From assembly GCF_016808095.1 (NCBI RefSeq), contig NC_068974.1:4588001-4652000 (forward strand): a stretch of 64,000 nt of DNA. Direction: 5' to 3'. Below the pieces are notes generated by a model. That model was not told the origin of the DNA. It searched no databases and was given only the letters and a program-made list of their open reading frames with translations. The position numbers and the translations under genes are program-made. Shown here piece by piece: positions 1 through 64,000 of the stretch. Source of the stretch: Vigna angularis (lineage: Eukaryota; Streptophyta; Magnoliopsida; Fabales; Fabaceae). How positions within the stretch are numbered: the stretch's first letter is position 1; each line of letters opens with the position of its first letter.

Positions 1-544
1 TGAATGTTTGATTTCACATTTAGGAGTGATATTTGTCACATTAGAGTTCGTAATTAGGAGTGTCTTTAATTGTTTGTGTTTGTGATAGGGTCATGTCCTT
101 TGTTTCTAAAGGTAATTTTGGTTTAAGGGGAAATTAGTTAGTAGCCTAAGACATTTTTGGCGAGGCAAGACTTGGTACTTAAGTAGCCCTTTGGGTCACC
201 TCTTTTATCTGAGACTTATCTAAGTGAAGCTTCTATCCCTTTAGATTAAGAAAAATTTTAAGAACAAAGATTTCAAGTCATAGGTCATCTAGAGTTAGTA
301 ATTTTGATTAGCCACTAACTTTTAAAGATATTAAGAAACATCTTGAAAAAGTTAGAAAAAATTGTAGATGAAAGGAATTTGATAGGATTGAGGATGATTT
401 GTATAATCAAGTTAAGAATAATCTTCCTTTCTTTGTAAGGACATTGGTGCATTAACATGCCTAGGTTGGGAAAGGAAAATTGATGAAATGCATTCATTCA
501 TTGCTAGAAAAAGTGAATCTGAATCTTATAGTTCCATTTTTCTT

Positions 545-755
545 TCTGGAGTAAAAGAGAAGAAAAAAGGAAGAGGGAGAGAGAGAGAGAAGAAAAGAAG
601 AAAGAAGAGAAGAAGAAAAGAGAGAGAAAGAGGAAGAAGAGAGAATAGAAAAAAAGACAGAAGAGAATAAGAGAGAATAGAAAAAAAGAGAAGAGAAGAA
701 GAGAGGAGAAGAAAAGAAGAAAAGAAGAGAGAATGACAAGAAAGGGAAAATAAAG
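545..755 (+). repeat. Purine (GA/AAG) low-complexity tract inside the gag-only element
   Basis: About 210 bases almost entirely A and G on the plus strand, read in frame as runs of Lys, Arg and Glu. A matching C/T tract lies at 62395-62625 in the inverted relative, directly after the gag remnant in both. It is therefore part of the element, perhaps encoding a basic tail or simply expanded sequence, and not an independent gene. Confidence 0.85.
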
Positions 756-1251
756 AGAAGAAGCAATTGCTACTAAAGGCAATTCTTAATCTTCCAATAA
801 CCATGGAACCCAAAAGGGAAGGTTTCCAATCCTTTAAGTCTTTCCCCATCATTTTTAAGTTTTCAAATATTAATTTCTCTTTCAAACAAATTGTCATTCC
901 ATATTCTATGCAAATTTTTTTAAAATATGATAATTCAAATCTTGAGTTATTTTTATCCTTATGGAAACAAGTAACTTAAGATAAATGCAAATTTGAACTT
1001 CTAAATTTTCTCAAGATTACAAAAAAAAAATATAAGAAGTCCTTATTCTCAAGTTGCTTTTATAGAAAATTCTTTTCTTTAATTGAAGATATATTTGATG
1101 CATATTGCATATTCATATTTGACCTAGGAGGACGTCATGTAGATCTCAATAAATAAAAGAATAAGGCCCTTTTAAGATGGCCCACTCCCAAGACTGTGAG
1201 GAGCTTCTTTACAATAAATTCGACTGCTAGATTTAAGGACAAATCTTCTTT

Positions 1252-1265
1252 TAAGAGGGAGGGAA
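1252..1265 (+). other. Polypurine tract of the left gag-only element
   Basis: The purine run AAGAGGGAGGGAA lies immediately 5' of the LTR start TGATGG. The equivalent run in the inverted copy is at 61891-61904. This is the expected priming site for plus-strand DNA synthesis. Confidence 0.7.
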
Positions 1266-2235
1266 TGATGGAACACTGTCCAACAAGTCCTTTACTCGTT
1301 TTTCTTTATTTTCAGTGTATTATATTTTTAGCTTGCAAGAAGCATGGGCCTTATAAACACTCAGATCCACCCCATGTATTAGGGACTTTTGAGATTAATG
1401 AGAATTGAGTTTTCTAAAACCAGAAACAATTCTCCTTGAGAATCAAGGCTAGAGAGTCCAAAGACCTCCTCTAGCCACCTTCCAAGCACACTACCTCCAC
1501 TTTCATTTCTCCATTTGTCCATTTGTGCTTCACTTTTCTCTCTCTACTACACAACTTACCTCATATGGATCAGAAGCCTCATTAGCTGCCACCTCCACAA
1601 CTTCATTCAACCACACAATTTTCTCTCGCCTCGTCCTCATTACATTCGCGCTCGAGCCTTCAGCACACGTCAAAACATATTCACATTCTCTCTCTCGCAT
1701 CAACCAAATCTCGCGAGAGCTTCTTCTTCTTGAGACGCATTCTTCACAGAACCACATCTCATTTTTCCTCTCGAGCTCCTCGTTCGCAAGTCACAGGTAC
1801 ATCTCATTCTCCCTTTCAAGAGAACTTCGTTGTCTCTGCTTCAAACACCAAACCCTAGCCACTCAATCTCGCGTTTCTCCTCACATCTTCCATCCTTTTG
1901 CCTTTATCTTTGTTTTTGCTCCGATGAAACACTTTTGCACTGATCAATCTTGCATTTGAACTGTTTAATCGGTCCATATTAGGGTTTATGCGTCATCTAG
2001 GGTTTATGTGAGCCTTTTCTCATATTTGGTTCGTTCTCTTTCGGTTTCTCTCTTCCAAAAGTGTTTACGGTTTCTGCAAGGTTATCACACTTAGGTTTTC
2101 TTAAATTCTCTCTCGATCGCGAGTTTCAATCCTTTTTCGCTGCGTATTCTTCGTTGAGGAAGCCTTGAGGAGTTCGAACCGTACTCGTGTAGCTTCAATC
2201 GTTATCTCCTCGGGTCATCTTTCATCAACAATGTT
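1266..2235 (+). mobile_element. LTR of the gag-only retroelement (left copy)
   Basis: Starts TGATGGAA directly after the polypurine tract. It has a TATA motif at about 1352-1358 (TATAAAC) and an R-region phrase about AATTCTCC-TTGAGAATCAAGG shared with 7890-7960 and, in reverse, with 61690-61760. The last third is CT-rich with the usual 'agggttt' plant leader words. The 3' end is estimated near 2235 because no second LTR is present for comparison. It could be a solo LTR plus adjacent internal sequence or a truncated element. Confidence 0.6.
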
Positions 2236-3856
2236 CTAGATTGATATTTGAGTTGAAATCTATCTAAATTAAGTAAATAATTCAAAACGTGTATGACATG
2301 CCCACAAAGTTTTTGGCATTTAGGTTATGAAGACTATATTTATTCATTTTTAAAATTTGAGTAGTAGATTATATAAAAGTTTAAAAGGTAAAGAAGATGA
2401 ACGAATTCCAATGTTTATAAGAACTAAAATAATATCTAATCCTATTTTTTTATGAATCTTCTCCTTTCTTCGTATGCACCGATCTCCCCTTCTTCTTTCT
2501 CATTGGTGCATCACTGACCTGAACTCCACTATTTCGCGACCCCGCCACACAACGACCCTATAACACCATAATCCTGCAACATCATGGCTCTATCACACCA
2601 CGACCCCATCATTTAATGATTAGGGATAACAACAAGTGGGGTCAAGCATGGATAGTGTTATCGACTACCCAACTTGCAACAAAAAAATCTACTCGCTACT
2701 TGTCTCGTTACTTACTGAATATTTGCTTAAAAAATATCCGTGAGTATTTTCCAATCTACAGATATTTGTGGATATCTATTTTTTATTTTAAAAATTTTAA
2801 AAATAAAATTATAAAAAATATAAAAATATAAAAATATAAATTAAATTAAATATAAATTATAATTTAATTTTAGCCTAATAGTAAATTGTATAACATAAAT
2901 AAAAAATAAAAAATAAAAAATAAATGTAATACTTTAATTTTCATATTCTTATATATAATTTTTTTTCATACTCTTAAATGTAATAGTTTAACTATCATAT
3001 TCTTAAATATACTTTTATTTTCATACTTTTAATTAACAATTTTTTTCACAATCATTTCTTACCACTATCTACTTTTAATTATTAAGGCTCTTTAAGGCTA
3101 TGTTCGGGGTGATATATTGTAAAATTTGATTTGAGAAGATGGATTTGTTATTTAATTTGTTTGTTGTCATGAATAATAATATAAAAATAATAATAATAAT
3201 AATTATTATAATAATAATAATAATAATACAATTTTTTTTCATGTTAAAAATTAATTGTTATTTTTTTCTCTCCTTATAATAATTTTTACAATTATATATA
3301 ATATTAACAATTATATTTTATATTACTTTTACTATTAAGGATATTTTGATAATTTTCAATTTTTATCGATTAAATCATTTTTTTTATTTGTCACATCAGT
3401 CAAATCCTACAGTAATTTTCAAACACTTTACTTTCAAATTCACCCTTACTTACTTCCAAATCTGTTTAAAAGAATAACAATCAATTTACTCTTAAATCTC
3501 TTCAAATCTATTCACTCATTCTTCTTCAAATTCATTATTGTAAACACAGTGCGTCAAACACATAAGAAAATCAATTCGATCGTAACAAAGAGCTCTCAAA
3601 TTATGTTACAAAGACCAATTAACATTGTTTTTCTTACTCGACTGAAAATAGTAAAACATTATTCAAAACCAAAATGATGCAACTACTCTAACCCACATAT
3701 ATTACAATACTAGGAGATGTTTGGCTTTAGAAAATAGAGTGTATTTTCATGTCTCCTTTTACTTATGTATTCATAAGTATAATAGAAAAATAGTAAAAAC
3801 AACATCTGATCATTCTTTCTATTTTTCTATATAATATTTCAATAAATGTTTTTTCT
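2236..3856. other. AT-rich intergenic DNA with hAT-like scrap and AAT microsatellite
   Basis: No supportable gene. At about 2623-2790 the sequence TAGGGATAACAAC followed by degraded 'gatatccgtg' words resembles one end of the hAT-like element at 50239-51504, suggesting a truncated relative. An imperfect (AAT)n tract occupies 3180-3230. The rest is A/T-rich with no other recognisable signal. Confidence 0.45.
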
Positions 3857-5610
<1,754 letters not shown>

Positions 5611-5679
5611 TCACACAGAGACTGCACTGCTATGTGTGTATATGTAGTACTTCGATGGGAATCTTTTTTATCTCAGCCA

Positions 5680-5690
5680 CATATAAATAT
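5680..5690 (-). promoter_or_regulatory. TATA-like box of the CSBP gene
   Basis: On the minus strand the motif ATATTTATAT lies about 95 bp 5' of the start codon at 5589, which suits a transcription start near 5650. No cis-element for hormone response can be claimed from the sequence alone. Confidence 0.5.
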
Positions 5691-5699
5691 GAAAAATAT

Positions 5700-7379
5700 G
5701 CTTTTGTCTTTTATGTAAAGGATATGTTCTTTCATGCAACATGTGTTATAAAGTAACTTTGGTTGGATACATTATAGGATTTGATGCCCTAAAAAAAATA
5801 CTGTCGGTGAAATGAGAACATTAAAAACAATATCATTATAGAAAATAATAATAAAATATTATATATGCTTATTAGACTTGGTTCGTAGAAGTTTTCAACC
5901 ATATACGTCAAGTCAAATAAATACATCTGACAGAGTTAAATATGTTTAGTCAAGTCAAATTAATATACCCTTTTTTTATGACGTGTGTGATTGAATTTAA
6001 TTTAATTTTATAGTGAGAAATGTTTTTTATGTATATATTTTAAGTTCATTATGTTGAAATTTGTCTAATCTATTTCATACACTTTAAAGATTCGTTTTAA
6101 ATATAAAGTTTGTAGAACTAAATATTATTATAGGTAATTTCGTAAATTTTGTGGCAGCTTACTTGAAAAAGAAGAACTTACTTTAAATTCCAGGAAAACA
6201 CACTTAAAAGGAGTTCAGTGTTTAACTATTAGTTAGTAAATAACAATTAAATGTCATTTAGAAGATGTATTAGTAATTTTGTTAAGAAAACTTTCTCATT
6301 TCGTTACCATTTTTTTTATATAATAAGATCCTGAAGATATATAATAAGATCTTGATGCGTGTTTCTAGGTTTTTGTCGTAACCTCATGTGGACATATACT
6401 ATGCATAGTTATCTATTACAGATAATCATTAAATATTTGTTTGCAGTTACATAAATATATGAGATCATGCTGAATTAGTTATTTTCAAATATGGTTTATT
6501 TCATCAATTATTTTCAGGGTATAAATTTTTATATCGTAATTTTATTAAATTTGGGAGCATTTATTATAGTAATTACTCTAATAGGTAAAATTTTATAAAT
6601 TCTACAAATGTTTTGTGTTTAGCGTCATTAAATTTATTTATTTTTATCGTACATTACATTATCAAAGTTTAAGTAAGTGAGATAAGGAGTGCTGCCGTTT
6701 GCTTATCATAAAGCTTTATTTTTGGACATTGAGTGTGATGATTATTTTAAAGTTAAAAATAAATAAAAACCACATGTTTTATTTGTTAAAATAATGAAGA
6801 GTGTATATTTTTTGTTTTATATACATGTGAGATGAATATTTTGATATGAATTTGTTATTAGTGTAATAGTTGGACACAAGTTTGATTTCATGTATTTGTT
6901 GGCTGGATGCAAATATTTAATTTTAAATATTTGAGGGGTGATATAATTTTAATAAATGAAATAGTAATATAATATATTTTATTTATTAATATTTATAAAC
7001 ACGTAATAAACATTAATTGTAATTAATTATATATGTAATAATTAATTATATATGATGTGATAAAATATATTCACATTAATTTTCTTAAATCTATATGATT
7101 AATTATGAAATAAAATTATATTATATTTTTTAAATTGTCGACAGGAATTAAGAACAAAACATAATCTAATAACTTTTTATTTGGTTATATGAGTTTATTT
7201 GAGTACAATTTTGGTCTAGATATAATTCTTATGTTTCATTCATTAATTTTTTTTATTTGGTTATATGAGTCTAGTTAGATACCACTTAAATATATAAAGA
7301 AGTTTTATATCACTAAATTTATTGATTAATACATGTTTGTATTAGAAAATTTTCAAAATTATGATGACGAGCATACATT
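5700..7379. other. AT-rich intergenic DNA
   Basis: Mostly A/T with short direct repeats (for example 'tatatgagtttatttgag' and relatives near 7190 and 7260). No ORF with family resemblance and no TE ends were recognised. Confidence 0.5.
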
Positions 7380-7820
7380 TTTAAAATATGTGATATCAAG
7401 TGTGATGTTCCCAAACTAAAAAATGATAATTATAAGATTTGGAAGGAGATTGTTCATTTTCATGTGGGTTGGATGAACATTGATTATGTTATTAGAAAAC
7501 TGGAGTCATCGATTATTACTAAGACCAACACTTTAGATGCTATTGATCTTCATGAAAAGTGGGAGAGATCAAATCGACTTTATGTAATGTTTATAAAGAC
7601 TAACATTTTTGCTAGAATTCAGGATTCTATTGATCAACATGACAATGTAAGAGATTTAGGCTATTGATGAAGAATTCACCACACTTGATAAATCTCTTTG
7701 CTAACGTCGTTATCATGTAATTGTCATCCTTAAAGTGGAGGAAAAGGAAAGACATAATGTTAAAGAGCAGATGACTAGAAGACACAACTGTCTGTTATGA
7801 GTATAACAAACTTGGACATT
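7380..7820 (+). pseudogene. Fragment of a copia-type gag (DUF4219/UBN2-like)
   Basis: The reading 'NYKIWKE' followed by EKWERSNRLY and RIQDSIDQHDNVRDL is typical of the gag/UBN2 region of plant Ty1/copia polyproteins. The frame is open at 7464-7667, then continues with stops through remnants ending at a decayed zinc-knuckle region near 7800. There is no LTR, protease or polymerase. The fragment runs straight into an unrelated LTR fragment at about 7821, so it is a junction of two relics. Confidence 0.6.
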
Positions 7821-8060
7821 TCAGTGTATTGTATTTTTAGCTTGCAAGGAGCATAAGCCTTATAAATACCCAACTCCACCCCTTGTATTAGGGACTTTTG
7901 AGATTAATGAAAATTGAGTTTTTTGAAACCAGAAACAATTCTCCTCGAGAGTCAAGGCTAGATAGCCCAAGGACCTCCTCTAGCCATCTTCCAAACACAC
8001 TACCTCCACTTTCATTTCTCCATTTGTGCATCACTTTTCTCTCTCCACCATGCAGTGTAC
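7821..8060 (+). mobile_element. Internal fragment of an LTR from the gag-only family
   Basis: Aligns closely with 1309-1540 of the left LTR: same 'tattgtatttttagcttgcaag' region, same TATA box (about 7860), same AATTCTCCTCGAGAG segment and the 'tctagccatcttcc' phrase. Both LTR ends are missing. Confidence 0.75.
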
Positions 8061-8685
8061 CTCTATTAAACTTGATTTTGGTTGCACAAAATCAGAACAA
8101 ACTAAGTTTCCCCACTAATGAAGTATAAGGACAACCTAGGTATCAATCCACATACTTAGTACAATTAAGCTCAAAGTGTTTGGTTAATTCTTGCTTTTAT
8201 TTACTACCTAATTAATTACTAATGCAAGGTGGGGAAATTAAAAATAAAACAATGAAATTTAAAAAGAAAAGAATAAAGCAATTTAAATCTATTTAAAAAG
8301 AATAAGAAAACAGAGTGCAAGGAAAAAATTAAAAACTAAAACCTAAGGTATGAAAAAGATCAAATCTAACTAAGCATACAATAACTAAAACTAACCTATG
8401 CTATGATTTAATGAAGCAAGAAAACTAAAAGTAAAACTAAATAAGAAAACTAAAGATGCATAAAAGAAATGGTATATACATGTGGTAGAACCTAAAGAAT
8501 AGAAAATGCAAAGTAAGAACTACAAGAACGAATGCAAATACAAAAGAAAGAATGCAATGCACTAAAATTAATCCTAGAAGCTACTGGATATGCAAAAGAA
8601 ATCATTTAGAAAACTAAAATTTACCAAAAATCAAGACTCAAGATAAGGAAAGATACTACAGACAAATTGTACAAACTAAAAACTC
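8061..8685. other. A-rich non-coding DNA, probably an old retroelement relic
   Basis: A-rich on the plus strand with many 'aaaactaaa' words and no coding potential. It resumes at 28202 on the far side of the Sirevirus insertion, so it was one continuous stretch before the insertion. Confidence 0.4.
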
Positions 8686-8690
8686 TAGAC
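8686..8690. repeat. Target-site duplication (TAGAC) of the Sirevirus element, left copy
   Basis: TAGAC precedes TGTTGG at 8691 and is repeated at 28197-28201 immediately after the other LTR. Five bases is the normal duplication length for LTR retrotransposons. Confidence 0.93.
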
Positions 8691-9652
8691 TGTTGGAACA
8701 ATCGGTACCGTTATAGAGTCACGCAGCGGAATTAAAAACTTGAAAGAGAGTGGAAAGCGTGTTCGGTCACCTTTTTAAGATAAATTTGTAAAAATAATTT
8801 TCTTTCAGAAAATTTATCGAACAATTGATATGCGTAAAAAATAAAGAGTGTAGGGAATAGAAAATCACACGAGTAATTTTTATACTGGTTCGATTCAACA
8901 GAATCTACGTCCAGTCGTTAATCACTATAAAAAGTGATTAACAATTCCTCTAAAAAGATGTTTCACAGATTACAACAAATAGTTAATAAAGCAGATAAAT
9001 AAACCTTCCTTCGACGAACGAACCGGAAGAAGAACACTCTGCCAACTCGAAGAGAACCGCTCCGACTATCGACAAACGAAACGCGAGCTTCTCCTATTCA
9101 CGAGACCAGGCAGAGCACCTTGCTAACTCGAAGAGAGCTTGCTCCGACAATCGACACACGAAACGCGAGCCTCTCCTGTTCACGAGACCAAGCAAGGGAA
9201 CTTGAACTATAGCTTCTGAGAACTTCCTCTGACAAACAGTATTCTGCTAGAGCTTCTGTTCAACAACGTTGTATTCTAATTTCTCCAAAACAAAATATAT
9301 AGCCAAGTACACTGAGTGCCAAAGATCAGCTCGCAACTGCCATGAATAATCGATTATTGTAAGTGATAATCGATTATTCAAGTCCGTTACAGGTTTTCAA
9401 AAATGTGATAATCGATTATATGAAGTGATAATCGATTATTCAAGTAAGACTTGTGATAATCGATTATTGCTTAATCATAATCGATTATTGCAGTTAAAAA
9501 TGCAAGTTTACAAGGTTTACAAGAATTTCCTACTACATTTAATTTCTACAAATTGCTTTTAACTAATTCTAATATCTTCTTCAACTAAAACTTCTTGTAG
9601 CATCATCAAAACAAATTTCTTCAAGATTTACCAATACTCCTTATTGGTAACA
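8691..9652 (-). repeat. 3' LTR of the Sirevirus element
   Basis: 962 bp, TG...CA, preceded on the minus strand by a purine tract at 9653-9665. A TATATA motif lies at about 9292-9301. Six copies of a palindrome centred on ATCGAT occupy 9346-9500. All eight differences from the other LTR lie between 8722 and about 9083. Confidence 0.95.
9346..9500. repeat. Six palindromes with core ATAATCGATTAT in the LTR
   Basis: Six near-identical self-complementary units spaced about 20-60 bp apart, duplicated exactly in the other LTR at about 27890-28045. Sireviruses are known to carry reiterated palindromic motifs; this particular core also occurs in other relics of this window. Confidence 0.9.
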
Positions 9653-9665
9653 ATCTCCCCCTTTT
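9653..9665 (-). other. Polypurine tract of the Sirevirus element
   Basis: Minus-strand sequence AAAAAGGGGGAGAT abuts the 3' LTR. Similar runs recur at about 9790-9805, 9832-9840 and 9850-9860, giving a reiterated tract. Confidence 0.85.
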
Positions 9666-10005
9666 TGATGATGATCAAAAATTCAATTTTAAAAGCAAGT
9701 TTGGCTTACTTGCAAAACATACAAGCTAACAAAAAACAACAAGGTTAGCAATACCTGTAATAATTTATACTTCTCCCCTTGTATTATTCTTCTCCCCCTT
9801 TTTGATCAGAAGCAAAAAGATCGGATGTGAAAGGCTCCCCCTAAAAATGATCTCCCCCTCAATTAATCAAAGGATGCATATAATCAAGAGATCATTTTAT
9901 TTATGAAAATAAATATTACATTATAAGAAGACACATAACAGACAGAATTATAACATAGATGAAATGGCAAGTAAACAACAAAACAGTCTAACATAGAACC
10001 TATAT

Positions 10006-11184
10006 CTAAAACTCAGGACTAGGAGATCTCTCGGGAGGTTGAATGTTGAGATGATTCTCGATGTTAGATAGGCGAACATCAAGATCAAGAAATTGATCAA
10101 CCATGTACTCATCAATAGATCGTTGCCACTCATAAATCTCCTCAAAGTGAGTCTTTTGTGCAAGACTCATATCCTCCAATTGTTTAGATAACCTTGCAAA
10201 ATGTTCTTCCATAGAAGTTGAGGAAGAGGAGGGTATGTTGGATGGTCCAGCATCAGACGGAGCAGCATCACTTACTGGGTCAGCCATATGAGTTTCCATG
10301 TCATCATCTTCATCTACATCAGGATGATCATCATCTTTGTGAATAAGGAATCTTCCTCTAGTAATGAATCCCATTTGACGAAAGGTTGTATCTCCAATTT
10401 CTGATCCCACAGTTTCAATATTTTGAACTAGTTCTCCTTCAACAGGTACACCTTTGAATTCTAAAATCCTAGAGATAAGAAGAGCATAGGGAAGTTGATA
10501 TGAATGGGATTTCTTGGCTTTTACCATTGTGTCAGCAATGAGAGCAGGCTAGTCAATGTGTATGTGATTTAGAATCCCGTACAATAGAAGTAAATCCTGC
10601 TCAGAGCATTGAGCATGGTTGGTTGCTCTAGGACATAAAATCCAGACAATCAAGTAGTGGATCATCCTTTCTTCAACTTTAAAGCCTCCAACCAGTAATT
10701 GCCTTCGATTTGTTTGTCGTTCAGGATGACGTAGGAAGGATTGAAAAGTCATCATCCTGTTGAAATCTTCAAGTCCTAAGTGGACTTTGACAGCATCATC
10801 CCAGATGGGAAGTTGAGCAACATTGGTCCATATGTCATCATCTAAAATGATGCGTACTCCCTTGACCTTAGTAGATATTATCCCATCTCGATAGCGCAAG
10901 TTGAAGTAGAAGACTCTTATCAGATCAGGATAAATGCAGCCTTTTTGTTCTAACAGATGCGTTAACCCCTGCTCAGCAAAAGTGTTTGGAAATTGAAAGC
11001 CATAGAAGTGAAAAAAGTCAAGACGAATAAACTTTACCGCCATGATCTTCCTTTCTTGCCAAGAATTAACAAAGTCTGCGTGTTTCCCTTGATCTGAAAT
11101 CCATCCATCTATGTTTGCAAGACGTGGTTGAGAAGAAGAGGAGGCTCCAACTGTTCTGCGACGGTGCCTTCTTGAGTCAGCCAT
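10006..11184 (-). pseudogene. Env-like third ORF of the Sirevirus, one in-frame stop
   Basis: About 392 codons in one frame from the likely start at 11184 (MADSRRHRRR) to the stop at 10006, broken only by TAG at 10549-10551. The N-terminal half matches the 'putative plant transposon protein' type (words such as FYFNLRYRDG, DDDIWTNVAQLPIWDD, HYLIVWILCPR). The C-terminal half is acidic then helical (MEEHFARLSKQLEDMSLAQK), plausibly a coiled coil. It lies between pol and the 3' LTR, the position of the SIRE1 env-like gene. Function in the family is unproven. The context fits TGG to TAG, but this is inference. Upstream codons to 11277 are open but probably untranslated. Confidence 0.78.
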
Positions 11185-11284
11185 GAAGGAAGAATGGGAA
11201 AATGAGATTTTGAGAAGATAAAGAGAAATGAAGAAGATTTGAGCTCTAGATTTGATTTCAGCAGTATTTAGGTGCAAAAGAGTG

Positions 11285-11580
11285 TCTAATAATCGATTAT
11301 GGGGGGCTATTTATAAGAAAAATGGAAAAGTTAGCCGTTTATGGCCGTTTATAACCGTTATGGGATGCTCCAACGGATCTATTTTTGAAACTGTCAGCGC
11401 GATAATCGATTATGGCTCGTGATAATCGATTATCCGTTCAATAATTACTGCCCAGAATTGCATGATAATCGATTATGCATAATGATAATCGATTATCTGC
11501 TCAAGATTTTCCAGAATTGAATTTTAAACATGCATAATCGATTATAACTTAGTGATAATCGATTATGAAGCGTTAAGTTT
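11285..11580. repeat. Seven ATAATCGATTAT palindromes between pol and the env-like ORF
   Basis: Seven units of the LTR palindrome recur here, just 3' of the pol stop codon and 5' of the env-like ORF in the direction of transcription. They are paired and separated by short spacers. This matches the repeated palindromic motif zone known from Sireviruses in position, with a different core sequence. Confidence 0.85.
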
Positions 11581-11614
11581 ACGAAAAATGCAAAAATTTG
11601 CATAGATTTTGATT

Positions 11615-11867
11615 CTAAGATATGTCTAACACTCCTAACTCTCTTCTAAGTTCAAAAAATCTATCTTTAGGTAGAGCCTTGGTAAAGATATCAGCTAATT
11701 GATGTAAGGTATCAACATATTCAATTTGACAATCCCCCTTTTGTATATGATCTCTTAAGAAATGGTGCCTGAATTCTATATGCTTAGTTCTTGAATGCAT
11801 TATGGGGTTCTTGGTCAAATTTATTGCACTAGTATTGTCACATTTTAGAGGAATTTTGTCAAGGAAG
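11615..11867 (-). pseudogene. Sirevirus pol, C-terminal piece of RNase H (separated by the nested insertion)
   Basis: Reads DKIPLKCDNTSAINLTKNP and RTKHIEFRHHFLRDH, the standard end of copia RNase H, finishing at TAG 11615-11617. The rest of RNase H lies beyond 22650. Removing 11868-22649 restores a continuous frame, which confirms the insertion point. Confidence 0.92.
11863..11867. repeat. Target-site duplication (GGAAG) of the inner element, left copy
   Basis: GGAAG precedes TGATGAATC at 11868 and recurs at 22645-22649 after the terminal CA. Confidence 0.95.
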
Positions 11868-14482
11868 TGATGAATCATTATTTTCTTCACTTCACTTAGC
11901 TTATTGTACTAGAATTAATCGGGGAATTATGTTTAAATGTCTAGTATTTTCCCATTTTTGGTAATTGTGCTTAATTTGTTTAGAAATTCTAATTTTAATT
12001 AAATTTGAATTATTTAAGCTAATTATTTACATTATCAACTGCAGGAAAATTTTGGAAAAATAATCTGGGACATTTAGAAGTTAAATGATTGAGGAGCACA
12101 TTACACATGCCACACGGCCGATTGAATTAAGCATCACACAGTTTGGAATAAAAGAGAGGGCACCAATTGGTTGAAAGGTCACGTGGCATCTCCAAAATGC
12201 AAATTACTGTGAAATTGTTATTGTAATAGCCCACGACCTCGTCATTCTGTTTGCACGTATTAATTGAAGAAAATGGGAGCCCCACATCCTTTCTTGATAA
12301 GTAGCCTTAGAGAGGTGGACATGTGAAAGATGGAGGGGACCACAAGGTGAAGTTTACCGTTTTGGAGGAAAAAGAGAATCTCCTTTCCTTAGGAAGTAAA
12401 GCACATGAAGGAAAAGGGGACCACCACTCAAGGTTTTATTCCCCTTTATTTTTGCTAGTTGATGACTTTTGGGAGCATATCACGTAAAAAAAACTCCAAA
12501 ATATGCAAAGTGGTGAATTTTGTTGAAGTTTCATTTCTACACACGGCCCCTCATTACTTTTGATATGTCCAAGAAATTATTGAAAGAAAGTACACATGAT
12601 AGTTTTAGAAGCAAATGAAAATTGATGGGAATTACACGGACGTTGTAAATTAAAAGGGACTTCACATGACACTCCACGGTCACCATCCAGTTCATTCTAC
12701 AACCAATCACAAAAGAATAATATTCTTTTAAAAGACACCGTAATAAAGAAAATGAGACCACTTGAGTGAAAGAATGCAACACGGAACTTTGGCAAAACAC
12801 TTTTGGCTGGAACGTGCAACACAAACGGGCTTCACATTCCCAGCACATTTACATGAGCAATAAGAGAAGCGTCCAGCTCCGTCCAGCGCCTCCATATCTC
12901 CACACAGCAGCAGCTCCAGCCAACACGTCCAGCACACATTCAACGTCCAACATCTAAGCAAGCTTGGAGCAGTGTGTGTGTGCACGGAGAAGGGAGGAGC
13001 AGTAGCTCACCATCCTCATCCACACGTAGCAGCCACCTTGCAGCAGAGAAAGAGGTCCCTCCAAGCAACACCACAGTCCAGCCGCAAACAAAGAAGTGAA
13101 GCTCCACGGTCTTGGTCTATGCAAAGAAGAGGAGTCCAACTATCTCCATGTCCAGCAGCAAAAAGAGAACCAGCCGTGATGAAAGGGCTAGAATGGTGCA
13201 GCAGCTGGTCCAGAGTTGGAAACGGATGAAGAAGACAACAAGTAGCCCACGGTGCAGAAGCAACATGACCACCACGCATCCTTGAAGTTGCAAGAAGAGA
13301 ATGGCAGCCACACATCCAGCTAAGTAAAGAATCACAGCTGGCTGAAGAGGAAGACGTCCAGCAAGCTTGGTCCAAGCAACCAGGCAGCAGTAGAAGCTCA
13401 CGGTCAATGGAGGCAGAAGCATCTTGATCCATTAGCTTGGTGTGCATGGTGATGAAGGCAACAACTTGGTGCAGGAAGTGGAGAGGAATTCACGGAAGCA
13501 AGATATTCACGTGATGGATGGATTGGATGGATTGGAAAGAAAGAGTAGTTCACGGACAGAGGAAACTACATAAGATTGGAATGGTGTGCAAAAGAAGAAG
13601 ACAAGTTGGCAAAAAAGAGAGGCTCACGGGTTCAGATTTTTGGGCTATAAATCCAGCAGCATGCAGAAAAGCAAGCGCATTAGATTTTAGGAGTAGGAAT
13701 TAGGAAGCTTTACGTTCTGGCTTTGGTTTTCTCCTCCCCTCTGGGAAGGTTTTGTGCTTGTTTTAATTTGCAGTTTCAAGGATTGAATTTCCATTGTAGT
13801 TTCCACTCTGCATTTTCCAATTGAGATTGAATTTAATTTTCATTTACGCACTCCGTTTTCACGTTTAAGCTTTGGATGAAATTCTGTTTATGAATTTTTA
13901 GATTTGCAATTTGAATTCTGTCAGGAATTTATTTGTTTTGCAATTTAACGTTTTCTTAATTTAAGTGTTCAATCTTTGGTAAATTCCATTTTCAGTTAAA
14001 TGTTTTTATCTGTTAAGTTTATCGTTCATGATTTTCTGCACTGTTAAATTCTGTCATTGCTTTTTACCGTTCAGTTTATTTTCAACGTTGTTTTTACTAT
14101 TCATTTTCACTGTTGTTTTGAGTAAATTTTATTTACATTGCTGTTATGTTTTCTGTATGTTTATTGTTCCAGCATTTTAATTTCAAACACTGTTAAACTT
14201 TCTATTTTTTTATTTTCACCGTTTTTACCGCCTTTTACTTTTTGATTTTACTATCTTTAAAATTTACTTCAGTGTTGTTGAATTCAGTTGTCTTATTTAA
14301 ATTCCAGTTAGTTTTAATTTATTTTTCGCACAAAATCAAAACATCCACAAAACCCCCCCATTACGTGTTAATCTGAAACTGAACCACGATATTGGTCCTT
14401 GAGAGACGACCTAGGAGTCACATCCTAGCTATACTGCATTAATTTCGTGTATCAAATTTGTATGACCGCGATAGTCGTACCA
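11868..14482 (+). repeat. 5' LTR of the inner element
   Basis: 2615 bp. A TATA box (TATAAAT, 13646-13652) lies in the phrase 'gggctataaatccagcagc'. The region 12850-13680 is clearly richer in G/C and CAG/CCA words than its AT-rich surroundings. Short ORFs here are repeated in the other LTR only because the LTRs are identical; none looks like a protein family. Confidence 0.96.
13646..13652 (+). promoter_or_regulatory. LTR promoter TATA box
   Basis: TATAAAT in the 5' LTR, repeated at 21808-21814 in the 3' LTR. It would start element transcription near 13680. Confidence 0.6.
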
Positions 14483-14487
14483 AATTT

Positions 14488-14505
14488 TGGCGCCGCTGCC
14501 GGGGA
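14488..14505 (+). other. Primer binding site, tRNA-Asp type
   Basis: TGGCGCCGCTGCCGGGGA starts five bases after the LTR end. It is complementary to the 3' end of plant tRNA-Asp (GTC) with one mismatch, as I recall that tRNA. Confidence 0.85.
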
Positions 14506-15137
14506 CCAATGACGGTTTGGTTTTAGATTTTTTGTTGTATAAAATTTTGTTTTGTTAATATATTTGTTTTGTGTGTTTTGTCTTGTATATTTTTGTAGGC
14601 GACAACGACACCTTGAGCAAATTTTGGCGGCGTTGTCACTTCAGTCCAGGTTCTTGTTTTAGATTTTTACTGTTTTTGTTTTATTACGTTGTTGTAATCT
14701 ATGTTTTGTCTTTTATATTTTTATTGTGCTATGTTGTGTATTTAGTTGTTAGATAAAAAAAAAAATAATAAAAATTGTTATGTCTTGTTTGTGCCTGTAG
14801 CATGTTAATTGTGTTGTATTTTATTTTATTTTTTTTTGTTGTGATGTGATATTCTATTTTCTGTATGTCTGTCGCATGTGTTTTATCTGTTAAATAAAAA
14901 ATTAAAAAAAAAAATTTAAAAAAAAAAAAAATCTAAAAAAAAAATTATTATTATGTTCTGTCTTTTGTGTGCGTGTAACATGTATAAATGTGTTGTGTTT
15001 TGTTTAGTGGTTGTTTTTGGAAATTTCAATTGATGTAAATATTGGTTTTCCCCATGTTATGTTTCTATATGTTTGGTTTAATCTTTGTTGAAGAGGAAGT
15101 CCAAGTCTGAGACAGGTTTTGCACTACACTAGAGGAG

Positions 15138-16391
15138 ATGACAGATTCTCAAGACTGGATGTATGATTTAGTCAAGTGTCTTCCCAAATTCCTTGGGTTG
15201 GCACATGAAGATCCATACAGGCACCTCAAGGAGTTTAGTTTGATGTGTTTATCTATGAGGCCTGTTGGTGTTTCAAAGGAGACAGTGTTGATGAAAATGT
15301 TTCCCATGTCCCTTCAAGATGAAGCAAGAGATTGGTTCATATACCAGTATCCTTTTAATAATTGGCAGGAAACACAACGAAAATTCCTCGACAAGTTCTT
15401 TCCTACAGCAAGGGTGATCAGCATTTGGAGGAAGATCACTACCATTGAGCAGTTTAAAGAAGAAAGCCTAGCAGATTATTGGGAGAGGTTTAACAGGCTC
15501 TACACAACTTGTCCAAACCACCAAATTCCAGAGCATTTGCTCTTGACTTATTTTTATGAAGGGCTCCTGGACAATGAAAGGATACTTGTGGATGCAGCTA
15601 TTGGTGGATGTTGGATGGATATAACCCCAACAGAAGCGAGGAAGTTGCTCTGCAAGCTGGCTGGTGAAAGTCCAATTGAGGTAGCAAAGGAAGAACCTGA
15701 GCAGCTTGTTCTGGATTCTGACACTGATAGCCCTGAGGATGCAGCTGATAACTTGGAGTTTGGTAAGAAACTTTTCAGTGAGCAAAAACAGGTTTATTCT
15801 GAACCTGAGATTCCAATTTTACCTGATTTGTCTACACATTCAAATGCATGTGATTTTACGCACATTGATTCTATAGGGTTTATGACTGATACTGATACAA
15901 ATTCGATTGATCATTCTAAAATTTTTAATTCAGTGTCAGCCATTGAACCCATTGGTCAAAGTCACGTCAATATTGATTTTGAAAGAGAAACTGTGCAATC
16001 TGATGATTTTATAGAGTTAGGACTAAACTTTGATTTAACACAGTTTTCTGAAAATTTTGAATGTGATTGCGAATCTGGTTCTTGCTCCATTTGTGCTGAA
16101 ATTGAATATGTGTTACATTCAGACTCTAAGTTTATTACAAATGCTATTAAATGTGAGTTTGATGACAAGAATGCAGAGTTAAAAGAAAATGCAGATGCTG
16201 ACATTAAGGAATGCATGATTAATGAAGGAGAGATATTGTCGAAACAGATTGCTGTGAAAAGAAAGAAGAAAAATCTTGTTGTGAATGACAGGGCAATATT
16301 GATGAAGCAGTTTCTCATAAAAATTTCATCGCTGGATCCTGAGGCAAAAGACATCTCCTTGATAATCCAAGTTTGGCAACTGCCACCATAA
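15138..16391 (+). CDS. Gag polyprotein of the inner element (retrotrans_gag domain)
   Basis: 417 residues. Residues about 15-175 form a Ty3/gypsy gag capsid region: LAHEDPYRHLKEF, MKMFPMSLQDEARDWF, FLDKFFPTARV, ESLADYWERFNRL, CPNHQIPEHLLLTYFYEGL, as in Athila/Tat-type gags. Residues 190-400 are acidic and low in recognisable structure, with a Cys-rich patch (CDCESGSCSIC) that is not a CCHC knuckle, then a basic stretch (KRKKKN). The ORF is uninterrupted, consistent with a young insertion. It ends before any protease or RT; A-rich non-coding DNA follows. Expected role: particle assembly, with enzymes supplied in trans (inference). Confidence 0.85.
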   Translation: MTDSQDWMYDLVKCLPKFLGLAHEDPYRHLKEFSLMCLSMRPVGVSKETVLMKMFPMSLQDEARDWFIYQYPFNNWQETQRKFLDKFFPTARVISIWRKITTIEQFKEESLADYWERFNRLYTTCPNHQIPEHLLLTYFYEGLLDNERILVDAAIGGCWMDITPTEARKLLCKLAGESPIEVAKEEPEQLVLDSDTDSPEDAADNLEFGKKLFSEQKQVYSEPEIPILPDLSTHSNACDFTHIDSIGFMTDTDTNSIDHSKIFNSVSAIEPIGQSHVNIDFERETVQSDDFIELGLNFDLTQFSENFECDCESGSCSICAEIEYVLHSDSKFITNAIKCEFDDKNAELKENADADIKECMINEGEILSKQIAVKRKKKNLVVNDRAILMKQFLIKISSLDPEAKDISLIIQVWQLPP

Positions 16392-17002
16392 CCAGGGGAG
16401 TTTTCCTGTTCATTCTTCCCTTAATTTTCTTGGTTTGCGAATTAGGGGAGAATTCTGATTTTCTTAGGTTATGATTTGTTATTTTTAAAAAAAAAAAAAA
16501 AAAAAAATTATTTGTGTTCTGTTTCAAATCTGTTATTTTGTTAATGTATGTTTTGTAAATGTGTTTTGTTTGCTGTTTTTGACATTTGCGTTTTGTGTGC
16601 TTTGATATTTTGTGTTCGATATTAGGTCATTTGTTTCGTTAATATGTGTTCTGTTTTAATTATTTATTTAGTTTTTGTTAAAAAAAAAAAAAAAATTCAA
16701 CAAAGAGCATAATTAAGTAAAAGGCAGAGAGGTGTAGTTTGAGCAGATACTAATTTGAGTGCATTTATTTATTATAATAATAATATAAAAAAAAAAAAGC
16801 AAACATATAAAAAAAACAAAAATGCATAAAAACATAATAAAGATGTTCCGGGTTCGATCATAATTGATCGTTAATATTACACACCATAATAAAAAAAAAA
16901 AAAAAACACAAAAACATAAAAAAAAATGTTCATATTACAACCCTTATTCTGGCCACACTTGGCCAATAAAAACATAAAAAAAAAAAAAAATAACATAAAA
17001 CA
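16392..17002. other. A-rich spacer between gag and the antisense gene
   Basis: Repeated A-runs and 'cataaaaa' words on the plus strand, with no ORF. Similar A-rich blocks lie at 17580-17660 (inside the antisense leader intron) and 18445-18490, so the antisense gene sits among A-rich blocks. Confidence 0.7.
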
Positions 17003-17552
17003 TTAAAACTGGAAGAATTCACGAGCTGGTTGTGGTGGTCTAAGGGAGAGCACCGTTGAAGGAGCTCTGGTTCGGAATGCAGGGGGCGTAGGTGGCGGGA
17101 TTTGCCGTTCATCTTTGTCGTCGTCGATTATGATGGGAATGGGGAAGAGATCCAGCAGCCTCGGTGCCCTCATTATCACCCAGTCGTATTCTTTCAACCA
17201 AAAAAAAAAAAAAAAATTTGTGTTAATAATAGAAGAGGAAAGAAAATAAAAATTGAGATCTGATCAGAGTCTTACCGTACATATATAGCGGCAGTTGTGA
17301 AAACTGAGTGCCAGTGGGGTCTATCTCCGCTTGCCAACGCCTGACCCGATTGCCGTGGTTGTTGAACCAGCAGTGCACGTTGTATTCGCTGGCATCTCCG
17401 AAGATCCTTAGTCGAGACGTGATCTCGACAACTTGCGCTCTGCTTGGGTGTGTGACCCCAAAGTTGTAGATTCTGGTCATCATCTGGGTCTGATTTTCGG
17501 TAGGACGCCACCGCTGACTGGTGTATCTCTTTGATTCTATCTCACTCATCAT
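17003..17552 (-). CDS. WUSCHEL-related homeobox (WOX)-like protein, antisense inside the LTR element
   Basis: Coding exons 17276-17552 and 17003-17190, joined across an 85-bp intron (GT 17275-17274, AG 17192-17191), give 154 residues without a stop. Residues about 14-80 fit a WOX homeodomain: RWRPTENQ, IYNFGVTHPS, ITSRLRIFG, then helix 3 NVHCWFNNHGNRVRR. The Trp, Phe and second Asn of the recognition helix are kept, whereas the usual FQNHKAR is changed. After the splice, LLDLFPI resembles the WUS box (TLxLFP), followed by an acidic run, a Pro-rich segment and the C-terminus REFFQF. WOX proteins are nuclear regulators of stem-cell and organ identity; activity here is unknown. The intron survives because the gene is antisense to the element's transcript. 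Start ATG 17552 or 17549. Confidence 0.75.
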
Positions 17553-17567
17553 TCCTCTCAATATATT

Positions 17568-18133
17568 CTAAATAACAAACTTATATAAAAAAACATAAGA
17601 AAAAAAAAATGAAAAGCAAAAACATAAAAAAATAAAAAAATAAAAAACAGAAAAATAAATAGCATAAAAAAAAAATTAGATTAGTTCTGTGTTTTCTTTA
17701 TTTGTTCTTGTTTCCCGTTAGATTTATTTTGTCCTGTGAATCTTTGATGTTCAGTATCTTGTCTCAGGTTTGTCCATTTTCCAGTTTTAGGTCCATCAGT
17801 TTTGTCCATGTTTAGGTCCAGGTCCTCGCATAGGGTCCTAACGGATCTAGGTCCAGTGTTTTGTCCATTCTTTTTGATTTTAGTTTGATTTTTAGTTGGT
17901 TTTAGTGTGCGTAATAATAAGCTGAAAACTGGAAAAGCTGAAAAAAAAAATACAAAAATAACTGGAAAGCAGGAAAAGGGGGCAGGGAGAGAGGACAAAT
18001 AATAATCGGCAGAAGAAGAAAAAAAAATGGAAAGCAGGAAAAGGGAGAGGGAGAGCAGGAAAGAGAAAAGCTGAAAAGAAGAAAAATGTAAAGCAAGCAG
18101 GAAAAAACAGAGATCCAGGTGCAGAGGACTTAC
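17568..18133 (-). other. Predicted 5'-leader intron of the WOX-like gene
   Basis: Minus-strand donor CTCCAG|GTAAGT at 18134/18133 and acceptor TTATTTAG|AATATA at 17568/17567, 15 nt before the start codon. T-rich before the acceptor. The prediction is from splice motifs only. Confidence 0.55.
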
Positions 18134-18335
18134 CTGGAGTAGTAGGGCTTGCAGAGGCTCCTCGAGGTTCTCAGACTCTTCAGCAGGCGTAGTGGCAGGG
18201 GCTCTACGCAGATCTCAGATCTTCAGCGGACGCGGGGGGAGAGGCTCCCTGCAGAGTTCCAGACGTTCAAGTTGAGAGAGAGGAGCAGAGAGAGAGTTGA
18301 GAGAGAGGAGTAGAGAGAGAGTGAGGGATCAGAAA
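18134..18335 (-). other. Predicted non-coding 5' leader exon of the WOX-like gene
   Basis: A GC-rich, CT-repeat-rich block on the minus strand (repeated CTCTCT words), typical of plant 5' UTRs and unlike the surrounding A/T-rich retroelement DNA. It ends at a strong donor, CAG|GTAAGT. The transcription start is estimated at about 18335 from the TATA-like element upstream. Confidence 0.5.
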
Positions 18336-18360
18336 TAGAGCTCGACGCGGAGGAGCGGAC

Positions 18361-18372
18361 CTTTTTGTAGCC
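18361..18372 (-). promoter_or_regulatory. TATA-like element upstream of the antisense WOX-like gene
   Basis: Minus-strand GGCTACAAAAAG. The position suits transcription initiating about 30 bp downstream in the CT-rich leader. It would be an antisense promoter internal to the retroelement. Confidence 0.35.
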
Positions 18373-18429
18373 AAAATTCTGCCACTGTAGCAACAGTGCC
18401 GGTCATTCCCCCCGAAACTGTTGCCACAG

Positions 18430-20029
18430 TACCGGTCTTCTCCTTTTCCAAAAAAAAAAAAAAGTAAAAAAAAAGTAAAAAAAAAAAAAAATTATTAGCA
18501 TCTTCTGATGGGTGCTAGGTGATTTCGACATTTGCTGATGGATGTCACTGATAACATCTACTGATGGATGTTACTTAAAATTTCTTCCCTTTTTCCTAAC
18601 TTTTTATTGCACTTGTCTATATTATTTGACTGCTCTGAAATTGATAATCTGATGATTGTAACACACTGAGGACATTGTGTGATTTAAGTGTGGTCTACTG
18701 GGAAGAAATTCTGATTTTTCTGTTAGTTTCTGTTAGTATGTATTTTGTGTGTTAAATTTTTTTTTTTTTTGTTTTTGAGTGTTAAATTTTTTCTGTTTCA
18801 CGATTATTTTTGTGTGTTTTGTGTGAAATAAATTTTACATTTTTCTCTTGATTTCTGGATGATTTCTAAGTTGTAGATTTTTCCTTCACTTACTTAATAC
18901 TTATGGTTTGAAATCCTTGCTTTTCTCTGCTTGGAAAGATGATTATAATGTTTGAGAGGGTGAATTGATTATAACACGAATACCCTGTGTGAGAAATTGA
19001 GCCACTTTATTTTCTTTCTTGTGTGAGATATGTATCTTGATTGCTTGCACATATGCCTTGGCTTGATTCTTTTTGATATACTTGATTAATATGCATGTTC
19101 AGACGTGATAAAGGCATTTTTGTTCTTGAACCTCTCTAGCCAAATAAGCCTACCTTGTTATTATCCATTGATAACCCCTTTTGAGCCTATGTTGTCCCAA
19201 TTTCTTTGTTTTTAAGCTCATACTATAATCCTAAGTGAAAAACCATGATTATCTAAACCTTAGGAAATTTTGGAGCTTTAGAAGTGTTTTGGGAACAAGT
19301 GTGGTCTTCCTGGGGATTCTAGTGAATTGGCGAGTGGGTTCCTCTTCGTGTTTCATTTTTGTAAATATGTTGTGTATTTTGTCTCTTACAATTGAGTGCA
19401 AAAAAAAAAAAAAGAAATTGAAAAATAATCCTGTGAATAATGGAGTCGAGAAGAGGATTGAATTAGAGGTTTGGGTGAGATTTCACTGCGTTTACACTTT
19501 TTCCCTAGTGCTCCTCTATTTCTTCTGAGATTTAGCTACTTATCCATATTTATCCTCCCCTGTCCTTGGCCCCATTACAACCCAGTAAAGACCTTTTGAT
19601 CTGAAGATGCATATGTTTTAAGTATTGATAATTAGAAGCTTGCCAAGTCTACTTGTGTTTGTTTTCTTGAGTACATCGAGCTGATATTATTATTTACCCT
19701 AGACACTTGAGAGAAACACTGTGAGTGCATCTGTGAGGTTTTGTTATTTTTGAATCACCTCTTGAGCTGAGTGATTATTTTTCCGTGTATTGAATTGCTT
19801 GGAAGATTTCTATAAGTATATGCTTTTCTTGACTATGTGTTGGATATTGTCTACTTCTTTTCTTTGTCCAGACTTCTTGAGAACTTTGTAAATTTTGTTT
19901 ATTTTTCTCGTGAGTCTTTATTTTTCTGTCTGCTGAGTTTGTGTCACCTTTCTAAAAGTCCTTTGAACCATTCCCTGATTTGTGTCTTAATTTTGCCCAG
20001 GAGTGCAAAAGACTAAGTGTGGTCTATTT
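18430..20029 (+). other. Non-coding 3' internal region of the inner element
   Basis: T-rich, with no family-level coding. The phrase 'AAGTGTGGTCTA' occurs near 18687 and again at 20015-20026 next to the 3' LTR, as commonly seen in Athila/Tat 3' regions. The plus-strand ORF at 19235-19528 shows no family resemblance. The polypurine tract is weak (purine-rich 20000-20020). Confidence 0.6.
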
Positions 20030-22644
20030 TGATGAATCATTATTTTCTTCACTTCACTTAGCTTATTGTACTAGAATTAATCGGGGAATTATGTTTAAAT
20101 GTCTAGTATTTTCCCATTTTTGGTAATTGTGCTTAATTTGTTTAGAAATTCTAATTTTAATTAAATTTGAATTATTTAAGCTAATTATTTACATTATCAA
20201 CTGCAGGAAAATTTTGGAAAAATAATCTGGGACATTTAGAAGTTAAATGATTGAGGAGCACATTACACATGCCACACGGCCAATTGAATTAAGCATCACA
20301 CAGTTTGGAATAAAAGAGAGGGCACCAATTGGTTGAAAGGTCACGTGGCATCTCCAAAATGCAAATTACTGTGAAATTGTTATTGTAATAGCCCACGGCC
20401 TCGTCATTCTGTTTGCACGTATTAATTGAAGAAAATGGGAGCCCCACATCCTTTCTTGATAAGTAGCCTTAGAGAGGTGGACATGTGAAAGATGGAGGGG
20501 ACCACAAGGTGAAGTTTACCGTTTTGGAGGAAAAAGAGAATCTCCTTTCCTTAGGAAGTAAAGCACATGAAGGAAAAGGGGACCACCACTCAAGGTTTTA
20601 TTCCCCTTTATTTTTGCTAGTTGATGACTTTTGGGAGCATATCACGTAAAAAAAACTCCAAAATATGCAAAGTGGTGAATTTTGTTGAAGTTTCATTTCT
20701 ACACACGGCCCCTCATTACTTTTGATATGTCCAAGAAATTATTGAAAGAAAGTACACATGATAGTTTTGGAAGCAAATGAAAATTGATGGGAATTACACG
20801 GACGTTGTAAATTAAAAGGGACTTCACATGACACTCCACGGTCACCATCCAGTTCATTCTACAACCAATCACAAAAGAATAATATTCTTTTAAAAGACAC
20901 CGTAATAAAGAAAATGAGACCACTTGAGTGAAAGAATGCAACACGGAACTTTGGCAAAACACTTTTGGCTGGAACGTGCAACACAAACGGGCTTCACATT
21001 CCCAGCACATTTACATGAGCAATAAGAGAAGCGTCCAGCTCCGTCCAGCGCCTCCATATCTCCACACAGCAGCAGCTCCAGCCAACACGTCCAGCACACA
21101 TTCAACGTCCAACATCTAAGCAAGCTTGGAGCAGTGTGTGTGTGCACGGAGAAGGGAGGAGCAGTAGCTCACCATCCTCATCCACACGTAGCAGCCACCT
21201 TGCAGCAGAGAAAGAGGTCCCTCCAAGCAACACCACAGTCCAGCCGCAAACAAAGAAGTGAAGCTCCACGGTCTTGGTCTATGCAAAGAAGAGGAGTCCA
21301 ACTATCTCCATGTCCAGCAGCAAAAAGAGAACCAGCCGTGATGAAAGGGCTAGAATGGTGCAGCAGCTGGTCCAGAGTTGGAAACGGATGAAGAAGACAA
21401 CAAGTAGCCCACGGTGCAGAAGCAACATGACCACCACGCATCCTTGAAGTTGCAAGAAGAGAATGGCAGCCACACATCCAGCTAAGTAAAGAATCACAGC
21501 TGGCTGAAGAGGAAGACGTCCAGCAAGCTTGGTCCAAGCAACCAGGCAGCAGTAGAAGCTCACGGTCAATGGAGGCAGAAGCATCTTGATCCATTAGCTT
21601 GGTGTGCATGGTGATGAAGGCAACAACTTGGTGCAGGAAGTGGAGAGGAATTCACGGAAGCAAGATATTCACGTGATGGATGGATTGGATGGATTGGAAA
21701 GAAAGAGTAGTTCACGGACAGAGGAAACTACAGAAGATTGGAATGGTGTGCAAAAGAAGAAGACAAGTTGGCAAAAAAGAGAGGCTCACGGGTTCAGATT
21801 TTTGGGCTATAAATCCAGCAGCATGCAGAAAAGCAAGCGCATTAGATTTTAGGAGTAGGAATTAGGAAGCTTTACGTTCTGGCTTTGGTTTTCTCCTCCC
21901 CTCTGGGAAGGTTTTGTGCTTGTTTTAATTTGCAGTTTCAAGGATTGAATTTCCATTGTAGTTTCCACTCTGCATTTTCCAATTGAGATTGAATTTAATT
22001 TTCATTTACGCACTCCGTTTTCACGTTTAAGCTTTGGATGAAATTCTGTTTATGAATTTTTAGATTTGCAATTTGAATTCTGTCAGGAATTTATTTGTTT
22101 TGCAATTTAACGTTTTCTTAATTTAAGTGTTCAATCTTTGGTAAATTCCATTTTCAGTTAAATGTTTTTATCTGTTAAGTTTATCGTTCATGATTTTCTG
22201 CACTGTTAAATTCTGTCATTGCTTTTTACCGTTCAGTTTATTTTCAACGTTGTTTTTACTATTCATTTTCACTGTTGTTTTGAGTAAATTTTATTTACAT
22301 TGCTGTTATGTTTTCTGTATGTTTATTGTTCCAGCATTTTAATTTCAAACACTGTTAAACTTTCTATTTTTTTATTTTCACCGTTTTTACCGCCTTTTAC
22401 TTTTTGATTTTACTATCTTTAAAATTTACTTCAGTGTTGTTGAATTCAGTTGTCTTATTTAAATTCCAGTTAGTTTTAATTTATTTTTCGCACAAAATCA
22501 AAACATCCACAAAACCCCCCCATTACGTGTTAATCTGAAACTGAACCACGATATTGGTCCTTGAGAGACGACCTAGGAGTCACATCCTAGCTATACTGCA
22601 TTAATTTCGTGTATCAAATTTGTATGACCGCGATAGTCGTACCA
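20030..22644 (+). repeat. 3' LTR of the inner element
   Basis: 2615 bp, exactly the length of the 5' LTR at an offset of 8162, ending ...GTACCA at 22644. Four substitutions and no indels by eye. Confidence 0.96.
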
Positions 22645-22649
22645 GGAAG
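22645..22649. repeat. Target-site duplication (GGAAG) of the inner element, right copy
   Basis: Matches 11863-11867. After it the Sirevirus RNase H frame resumes. Confidence 0.95.
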
Positions 22650-25471
22650 ATATCAAAGTCTTCCAATTGTTGTTTCATCCACAAAATTTGGGCACAACAG
22701 TTTCCAGCTGCAATATATTCAGCTTCGATGGTAGACAAAGCTACACATGCTTGTTTCTTTGAGTGCCATGACACTAAAGAACATCCCAAGAAATGACAGG
22801 TTCCACTAGTACTTTTTCTATCAATTTTACAACCATCATAATCTGCATCAGAGTATCAAATTAAACTAGGTGAGGCATCAGAGGGATACCAAAGTCCAAA
22901 TGAAGTAGTTCCCTTAAGATATTTTAGAATTCTCTTAACTGCAGTCAAATGAGATTCTTTAGGATTGGCTTGGTATCTAGCACATACACAAACACTCTGC
23001 ATAATATCTGGTCTACTAGCAGTTAAGTATAGCAAGGATCCTATCATGCCTCTAAACATGGTTTCATTCACTCCTTTTCCAATTTCATCCTTATCTAAAT
23101 AACATGAAGTACCCATGGGTGTACTAGCTTCCTTGCAGCTATCCATACCAAATTTCCTAAGAATTTCTCTACAGTATTTAGTTTGGGAGATGAATGTTCC
23201 ACCATTCATTTGTTTTATCTGTAGTCCTAAGAAAAAGTTTAACTCACCCATCATGGACATCTCGAATTCACCTTGCATTATTTTTGCAAACTCTTCACAC
23301 AAAGAATCATCAGTTGACCCAAAAATGATATCGTCTACATAAACTTGCACGATTAAAATGTGTTTTCCTACTTTCTTAATGAATAAGGTTGAATCAACCT
23401 TTCCTCTAGAAAATTCATTTTCAATTAAAAAGGTACTAAGTCTTTCATACCAAGACCTAGGTGCTTGTTTAAGACCATAAAGGGCCTTTTTCAACTTGTA
23501 AACATGATCAGGAAATTTAAAATCTTCAAAGCCAGGAGGTTGACTAACATACACTTCTTCTTTTATAAAACCATTTAAGAAAGCACTTTTTACATCCATT
23601 TGATATAGTTTAAATTTCATCAAAGATGCATATGCAAGTAATAATCTAATTGCTTCTAACCTGGCTACCGGTGCATACGTTTCATCATAATCTATACCTT
23701 CCTCTTGACAGTATCCCTTAGCAACTAGCCTTGCTTTATTCTTTGTGATGTTTCCATCCTCATCAAGCTTGTTCCTGAATACCCATTTTGTTCCTATGAC
23801 TTGGAATTCTTCTTGTTTTGGAATAAGTTCCCAAACTTCATTCCTTTCAAATTGATTTAGCTCTTCTTGCATAGCAATGCACCACTTGTCATCTTGAAGA
23901 GCTTCCTTTATATTTTTAGGTTCTACCTGAGACACAAAAGCAACAGTTAGACAAAAATTATTTAAATTATGTCTAGTAGTTACCCCTTTTGATATATCTC
24001 CTATGATGTTGTCCAAAGATAGTCCTCTTGGTTGTTGATAGCTTTTGGAATCAATGACTTGGGGTGTTTCTTGAAGCTCCGGAGGATAATTTTCATTTAG
24101 ATACATCTCCTCAAGGGCTTCTCTTAAGTAATCCTCATCACCTGCAATGGGTCTATTTGACTCAAGAGGATTTACCTCAAGGTCTACAATCTCATCAAAA
24201 ACAACATGCATTGATTCTTCAATTATCAGTGTTCTTCTATTGAACACTCTATAAGCTTTGCTAGTCAAAGAATATCCTAGAAAAATTGCTTCATCAGATT
24301 TTGCATCAAATTTTCCAAGATTATCTTTTCCATTATTTAAGACAAAGCATTTGCATCCAAAAATTTTCAAATGAGATATATTTGGTTTTCTACCATTCAA
24401 CAGTTCATATGGAGTTAATTTTAGAATTGGCCTAATAAGCATCCTATTTAACACATAACAAGCAGTACTTACTGCATCAGCCCAAAAGTATTTTGGAACA
24501 TTAGATTCATTCATAAGCGTTCTAGCTAATTCTTCTAATGATCTATTTTTCCTTTCAACAACACCATTCTGTTGGGGAGTTCTAGGTGCAGAAAAATTAT
24601 GTGCAATGCCAAATTCTTCACAAAATTTTCCAAACGATTCATTTTCAAATTCACCACCATGATCACTTCTCAAAGTTTTGATTTTCAAATCTTTTTCATT
24701 TTGAATACGTTTAGCAAAAGTTTTAAATGCTTTGAAAGCTTCACTTTTCAGAGTTAAAAAGAAAGTCCAAGTAAATCTAGAGTAATCATCAACAATTACA
24801 AGAGCATAGTAGTTTCCACCAAAACTTTTAATTCTAGATGGACCAAACAAGTCCATATGCAAAAGTTCTAAAGGTTTTGATGTTGAAATCATGCTTTTAG
24901 ATGAAAATGAAGATTTGGTTTGTTTACCCTTTTGACATGCAGAACAAAGTTTATCTTTCTCAAATTTTAGTTTAGGCAAACCAATCACAAGATCCTTAGA
25001 GATTAATTTATTTAAGTGTTGCATGTGAATATGTGCAGCTCTTTTGTGCCATAGCCATGGATTGTCTTCTTTAGCAACTAAGCATGTTATACTATGACTA
25101 GATGCACTCTCAATATCAATCAAATATATGTTATTATGCCTAACACCTTGCAAAGCAATTTCAGCAGAATTTTTATAATAAACAGTACATTTGTCACTCT
25201 CAAAAGTTACCTTGAAACCTTTGTCGCATAGTTGGCTTATGCTTAGAAGATTATGTTTGAGGCCTTCAACGTATAAGACGTCTTTTATTGTCAAAGTGTT
25301 TCCTCCTCCAGTGTTTCCAGTGCCCATTATTCTGCCTTTGTTGTTATCCTCATACGTTACAAATCCTTGCTTCTTTTTCTCAAAAGAGATGAATCTTTTC
25401 TTATCACCAGTCATGTGTCTTGAGCAACCACTGTCAAGATACCACAGTGACTTCTTGGACTTATATTGATC
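22650..25471 (-). pseudogene. Sirevirus pol: protease, integrase, reverse transcriptase, RNase H (N-terminal part)
   Basis: Open from 25471 to a TGA at 22856-22858, continuing in the same frame to the insertion at 22649. Order: protease ([11 protein letters not shown], catalytic DSG); GAG-pre-integrase with HHCC-type Cys pair (CSACQKGK); integrase core with [19 protein letters not shown] and [10 protein letters not shown] (D, D, E); RT with [21 protein letters not shown] and YVDDIIFGS; RNase H with [14 protein letters not shown] and LSTIEAEYIAAG. The TGA sits between WYPSDASPS and SDADYDG and truncates RNase H. The stretch downstream of the TGA is still well preserved. Its C-terminus is at 11615-11867. 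Confidence 0.93.
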
Positions 25472-25548
25472 CTACAAAACAAGTTAGCAAGAGTTTTAGG
25501 TCCCCAATCTAATTATGGGTCCTTGGGGTTAGTTCATGAGAATATAAA

Positions 25549-27189
25549 TCATTTCACAACTTTAACCCATGCATATTTACCATTTGGAATACCAAAATGT
25601 TTAATGTTGCATTTGTTTGATGTGTGTCCATGCTTCATACAGTAAAAACAACAAGCATTACTTACTTTGTTTTGAACAAAAGTCCCTTTTTCAACCCAAA
25701 CTCTACGAGTTCTTCTTACTTTGGACTTATTTATTTGATGCATATTTCAATTTTCAATATTGCTTCTATTAAGGTTTGTCTTAGCAGGTGAATTTGTCTT
25801 GGTTGCCTTTGCAAGTAAGTTTTCAAGTATGTCAATATCAAACATATGACTCTTACAAGATAAGCATTCAACAGGTTCAACAGTAGCATTTGCATCAGAT
25901 AATTTTGTTTCTAAAGTACTAACTTTATTTCTTAAGACAACTTCATCATCAAGCAACTTTTCATAATTCAATTTCAATTCATTATGCTCTTTCTTTAACT
26001 TTTTATGAGCAACATCAAGTTTTTCAGATTCATTTAACAAATCAAGAAATGCCTTTTGTAAATCAAATTCATCATTTGACTCTAAGCTAGAATCACTTAC
26101 TTGGCTTCCAGTATCTTCTAAGTCAGCCATTAGACAAATATTGACTTCTTCATCTGAATCACTTGAGCTTGTTGAGCTAGATGCATTGTCTTCCCAAGCT
26201 ATGTAAGCTTTCTTCTTCTTTGGGAATTTCCTTTCTTTCTTTTCTTCACTTTTCTTGTTCTTTGGACATTCAGTTTTCATGTGCCCTCTTTCTCCACATC
26301 CATAGCATTTAACACTTGAAGGAGATTCTTGATTTTCTTTCCTTTCTTTACGAAATTTGTCCTTTCCTTTTGCCTTCATAAACTTGGCAAATTTCTTTAT
26401 CATGAGGCTCATGTTCTCCTCATCGTCGTCGGAATCATCGTCCTCAATTCTCTTAGAACTTTTTCCTTTTGAGATTTCAGACTTGAAAGCTAGAGTTTTC
26501 CTATTGCCTTGATCCTCTTCAGCAGTCAATCTCCTCAACTCAAGTTCATGCTCACGGAGCTTTCCAAACAAGATTGCCATTGACATTTGAGTAAGATTTT
26601 GAGACTCCGAGATGGCAGTCACCTTTGGTTGACAAGACCTGTCCAGAGATTTCAGAATTTTCACATTAAGTTCATCAGTATCAAAAGTCTTACCCAACCC
26701 TGTTAAATGATTCACAATATGAGTGAATCGTTTTTGAACGTCAGAGATCGTTTCTCCAGGTTGCATTCTGAACATCTCATATTCCTGAATGAGAGTGTTC
26801 TTCCTAGCGCGCTTCACGTCCTCTGTTCCTTCATGAGTGACTCTGAGGACTTCCCACATCTCCTGTGCTGTCTTACACACTGAAATTCTATAAAATTCAT
26901 CAAGTACAACAGCAGATGAAATTATATTGCGAGCTTTAATATCAAACTGAGCTCGTCTATTTTCTTCAGCAGTCCAATTAAAATAAGGTTTTTCATTCTC
27001 TACACCATCAACAATATTCATAGGAATATAAGGGCCATTTTGTACAGCTTCCCAGATACCTCTATCAACAAACCCCATAAAAATCTCCATTCTCACTTTC
27101 CAAAAAGCATAGTTATCACCAGTAAACAATGGAGGTCTGTTAATGGAAGCACCCTCAGCATATACATGGTTTTGATTGTGACCGGCCAT
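25549..27189 (-). pseudogene. Sirevirus gag with two zinc knuckles, one in-frame stop
   Basis: 480 codons from MAGHNQNHVY to a TGA at 25747-25749, then 65 more in the same frame to 25549. The N-terminus contains the copia gag region (GDNYAFWKVRM, KARNIISSAVVLDEF, EMWEVLRVTHEG, YEMFRMQPGETI). A CCHC knuckle CYGCGERGHMKTEC lies near residue 297, followed by a basic then acidic Ser-rich stretch and a long charged helical segment. A second knuckle CFYCMKHGHTSNKC comes after the TGA. Gag would form the capsid and bind RNA. The pol frame differs from this one, so a frame change occurs at 25472-25549. Confidence 0.9.
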
Positions 27190-27220
27190 TTTCGCAAATT
27201 TTGAAAAACTATCAAAGCAA

Positions 27221-27232
27221 GCTCTGATACCA
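27221..27232 (-). other. Primer binding site, initiator-Met tRNA
   Basis: Minus-strand TGGTATCAGAGC, two bases after the 5' LTR end, complementary to the 3' end of initiator tRNA-Met. Confidence 0.95.
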
Positions 27233-27234
27233 AT

Positions 27235-28196
27235 TGTTGGAACAATCGGTACCGTTATAGAGTCATGCAGCGGAATTAAAAACTTGAAAGAGAGTGGAAA
27301 GCGTGTTCGGTCACCTTTTTAAGATAAATTTGTAAAAATAATTTTCTTTCAGAAAATTTATCGAACAATTAATATGCGTAAAAAATAAAGAGTGTAGGGA
27401 ATAGAAAATCACACGAGTAATTTTTATACTGGTTCGATTCAACAGAATCTACGTCCAGTCGTTAATCACTATAAAATGTGATTAACAATTCCATTAAAAA
27501 GATGTTTCACAGATTACAACAAATAGTTAATAAAGCAGATAAATAAACCTTCCTTCGACGAACGAACCAGAAGAAGAACACTCTGCCAATTCGAAGAGAA
27601 CCGCTCCGACTATCGACAAACGAAACACGAGCTTCTCCTATTCACGAGACCAGGCAGAGCACCTTGCTAACTCGAAGAGAGCTTGCTCCGACAATCGACA
27701 CACGAAACGCGAGCCTCTCCTGTTCACGAGACCAAGCAAGGGAACTTGAACTATAGCTTCTGAGAACTTCCTCTGACAAACAGTATTCTGCTAGAGCTTC
27801 TGTTCAACAACGTTGTATTCTAATTTCTCCAAAACAAAATATATAGCCAAGTACACTGAGTGCCAAAGATCAGCTCGCAACTGCCATGAATAATCGATTA
27901 TTGTAAGTGATAATCGATTATTCAAGTCCGTTACAGGTTTTCAAAAATGTGATAATCGATTATATGAAGTGATAATCGATTATTCAAGTAAGACTTGTGA
28001 TAATCGATTATTGCTTAATCATAATCGATTATTGCAGTTAAAAATGCAAGTTTACAAGGTTTACAAGAATTTCCTACTACATTTAATTTCTACAAATTGC
28101 TTTTAACTAATTCTAATATCTTCTTCAACTAAAACTTCTTGTAGCATCATCAAAACAAATTTCTTCAAGATTTACCAATACTCCTTATTGGTAACA
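27235..28196 (-). repeat. 5' LTR of the Sirevirus element
   Basis: 962 bp, TG...CA. Carries the same six ATAATCGATTAT palindromes (about 27890-28045) and TATATA (about 27836-27845) as the 3' LTR. Confidence 0.95.
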
Positions 28197-28201
28197 TAGA
28201 C
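28197..28201. repeat. Target-site duplication (TAGAC) of the Sirevirus element, right copy
   Basis: Matches 8686-8690. Confidence 0.93.
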
Positions 28202-29406
28202 AACACATTAAAAACTTCAAAATTTTTATCTAGCATTTGACACTCACAAACATTAAATCCAGATCAAATAATTTGACTCATTCAGTGTTTTGAATTGCAC
28301 CCTAACTCAAGGAGACACCTTGGAAAAGAAAAGCTCACTGTGGACCTAATACAGTTTCTCTGATTAGAGAAAATAAAGTGCAGTTTCACAATTCAAAACC
28401 TAAATAAAACCAAAATTTTTTATTCCGAAAAGACAACACCGTACTTATCTAACACCTTAGTCGTATAACACAATAAATTAGGTTGTCTAGACATTTAGGT
28501 TGTCTAATGCATTTACCTAATGATTTCTATAATTAGAATCATTTAACACCTTGACTCGTCTAATCTTTAGACTTTTCTAATACTTTAGATTTGGCCTTTG
28601 TACTTTTTAACGAGTATAAGTCAATTAAGAAATTTCAAATAATATTACTCATCGTATATTTTGATATTCAAACAACAACGTTAACAAATTTCTCATTCTC
28701 ACTACTTCCACTAGATACTCTTTTTTAGTTGTCTAACCACACTTTCACCTTTTGACCAGAGACTTTATCGAGATTTTCTCATTCTTATTAATTGAGGTTT
28801 TCCTATTTTAACAATTACTAATTAAATTTGATACTAACCCTTTCAAGAATTAGGTTGGATAAATCGAGTCACTTCATAGCACTATCGATAATGTTGGCAA
28901 GAATGGTGTGGTAAATGTACCATGATTAGCGTGGCATAGGTAGATGGAAAGGTAGCGACCCACTCATGTAACATACTTAAAAATCAAGAAAAGGGTTTTG
29001 AAGAAATGACCTTGAATGTCGACCTCCAAAATGAAAATTGTCAAAATTCAATCTCATATTTCATTGTTGAAGACAAAGTTTAGGCTTATTCACCCTAACT
29101 CAATCCCACTGCACTTCTTCATGGCTTTCAAATTTTTGGGAGGGATTTCTATACCTACATGGCTATAACCCAAATAAAATACAACACATAACATATAAAT
29201 TAGAATTTTATTCTAGTGTTATATACATAAAATTCCATTTGTGAGAGATATTTAAACAAAAGTTTTGCAACTTATTTCAAAACTAAATTAAAATATGAAA
29301 AAGAACAATAATATTAATCTTCCACTGCAAAAAAGAAATATATTATAAAAGTAGTTTATTGGATGCTAGTTTTTCTTAACTTCATAAAGTTTAATTAAAA
29401 AACAAA
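28202..29406. other. Intergenic DNA
   Basis: Continuation of the stretch left of the Sirevirus. AT-rich with no ORF of note and no recognisable ends of further elements. Confidence 0.5.
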
Positions 29407-31570
29407 TTAATTACCACAATTACCACCGGGTCCTCCAAACAGGAGAATGTAACCATAATAGGGGTCTTGATCTCCATAATATCTAACATCGTAACAATTG
29501 GGATTGTCACTAAAAGAGTGAGTTTCATATACTTTAGCTCCATGAGTTTTTCTTTCATTATCTTGAATCGAAACTTCTTTATAAAAACAAGCGTGCGTAG
29601 CATTATTATCACGAGCAAAATGGCCAGATCCCATTTGAGGACTTTGAGTACCAGGATGAGTTCTTGTTCTTCCACCCTAACCTACTTCATTAGCTGAACT
29701 CATGTTTGAGAACAATTTTGCTGGAAGATATCCAATAAACGTATTGGCTATACTTATCCACCAATTTTTGGTCACAGCATCCTAAAAGCATACGCACTTT
29801 TATGAAAAAAAATATATCATGCCTAGTGTTAAATGTTTCTACAGTACTGTATTACTTATTATGTTTTCACTATATGAATTCAGTTAAAAAGGTGTATTCA
29901 AGAAATCAAAGTATATTAATCTGACATGTATTAAATCTAGTTCACATCGAATATTATAGCATCCGGTATTCTTGTAGTTATCTAACTGTAAAAGTTTAAC
30001 AACATATCAAATTTTGAATAGTAATATTAATATGATATATTAGTTAATTCAAATTTATTTAGATCTATGGTATGGATTTAATTATATCCTTAAATACGAA
30101 ATCAAAAAGAGAAAAAAATATCCTTAGTGTTAAGTAAGAAAACTTATTATAGGAGTAAATATATGTTATATTTCTATAAACTAAGTATAAAAAAATGAAA
30201 TGATAACTTCTTACCGTCCATGACATATAAACATGGCTTGCATAATCACCATACAATTTTGGAATCACCTGATGAGAATGTATTGTATTACTTATAATAT
30301 TTTTTTCTTTTTCAAATTAATAGCAATTAAGTCACTCACATGCACATACACATATACACATGCTCACGCACATGTATGCATTACACATGCACATAGTATG
30401 TTAGAACATACACATACACACACATCTTTATCCACACAAAAACACAAGCACACAGATACAATGCTCACGCATGTACATAGATACACACAAGGTCACACAC
30501 AAACACACACCTACACCGACGAGCACATACACCCACATCCATACACGCTCCCACACTAACAAACACATGCATACACACACATACATAAAAAATGCTAATT
30601 GTGAAAATTTTAACTCACATGCCATCCCAATGAGATCTTGTTAGTGGATTCTTTGGGGCCATTTTGAACCCATATATGAGACATAGAGATTTGAAACTTG
30701 TTATCAACCCGTGGATTAAAAAGACTATTTATACCTACGACTCCGTAATAAGGACCATAATTTGGTTTAAGGGCAACTTCTGCAATCTGAAAAATTCAAT
30801 ATATTTAAATAAATAGCCAAATTGAAAAAAAAAAATAGATGGAATACAATTTTAAAAAATAAAGTACAAACATTTTAAACTACTTTGATAAAAAGAGCTT
30901 ACATGAACACCAGGAATATCTTGAACTAATATATGATCGTTGAGTAATGATTTTTCTCTCATAAAATCATCTTCTATTGTTCTCAATATAGGAACAGTTC
31001 CCATCGGACATTCATCCTTACCCAATCCAAATATGGGTCCTTTTCCTAAAGTTTTTTGTTTTGTCTCTCGAGTTACATTTTGAAAGTTGGGTTTTCTCTA
31101 AAAAAAATAATAAAGAAACAACTCTCAAGAGTATGGAAACACATGGTGGAAGAAGAGTTGAAAGTTAACCATATGAGAAAGAAATTGAAAGTGAATTTTT
31201 TTTGTAATTAAAAATTTTAGTTATATACCTGCAACTTATGACCCTTTAGTAAAGGATGTTCAAATGATGGTTGTTTGTAAATGTCAATGCAATCAATAAT
31301 TTGTCCACTTTCCATCTATCAAATCCAAAATAAATATCAAAAAACTGAAACATACATGAATATCAAAATAGAAATATCAACTAAAAGAAGCATATAATGA
31401 AATATCAAAAAGTTGAAACATACATGAATACTCTTAATAGAAGACTTATTAATAATCTCAACTTCTCTCTCTAACTTCAAATCTTCCTTTAGTATAGATG
31501 GAATTCCGTCAACTTTATAGCAAACATGACTACTCAACAAATATAGAACAAATAGCAATATATGAATCAT
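29407..31570 (-). pseudogene. Neprosin-family (DUF239) secreted peptidase-like gene, six exons, damaged
   Basis: Exons 31424-31570, 31229-31315, 30903-31097, 30619-30786, 30215-30268 and 29407-29781, all GT-AG and all phase 0, sum to 341 codons. Exon 1 begins with a signal peptide (MIHILLFVLYLLSS). Exons 1-3 match the neprosin activation peptide (IIDCIDIYKQPSFEHPLL; CPMGTVPILRT). Exons 4-6 match the neprosin domain (GINSLFNPRVDNKFQIS, NWWISIANTFIGYLPAKLF, MGSGHFARDN, NCYDVRYYG, GYILLFGGPGG). Two defects: TAG at 29677-29679 (codon 252, where the family has Trp), and absence of the exon with the TGCYNxxCPGF segment; the 433-bp intron between exons 5 and 6 holds no trace of it. The family GSGHF-P-E motif is changed to GSGHFARD, possibly losing a catalytic Glu (recalled). 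The family is extracellular, prolyl-cleaving in Nepenthes neprosin. Confidence 0.85.
30330..30600. repeat. CA-rich microsatellite in intron 4 of the neprosin-like gene
   Basis: About 250 bp of imperfect CACA/CATA words with scattered interruptions. The ORFs on both strands here (His/Thr or Val/Cys rich) are microsatellite artefacts. Confidence 0.9.
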
Positions 31571-31594
31571 CTTTTCCACCACTACAATAGGTTG

Positions 31595-31683
<89 letters not shown>

Positions 31684-31700
31684 AATATATATATATAAAT
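31595..31700. repeat. (TA)n microsatellite 5' of the neprosin-like gene
   Basis: About 100 bp of nearly pure TA, starting about 25 bp upstream of the start codon at 31570. A second TA tract lies at 32012-32050 and a short one near 32527-32543. Its position replaces any ordinary core promoter. Confidence 0.95.
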
Positions 31701-32005
31701 TAATTGAAATATTCAAAGTCAAATTAATAACATTTTTAGATGAATATTAACGTCAAACGTGTGATGAATATAGTCATGAATGTCAAAAAGAAAATGTATA
31801 ATACTCATCGGTTTCTTCTCATGATTTTAATTTTTTTCTATAAAATTTGAACAACATACTTAAAATTTAATAACTATTGTTATTTATTATATATCAATTA
31901 ATATATCATTTAATACTTACTATTTATTATTTATAATATCGCATTTATTATCGTTTATTATATATCTTTATTAACTTTTAATAAATATGTCATTTATAAT
32001 TATAT

Positions 32006-32053
<48 letters not shown>

Positions 32054-33749
32054 AACTGATTAAAATAATCAAAGTAAACTTAATAACATTTTTAGACGAA
32101 TGATAAAGTAAAATATTTTCTGTATATGTACAACGTTCTGCTTCTTCACATTTATATTTTTAATCCTTTTTATAAAATTAGAATAAAGAATATTTAACGT
32201 AATAACTATTTACGTTACTTATGATATAGTAAGTCATACAAAACATTTAATATTTAACACTTATTATTTATTATATGGCAGTTACTAATATTCAATTTAC
32301 GTTTTTATTAACTTTTAATAAATATATGTCATTTATATTTTCATTTATGATTTTGAATCTTTTTTAATAAATTTGAACAAAATATTTAACATATAATTAC
32401 TATATGTTACTTATTATATAGTTATTAATGCATAACACTTAATATTTAGTATTTATTATATTGTATTTATTAGCGTTTATTACATATCTTCATTAACTTT
32501 TAATAAATATATGTTATTTTTAATTATATATATATATATATATAATTTATTAAAATATATATTCAAAGTCAAGTCAAATATTTTAAAAATGTAGTAAAAC
32601 AACAGCAAAAAGGAAACGACAACGATTATTTTTTACAATTGACAATAATTTTCAAATCGTGGTAAAAAAGGTGAATTTTTGGCCTTGATTAGAAACCAAG
32701 ATATAAAAAGGGTGGATTTCGGCCTCAATTCACAAATGCCCAAAACAATAGACAAAAAAAAACTGGCTTTTTCGCAGTGGTTATATAGATAACCGTTGCC
32801 ATAAAGTGTGTCATATTTAAATAAATATTTAATTTTAAAAGTCTATGGCAGCGATAAGAACCGTTGTTATAGGTCCTTAAAATTAAATATTTATTTAAAA
32901 TGTGGAATGGTACTAGGTTGGATCATAACCGAGGCCATAGACCCTTTTCTGCTTCGGTTTTGACCACAACTATTGTCTAAAGTCTGCGTTTCTTTAATAA
33001 TGGTTTTGTTTCTGTAATATTCCTTATCATAGAAACTTACCTGCATATAAAATCAAAGTATTCACAGCACACAAATATAGTCTAGAATATTAATTTCAAT
33101 GAAATACATAATTATAATCATAAATCAACTCAATTATAATATGCTAATATACAACTTATTATATCCTAATAACTTCGCATTATTGTGTAATTGTATTACA
33201 TGTTTTACATGTGCTTTCCATATGTAAAGAATGGACTTCTCGAGAATTAGAAGAGGAGTCTTGAATCTCTACACGAGACACATGATTTCAATTAGTGTAT
33301 ATGAATTTCCAAACCATGGAGAATTTTTTTATTAAGTCCAAATATTACCGTTTCCCAGCCACTTGTAATATGGGCACGAATAGTGGTTGTCATCCAATAA
33401 ATTAATAATGGTGCTTATATGAACCAGTTTGTCTATTGTACTACAATATATCATTATAATTATAAATAGTTAATGAAGATCGTTAGAATAAAAAAATTAT
33501 AAGAAAGTATGGACCAAAATACTAAACCTTGAGGGCAACCACGCAATCTTTTCAACTGTAGTTGATTTCCCTAACAACATTATATGTGCTACAATTGAAC
33601 TATAAACTAATTAGCTTTAGGATATACTTATATAACAAAGAAAGTCCAAACATTGTGGTTCTTACCAATCTACTACTTGTCTGAGATGCTTGGGAGGAGA
33701 CTTATGCAATGGTCATGTTGATAGGGAGAGCAATATAAGTGCTAAATCT
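31701..33749. other. AT-rich repeat-laden intergenic DNA
   Basis: Three diverged copies of an AT-rich module ('ttaataaatatgtcatttat', 'cttttaataaatatat') at about 31740-32000, 32080-32350 and 32350-32540, plus a hairpin at 32814-32899. The paired 'aaccgttgccata' and 'gaaccgttgttatag' words suggest a decayed DNA transposon. No gene. Confidence 0.5.
32814..32899. repeat. Inverted repeat (hairpin)
   Basis: Arms of about 23 nt, 32814-32837 and 32877-32899, are reverse complements (atttaaataaatatttaat type) around a 39-nt loop. Confidence 0.75.
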
Positions 33750-35110
33750 ATCCCTGATGTGTTTGGTTTTTGATAATGACAACTCATTGATGATGACAAC
33801 ACATATATGTTTTCATGACAACACAAAAATGTTTCTTTATGAATTGATACATATGTTGTTGTGTAAATGTTTCTTTATGATTAATACATATGATGATATG
33901 TTGATTGGTCTACATACTTTTGTGATCATAATTGTGTTTATATCTACTATATGCATACTCATGTTTTTAAGTGATAAAACCACAAGCACAAAGTAACTCT
34001 GTATGAAATAATCGATTATAGTGAAGCTGTAATCAATTAAGTTCATCAGATAACTTATGTTTAAAACTGTGGTAAAACAACAAGTTTTAACCGATTACAT
34101 TAAGTGCATAATCAATTAAAACTCGTGTCTTTGCAAACATCTTTTTGAAATGTGTTGTGATGAGTTTTGAAGTGAAAAAGTTTTCAAGATTTGTTTAAGT
34201 GTATACCTTAATCGATTACATTGTTAATGTAATCAATTAAGTCTTTTATTCATTGAAAACTGTTTTCAAGCTAAGTCATAACAGGGATAACGGTCATATT
34301 TTAAAATATTTTGACTAGCATTTATTAGCAATCGATTACATTAAATGCGTAAAATTAGAAGTGTTTTAATTGTAATTCTATTACAACTATACATAGTGTA
34401 ACCGATTATGTTACTTATGTAATCGATTAAAATGCGTATAATATGAGAAAAACTATAGAATGACGCATTGTGCTTTGTATTAACAACTTTTAACACTTTG
34501 AACATTTGAGAACTTTCATATATGATATCAAAGAGTTTTAGAGAAATTTTATAGGTGCACAGAATCGCTCCAAGAATCAAGATTCAAAGAAAGTGATACT
34601 CTTGAAGGATTTTTGAAGAACAAGTTGAAGCGCTCACTGACTGATCAAATTCTGCACAACTCAAGTGTTTTCTATTCTGATCAGATTTCATTTTTACAAT
34701 CAAGAGGATTGTTGTTTCCCTGTGCGCTGGCTAGGAAGAAGAACGTGAGGTTCTTGGTACTTTGAGAAAAGTCTCGAAGAGTTGTTGCAGTTAAGAGGGT
34801 TGTTCTTCTGTAGGTTGTATTTGCTATATTAGATTGGTTTAGTTAAAGAGGTATTTTACATTTGAGAAGTGTTCTCTATAAATCCTTGTTGAAATATTTA
34901 TAGTAGAAAGTCTTTCAATCTCAGGTTGATTGAAAGAGACGGGATGTAGGCATTGAGGCCAAACCAGGATAAAAAGATTGTGTTTGTTTTCTTTCTCTAT
35001 ATCTCTATTTCTTTATTATTCGTAATTGTGTTGTGCACATTTAAAGATCATCTTAATTTTCCAGAAAGATTTAAAAAGAAAGAGTTTTTAATAGTTAGCA
35101 ATTCCCCCCC
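33750..35110 (+). mobile_element. Decayed Sirevirus-like LTR, probably solo
   Basis: Contains degenerate palindromes (AATCGATTATAG, TAATCGATTACATT, TAATCGATTAAAAT) and, near 34935-34990, 'gatgtaggcattgaggccaaaccaggataaa', parallel to the 3' portion of the LTR at 40765-40800. It ends in a C-run (35105-35122). No internal region or PBS follows. Boundaries are approximate. Confidence 0.45.
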
Positions 35111-35148
35111 CCCCCTCCCCCCTTATATTGTTAGTTACACCAAACATA

Positions 35149-36097
35149 TACTAGTATAAAAACACCGTATAATGTCGGTGTTTTTTGGTCTTTCATGTCG
35201 AAATTAAGGTCGACATCTATCAGGAGATGTTAAATTGACGTTGAATTTAAAAAATTCGATGTTACCTTAATTAACGTTGAATTTTGTTAATATACAACGT
35301 TAATCAATTTTTTTAATTAATTGTGATCCTTTGTGATACTTTTTTACAACTCTACGAAGACCTAAAAAACAGAAAAACAACAAATTTCAATTTTTGGTAT
35401 TTTATAAAGTACGAACTATGAACGTGCAGTGTAGTATCAACAATAAACAAGTTCAACCAAATAACAACAAACAAGTTCAACCAAACAATCACAACAAACA
35501 AGTTCAATCAAACAACAACAAGAAAGAAGTTTAACAAATAAGTTCTTCAAAACGAAAACAAAAACTAACCTTCAAAAGGTGGGTTCGTCGGAATAAAGTG
35601 TTGTTACCCGTGAGAGAGAAAGCAGAATGCGCTTATAAACCTGCGTTTGTATCAAATGAAGGAAAGATTACATGTGATGACTGTCAAACTTTATTCGAGA
35701 AATGTTTGAGCAGAAAAAAGGGTCTTGCGTGCACTAAGATAAAGTGAATGAATCTTCAATCTTCCGCTCAAATTTTTATTGAATTCACTAACATTTTGAC
35801 GTCTAACCATAGGGCATTCAACGTTTTATAACATTTTGACGTCTAACGCTAGGGCACCCGACGCCATACGTAAGTATATTTTCACCTTCGGGCCAAATAT
35901 TTTTGCAAAATTTATCCAATAGGACGTCAAACATCTCAATATTCGATGTCTTATAACAAATTGACGTCGAATTACAGTTCTAAATGACGTCTAATAATTG
36001 TATTTATTTACAAAAATACCACCGGTCATTTTTAACGTTGGCTTTTCAATGGTTGGACGTTGAACGCGTAACATTATACGCTGTTTTTGTACTAGTG
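35149..36097. mobile_element. Non-autonomous CACTA element, 949 bp, TSD ATA
   Basis: Terminal inverted repeats: left TACTAGTATAAAAACACCG, right (complement) CACTAGTACAAAAACAGCG; both continue with TATAATG. The left first base is mutated from C. Flanks are ATA at 35146-35148 and 36098-36100, the 3-bp duplication of CACTA transposons. Internally it has repeated 'GACGTC-TAA' words and no coding capacity. Related in motif to the larger CACTA at 55303-58782. Confidence 0.8.
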
Positions 36098-36100
36098 ATA

Positions 36101-36497
36101 TACCTGAAATAAAAAATTAATTTTATATAAGTAACTAGATAAACTAATTTTATATAAATAATTGCTCATACATAAATGAATTAGGATAATATTAGAATTA
36201 GGATAATATTAAACTTTTCTTTTCCCGAAGCAAGTTTCAAGAAATCTTGCTTATGAAAGTACGATGGGATCTCAAAGTCTTTGCCAAATGTAGTAGAGTC
36301 TTTCCCAATAGGATATTAAAGGCTTATCTGCAATATTATCTTAAAGTTGATGTAATACACGAAGAGGGTCGTCCACGTGCCTGCTGTTACATGAAAAAAT
36401 ATTTAAGTTTGGACATCAATAACATGTAAAGTTTAAAATTGAGAAGTGTATAGTAGGAGTCCATACCAGGGGGTCAGAAATAGAACCAACCAATTGT
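36101..36497. other. Unassigned stretch
   Basis: A 60-codon plus-strand ORF (36247-36429, with HEEGRPRACCYMKKY) shows no family I recognise. It is likely noise or a remnant of the adjacent CACTA relic. Confidence 0.3.
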
Positions 36498-37146
36498 TTA
36501 GGCTAGGCGAGAAAATATTGAAATGCCATTTGCCATAGTGAAAATCTCATCTCTTGGCACATGAACTATCGCATCTAGTATGACAATCTCGTCCACCGAG
36601 ACCTTTACCTCATCATCTAATAACTTTATACCATTAACTATAGTGCTTACCTCAAACACTATTTCACGAGCCATTATCATCGTCACGATACAATATAAAA
36701 CATATAGTTGACATAGATTAGTATCGTCCATGTTGTCTCCTAGGATGTTGGAGGTAAACAACTACCTTTATCGCTTCTACTTGTCAGAGTCAATGTTAGC
36801 TTATACAAAAAGTAAATTATTGAAAAAAATTATTATTAATTTTACTTGTGGGAAGCCAAACATGTTCCCTTATAGGAGATGGATGAAGGCGCATTCCATA
36901 ACTCTCAAATTATTGCTGAAACTAGCACATATCCCTTTTAGTCACTTCTAAAGTGACTTCATCATACAACTGCACCTTGATCTTCTTTGTGATCTACTAC
37001 GCCAACCTTTCTTCATACTCTTGACTGTGTGTATGAAGTGTGACGCGAGAAGCCGCTAAAATAATTCCTAATGCCTATGTTGGATCTAGTAGCACACACT
37101 CGTTCAGGGTGCTCAAGTTGTCCAATTGCAATAGTAAGAATATCAT
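36498..37146 (-). pseudogene. Remnant of a CACTA-type second protein (DUF8039-like)
   Basis: On the minus strand, the 5' part (about 37060-37146) reads DDILTIAIGQLEHPERVCATRSNIGIRNYF, and the 3' part (36498-36640) DEVKVSVDEIVILDAIV then HVPRDEIFTMANGISIF. Both resemble segments of the plant CACTA-encoded protein that lies N-terminal to an Ulp1-like domain. Stops and frameshifts separate them. It lies outside the ends of the 949-bp CACTA element. The assignment rests on recalled pattern resemblance. Confidence 0.4.
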
Positions 37147-38360
37147 GATGACTGATGAGTGCATATTTATGCCCTGATTTGCCCTTTAATATTTAATTAT
37201 TAATTGATTTTTGTACTTTAATAGAATATTTTAATTAAGATTTGTTATAATCTCATTTATTTAGCATGAGATACAAAAACATGTTAAAAATATTTTTTTA
37301 GTTACATAAATGTTCTTTGGACATTTTAAGTTGTGTTAGTGCAACTACAACATGGAGGTGTAGAAATCCAAGAATAGCAAAGTCAATCCAAGTATAGCAT
37401 GAAAAAGTGAAGTAATTTGGCTAAGCCAAGAAGAAGAACATGCAACCAATATTGGATCTTGTGACTTTCTCTATTTTCTCTACTATAAGAGCTTTTATAA
37501 TTCATAAATGTTTATGATTAAAAATAATTTGGGGTAAATATATCTTAAGATATTTTATTTGATACTGTTATATAATTACCTTATTTAACTATATCAATAA
37601 ATATAATAAAGATAATATTTGCCAAATCTTTTTTAATCTAGCAAATATCTTCTCAAATATTTTTAGATCTCCACAATAATCAAATATATCTGGAAGATAT
37701 TGGATTATTTAGAAGATAATTGTAGGAGATTACATTATCACAAAGAAGGTTACAACAACAAAAAAACCTAAAACAAACCCCAATCAAATTTCTATATAAA
37801 GAGACTTACGGAAACACATTAGGGAAGCTTAAGAACCCTTTGGAGGATTCAAATTCCGTCCTCCCTCTCTTCTCTCATGTTCTCCACCCTTTCTTTTTCT
37901 ATTTTCATATTATTTCTATATTCCATGGAGTGTCAATCCTCTAGGGTTGATTCTACTGTAATTTCTTAACTAGATTATGAAGTTAGATGAATAAATTTGT
38001 TTGTTCTTTTGATTCTTATTGTGATTTATTTTTATCTATGTCTTGTTTCTTCTTAATAAAGTAAAAATAATGATTTTTACATTATAGTGATTTAACATGA
38101 TGTTAAATCTACATAACATATCAATCATATGAGTCCAAGGATTTTTATTTTTAACTAAGAATTTACTTTGATTAAAGGTAGAAACTTTAATGTGATTGAG
38201 TAAGTTTTCGCTAATAATTGAGAATGTACTTTGATTAAAGGTGAAAACTTTAACAAGAATTAATTAAGAATGTACTTTGGTTAATTATATTTTTACTTCA
38301 TATAAGAGGTAAAAGAATAGACAAGAATAGGCATAATAATATTTAATTGAGAATGTACTT
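37147..38360 (+). mobile_element. Probable solo LTR or LTR relic
   Basis: Begins TGATGAGTGCATATTTATGCCC, a common start of legume LTRs. It has 'ctatataaagagactt' as a TATA region near 37793 and a CT-rich leader (37860-37900), and it ends with reiterated 'gaatgtactttgattaaagg' phrases (38160-38290). No coding sequence and no second copy in the window, so the limits are estimates. Confidence 0.4.
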
Positions 38361-39944
38361 TTACTACAACAATAGGTAAATACTGTCAGATTTACCGTTG
38401 GCTCATTGAAGTGGTTTTTTTCGATGAATAAATCTACCAATAAGCATCATGTCTCGTTACTTAATTAGCGATTTGGGTTTCAAATGTATAATGTATGATC
38501 TTAATTTAATATATTGCTTTATATTTTAATGTTCGTTGTTGTTTATTTATATGGTCTAGTGGGTAAATGATGATTGTCCATTCAAACTGATAATGTACAC
38601 TACGTGAAATTATTATGGTTGGTGGAAATGTTAGCTACGTGCATATTTCAATGTGTCTTGATGATGTAATGTAGATTTATGTTTGGTGTGCTATAATATG
38701 TGAATGGATGGAAAGAATGTCTAGAAGGCTGACACATATATGCTTGATGATTAATATTTGTTGTTTTTAGGGTTTGCTAATGTAATTTATCCATTATTGT
38801 ACAAGGTTTTGGGGTTTTGATCAGGGGTTGTGGCACATAACGTGTGGAAGGTTCCAACACACTAGGTTAAAGCTGGTTATAAAAGTGTCATTGTTGAACG
38901 ACTGTAGTTGAAGTCAAGTGTCCAAGATTTCATCATTTCCAAGTAGGTAAAGTTCGCCCTCTTGTCTTTGCCTTTCTTCATTTTGGCTATTAATTGCGTC
39001 ATGAATTGGGATCGAATTATAATTGAATTTGTTTTGTAAAAGTTTCAATTTGAGCATGTATGAATTGTCTATTTTGATCATAGCCTTGATGGGAATTAAA
39101 TTGTGCAATTTGAGCATAGAAAGTTATGCAGATTTTTTAGGCACTATTGTATCTGACACACACACACACACACATATTTATTGACTTTCAAAATGATTCC
39201 TCTTTGATAATGGTATTAAATGTAAGGAGTTCTTTCCAAAAAAATTCCAATATGACTTTATCACATTATAGTAAATCACCATTTTTCCCAAAACCTAAAC
39301 CTAAAAGTAATGATGTGTAAGTGTGATTAACCAACATCACCATGGACATAAACAAGCCAATGCATGAAGAGGTTATACACTTTAACTCCTACTGCATCAG
39401 CCCTTTAACTGTTCTTAGGGAGTAAAACGCATGAACCAATGAGTTTTATACTCAAGAAAACTTTTGGACATATAGCACCTTACCAAACTAGAAGCAACTA
39501 GCAACTCCTAATTTAATTTGCACTAGCACCTACAAAATTCCAACAACATGTGCATGCATCTACACTAAACATAAAAGGGACTTCAACAACTTCTACTTCA
39601 TCCAAATTAAGTGAGGAAAATGTCCAACAACCTCCAAAGTCGCAACAACTTCCATTAATTTCCCTTAACCAAAGGCTAAAACACTTAAACAACACCTAAC
39701 AATTCTTATAACATTCTAGATGACTCTTCACATCTCCAACATAAGTCAAATAGGTAGTCAAAGTACCACTCCAACAGGCTGCCAACATTACACTTCCACC
39801 CAAAATGTGTCTCCTTAGCAACCTTACCTTCTCTTAAGTTCTGCCAACGCAAGATCCGAGGAAAATAAACAAAAATTGCACCAATCTATTGTACCTATCA
39901 ATCTCAATTTATAAACAAATAAATATAACAAACCTGAACCCTCC
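38361..39944. other. Intergenic DNA with short CA microsatellite
   Basis: 'ctactacaacaatagg' at 38361 could be one CACTA-type end, but I found no partner. (CA)9 lies at 39157-39175. Nothing else supportable. Confidence 0.4.
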
Positions 39945-40977
39945 TGTTAGCATAAAGATGAAGTTTACAAGTTTTAATGATGCCCAAAATTAAGTCTCAA
40001 GTGTTCAAGTTGCAAGAAGACCTTCATGAAGACTTGTTTTGTGTTAAAGCTTTTGTAATTTAGTAGAATTATGTATAGGGTGTTGTTTATCCTTGATTCC
40101 ATGTATTGTGTGCTTTGAATTTCGTTTTTAGAATTAGAAAAATCTAAAAACTCATTTTGATAAGCAATAATCGATTACCAACTAATGATAATCAATTATC
40201 CATAATCGATTATTACTTACCATAATCGATTACCATAACTAGCCGTTGGAGTTTTTAGGCATGTGTTTTACCGTTGTGCATTCATTAAATGCATAATCGA
40301 TTACTATAAATGGATAATCGATTATCACACGTTAAATGGCTAACAACAAATTTTTGGAGGTGTCCTTGAGTGAGGTCTTTATAAAGATGTTTTAGACTCT
40401 CATTCTAACACACACAATTGAACTTGAAAAGTAAAGTGTGATCTAGGGTTTGTGTAACTCTTGTGTTATGGCTTTAAGAACTTGGTGTTGGCATAGAGCA
40501 AGAACTTTCACTAGGAGTGTGATCGAGTGTTGTTATTGCTGCTAAGTGAAGCCCGTCATCCTTTGTGAAGATTCAAAGGAAGTATTCATCCTTTGTGAAT
40601 AATTCAGAGGAGGTGTTCATCCCTTGTGGTTTTCAGGGGAAGTGATTAGCATCTCTTGGGGTAACAAGAGAGGTGTTTCTAAACCCCTTAAACTTGTCTT
40701 TCTATGTGATTGTAATTGTTTATTTGTTTTGTGATAGTGGAAGTTAATCTCTATTTGGGATTAACAACTGGACATAGGATCATTGGGATCTGAACCAGTA
40801 TAAAATTACTTGGGAAAATCTTTTTTCCCTACACTCTTTATTGTTGTTGATATTATTTTTTAAGTAAAGTTTATAAAGAGAAAAGAAAAAATATTTTTAA
40901 AGCACAAGAAATCAATTCACGCCGTCATCTTGATTTTTGTCCAAACACGTTAACCATTCTGTTGCACCTCTCTAACA
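39945..40977 (+). mobile_element. 5' LTR of a decayed Sirevirus-like copia element
   Basis: TG at 39945 and CA at 40976-40977, followed after two bases by an initiator-Met PBS (TGGTATCAGAGC, 40980-40991). It contains at least five ATAATCGATTA palindromes between 40165 and 40330. The segment 40770-40850 (GGACATAGGATC, ACCAGTATAAAATTAC, CCCTACACTCTTTATT) is colinear with the 962-bp LTR family. Confidence 0.8.
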
Positions 40978-40979
40978 AT

Positions 40980-40991
40980 TGGTATCAGAGC
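40980..40991 (+). other. Primer binding site, initiator-Met tRNA (decayed Sirevirus copy)
   Basis: TGGTATCAGAGC, exact, two bases after the LTR. Confidence 0.85.
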
Positions 40992-41017
40992 TTTCTTTAA
41001 TAGTTACTGAAATTTTT

Positions 41018-41880
41018 TTGACGAAAATGTCTGGACAATATCAAAACATTTGCACAAGGTGCTTCAATTGACAGAGCTCCACTTTTTGTTGGGAAAAATT
41101 ATGCTTTTTGGAAAATAAAAATGCAAATATTTTTAGAGTCTATCAATATTGGTATTTGGGATGTTGTTGAAAATGGTCCTTTTGTTCCTACTATTACTGT
41201 TAATAACATGCAAGAACCTAAGCCCTATGCCTAATGGACTGTTGTTGAGAAAAAAAGGGCTCAATATGATGTTAGGAGCAGAAATATTATTTCATCTGCT
41301 TCAATCCTGGACGATTTTTATAGGATTTCTATTTGTAAAATCACTCAGGAAATGTGGGAAATTTTAAGAGTAACTCATGAAGGCACAAATGATGTTAAGC
41401 GTGCTCGAAAGAATTCTTTAGTTAAAGAATATGAGATGTTCCGGATGAACTATCCAGTTTAAGTAAGAATTTTACACGATGTGCAAAATCATTTTACACA
41501 CGTCATCAATCAACTATCTAGTTTAAGTAAAAATTTTGACATTAAAGAGTTAAATAATTAAAATTCTAAAATCTTTGAACAAGACATGACAGCCAAAAGT
41601 CACAGCCATCATAGAGTCACAAAATCTTGCAACTATGTTTATGGCGGCTCTGTTTGGTAAATTAAGATAGCACGAGATTGAAAGAAGAATAAGATCAAGG
41701 AATAAAAAGAAACATTGCTTTTAAATATGAGATTGTCAATAATAAATGCGTCAAAGACAATGATGATTTTGATTGCGAAGATCTAGACCAATTGATAAAA
41801 ATGCTCACAAAGTTAATGAAGAACAAAGAAAAATACAAAGATTGCAAAAAAAAAAGAATCAAGGATCCTCCTTAAAATTT
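41018..41880 (+). pseudogene. Sirevirus-like gag pseudogene
   Basis: Begins ATGTCTGGACAATATC and, after a frameshift, reads GASIDRAPLFVGKNYAFWK, INIGIWDVVENGPFVP, SRNIISSASILDDFYRIS, EMWEILRVTHEGTNDVKRA, clearly orthologous to the gag at 25747-27189. Several stops and frameshifts follow from about 41235. The sequence ends before the zinc knuckle region at about 41880. Confidence 0.85.
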
Positions 41881-43700
41881 TGGTGTTGTTGGTTTAATCA
41901 AGCTTCAATCATACCTTAATATGCACTAAGAGCTTGATCCATCATTACCAATGCTAATATGACCATGTTGTTGAAATTATAGGGAAAACACTAGAGAGTG
42001 AGGGGGGGGGGGTGTTGAATAGTGTTTTAGAATTTTCTTCGTAAATCAGTGTCTAATAGTTTGTAAAGATGATATGCAAAAGTTTTAAGATGATTGGACA
42101 CTATGTTTTAATACTGTGAGTGAATGGAAAATGTTCTAGATCGAGAAGCAATAAATGACAAATGTTTATACTAGTTCACTCAACCTGAGTTGCATCAAAT
42201 TCTCCCATAAGAACTCTTATGAAGTTTTACTAATCTTTTCCAAGATTACACGAGTTTTTCCTGTCTAGGATCTCATCATGTATTCTCATCACTCTTGGTT
42301 ACAATGAGTATCAGCACCACTACTGGTTTCCTAGTCAACCTGGCTAGACCGAGTGTAGCCTCTCAAAGATCTAACCCTAAACAACTCTTTAGACGTTCAA
42401 CTCAACTTGAGCTAAACAACCAAGTATTTGAGTTCTCTCTAAAACTTAAAACAAATCCAAAAATGAATTTTGTACAAGATACAGATGAATGACTCAATGA
42501 GAGGATGTGGGTTCAAATACAATACAATCTATAACACTTGAAAGTGTTTCTTTCTTTACAAAAATTTCTCTCTCAAAAGATATTGAGCGTTAGACGATGT
42601 AAGAATACTTTGGGCTTTTCTTTTCTCTCTTTTCTTATTGCTTCTCTTCTTATGTTATTATGCACTTTTTTATCAACTATATCTTCTCTTTAAGCTTTCT
42701 TCTACATATATATAGCTTCTCTAGTAATATGACCATTGGACCAAGAAGTTGACTTCTTAAGAGTTTATAGTTTTCGATGTGAAGTAGAACTTTAGTCTAC
42801 TTTGCAAGGTCTAGAGTTTTTTCTCATAGCCTTAAGAAAATTTTGAACTTATTCAATGTGACAGAGCAAATGACTTCGAGGAAATATTTTCATAATGTTT
42901 TTCTTTTCTCGTAATATTTTTCTCTTCATTGTCGTGACTCTGATCATATCTTTCTTCGTTGAGTGATGCAACAACATTTCATGAGGTACCAGGTTAGCAA
43001 GGTAAAAAAAAATGAAGAAGGAAAAAAGGAATCAGAGGAAGAAGAGAAAGTTAATTTATAACAAGAAAGAAAAATTAAAAAAAAAAACAGAAATGGAAAA
43101 TTGAGAACAACGACTATAAAAGTCAAGCTATACTGCCTAGCAGTGTCGAGATGTGCTTCCGAATTGTGCTATTGGACTGTGTTTCCAAGCTGTGCTATCG
43201 AGCTGTGTTGCCGAGCTATACCAGACTTATTAACATTCATCATAAAATGTTTAATTGTTTTAGGATTTTTGATGGTCAATTTCTATTCCCGAAGAACTTG
43301 CATACAACCTTTGCAAAGTATGCAAGGGGGAGAGAATTTAAGAATTATGGAAAATATCATTATGTGAACTGTAAATTACTAACAAGGAATTGCTTTAAGA
43401 AAATCACGCCCATAAATTTAGAGACGGTGGCTTTAGTAATTTTAAATAGACAAGTTTCAAAGAAAAATGGATCTATATATCTTTGTTAATTAATAGTTAT
43501 TTATTTATTTATAAACTTTTTGTGAGCAAGTATTCTTTTCAATTATTTTACAGTAATTGGTTATTTATTTGTTTTAATATTTATTTATTTTGAAATAATT
43601 TGATTTCCTATTTAATATTTAATGGTTTAGTAATATAAATTAATAAAAAAATTGAATTCACTTTTATAATTTTATGTTCATACTATAATATTTAATATAA
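41881..43700 (-). mobile_element. Possible LTR relic in reverse orientation and flanking DNA
   Basis: 41965-42990 on the minus strand ends with a C-run next to 'ctctctagtgttttcc' (plus 41985-42015), a common 3' border of copia LTRs. It has a TATA-like 'ctatatatatgtagaag' region (about 42700) upstream. No matching LTR found. 43101-43489 has overlapping ORFs with no recognisable domain. Confidence 0.3.
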
Positions 43701-43707
43701 TTTTATA

Positions 43708-43886
43708 TTAACACTAAAGGTTATAACAAAAACCTGAAAAATATTAACCCATGATATAAAATTTATTTCCTTGCGGACATATATCTCCACATTAATGGTT
43801 ACACTACATCGTAGAGATTTTTATACTCTAGATATTATTCATTTCTATATCTCCAACAGATGAACAATTTCACCTCTTCATTGTAA
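43708..43886. repeat. Copy A of a 175-bp dispersed duplication
   Basis: Over 90% identical by eye to 45539-45712, from 'attaacact-aaaggttat' to 'tctccaacag-atgaacaatttcacct'. Copy B is the 3' flank of the small peptide gene at 45737-46005. Here there is no recognisable peptide gene beside it. Confidence 0.8.
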
Positions 43887-44009
43887 AATCTGAAATATAA
43901 TGAAATGTTGCAAAATTTATTTCTAGCTTCTTATACTCTTGGGTCACACTTAGTATCACTATTCTTTCACTGTCCTCTAACTTCCTTCCATTATAGGAGC
44001 TTAGAGGCT

Positions 44010-44147
44010 TCATACAGTCATCATTTCCTCAATCACACTTTCATCAAACACCTTCAATGTACCAAACCCCCATGACATTATATTCATTCCACTACTGTTT
44101 TGTTTTGAGAGAAGTTGTCCTATCATGATGCCTGAATGTGCTTCCAT
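44010..44147 (-). pseudogene. Unassigned 45-codon open segment, possible gene fragment
   Basis: ATG at 44147 gives MEAHSGIMIGQLLSKQ, MSWGFGTLKVF and DESVIEEMMTV, then TGA at 44010-44012. Codon usage and composition look protein-like, and coding-like readings continue past the stop (SL*APIMEGS). I do not recognise the family. It could be an exon of a decayed gene whose 3' flank is copy A of the duplication at 43708. Confidence 0.25.
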
Positions 44148-44649
44148 CAGTTATGTTAGACGAATAGGAATTTTATTAATAATACTTATATGTATGGGGT
44201 GTTTGATTATTATAGATATAATCTGTATGTTTGTATCTGGTTATTATGATTGTTTTTCGGTAGCTTACCCTATATGTGTTTGTATTGTGTGTTTGTGAAG
44301 GATGTTATTGATGATCGTATAATGTGTTATATACTTGAGCAGATGATATTGTAGATGTTCTAGAGGCATAGATTCGTAAGATGACGGGGAAATATTTGAG
44401 TTTCTTTAAAAAGTTTCTTTTGATATACACTTTTGAAAAAATATAATTGTAGTTGTTTTATTTTTTTAATCATTTTAATTACTTTTGGAATAATGTAATT
44501 AGACAAGACTTTCGAAACTATTATGTTTTGAATAAATCATGCATGTGTAACGATTAAGATTTTTGAAAAATTCATTTCTACACTATGAGTTTTTTTAAAC
44601 TCTTAGCAACATTAATACCAAACATACTAGACTCACAAAGGGAATAACT

Positions 44650-44797
44650 GCTCATACAAACCACAATCTCATTCAAATATAGCTACTAACCACATTTATA
44701 AAAAGGTATATTCACATGAAATGCTCATACAAACCACAATCTCGTTCAAATATAGCTACTAACCACATTTATAAAAAAGGTATATTCACATGAAATA
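44650..44797. repeat. Tandem duplication of about 73 bp (two copies)
   Basis: 'gctcatacaaaccacaatctc' through 'ttcacatgaaat' occurs twice in direct succession with two differences (cattc/cgttc and one extra A). Confidence 0.9.
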
Positions 44798-45538
44798 CAA
44801 GGTAATATGTACTCTTTAATCTCCTATAACCTTACATTCCACTCGTCTAGAAACTAAACACGTCCAAGTTTATAATATGTTATGTTATCTCCCATTTTAC
44901 TCGCACAATGCATCTAATACAATATACTTCCAGTACAATAAGCGGAACAAAGAGCTATAATAATGTTAAACATCATAATTCTTTTCAAACGTGAAACTAG
45001 ATTACCCCATTTTACATTTCAGGGTACAAAACAGAGTTTCTCATATGATTTCTAGAATTCCAACATAACAACATTAATGAACAACATACACGAACATGTC
45101 AATATGGAAAATAATTGAGTCTCAACGGGGCAATAGTCTCTGGACACACAATTGGACAATAGTAGAGAAAGATAGTAATTGGTGTCAATTTAAAATAACA
45201 ACATTTATAATATTTAATTATAGACAATGCAGAAATTCAATCTGTTAAGAAGCATTTAAACACAACCTCGTAGTAAAAATTGAAAAGGAAGAGTAAAACA
45301 TGGTTTAAGTTCCTATAAAAGAACATAACGTCAATTTTATTTGTAGAAACATTTCCAGGATTACTATTATAGAATTGAACTTTAATTCACCATACACCAA
45401 GTGAATTATGACCAACAAAGAAAAAAAAAGTAAACAGCAGAGACAATAATAAACACGTTTATGCACAAGCACCCGTGCAACAGTGAATACCCATAATAAA
45501 GAACAGCAACACATAGTTATAACAAAAACCTGAAAAAA

Positions 45539-45712
45539 TATTAACACTGTAAAGGTTATAACAAAAACCTGAAAAATATTAAGCCATAATATAAAATTTA
45601 TTTCCTTGTGGACATATATCTCCACATTAATGGTTATACTACATCGTAGAGATTTTTATACTCTAGATATTGTTCATTTCTATATCTCCAGCAGGATGAA
45701 CAGCTTCACCTA
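45539..45712. repeat. Copy B of the 175-bp duplication
   Basis: Matches 43708-43886. It lies 25 bp beyond the stop codon of the small peptide gene, so it may be part of that gene's 3' UTR. Confidence 0.8.
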
Positions 45713-45736
45713 CTCTATACATATACCATATTACAG

Positions 45737-46005
45737 CTATACTAATAAGCAGATAACAAGAATCACTAAACACAGAAGTCCTATCTTGAATGAATTTTGA
45801 TAGGGTGTGGGAGAATTTGCAGAGGGTTCCAAGCTTCCAGTAAACTACACGATGAAAGAAGAATTCTTATTAGAGTGGAATATCATCACCATGAAAATAG
45901 AAAACGTATATAAGAACTGGAAAATACCTTTGCATTGTCAAGAGCCATAGTTGGAGTATCAAGAAAGAAAAGAGAAGCAAAAAATAGGAAAACAATGGTC
46001 TTCAT
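45737..46005 (-). CDS. Small secreted or GPI-anchored peptide, 61 residues, two exons
   Basis: Exon 1, 45928-46005 (26 codons), has a signal peptide, MKTIVFLFFASLFF, likely cleaved after TMA. Exon 2, 45737-45844 (35 codons plus TAG), has a short Ser/Pro/Thr segment, SANSPTPYQ, and a hydrophobic C-terminus, IGLLCLVILVICLLV. Splice motifs are good (AAG|GTATTT; TCGTGTAG|TTT), phase 0, with an 83-bp intron. A TATA box, TATAAATA, lies at 46059-46066, 54 bp upstream. The architecture (signal, tiny mature part, C-terminal hydrophobic tail) resembles arabinogalactan peptides, but the Pro motif is minimal, so the assignment is open: AG-peptide-like or another membrane-anchored peptide. Called from splice sites, architecture and promoter, not from a family match. 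Confidence 0.6.
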
Positions 46006-46058
46006 GGTTGCATATAATGCTTAACTTTTTATGCATTCATGTGAAGAGGGTTGTGATA

Positions 46059-46066
46059 TATTTATA
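46059..46066 (-). promoter_or_regulatory. TATA box of the small peptide gene
   Basis: TATAAATA on the minus strand, 54 bp 5' of the ATG at 46005, which would leave a leader of about 25-30 nt. Confidence 0.6.
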
Positions 46067-46099
46067 GTCTCAATTCAATAAAATTAGAAATTGTATATA

Positions 46100-47580
46100 G
46101 TGCTGCAAAACACATTGTCAGTTCTCACCCACACCACTACCACTAGAGATAAAAGAAATTAAGAATTTTTATAAAAATATTAGTACAATGTTTTAATAGA
46201 ACAAACGTTTTTTATCTCAAAAAAAGGTGATGGAATCAAATAAAATGAAATATATGTTGACATCTTATGATAGTTAAGTGTAGATGTGATATAGGCAATG
46301 GTTAAAAATATTTTAGGTTTAGTTTCATTTTAATTCCATAGAAATACTATCTGAAAGGGCCTAATAAAAACACAACAACCTCATGTCAGCACTTGATGAA
46401 CAAATGCACAAATTAAGCCAAGGCCAAAAAAAAAACTCAAGTGAATTTAACTCTAATAATAATCATGATGAGCTTAGATTCGTTTTCTACTGTCATTATA
46501 CAACCTTAATATTTATAAAATTTAATTATACATTTAATCACGTAATTTTAAAAATGAGTACTTTTAAAATTTAATTGTATATTTAATCATCTAATTTGTT
46601 TTAAAAAAATAGTAATTTAAGTAGACTATTAATATATTACAACTATAATAGTTAATTATTCGCACAAATATTAGTAATAATAAACTTGACATCTTTTATA
46701 ATTAAAAGAATATTCAACCGCTTTTCAATAATTAGACAATATGAGTTAATGCAACCATCCAAGAAATCATAGTTTCATATAAATTTCAATATTGTAATGA
46801 TAAGAAATAATTTCTATAATTTGAGAATAATTATAAATATAAAAGAAATTATTATTAGAAATAATAATGAATCCATTAGAATAAATTATGAACATATAAA
46901 TATAACAATTATAAATATACAGGAAATCAAAACTAATTAACTAATAACAATATAATAATGTTACACTACAAAATTATATACACATTTAGTTATATATAAA
47001 TGTATGTGTGTATACAATAGAAAAAAAACACACTGAATTCTGAAAGTAGGAATGAATAAATGCAAAAATTTAAAATGATTGAACTATTATACAAGCATTT
47101 ACTTATATATATGAAAGTTGATAAACAAGTGGATACATATAAGCATTAGACCAAATGACAAATATATAACAGTAAATAGCTGCAGAATACTTTATCTATG
47201 AAAACTATTATTATAATTAATACAAATTAAAAATAAAAGATAAAGAAATTATAAGATAATGTAACGTTTAATGACTTAGTGACATAAGCATGTGCATTTT
47301 ATCCTTTCAATGTGAAAAGAAAAAAAAATCTCTCAAGGAATAATCTATATCAAACAAAAATAGCAAACTAAAAGGAATTAAGTTCAGGTTGAATAAGGAG
47401 CAATGACTGTGAACTGGAGAAAATCAGTGAAAGCAAAAGGCGAGGTTAACAGAGAGAAGGTCACGTAAAGCTGTGAGGTAAATCAAAGGGGGAAAAGAAA
47501 GAATGTCATCTGTTTACATTTATTACAGAGGGGAGAGGGCATCCCATTTTTATTTATTTTTTATTTAACGTGAGTGGTTT
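46100..47580. other. AT-rich intergenic DNA
   Basis: Very A/T-rich, many 'attataaatat' words, no ORF with family resemblance and no TE termini seen. Confidence 0.5.
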
Positions 47581-47599
47581 GAGTCTAAGCTTAATCAAG

Positions 47600-47993
47600 T
47601 CTTATGAAAGGAGAATCTTGGTTTTAGTGTGTCTAAAGGTGTAAAGAGTTCTCTGCAAGTTAATTGAATTGGTTTTTTTGTGTTTCGAAGGAATGTGTTT
47701 TCTGCTCTCATTATTTCATTACGTATATTGTAATCTTAAAGTAATATTTAGTGAAAAGTTAATTACTCTTTTATATTAATTAACGACTGGACGTAGAATC
47801 TTTTAATTCGAATCATGATAGAAATTCTGTGTGTGCTTTTTTTTATCTTTACAGTTTTTTGTTATAAACTTTTCGACAAAAGTCCTAAAGCAAAGATAAA
47901 ATTTTAAAAGAACCAATTCACCCCTTCCCTCTTGGTTTGTGTCTGTTATCACGCTCTTTAAAATTGTTTTGTTGCGCAATACCAATTTCTACA
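47600..47993 (+). mobile_element. 3' part of a Sirevirus-like LTR (decayed copy)
   Basis: Includes 'TTAACGACTGGACGTAGAAT' (47781-47800), colinear with the other LTRs of this family. It ends 'TTTCTACA' just before a mutated PBS (TTAGTATTTGTGC at 47995-48007). The 5' half is not recognisable. Confidence 0.55.
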
Positions 47994-48039
47994 ATTAGTA
48001 TTTGTGCTTACTTTGATAGGTTTTCAAATTTTACGAAAA

Positions 48040-49480
48040 TGGTCGAGCATAACCAAGTTTATGGTGAAGGTGCTTCCATCAATAGACCACCACTTTTTAC
48101 TCGTGATAACTATGTTTTCTGGAAAGTCGGAATGCAAATTTTTATTGGGTCTATTAACATAGGCATTTGGGAAGCTATTGAAAATGATACTTTTATTCCA
48201 ACCCGAACTCTTGATGGTATTGAATAAGAAAAACCATATTTGTCTTCGACTGCTGAGAAAAATAGAAGAGCACAATTTAACATTAAGGCTAGAAATATTA
48301 TTTCTTCTATTGTTGTGCTTGATGAATTCAATAGAATTTCAGTTTGTAAGACAACTAAAGAAATGTGGGAAGTACTTAGAGAAACTAATGAAGGTATTGT
48401 CGATGTGAAGTGCGCCAGGAAGAATGCATGGATACAAGAATATGAGATGTTCAGAATGCAGGCTAGTGAAACCATAGCCGATGTGCAAAAATGCTTCACT
48501 CATATTGTCAACCATCTCATTGATTTGGGTAAGACTTTTGACACTAATGAACTAAATGTGAAAATCCTAAAATCTTTGGACAAGACTTGACAGCCCAACC
48601 ACAATCTCAGAGTCACAAAATCTATCTTCAATGTCCATGGCGATAGTGTTTGGAAGGCTTCATGAGCATGAGATTGAGCTCAATAGATTAACTACAGAAG
48701 AAGACCAAGGAAAGAAGAAAACCTTGACATTCAAAACTTGAGTCTCTAACGAAAAGAGCAACAGAGTTGAAGATGATTATGATGACGATGAGCACATGAG
48801 CCTCATGAAGATATTTGTCAAGTTCATGAAAGCTAAGGGTAAGGACAAGTTTAGAAGTGAAAAGAAAGATAATCAAGGATCCTCCTCAAGCTACAAGTGT
48901 TATGGTTGTGGAGAAATAGGACATGTCAAGGCAGACTGTCCTAAAAAAGAAAAGAGTGAGGAAAAGAAAGAGAAGAAGTTTCAAAACAAGAAGAAAGCAT
49001 ACAATGCTTGGGAAGAAAATGACTCTAGCTCATCTAGCTAAAGTGACTCAGATGAAGAAGTTAATCTATGCTTGATGGTCGATAAACCCTAAACCCTAAA
49101 CTGTAAGCCAAGTAAAGTGCTCTAGTTTTGAAACTAGTGAAATTGACTTGCAAAAAGCGTTTCTTGAACTATTAAATGAATCTAAAAAATTGGATGTTGC
49201 ACATGAGAAATTAAAAAATCAAGTATGAAAAGGCCTTAGATGAAGAAGTGATTTTGAGAAATAAAATTGGTAATCTAGAATGGAAAGAGTCCACTATTGT
49301 GAATAATCTTGCTTAATGTTTTTCATGAAAGAGTCATATGTTTGATATTGACATTCTAAAAAACTTGCTTGCAAAAGCAACTCAATATGCATCTTGTATG
49401 AAAAATGAAGTTAGGAAGAACTCAGTTAAAAAAAAAAATGTGCATTTTAAGAAAAATCAAAATAGGAGAACACATAGACT
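48040..49480 (+). pseudogene. Sirevirus-like gag pseudogene
   Basis: MVEHNQVYGEGASINRPPLF starts at 48040. A stop after LDGIE and several frameshifts follow, but gag words remain: KARNIISSIVVLDEFNRIS, EMWEVLRETNEG, YEMFRMQASETI. The knuckle CYGCGEIGHVKADC is at about 48898-48939. A charged tail runs to about 49480. The best match inside the window is the gag at 25747-27189. Confidence 0.88.
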
Positions 49481-50165
49481 TTGGGTTGAATAGGGAACAA
49501 TTGTAAAAACCAAACTGCATAGTATTTGTTGCTTTTATTTATGAAACAAGGTCACACCTCAAATAAGTGTAACATTAAGCATTTTGGTGAACCAAATGGA
49601 AAATATGTTTGGATCAAACTTGTGAATTGATTTTCCAAACTTATACTAACCCCAAGGACCTATAATGAGATTGGGGACCTAAAATTCTTGCTTAAATTGT
49701 TTTGTAAGAATCTTCAAAGTCACAGAAGTCATTGTGGTATCTTGATAGTGGATGTTCAAGGCACATGATGGGTGACAAGAGAAGGTTCATAAGCTTTGAG
49801 AAAAACAAAAGCAAGGATTTGTGATCTATGGGGACAAATCCAAAGGGAAGATAATTGGGACTGAAGATATTGGAGGAAGAAATACCTTGATAATCAAATA
49901 TGTGCTATATGTTGAAGGACTAAAGCATAACCTCCTAAGCATAAGTCAATTATGAGATAAAGATCTCAAGGTAACTTTTGAAAGTGATAAATGTACTGTT
50001 TATTATAAAGATTCTTCTTATATTGCATTACAAGGTGTTAAGCATTGATTGACATTGAATGTGAATTTAGTCATAGTATAACATGTTTAGGTTCAAAGGG
50101 AGAAAGTCCTTGATTATGGCATAAAAGGGTTGCACACATACATATGAAACATTTGAATAACACAA
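49481..50165 (+). pseudogene. Sirevirus-like pol fragment (protease to GAG-pre-integrase)
   Basis: Protease active-site region [14 protein letters not shown] at about 49737-49778, then [13 protein letters not shown] and [12 protein letters not shown] readings with frameshifts. Homology stops near 50165 in the pre-integrase domain, where an unrelated hairpin-rich element begins. Truncated; no integrase or RT. Confidence 0.82.
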
Positions 50166-50189
50166 CTTAAAAATAGTGTATAAATAGGG

Positions 50190-51720
50190 CTTATTTTTAT
50201 CATAGATAGCGCGTTTTAAGTGCTATCTATATATGGGCTAGGGATTGCAAAAAAACCTGCACCCGCAGATATTCGCGGGTAAAATCCACTACAGGTATTT
50301 AGTATCCGCGGGTAAAAGGTACCCGCGAGTAGCGGGTAATTTAATACTTGTACTCGTAGATATCCGCTGCCCATTTGAAAAATAAAATTACAATTTTACC
50401 CATTAGGTTTTCTTACTTTAAATTATTTTCTAACCAGTTGTTGTATTCTCTTTGCCGTGAAAGAAATAGCAAACCCTAAATCTCATTTGTTTTTCTCATG
50501 CACTCGACTTTCATTCGCATTGTCGTCACAGAAGGAGAAGAAAATGAAGTTTAATCCTAGGGTTTCCTCTAGTCGATGCAAGAGTAGCAAGACCCATTTC
50601 ACGGCATTGTCGAGCGTCCATCGCGTGCTGATGAAAGTGCCACTCTAAACAGATGTTCGATCCAAATACAACGTGCATTCCATTCTGCGCGAAATCGAGG
50701 CATGGATAATGGCGAACAAAGCGAGATCGGGCCTTGTGACTTTGATTGCTAGTTCGTGAGGTGGCGACAGAGCGATTAGAGTTGAAAGAGGAGGTTGTTA
50801 TCTCCATATCTACTTAAGTGAAGATGGTTCTTGCTTTGTTATATTTTTTTACAGATCTGGTGGAATTTGGTGCTACTGGTTGTGTCTAGAAGAAAATTTT
50901 CTATGAGTTTAAAACAGGAAGAGAATTGAAGAAGAAGGAATGACCATGGGTTATGGACATGATACAACAGTCGGATGCAACAGTGTAATCCAAAGACCAA
51001 CACGGGTGAAAGAAGGAAGCTATCGTGGAGAACTTCTCTAGTTCTAGAAAGAAAAGAAACTTAGGGTTTGTCGTTTCTAAAAAATAAGAGAAAGAAAGGG
51101 TTCTAGGATTTTTCTTGCTTATGGAAGAAAACCTGAAAAAAAAGGGTTTAGGCCTGACCCATTTTAAAACATAAAACAAAATAATAAAAAAGGGTGATTT
51201 GGGCCTTTTCCCATTTTCATTTCTGAAAATAAAGGATTTCGGCATCCAATTTTGTTTTTGAAAATTATTTTTTTTCTTTCAATTTAATTTGAACCCTTTT
51301 AAAAAAATCATAAAATAATTTTTTTTAAATATTTGCGGGTTGAAAACGAGTATCCAACAGGTATTCGCAGATTGAAAAAATTCGCAGGTTCTTTTTATGC
51401 CGGTATTCGGCGCGTAAAGGGACGGGTAACGAGTACGTTTTCTGCATGCGGGTTGGGTGCGGATAGAGACTATCTGTGCCCGACCCGACCCGTTGTCATC
51501 CCTAAAATGGGCTATCTATTAATAGATAGCGCTTCTAAAAAAACACTATCTATTATCAGCCACCAATAGATAACACTTATTTAAAAAAACATTATCTATT
51601 GTCAGCAACCAAATAGATAACATTTTTTCAAAAAAGCGTTATCTAGTAGTGATTGACAATAGATAACTTTTTTAAGAAAAAAACACTATCTATTGGTATA
51701 AATTAAAAAAAAATTTAGAA
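50190..51720. mobile_element. Hairpin-chain element (repeated AGATAGCG / CGCTATCT), interrupted by a hAT-like insertion
   Basis: Flanking the inserted element at 50239-51504 are short palindromic units built from 'aatagataac...gttatctatt'. Four successive imperfect hairpins lie at 51513-51700 and one at 50203-50230. One unit contains 'ttatctagtagtg' (51638-51650), whose complement, CACTACTAGATAACGC, looks like a CACTA terminus. I could not fix both ends, so the superfamily (CACTA subterminal region or foldback) is uncertain. Confidence 0.5.
50239..51504. mobile_element. hAT-like non-autonomous element, 1266 bp, 8-bp target duplication
   Basis: Left end TAGGGATTGCAAAAAAACC; right end (complement) TAGGGATGACAACGGGTCGG; then both carry degenerate 'acccgc', 'atatccgc' and 'gggtaacgag' words. 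Flanks ATATGGGC (50231-50238) and AAATGGGC (51505-51512) match at 7 of 8 bases, the length expected for hAT. Internally it has a plant-leader-like 'aaaccctaaatctc' and 'agggtttcctct' region and short ORFs but no transposase. Confidence 0.7.
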
Positions 51721-53298
51721 TAAAATATTTTTTGAAACGAAAATATAAAATATTGGTTGTATTATATACAAACCCGTGCTATCTATTAGTTCTATATTAT
51801 ATACAAAAAAATAAAAATATTGAGAAAAATATGACAAAGGTCTCAAAAAGAATGTTCATTAATATGAATAAAACTATTGGTACAATAATATTTTAAAATA
51901 TAATCGTTAAATCGTCTAGTACGTGTCAAGACATGACATTGCTTTATAAGATAAGTATATACAACCATAACATATATAACGTATCAGTAGTTATAAGCAT
52001 GTACAACCATAACATAACCTATAAACATGTACTAATTACATGTAAACATCAATTTTCTCTAACTTTAATGATTTGACTGTCATGATATTGTTAACATCTG
52101 CAACTAGAAAAATATTACAAAAAAAAAAATAACATATAATTAAAATACATTACAACCACCTGAAACCCCTCCTCCGAGTAAGAAAAAAGCAAGTAACACA
52201 GTAAAACAAAATACACATATATAAGTTTATTATTTTAGTTGTGATTCATAATATCTAGAAGCTACATTATGAACTCTAGCCACTAGTTTTGAACCATCAA
52301 GAAAATAAGATCCAAATACATGTAATACCAAAATTCGTCGAAGGATACTTCATCTCTAGTAAACCATGAAGAGTAACTTGAGAAAAAAAGGAAAAATTAG
52401 TTTAAAGAAGTACTTTGATTGTACATCCATGGAATGGACTACTGCTAAAAATGAGCAAGAACAATTAGTTTAGATCAAAATGCAGATATATCTTGACTCA
52501 TTAAACCTTAAAAAAAGTGAGGTTGTTATCTAAGTTAGTAGAAACAGAATTAAGAGAAAAACTATTCTACTGCAACTGCTAAAAATTAACCACTCTGTTC
52601 TAAAACACTAAAATAAAGATTACTCAATAATAGCAGGAACTAAAAAAAGATGCAACTAAATCTAATTTCTAATACTAACACATCACTAATAATATAACAA
52701 TTCCAATTACCATTACATCATAAATACAAGCACACAGCCACACCATTTCACACAGTTTATATGAATAGCCCTCCAACCAATCTATTTTAATAAGGATAAC
52801 CATGGTTCAAAGAATGCAATTTTTGCTAGCACCGTGAGCTGATATACACGCTGTCCAAATCAGTTTATAAAAATATGAGGTTGCACTAAGTGCTGTCAAT
52901 TTTCCGATTTGGAAAGGACAAGAAAACCCACTACCTTTGCATGTAAATGGTCGGACATGTTTTAACTTCTCTAATTCTACACTATCATGTGATATGATCG
53001 TGTCCAGGAAAATGATCATGTTCAGGAAAGAGTACGATCTTTTCTGAATTTGAATCCTCAAGGGGTACAATAAAAATAAATCAGAAAAGAACGTGGAATA
53101 AGACAGAGATGGAGATTTCACAATCTAGCAGATTGATAAGTCACGAAAAATTTGTCACAGATGTTATTTTTTGATAAAAATCAAAGTTCTAAACCAAGAA
53201 GAAGAGAATCTTGTTTCAAAAATGCAAATACATATATTATGACTCAAAAGTGTTTGCAATGTATTTGGTGCCCTTATATATAGGCACAAATGTTTAAG
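51721..53298. other. Intergenic DNA
   Basis: AT-rich. ORFs on the minus strand (for example 52807-53121) show no family features. Nothing else supportable. Confidence 0.45.
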
Positions 53299-54302
53299 GG
53301 GAGTTACTCCCTCCACCACCACATACCGCTTCCTGCACCTCCACATTCTTTTTTGCCCTTCAGTCTAAACGGATGTGAATATCCTTTAGTTTCTTAAACG
53401 GATGATAACTTTGGTGCACAGATATCCACATTGACGGATATCGCATAGTTTTGCAATCCACTAGACAAAGACACATGTGTGTCCCCAGCCAGAGCACGCA
53501 AATATGTTTTAGAAGTAAACACTTTCACAAAACACCTCAAAGAGTTCCTATCTTTCACAGCCTGCAGGCCATTACTATTTAAGCATAAGGCATCCAAACA
53601 CTAGGGGATATAGTGAAGGTTGGGTGAAGATTTAGTAGGATAGGAGGGGGTAAATAGAGTAGCCACGGGTTGCATGAAGGAAGGAGAAATGGGTTGGGGA
53701 AGTTGGTATGTGAACAAGTTCCATACTCGTGTTTTGGGCTTAGGAGAACCTATTGGTTTGATGCTTGATGTAGTTCCATTGGTGATGGAGAAGGAGAGGT
53801 AAGGTTATGGTTACTGGATTGAGGAATAAAAGTTTAGACTAAGGGTGAGCCTTGGCGAGGCAAAGGTAGGGTTGGCCTTGGGGCTGCATGGACTTCGAGG
53901 GAAAAGAGGAGATGACGTAGAACGAGATGAAAACCTTGTGGTTTTAATTGTATGTGATGAGCATGGGTGGAATGTTGGGTGTGTGTGTGTGACGGTGTTA
54001 TGAGGAAGTTAACTCCCTATAAAAGTCATCGGGGCCTGTGACAGGAGCCATGCCAGCGGAACCGACGGTGAGAACTGTTGAGAACGGGTTTGATTGATTC
54101 ATCTTCAAAGTGTGGTTATGTGGAGTTGCTATGTGAATGCTCCATCAATATTGAGAGAGAAAGAGAGAGATTGCTAAAACAGTGGGGAGGTGTATAGGAT
54201 AGTTATGTTAAAGATAGTGGGGAGGTGTAGGGTATTTTTGGAATAAAAGAAAATAATTGAGAGGTGCAGGGAACACCTTGGGTGGTGGAGGGAGCAACAC
54301 CC
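53299..54302. mobile_element. Mutator-like element with host-gene cargo (candidate Pack-MULE), 1004 bp
   Basis: Terminal inverted repeats: GGGAGTTACTCCCTCCACCA on the left and (complement) GGGTGTTGCTCCCTCCACCA on the right, with similarity continuing for about 60 bp (shared 'CCTGCACCTC'). A perfect 9-bp duplication, ATGTTTAAG, lies at 53290-53298 and 54303-54311. The 9-bp TSD and GGG-starting TIRs are Mutator hallmarks. There is no transposase; the inside is richer in G/C than the flanks and includes an ORF resembling an exon of a UPL E3 ligase (53394-53597). Confidence 0.82.
53394..53597 (-). pseudogene. Captured fragment resembling UPL1/UPL2 HECT E3 ubiquitin ligase
   Basis: The minus-strand reading MDALCLNSNGLQAVKDRN, LRCFVKVFTSKTYLRAL, GDTHVSLSSGL matches, as I recall it, a conserved N-terminal segment of plant UPL1/UPL2 (armadillo-like region before the DUF913 end). 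The match covers about 45 residues and is lost after LSSGL, at about 53460, where unrelated sequence continues the frame to 53394. It lies entirely inside the Mutator-like element, so capture is the simplest explanation. The full UPL protein is over 3000 residues; nothing of its HECT domain is here. Confidence 0.55.
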
Positions 54303-54311
54303 ATGTTTAAG

Positions 54312-54897
54312 GTACCTAAGAAACCCCAAAAGAAAGCCCAAAGACATTAAGCCTATAAATAATTCAAAATTAAAAAAAACAAAAACAAAAACAAAATATT
54401 TACCATTAAAGAAAATTGCGAATATTTTTAATTGCCTAAACTATTATATAATTATGCTCCAAGTTATGATCTTCATGTCCCTTGAATTCCAATCTTTATG
54501 GAACATCATGAGCCTAAAGGAGATTTGTTCTTCCAATTGTTTGCTCCTTGACCTTGTCATAGATCCTTTGAATTGTAAAAACTCTTCCTCAAGTTCGTCT
54601 TCTATAGATCAAATGACAGTCCTTGTCATAGTGGAAACACAAAACTCCAATCTTAATTAAATTAAAATCCTAGACTTGTTTCCACACTAAAGAATTGTCT
54701 GTACCAGGTTTCTCACCTTAAATCAAAACCTTATCATGGAAGAAAATTTCAGCATATATTATTTAAGATAGCACCTTCAACAAACCAATTCTGCACAAAA
54801 GAATCAATACCCCATTCTTAATTTAATATCAACATTTTAATGTTAAAAGTAACCCTTGCCCACCATTTTTTTTATTTATCCAGACTTCATTCAATGA

Positions 54898-54937
<40 letters not shown>

Positions 54938-55299
54938 AAAAGTGCTCACAATTCTATGATTCAATAAACATTTCTATTATACCTATGAATTCCGTAAGCT
55001 CATACCATCACGTCCTTAAACACTCCACCAATTACAATTTGTCACACTAATATATACATATAACCCAACCAGAAAATGCACTTAACCACCATAAATTTCC
55101 AGTCCATATACTTATTAATAACCAATACCCCACTAAAACAGCCTCACCTATCACCCTCACTACAATTATCAATCATAAAGAATTACAAAGAAGGTTAACC
55201 ATAAAAATATTATACCATCATATTGTAATTCAGTTACTTAGTGGCATACCTATGTGACATTTCTATACTTTCAGAGAACAAAACTAATTCAAATTGTTT
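54312..55299. other. Intergenic DNA with (AT)n microsatellite
   Basis: (AT)16 or so at 54899-54931. A 68-codon ORF at 54454-54660 has no recognised family. Nothing else. Confidence 0.5.
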
Positions 55300-55302
55300 T
55301 AG
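55300..55302. repeat. Target-site duplication (TAG) of the large CACTA element, left copy
   Basis: TAG precedes CACTAGTG at 55303 and recurs at 58783-58785. Confidence 0.8.
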
Positions 55303-55374
55303 CACTAGTGCAAAAAGGGCTTTAGACGTTCGTTCTTTGTGCCTTTTGACGTCTGACGTTCCCCCGACGTCTTT

Positions 55375-55575
55375 GTGGGTGACGTCTATGTAGACGTCCG
55401 TTGTGTCAGGCCAGACGTTTATATAGACGTCTGTTGTGTCTGGCCGGACGTCTATATAGACGTTCGTTTTGTCAGGCCGGACGTTTATATAGACGTCCGC
55501 TATGTCAGACCGGACGTCTATATAGACGTCTGCTGTGAAACCTCGAACGTCCATATAGACGTCCGACGCCCTTCC
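55375..55575. repeat. Left subterminal array, 36-bp unit, about five copies
   Basis: Each unit has GACGTCTATATAGACGTC or a close variant, a perfect 18-bp palindrome, separated by 'GTGTCAGGCCG'-like spacers. It reads as DVYIDVR repeats on both strands because of the palindromes. Such subterminal repeats are transposase-binding sites in CACTA elements (general knowledge). Confidence 0.9.
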
Positions 55576-55898
55576 CCCCGGACGTCTACTTGGCTGAATT
55601 GTTAGTGGTAGGGGCTGGGGGGTTGGACGTCCGTTTGTGCACTGCCGGACGTCTATAAACGTCCGACTGTGCATTAACGGACGTCTACTGGGCGTTTTTT
55701 TTTTAAAATTGATTTATTTTTTCAATAAAACCACACCTGAAAAGCAGAAAAATGTCTCAGAACAATTTTGCAATAATATAAATATGCGTTTCATATAAAC
55801 AAAGTTCTACTTAATGTGGAGTTCAATCCACTACCAAAACTATCAACATAAAACTTAAACTAAAACTAAACAATGTTCAACAAGAAATAAAACTATTC

Positions 55899-56608
55899 CT
55901 AACTCCATCTTTGCAGAAGATAAGCGGTCCACTCCTGCATTATCTATTTAATTGTGTCCTCTGGAATAGGCGATGTACTCTTGAAGCGCTGCAAAATTCA
56001 AGAAAGATTCATTATGGTTTCATATATGTTGAAGATGAAATTGATTTGTAATGTATTGAAGGTATACATCATTACCTCATTCCAGTCATCTGTAATGACA
56101 GCTCGAATGATGGTCTTAATCCAACACATCACATAGAAGCCACATTCCCATGAATCTAGCTGCTGGTTACACTAAAATCACAAACTAAATAGTTAAGAAT
56201 TTAGATCATTCAATAACATAGAAAATGAATTAGAAACTATAAATGACTTACAACCTTTGGATACAAATTAGCCCTTCCAAAATTATCTTCACCGACATCA
56301 CGTATCATGTCCTCTAAATGATCACTCATCCATTCTTCCGCATAATCCGTTCCTCGTGACATGGTAGGCTGCTCCAGTACTTCTCCATGCCAAGTCCAAA
56401 CGGTATAAGTCCTCATTATGCCGTACATGAATAGATGGTCACGCACATTGCCTAAGTCTTGCCGTATTTGATTAAGACAACGCACACAAGGACAAAAATA
56501 TGTCCCGTTGACAGACTTAGCATTTTGTTCAACGTATTGCAAGAACTTCGAAACACCCTTCTCATATTCTTCACTGATGCGACGTTCGTTCATCCAGCTT
56601 CGATCCAT
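55899..56608 (-). pseudogene. Chimeric CACTA coding remnant: transposase-associated domain joined to Ulp1-like C-terminus
   Basis: Exon 1, 56252-56608 (119 codons), begins MDRSWMNERRISEEYEKGV with CPCVRCLN and HLFMYGIMRTYTVWTWHGE, the transposase-associated domain at the N-terminus of CACTA TNPD-type transposase. Exon 2, 56076-56162 (29 codons), reads WECGFYVMCWIKTIIRAVI and resembles the catalytic-Cys region of the Ulp1/C48-type protein encoded by plant CACTAs. Exon 3, 55899-55988, reads SPIPEDTIK then TAG (55944-55946), followed by IMQEWTAYLLQRWS. Splice motifs (GTT|GTAAGT, CCAG|CAG, GAG|GTAATG, GCAG|CGC) keep the frame, so the deletion has produced a short chimeric ORF of about 163 codons. 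Confidence 0.75.
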
Positions 56609-57489
56609 ACTATGTTCGTAAAATCATCAGTTCAAGTGTTTTAACTCTCACAAGGTTAGGCCCTACCCATTCAAAAAAATTAATTTTCATAATTTGCTTA
56701 GCCACGTGCATTGAAGTCTACATCATAAAATTGATAAGATTTCGGCAGCATTTCGCATTGGTCTCCGAAATACACGAAATGAGAGTAGTCAACGATGACC
56801 ACAATCAAATATGCATCCGGAGAACAACACAAGTACTGAACCGAAATTTTATCAATCTTATCCATAAACTCCAATTGACATGTTATTGCAAATTATGAAA
56901 ATCTAATTTTCTCAAACTGTCCAATCGGACAATTCAAAATTTAACACAAACGATTAAAAGATTAATCGTTTGTGTTAAATTTCAAACGGGAACTAAGTGT
57001 CACTCAATGATTTGATACTTATAATAACACAACTAATACACATATATTCAAAAGCCAATAACCCATGCACACTTTAGAGTAAAAAACATGCATACACAAA
57101 ACCTAATTACATGCATACAAAAAATTTTCAACCAACAAGCTAACCTGAAAAGTAGATTCGAAATGAAAGGGAGGGAAATCGAGGAGGGAACGGCCTAAAA
57201 CGCAGCCCAAAAACAGTCAAAGAAGTCGCCCAAGAACACGCAAGAGACTGCAAAAAAATGGACCGAAAACGATTTTTAATCGGTTCAAATCAAAGGTATT
57301 TCATCACAGAGCAATGTAATCGGAATGAAAGTCAATTTAAACGATCCAAAAGAGAGAAAACGCACCTGGAAAATCAATGGCGCAGCAGCGTTCGCGGGGG
57401 AAGACGAGGAACAGTGTTTCGCGTTTCCAATTTTAATTGGTCACGGGTTCGCGTATCCAATATTAATACACTTAGACGTCCAGTACTCA

Positions 57490-58680
57490 GGGGCACGGAC
57501 GGCTATAATATTATACACGTCCGGTTCATCACTAATATGACGTCTTTGGGGATTTAAAAATGATATTCGCGGGTGGTTTTAGACGTCTGTCATGGGTCGA
57601 GCCGGACGTCTATAATATTATGAACGTCCGTGTCAAGGGGACGGACATCTACTAGGCTGAACAACTGAACGTTTCAGTTCCCCATGTCAGCCCTTAAACG
57701 TCCGTCCTCGGAGGGCTCGGACGTCTATAATATTATAAACGTCCGTCCCCCCATATCGGACGTTTAACGGGCTGAAGACAATTAAATCTCCAACCACCCT
57801 GTCAGCACCTTAAACGTCCGATATGGGGGGGCGGGACGTTTATAATATTATAAACGTCCGTGTCGGCCCAGGACGGACGTTTAAGGGCCGACATGGGGAG
57901 CGTTCAGTTGTTCAGCCTAGAAGACGTCTGTCCCCCTCACACGGACGTTCATAATATTATAAACGTCCGTCTCGCCCTAGGATGGACGTTTAAGGGCTGA
58001 CATGGGGACTTGAAACATTCAGTTGTTCAGCCTAGTTGACGTTTGTCCCCCTCACACGGACGTTCATAATATTATAAACATCCATCTCGGCCTAGGACGG
58101 ACGTTTAAGGGCTGACATGGGGAGCGTTCAGTTGTTCAGCCTAGTAGACGTCCGTCCCCCTCACACGAACGTTCATTATATTATAAACGTCCGTCTCGCC
58201 CAAGGACGGACGTTTAAGGGCTGACATGGGGACTTGAAAACGTTTAGTTATTCAGCCTAGTAGACGTCCGTCCCCCTCACACGGACGTTCATAATATTAT
58301 AGACGTCCGTCTCGACCAAGGACGGACGTTTAAGGTCTGACATGGGGATTTGAAACGTTCAGTTTGTTCAACCTAGTAGACGTCCGTCTCCCTCACACGG
58401 ATGTTCATAATATTATAAACGTCCGTCTCGACCAAGGACGGACGTTTAAGGCCTGACATGGGGAACTGAAACGTTCAGTTGTTCAGCCTAGTAGACGTCC
58501 GTCCCCCTGACACGGACGTTCATAATATTATAGACGTCCGGCTCGACCCAGGACGGACGTTTAAGGGCTGACATGGGGACTTCAAACGTTCAGTTGTTCA
58601 GCCTATTAGACGTTCGTCCCTCTCTCACGGACGTCTATAATATTATAAACGTCCGGCTCGACCAAGGACGGACGTCTCGA
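57490..58680. repeat. Right subterminal array, about ten copies of a 105-117-bp unit
   Basis: Each unit contains 'TTCATAATATTATAAACGTCCG', a block GGACGGACGTTTAAGGGCTGA and 'ACATGGGGA...GTTCAGTTGTTCAGCCTA'. The core TAATATTATA is self-complementary. Copies near 57610, 57725, 57840, 57948, 58062, 58170, 58287, 58404, 58520 and 58627. The first few units are partly inverted relative to the rest. Confidence 0.92.
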
Positions 58681-58785
58681 GTTTCACTTATTTACGTATA
58701 TGCCACCGGTCAATTATATATATTGGGGCTTTTGTGGACGGACGTCTATAGGGGGACGTTAAAAGCCAATTCTACACTAGTGTAG

Positions 58786-60879
58786 AAATCCTCTCCATTT
58801 GACTCCCCAATTGAATGTTTTTAACCCAAGATATATATACCCTCTTTTCCCATATAGCTACTTTTAATTACCCCTTTATACTTAATCCTCTTTTATTGAA
58901 TAGCCAGATGAAGTACCCAAACTAGTATACCATCAGATTTTTATTAACAGTATCTCATGACCAAAGAAGGAAATCACAAACCTAGTATGCCCTTTACCCT
59001 ATCACTAGTAGATATCAAATTCGAAACAGTTACATCATAATCGATCTGTTCATTAACAAAAATGTATGGACACTCAATCACATGTAATTATCCTGACTAG
59101 CAATCTAGACTACCTTATCTTCAAGATTGAATATAACAACTTTTCTATGGTTCATTATATGATTAATCAATTGGATAAACCCCCCAACTCTTTCCAGAAC
59201 CATTATTGTTAGAAAAGTGATGCCTTATATCTCAAGCCAAGAGAGACTGAATTGAATTTTGCTTTAAAGATTGATAAGATTGTATTGAAACAGCGCGCAA
59301 GACAGTTATTTATAGGATTGTTGAATCTTGACGCAATTTAATCGATTACCCAATAAATGTAATTTGTTAAGCTTTTTTTTCTACTTTAATAGTTTTACAT
59401 ATGTTTTAGATTTAACAGATTATACAACGCATGCAATCGATTATGTAATTCATACAAGTCAACAATCATTCATATGACCGTTATAAACAATTAAGTCTTT
59501 AAATGAAATTGATTTTCACAAGATAAACATTTTAACCGATTAGGAAACTTATGTAATCGATTATGTTCAACACTTAAGCAAATTTTCAAATCAATTTTCT
59601 TTTCTAAACATATCAATGCATTTATCAAACACATGCGGCATAGCAACGTGTTTCAATCAATTATACAACTAATGTAATCGATTACTACACAACTATTTTC
59701 TCCTATTATATTAATATATGGAGAAATCTAACATATTATATATAATGTCTAATAGCTAGAAATGGTTAATGTGCAAACACTATTTAGTTTTTAGCTAGGA
59801 ATGATTGCATTGTAAACAATACTTTAGGTTTTTATTAGCCAAGAGTGGATGCTTTTTCAAATATACTTGGATTTTAGCCAAAAGTAGCTAATTTTCAAAT
59901 AATACTCAGTTTGTAATTTGGAAGAATAGTCTACATAGTCTCAATCAGTTGATTGAAAACTAAACATAGTGTGCCACAAATCAATTACATATTATTAAAT
60001 TGCACTAAAAAAAGAAAAGAGATATTTGTGAACCACTAATGGAAAAGATTTTTTATAGATTATTTACCAAGTCAAAATTATTGTTTGTAAACAATTCAAC
60101 CCTATCTTTTCATGTTTTAATTTGTTTTAAATAAAGTCACTTTCCCACCACCACCAATCTTCCTTCATAAATACCAGATGATTATGCCATAACTTAAGAC
60201 ATTTCTTTTGTACTAGTTCAAGTATATCTTGTTCACGACCTATTGGTATTCTAAAACATCATCTTATTTGGCAAATAATAATATCATGGAGTCCATGCTT
60301 GATCCTTTTTCTACATCATCTCCCATATTGAATCTGGTGATCATGTGAAAATCATTAGTTCATTGCTATCATAAGATATAGACAATAAGTTAATTTTTGT
60401 AAGGTTGAACTAGGTTTAAAGTTCATTTTCTAAGAATAACAAATAATACAGTGTTTTGGTTTATCTAATCCATCTTCTTAGTATGAAATAGGAAATATAC
60501 AGGTCTATATAGACATAAGAAAAACAAGCTTAGAAGACATACCACATTAGACTATTAAAGAACTAGACAATTAATATAAGCTTCATACAAAAGTGCAAGA
60601 ATCAAACGAATAGAAGAAAAGTGCTAAATGAAGAAAAATGTTAGAAGAAATTCAGCAAAACACCAAATGAATATAATACATGAGAAGCTGTCAAGTTTAT
60701 GAAGACCAAATAAGAAATATAAGTGAAGTAGACAAAGTATAGAATAGCTTTCACAAGACACAATTTGAATTTGAATTGTGAAGGTCTTCTACTTTTACCA
60801 CACATTCAAACATCCCAAAGATGATATACTAACATAACAAACCCACTCTCTAACTTTGTACACTCATTTTGGAGTTATC
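58786..60879. other. Intergenic DNA with reverse-oriented Sirevirus-like LTR scraps
   Basis: Between 59330 and 59700, degenerate palindromes ('taatcgattaccc', 'caatcgattatgt', 'taatcgattactac') and 'tgaccgttataaac' recall the LTR relic at 33750-35110 in reverse. No coding sequence. Nothing recognised from 59760 to 60879. Confidence 0.45.
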
Positions 60880-61890
60880 ATTATTACAAAGGTAGAGAGA
60901 AAGTTGTCTTGTGTTTGACAGTATTGAGTGCTACGAGTGTAAGTGATGGAAGAGCGGCTCCGAGAAGTGACCGAAGACGCGATGAAACTCCTTCGAAGCT
61001 CCCTCCGACGAGTAAAGACGCAGCGGAATGATGAGGAACACGATATCGAGGAATGACTCAAAAGAAATCTAAGGAAAACAACAAAACCATAGACCGAGGT
61101 TTAATCGGTGGAAAACCTTAGAAACACGAAGGAAACCCTAGAACGGTGAGGAATCACTAAACTGACCGAATAATCGGTGGAAATGGTGTTTTAAACGGTG
61201 GAAAGGGAAGAACAAAGGTTGGAGAGGTGTTTAATCGGTCAAAACTCAAAGAAAATGATGAAAGATGAAGAAACCCTAGCGGAGGGTTTAGACCTATGAA
61301 TGTTTCGGTGGAAAATGGAGGATAGAGGAAATGGAGATGATTATGTGAGTGAAGAAGGCTTACCGTGATGATGAAAGGCAAGAAGACGAACGCTCCCGCA
61401 GACGTCGAAGGTGAGAATGAAAATGGAGGTCCTGCGAGTGAGAAATGCTCTCAACGAGAGAAGATGTTAATGTGATGAAGTGAAAGCACGAATCACAAAT
61501 GACGATGTGGCGAGGAGTGATGACGCGTGCCAAAGGGAAGAAACGTAGCTGCTGAGGCGTGCCAGGCAGAGGAAATGGATTGGTGGAGAAGCGACGTCGT
61601 GGAGGAAAGCAATTGGAAGCACAGTGAAAAGCTAATGGAAAATGAGAAATGGAGGTAGTGTGCTGGAAGGTGGCTAGAGGAAGTCCTTGGACTCTCTAGC
61701 GTGACTTTGAAGGAGAATTATTCTGGTTTCAGAAATATAATTCTCATTCATCTCAAAAGTTCCCATTACAAGAGAGGAGCTGGGTATTTATAGTAACCCA
61801 TGCTCCTTACAAGCTAAGCTACATATACAATGAAATGTAAAAATACAAAAAGAGAATACTAAGAAAGGTATGTCAGACTAGATTCCATCA
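60880..61890 (-). mobile_element. LTR of the gag-only retroelement (right copy, inverted)
   Basis: On the minus strand starts TGATGGAATCTAG at 61890. TATA region 'gttactataaataccc' at about 61785-61800. R-region phrase matching 1400-1450, then a long CT-rich leader with 'agggtttcc' words. Its far end is estimated at about 60880. Relative to the left LTR the 3' two-thirds have diverged strongly. Confidence 0.62.
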
Positions 61891-62394
61891 TACCCTCCCT
61901 CTTAAAATAAGATTTGTCCTTAAATCTGGCAATCGCCTTATGAAGAAGCTCCACACAGTCTTTAAGAGCATAGCCATCTTGAAGTGGCCTTATTATTTTA
62001 GATCCACTTTTCTTCTCTTGGATCAAACACGAATCTGCAATACGAATCAAATATATGTTCAATTAATATTGATCCAAAGATGAAATTTTCTACAAAAACA
62101 AGAGAATAAGAACTTCTAATATTTTGATTTGTAATCTTTGAAAATTTTAGAAGTCCAAATTCAGTTTTGTCTTGAGTTACTGGTTTTCTTAAAGATAACA
62201 ATAACTCAATATTTGAATTTCCATATTTTGAAAATGTTTGCATTGAATATATAATGACAAGTGGTTTGAAAGAGAAATTAAAATTAGAAGAGTTAAAAAT
62301 GATTGGAAAAGATTTAAGAGATTGGAAACCTTCCGTTTTAAATTTAGGTTCCATGATTGGAGTCAAAGTTGCCATCCCTAGAAATTTCTCCTTT
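61891..62394 (-). mobile_element. 3' internal region of the right gag-only element
   Basis: Purine tract AAGAGGGAGGGTA at 61891-61904 next to the LTR, then sequence colinear with 770-1250 of the left copy ('ccatggaacc', 'tttaagtctttcccc', 'ctttcaaacaaatt'). No ORF of its own. Confidence 0.75.
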
Positions 62395-62625
62395 TCTTTC
62401 TTCTCTCTTTCTCTTCTCTCTTCTTTTCTCTCTTTCTTCTCTTAGTTTTTCCCTCTCTTTTTCTTTCTTCTCTTCCTCTCTTCTTCTCTCTTCTTCTCTT
62501 TTCTCTTTTTCTTCTCTCTCTCTTCTCTTCTTCTTTCCTTTCTTCCTCTTCTTTTCTTTTTTCTCTTCTCTTATCCTCCTATTTTCTCTCTATCTCTCTT
62601 TCTCTTTTCTTATCCTTTAGCTCAT
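62395..62625 (-). repeat. Pyrimidine tract (CT-rich on the plus strand) in the right gag-only element
   Basis: About 230 bases of C and T, the inverted counterpart of the GA tract at 545-755. Plus-strand ORFs here (Ser/Leu/Phe) are artefacts. Confidence 0.88.
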
Positions 62626-63199
62626 TAAGTCTTGCCCCAAATTCTAGTTCTCTACTAAGAAAACCATGATCATTTAAACTCTCAAGAAATATTTTTCCAT
62701 CTTCAATGCAATCTCTAATAAGTTCTAGGTTTCTCTTAATAGAGGCACAAACTTCCTTCTCATGCAAGATTTTAAATCATACCAATCACGAATGGAGGAC
62801 TTTCTACCTTTTCTAACATGATATTGTCTTTCATCCCACCACTCTTTTGCATGCTCTTCAAAACTAGAAGTGTAGAGACTAAGGATATAAGATTCACCAT
62901 CTCTAGAATTAAAATAGGATTCAGATTTACTTCTTCTAACAATGAATGGATGCATGTCATCAATATCCCTTTCCCAAGCTAGGTATGTTAATGCACCAAT
63001 ATCCTCACCAAAGAATGGAATATTTGCCCTAGCTTGTTTACAAATCATCCTCAATCCTATCAAATTCATGAGATGAACAAGTTCTTCTTCTAGCATCGTC
63101 AAGTTTTCTTTTAATTTCTTTGAAACTAATGGGCTGATCAAAATTAGAAATCCTAGATGACCTATATGAATTAGACGACCTATATGAATAACAAGACAT
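62579..63199 (-). pseudogene. Gag pseudogene of the right gag-only element
   Basis: ATG at 63199 gives MSCYSYRSSNSYRSS and, after a frameshift near 63050, RANIPFFGEDIGALTYLAWE, YILSLYTSSFEEHAKEWWDE and SIRDWYDLKSCMRRKFVP, matching Ty3-type retrotrans_gag capsids (EHAKEWW, SCMRRKFVP). A second break near 62750 shifts frame to a basic helical tail (LNELKDKKREREIE) that enters the purine tract. No knuckle, protease or RT follows. Confidence 0.8.
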
Positions 63200-64000
63200 C
63201 TTTGTTTTTAAAATTTTTCTTAGTGTAAAAGGTATACAAGATTCACACTTAGACAAGTCCCAGGTAAGAAAGGTGAGTCATGAAGACTACTTAAGTACCA
63301 AGTCTTACCTTGGCAGAAATGTCTTAGGTTACTACTAGTTACCCTTTAAACAAAAAATCACCTTTAAAATCAAAGGACACAACTCACAGACAATTAAGCA
63401 CAATTAAAAAACTAGACTCTTGAACTCTAACGTGACAAGGCTTAAGATCGTCCTGCTCTAAAAAGGACTGATCGAAGGACTAAAGAAAACATTCAATCTC
63501 CAACGATCCTTAACCCTATGTTTGTAGAAAGAAATCATCCCATACATAAAAGCCTAAGGCCACAAGTGAGATCATAAGATCATACTCTAGATGACTTTAG
63601 AGAGAAACCTTTATTTTGTAATCCTTTACTTGTATGAAGGTGGTACCTAGAACAATGAGTGTCAATGTTCTGTATTTTCTTGTGAGAATTTCATTATAAA
63701 CATTTCAAACAACTTTTGTTGTAATGTGAAGAGTGGTGTCAGACAAGAGTGACCTTATATACCCATTTCCTAAGAGTAAACTTCATATACTAATAAGTTA
63801 GTAATAATAAAAGAAGAAAAATACTTATATTCATCGATTAATTAGTAAAACTTGTTATGATTGATAAAAAGAATTAGATGTAACTTAAATTAAGATAAAA
63901 ATGTAAAGTAAAATATATGTTCATGACTATTGTTAATATATATGCATATATGAAAGTTTTATGAGCATTTACAAACATTTTTAGTATTTTCTAATCTATT
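63200..64000 (-). mobile_element. 5' internal region of the right gag-only element and beyond
   Basis: 63270-63340 matches 140-230 in reverse ('aagacttggtacttaag' and context). Beyond about 63450 I see nothing recognisable. Whether the 5' LTR lies outside the window cannot be told. Confidence 0.5.

Follow-up and report, generated by a model that had tools for sequence, protein, structure and literature searches.

How does a WUSCHEL-like gene come to lie antisense inside a young retrotransposon, and has the element kept it? The question is raised by a locus in Vigna angularis, within 64,000 nucleotides of DNA (the whole stretch analyzed, called the window below) in which an initial annotation, made from the letters alone, had described such a gene. 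The roles of antisense extra genes in plant retrotransposons are called undetermined in the available part of PMC7264820.

The host element is an LTR retrotransposon of ~10.8 kb (11868 to 22644), delimited by self-blastn and direct comparison, with an LTR pair equal in length. Its parts, with the duplicated target site, are as follows:

11863..11867, no strand: left target-site duplication GGAAG, 5 bp (sequence inspection)
11868..14482, plus strand: 5' LTR, 2,615 bp, 4 mismatches to the 3' LTR (self-blastn, direct comparison)
14488..14505, plus strand: primer-binding-site-like TGGCGCCGCTGCCGGGGA, 5 bp 3' of the 5' LTR
15138..16391, plus strand: gag open reading frame, 417 aa (PF03732, E = 9.4e-16; relative P0065 full-length, 83% identical)
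20014..20029, plus strand: polypurine-tract-like TAAGTGTGGTCTATTT, directly before the 3' LTR
20030..22644, plus strand: 3' LTR, 2,615 bp (self-blastn, direct comparison)
22645..22649, no strand: right target-site duplication GGAAG, 5 bp (sequence inspection)

Paired LTRs, a target-site duplication, primer-binding-site-like and polypurine-tract-like sites and gag are all present, as in LTR retrotransposons. With 4 mismatches over the 2,615-bp LTR pair, the element is young; at 1.3e-8 substitutions per site per year, a rate that we assume, the LTR difference corresponds to ~60,000 years. No recognizable pol open reading frame was found in the internal 5.5 kb between the LTRs, and no pol domain was found in the 8 non-gag sense frames there (63 to 97 aa; the scan for pol remnants covered sense frames of at least 60 aa), among which a weak IL8 match (E = 0.029) was taken as chance. 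An element with no recognizable pol would be non-autonomous and would need pol proteins from elsewhere. It is probably of Ty3 type and Athila lineage, a placement that uses the primer-binding-site-like TGGCGCCGCTGCCGGGGA, which we take to resemble the tRNA-Asp type of Athila elements; the element holds no reverse transcriptase to place in a phylogeny. The available part of PMC6317226 names tRNA-Asp as one primer type of non-chromoviruses. No Rfam family reached gathering score across the element, the tRNA scan returned no tRNA gene, megablast against the plasmid collection gave no match, and none of 62 pattern matches among IMG/VR contigs was confirmed. Three copies of the octamer AAGTGTGG, part of the purine-tract-like site, lie in the element (18686, 19297, and 20015), the first two upstream of the copy at the 3' LTR.

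The surroundings are themselves repetitive. The insertion target is a copia element (8691 to 28196) with 962-bp LTRs (8691 to 9652 and 27235 to 28196) that are 99.2% identical, a target-site-duplication-like TAGAC on both sides, minus-strand gag- and pol-like open reading frames, and an open reading frame at 10549 to 11277 that has a Transposase_32 match below the curated cut-off. By eye, an RNase-H-like reading breaks off at one flank of the insertion and resumes at the other. A relic at 47991 to 50160 matches the copia region 25008 to 27237 at ~75% identity in the reverse orientation, and dense tandem and inverted repeats with a unit of ~110 bp fill 57579 to 58677. The minus-strand frame 62725 to 63141 resembles, by eye, a degraded gag and partly overlaps stretches ~77% identical to the inverted region 94 to 1515.

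Entirely between the LTRs of the younger element, on the minus strand and antisense to gag, lies a gene that runs from ~18372 to 17003:

18134..18372, minus strand: exon 1, CT-rich leader, non-coding here, donor CCAG/GTAAGT, 5' end uncertain
17568..18133, minus strand: intron 1, 566 nt, GTAAGT...TTATTTAG, GC content 33%
17276..17567, minus strand: exon 2, coding from the ATG at 17552, ending TACG/GTAAG
17340..17516, minus strand: WUSCHEL-class homeodomain, residues 13 to 71 (Pfam, PDB searches, fold search)
17191..17275, minus strand: intron 2, 85 nt, GTAAG...TTGAAAG, GC content 24%
17003..17190, minus strand: exon 3 of the joined frame, stop codon at its end
17135..17167, minus strand: WUS-box-like APRLLDLFPIP, residues 101 to 111 (sequence, family alignment)
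17039..17065, minus strand: EAR-like APSTVLSLR (family consensus APSTELSLR), residues 135 to 143 (sequence, family alignment)

All introns have GT/AG borders, GC content is 50 to 57% in exons versus 24 to 33% in introns, and the joined coding exons read from the ATG at 17552 to 17003 as 154 codons plus a stop. The two coding exons, consensus splice sites, and 154 codons of the initial annotation are confirmed, with junctions at 17276/17190 and 18134/17567 as it described. Its further claim, that the introns run antisense to the genomic RNA in a gene carried by a young LTR element, agrees with the position between two LTRs that differ at 4 of 2,615 bp and with the GGAAG duplication. A host WOX locus struck by the element was considered as an origin and rejected: the LTRs enclose the entire gene, and the sequence that received the insertion is the copia element.

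Relatives of the protein formed 58 clusters in a single-sequence search and 64 in a profile search, all named Vigna angularis, with listed member counts that sum to 265, in which one locus may be counted more than once, from different assemblies or annotation sets; the multi-copy Vigna family anticipated in the initial annotation was thus found. This search, which requires shared 5-residue words and similar length, returned neither proteins of other legumes nor any cellular WOX protein. One-off transduction was rejected as an origin, there being 64 clusters in the family. Six representatives (P0059 to P0064) make up a second subfamily, 38 to 50% identical to the window protein (~45%) over the aligned part. 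Neither motif is altered in P0059 or P0060; P0061 and P0062 each differ at a single residue of the 11-residue box and retain STELSLR, with helix 3 damaged in P0061; P0063 keeps STELSLR and has no box in its model; and P0064 has neither. P0062 retains an intron at the position of the window gene's intron, a position therefore common to both subfamilies. The exact join across intron 2 was found by pattern in 22 of the 64 representatives, and P0023 has the join with one changed residue. The other 42 (P0023 included) lack the exact pattern, and truncation or misjoining is seen in many of them, a sign that decay has affected many copies or models.

Other copies may lie within the same LTR pair, as two observations suggest. 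The locus tags of a gag relative (LR48_Vigan07g135300) and a WOX relative (LR48_Vigan07g135500) are close, such a link being found for 1 of 12 gag relatives. Gene models P0045, P0055, and P0057 match the translated region 18436 to 18140 (E = 5e-11, 4e-10, and 0.002, computed with low-complexity filtering and composition correction switched off), and the upstream region is therefore shared by other copies; similarity of the exon-1 region to other gene models starts at 18436, and P0055, by eye, leaves exon 1 at the window's donor and skips exon 2. When LTR sequence was sought inside the relatives' gene models, the exon-1 region alone was found. P0023 and P0056 have, by eye, a similar repetitive upstream peptide (GxAGQxGxWAL type) fused to parts of WOX-like exons, perhaps another recurrent upstream exon. 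Public records list copies as ordinary genes, and P0047 is named WUSCHEL-related homeobox 2 (annotation only), as would be expected if the host used some copies as ordinary WOX-like regulators, with selection acting on host loci. The high member counts, the many broken models, and the antisense position in a young element with an open gag speak against such recruitment, to which we give the least credence of all readings weighed here.

By sequence comparison and predicted fold, the homeodomain is of the WUSCHEL class and WOX type, in line with the WOX-like homeodomain first described. PF00046 scored above its gathering score in both the exon-2 open reading frame (E = 7.7e-7) and the joined protein (E = 1.6e-6), and the Pfam homeodomain was significant in 49 of 59 aligned family members. 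With phmmer, the exon-2 homeodomain piece matched STENOFOLIA (5.4e-11) and WUSCHEL (1.9e-10) in the PDB and no others at E up to 1e-3. The family profile, run against all PDB sequences, found WUSCHEL (1.7e-12) and STENOFOLIA (1.5e-11) alone at E < 0.01, the next match being an unrelated membrane protein (0.017). An AlphaFold2 model of the window homeodomain exon had a mean pLDDT of 77 (block means of 90 to 96 over residues 21 to 60), and a fold search with it ranked WUSCHEL and STENOFOLIA chains 1 to 11, above every other homeodomain listed (TM-score by target, 0.73 to 0.93; rank 1 alone below E 0.001). For the full-length relative P0001, the model (mean pLDDT, 57) was of low confidence in its C-terminal half and gave WUSCHEL and STENOFOLIA chains at ranks 1 to 9. 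The exon structure, the homeodomain matches, and the LTR pair are far beyond chance. The helix-3 signature is HCWFNNH in the window protein and VYCWFQNH in the second subfamily, with WF.NH kept and neighboring residues changed; for the WUS clade it is FYWFQNH (PMC9968055, available part).

Crystal structures of WUS, as described in the available part of PMC7203112, show R38, N90, and R94 reading bases and Q89 in a less defined role; K82, N83, Y86, K92, R96, and R100 contact the backbone. The window protein keeps the equivalents of R38, N90, and R94. Helix 3 was readable in 53 of the 64 representatives, by a pattern that itself requires N90; within these 53, the R38 equivalent is present in 51, the R94 equivalent is present in 52, and the Q89 position holds N in 48 and Q in 5. 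In the alignment, the window protein has other residues at the positions of the backbone contacts K82, Y86, and K92. With the base readers kept and changes at Q89 and backbone contacts, core DNA preference is probably WUS-like and backbone affinity altered. The suggestion in the initial annotation that helix-3 changes alter DNA binding is modified accordingly: the changes fall on Q89, K82, Y86, and K92 and not on the base readers.

In the WUS clade, TLxLFP binds TOPLESS-type corepressors, and WUS also has an LxLxL EAR-like motif (PMC9968055, available part). The family consensus holds APRLLDLFP[IV]P and APSTELSLR; counted as pattern matches on the 64 cluster representatives, the WUS-box-like motif occurs in 41, the EAR-like motif in 43, and helix 3 together with both in 29. 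The canonical TLxLFP was found in 0 of 64, the opening T of the WUS-clade box being absent, so the WUS-box-like LLDLFPI noted earlier is present as LLDLFPIP, with similar forms in 41 relatives, and is not a strict WUS box. LxLRL, the full LxLxL EAR form (LSLRL), occurs in 4 of 64, in the second subfamily; the window copy reads TVLSLRP. By its sequence, the protein looks like a WUS-clade repressor whose box departs from the strict WUS-box form, and the element lineage probably carries its own WUSCHEL-like repressor gene, with a product predicted to recruit TOPLESS.

Compared with WUS-clade WOX proteins (Arabidopsis WUS, STENOFOLIA), the window protein shares homeodomain class and fold, the base-reading R38/N90/R94, the helix-3 WF.NH, the docking Trp beside the minor-groove Arg, an LxLFP box, and a C-terminal LxL or LxLxL motif. 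It differs in having a homeodomain only ~40% identical, 154 residues, a box with no opening T, changes at Q89, K82, Y86, and K92, an acidic stretch that follows the box (and precedes it in WUS), and a many-copied gene carried by a retrotransposon. Being short, with a WUS-type homeodomain that has the R38/N90/R94 equivalents but K82, Y86, and K92 replaced, it might instead dimerize or compete with host WUS/WOX proteins and so block them, for example weakening meristem defenses against mobile elements; both corepressor-type motifs are kept, however, which a pure competitor would not need, and we regard a dominant-negative action as highly doubtful.

Has the gene been maintained? Identity between the subfamilies is 93% in the WUS-box-like motif, 85% in the EAR-like motif, and 82% in helix 3, versus 35% in the linker, 29% in the acidic stretch, 21% in the C-tail, and 20% at the N terminus. 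These values come from 16 rows, 14 of the first subfamily (the window protein and 13 relatives with clean models, taken from 58 first-search representatives) against P0059 and P0060; P0061 (damaged helix 3), P0062 (retained intron), and P0063 and P0064 (no box in their models) were left out, and the EAR-like stretch was counted as RAPSTVLSL, residues 134 to 142, one residue early. Between the window protein and P0059, 18 of 20 motif sites are identical versus 16 of 61 other non-homeodomain sites (Fisher p = 5e-7). When the window frame was mutated neutrally in simulation until 45% identity remained, 7 of 400 runs (kappa 2) and 5 of 400 (kappa 5) ended without a stop codon. The substitutions that separate the subfamilies are gentler than neutrality predicts (mean BLOSUM62, −0.03 and −0.13; neutral 95% ranges, −1.09 to −0.37 and −0.97 to −0.35). 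Among first-subfamily members the substitutions are only slightly more conservative than expected under neutrality: most values lie close to the upper limit of the neutral range, and those of P0001 and P0027 are not elevated. The comparisons share ancestry and the models were selected for open frames, so these results are indications rather than a dN/dS test; they argue for selection on the motifs between subfamilies, since frame, intron position, and (in the best-preserved members) both motifs were kept while other parts diverged.

The family might still be passive cargo, a WOX fragment captured once and amplified with the element, its open frames belonging to young copies that have yet to decay. 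Such an origin would agree with the 42 of 64 models that lack an exact join, with the ascertainment in databases that list intact-looking and so favor open frames, and with the very young window copy (4 of 2,615 LTR mismatches); at first-subfamily distance (84% identity), a stop-free frame is expected in 22 to 24% of neutral runs, so open frames there are unsurprising. It sits poorly with two subfamilies, ~45% identical, that keep frame, intron position, a near-identical helix 3, and both motifs while their linkers diverge, at a distance where just 5 to 7 of 400 neutral simulations stay stop-free, and we think it unlikely.

Other antisense genes in retrotransposons offer points of comparison. 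Like Grande gene23, RIRE2, Retand TRP28, and common bean pvRetro13 ORF2, as far as the available parts of the sources describe them, the window gene is a many-copied additional gene that runs opposite to the sense genes, in the interval separating them from the 3' LTR. An aORF-3R is a conserved opposite-strand open reading frame ahead of the 3' LTR, present in most family copies; position and strand match in the window, there are many relatives by protein clusters, and a single gag/WOX locus-tag pair ties another copy to gag. The antisense extra open reading frames of plant Ty3 elements carry TRP28, SMC, a few other domains, or none known, and a homeodomain is not described for them in those parts; the window gene differs further in being spliced and in an element with no recognizable pol. 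Ty3 elements of orchids that encode an AlkB-type m6A demethylase domain (PMC9289625, available part) are similar in that a lineage acquired and kept a host-type domain, and differ in that theirs is a 2-ODD enzyme domain in another element lineage. Maize Grande gene23 is reported to have an internal antisense promoter of its own, and the available part of PMC7264820 proposes a double-stranded RNA role, which gives some ground for a reading in which the antisense transcript pairs with the genomic RNA or feeds small interfering RNAs and the protein is secondary. In the family described here, conservation sits in protein motifs and a frame-restoring splice join, neither needed for an RNA role, which makes this reading improbable.

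The reading that we favor, at a probability of about 0.55, is that this is a pol-less Ty3-type element whose lineage kept an antisense WUSCHEL-clade-like gene as its own trans-acting repressor. The lineage would long ago have taken in an intron-containing gene of this kind, in antisense orientation, and kept it. The gene's own internal promoter would drive transcription against the genomic RNA, and the transcript would then be spliced; because the genomic RNA carries the introns in reverse orientation, they would pass through reverse transcription intact. The product would be a small nuclear protein, its homeodomain binding WUS-like sites and its WUS-box-like and EAR-like motifs recruiting TOPLESS-type corepressors. 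Acting in trans, it may tune expression of the LTR or of host WUS/WOX targets in meristematic cells, where new insertions can become heritable, to the possible benefit of the element. Other elements and retroviruses encode nuclear proteins on their antisense strand, as the available parts of the sources describe; by this analogy, a trans-acting element-encoded repressor appears most likely.

Sites that such a repressor could bind were counted in the element itself. In the LTR, TAAT occurs 38 times versus 26.9 expected (reached by 5 of 200 shuffles) and CACGTG, counted on both strands, 4 times versus 0.6 expected (10 of 200), with no TGAATGAA; in 18400 to 20029, TGATTA occurs 5 times versus 2.0 expected (9 of 200). 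Across 32 tests of the LTR and internal region, no convincing enrichment of known WUS sites was seen, and with a mild TAAT and CACGTG excess in an LTR that has no TGAATGAA, self-regulation of the element is unproven. A bolder alternative, which we put forward tentatively, turns from self-regulation to host-meristem targets: in the meristem or germline precursors of the host, the lineage's WUSCHEL-like repressor may occupy WUS-type sites, perhaps also some in the element's own LTRs, and keep those cells permissive for transposition, and the copies would form a dispersed mobile branch of the host WOX network with a developmental role.

Within the open-license literature searched, a homeodomain antisense open reading frame in plant retrotransposons seems unreported: the word start "homeo" is absent from the available parts of PMC7264820, PMC11963269, PMC9289625, PMC6317226, and PMC4093653, as is "WUS" from those of PMC7264820, PMC11963269, PMC9289625, and PMC4093653, and the available part of PMC6482515 concerns elements near host WOX genes. 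A WUSCHEL-type homeodomain gives an antisense gene a concrete, testable role, through its DNA targets and TOPLESS binding. If our preferred reading is true, a developmental-type regulator can be scattered across a crop genome by mobile DNA, with consequences both for WOX annotation and for ideas on how elements reach the germline.
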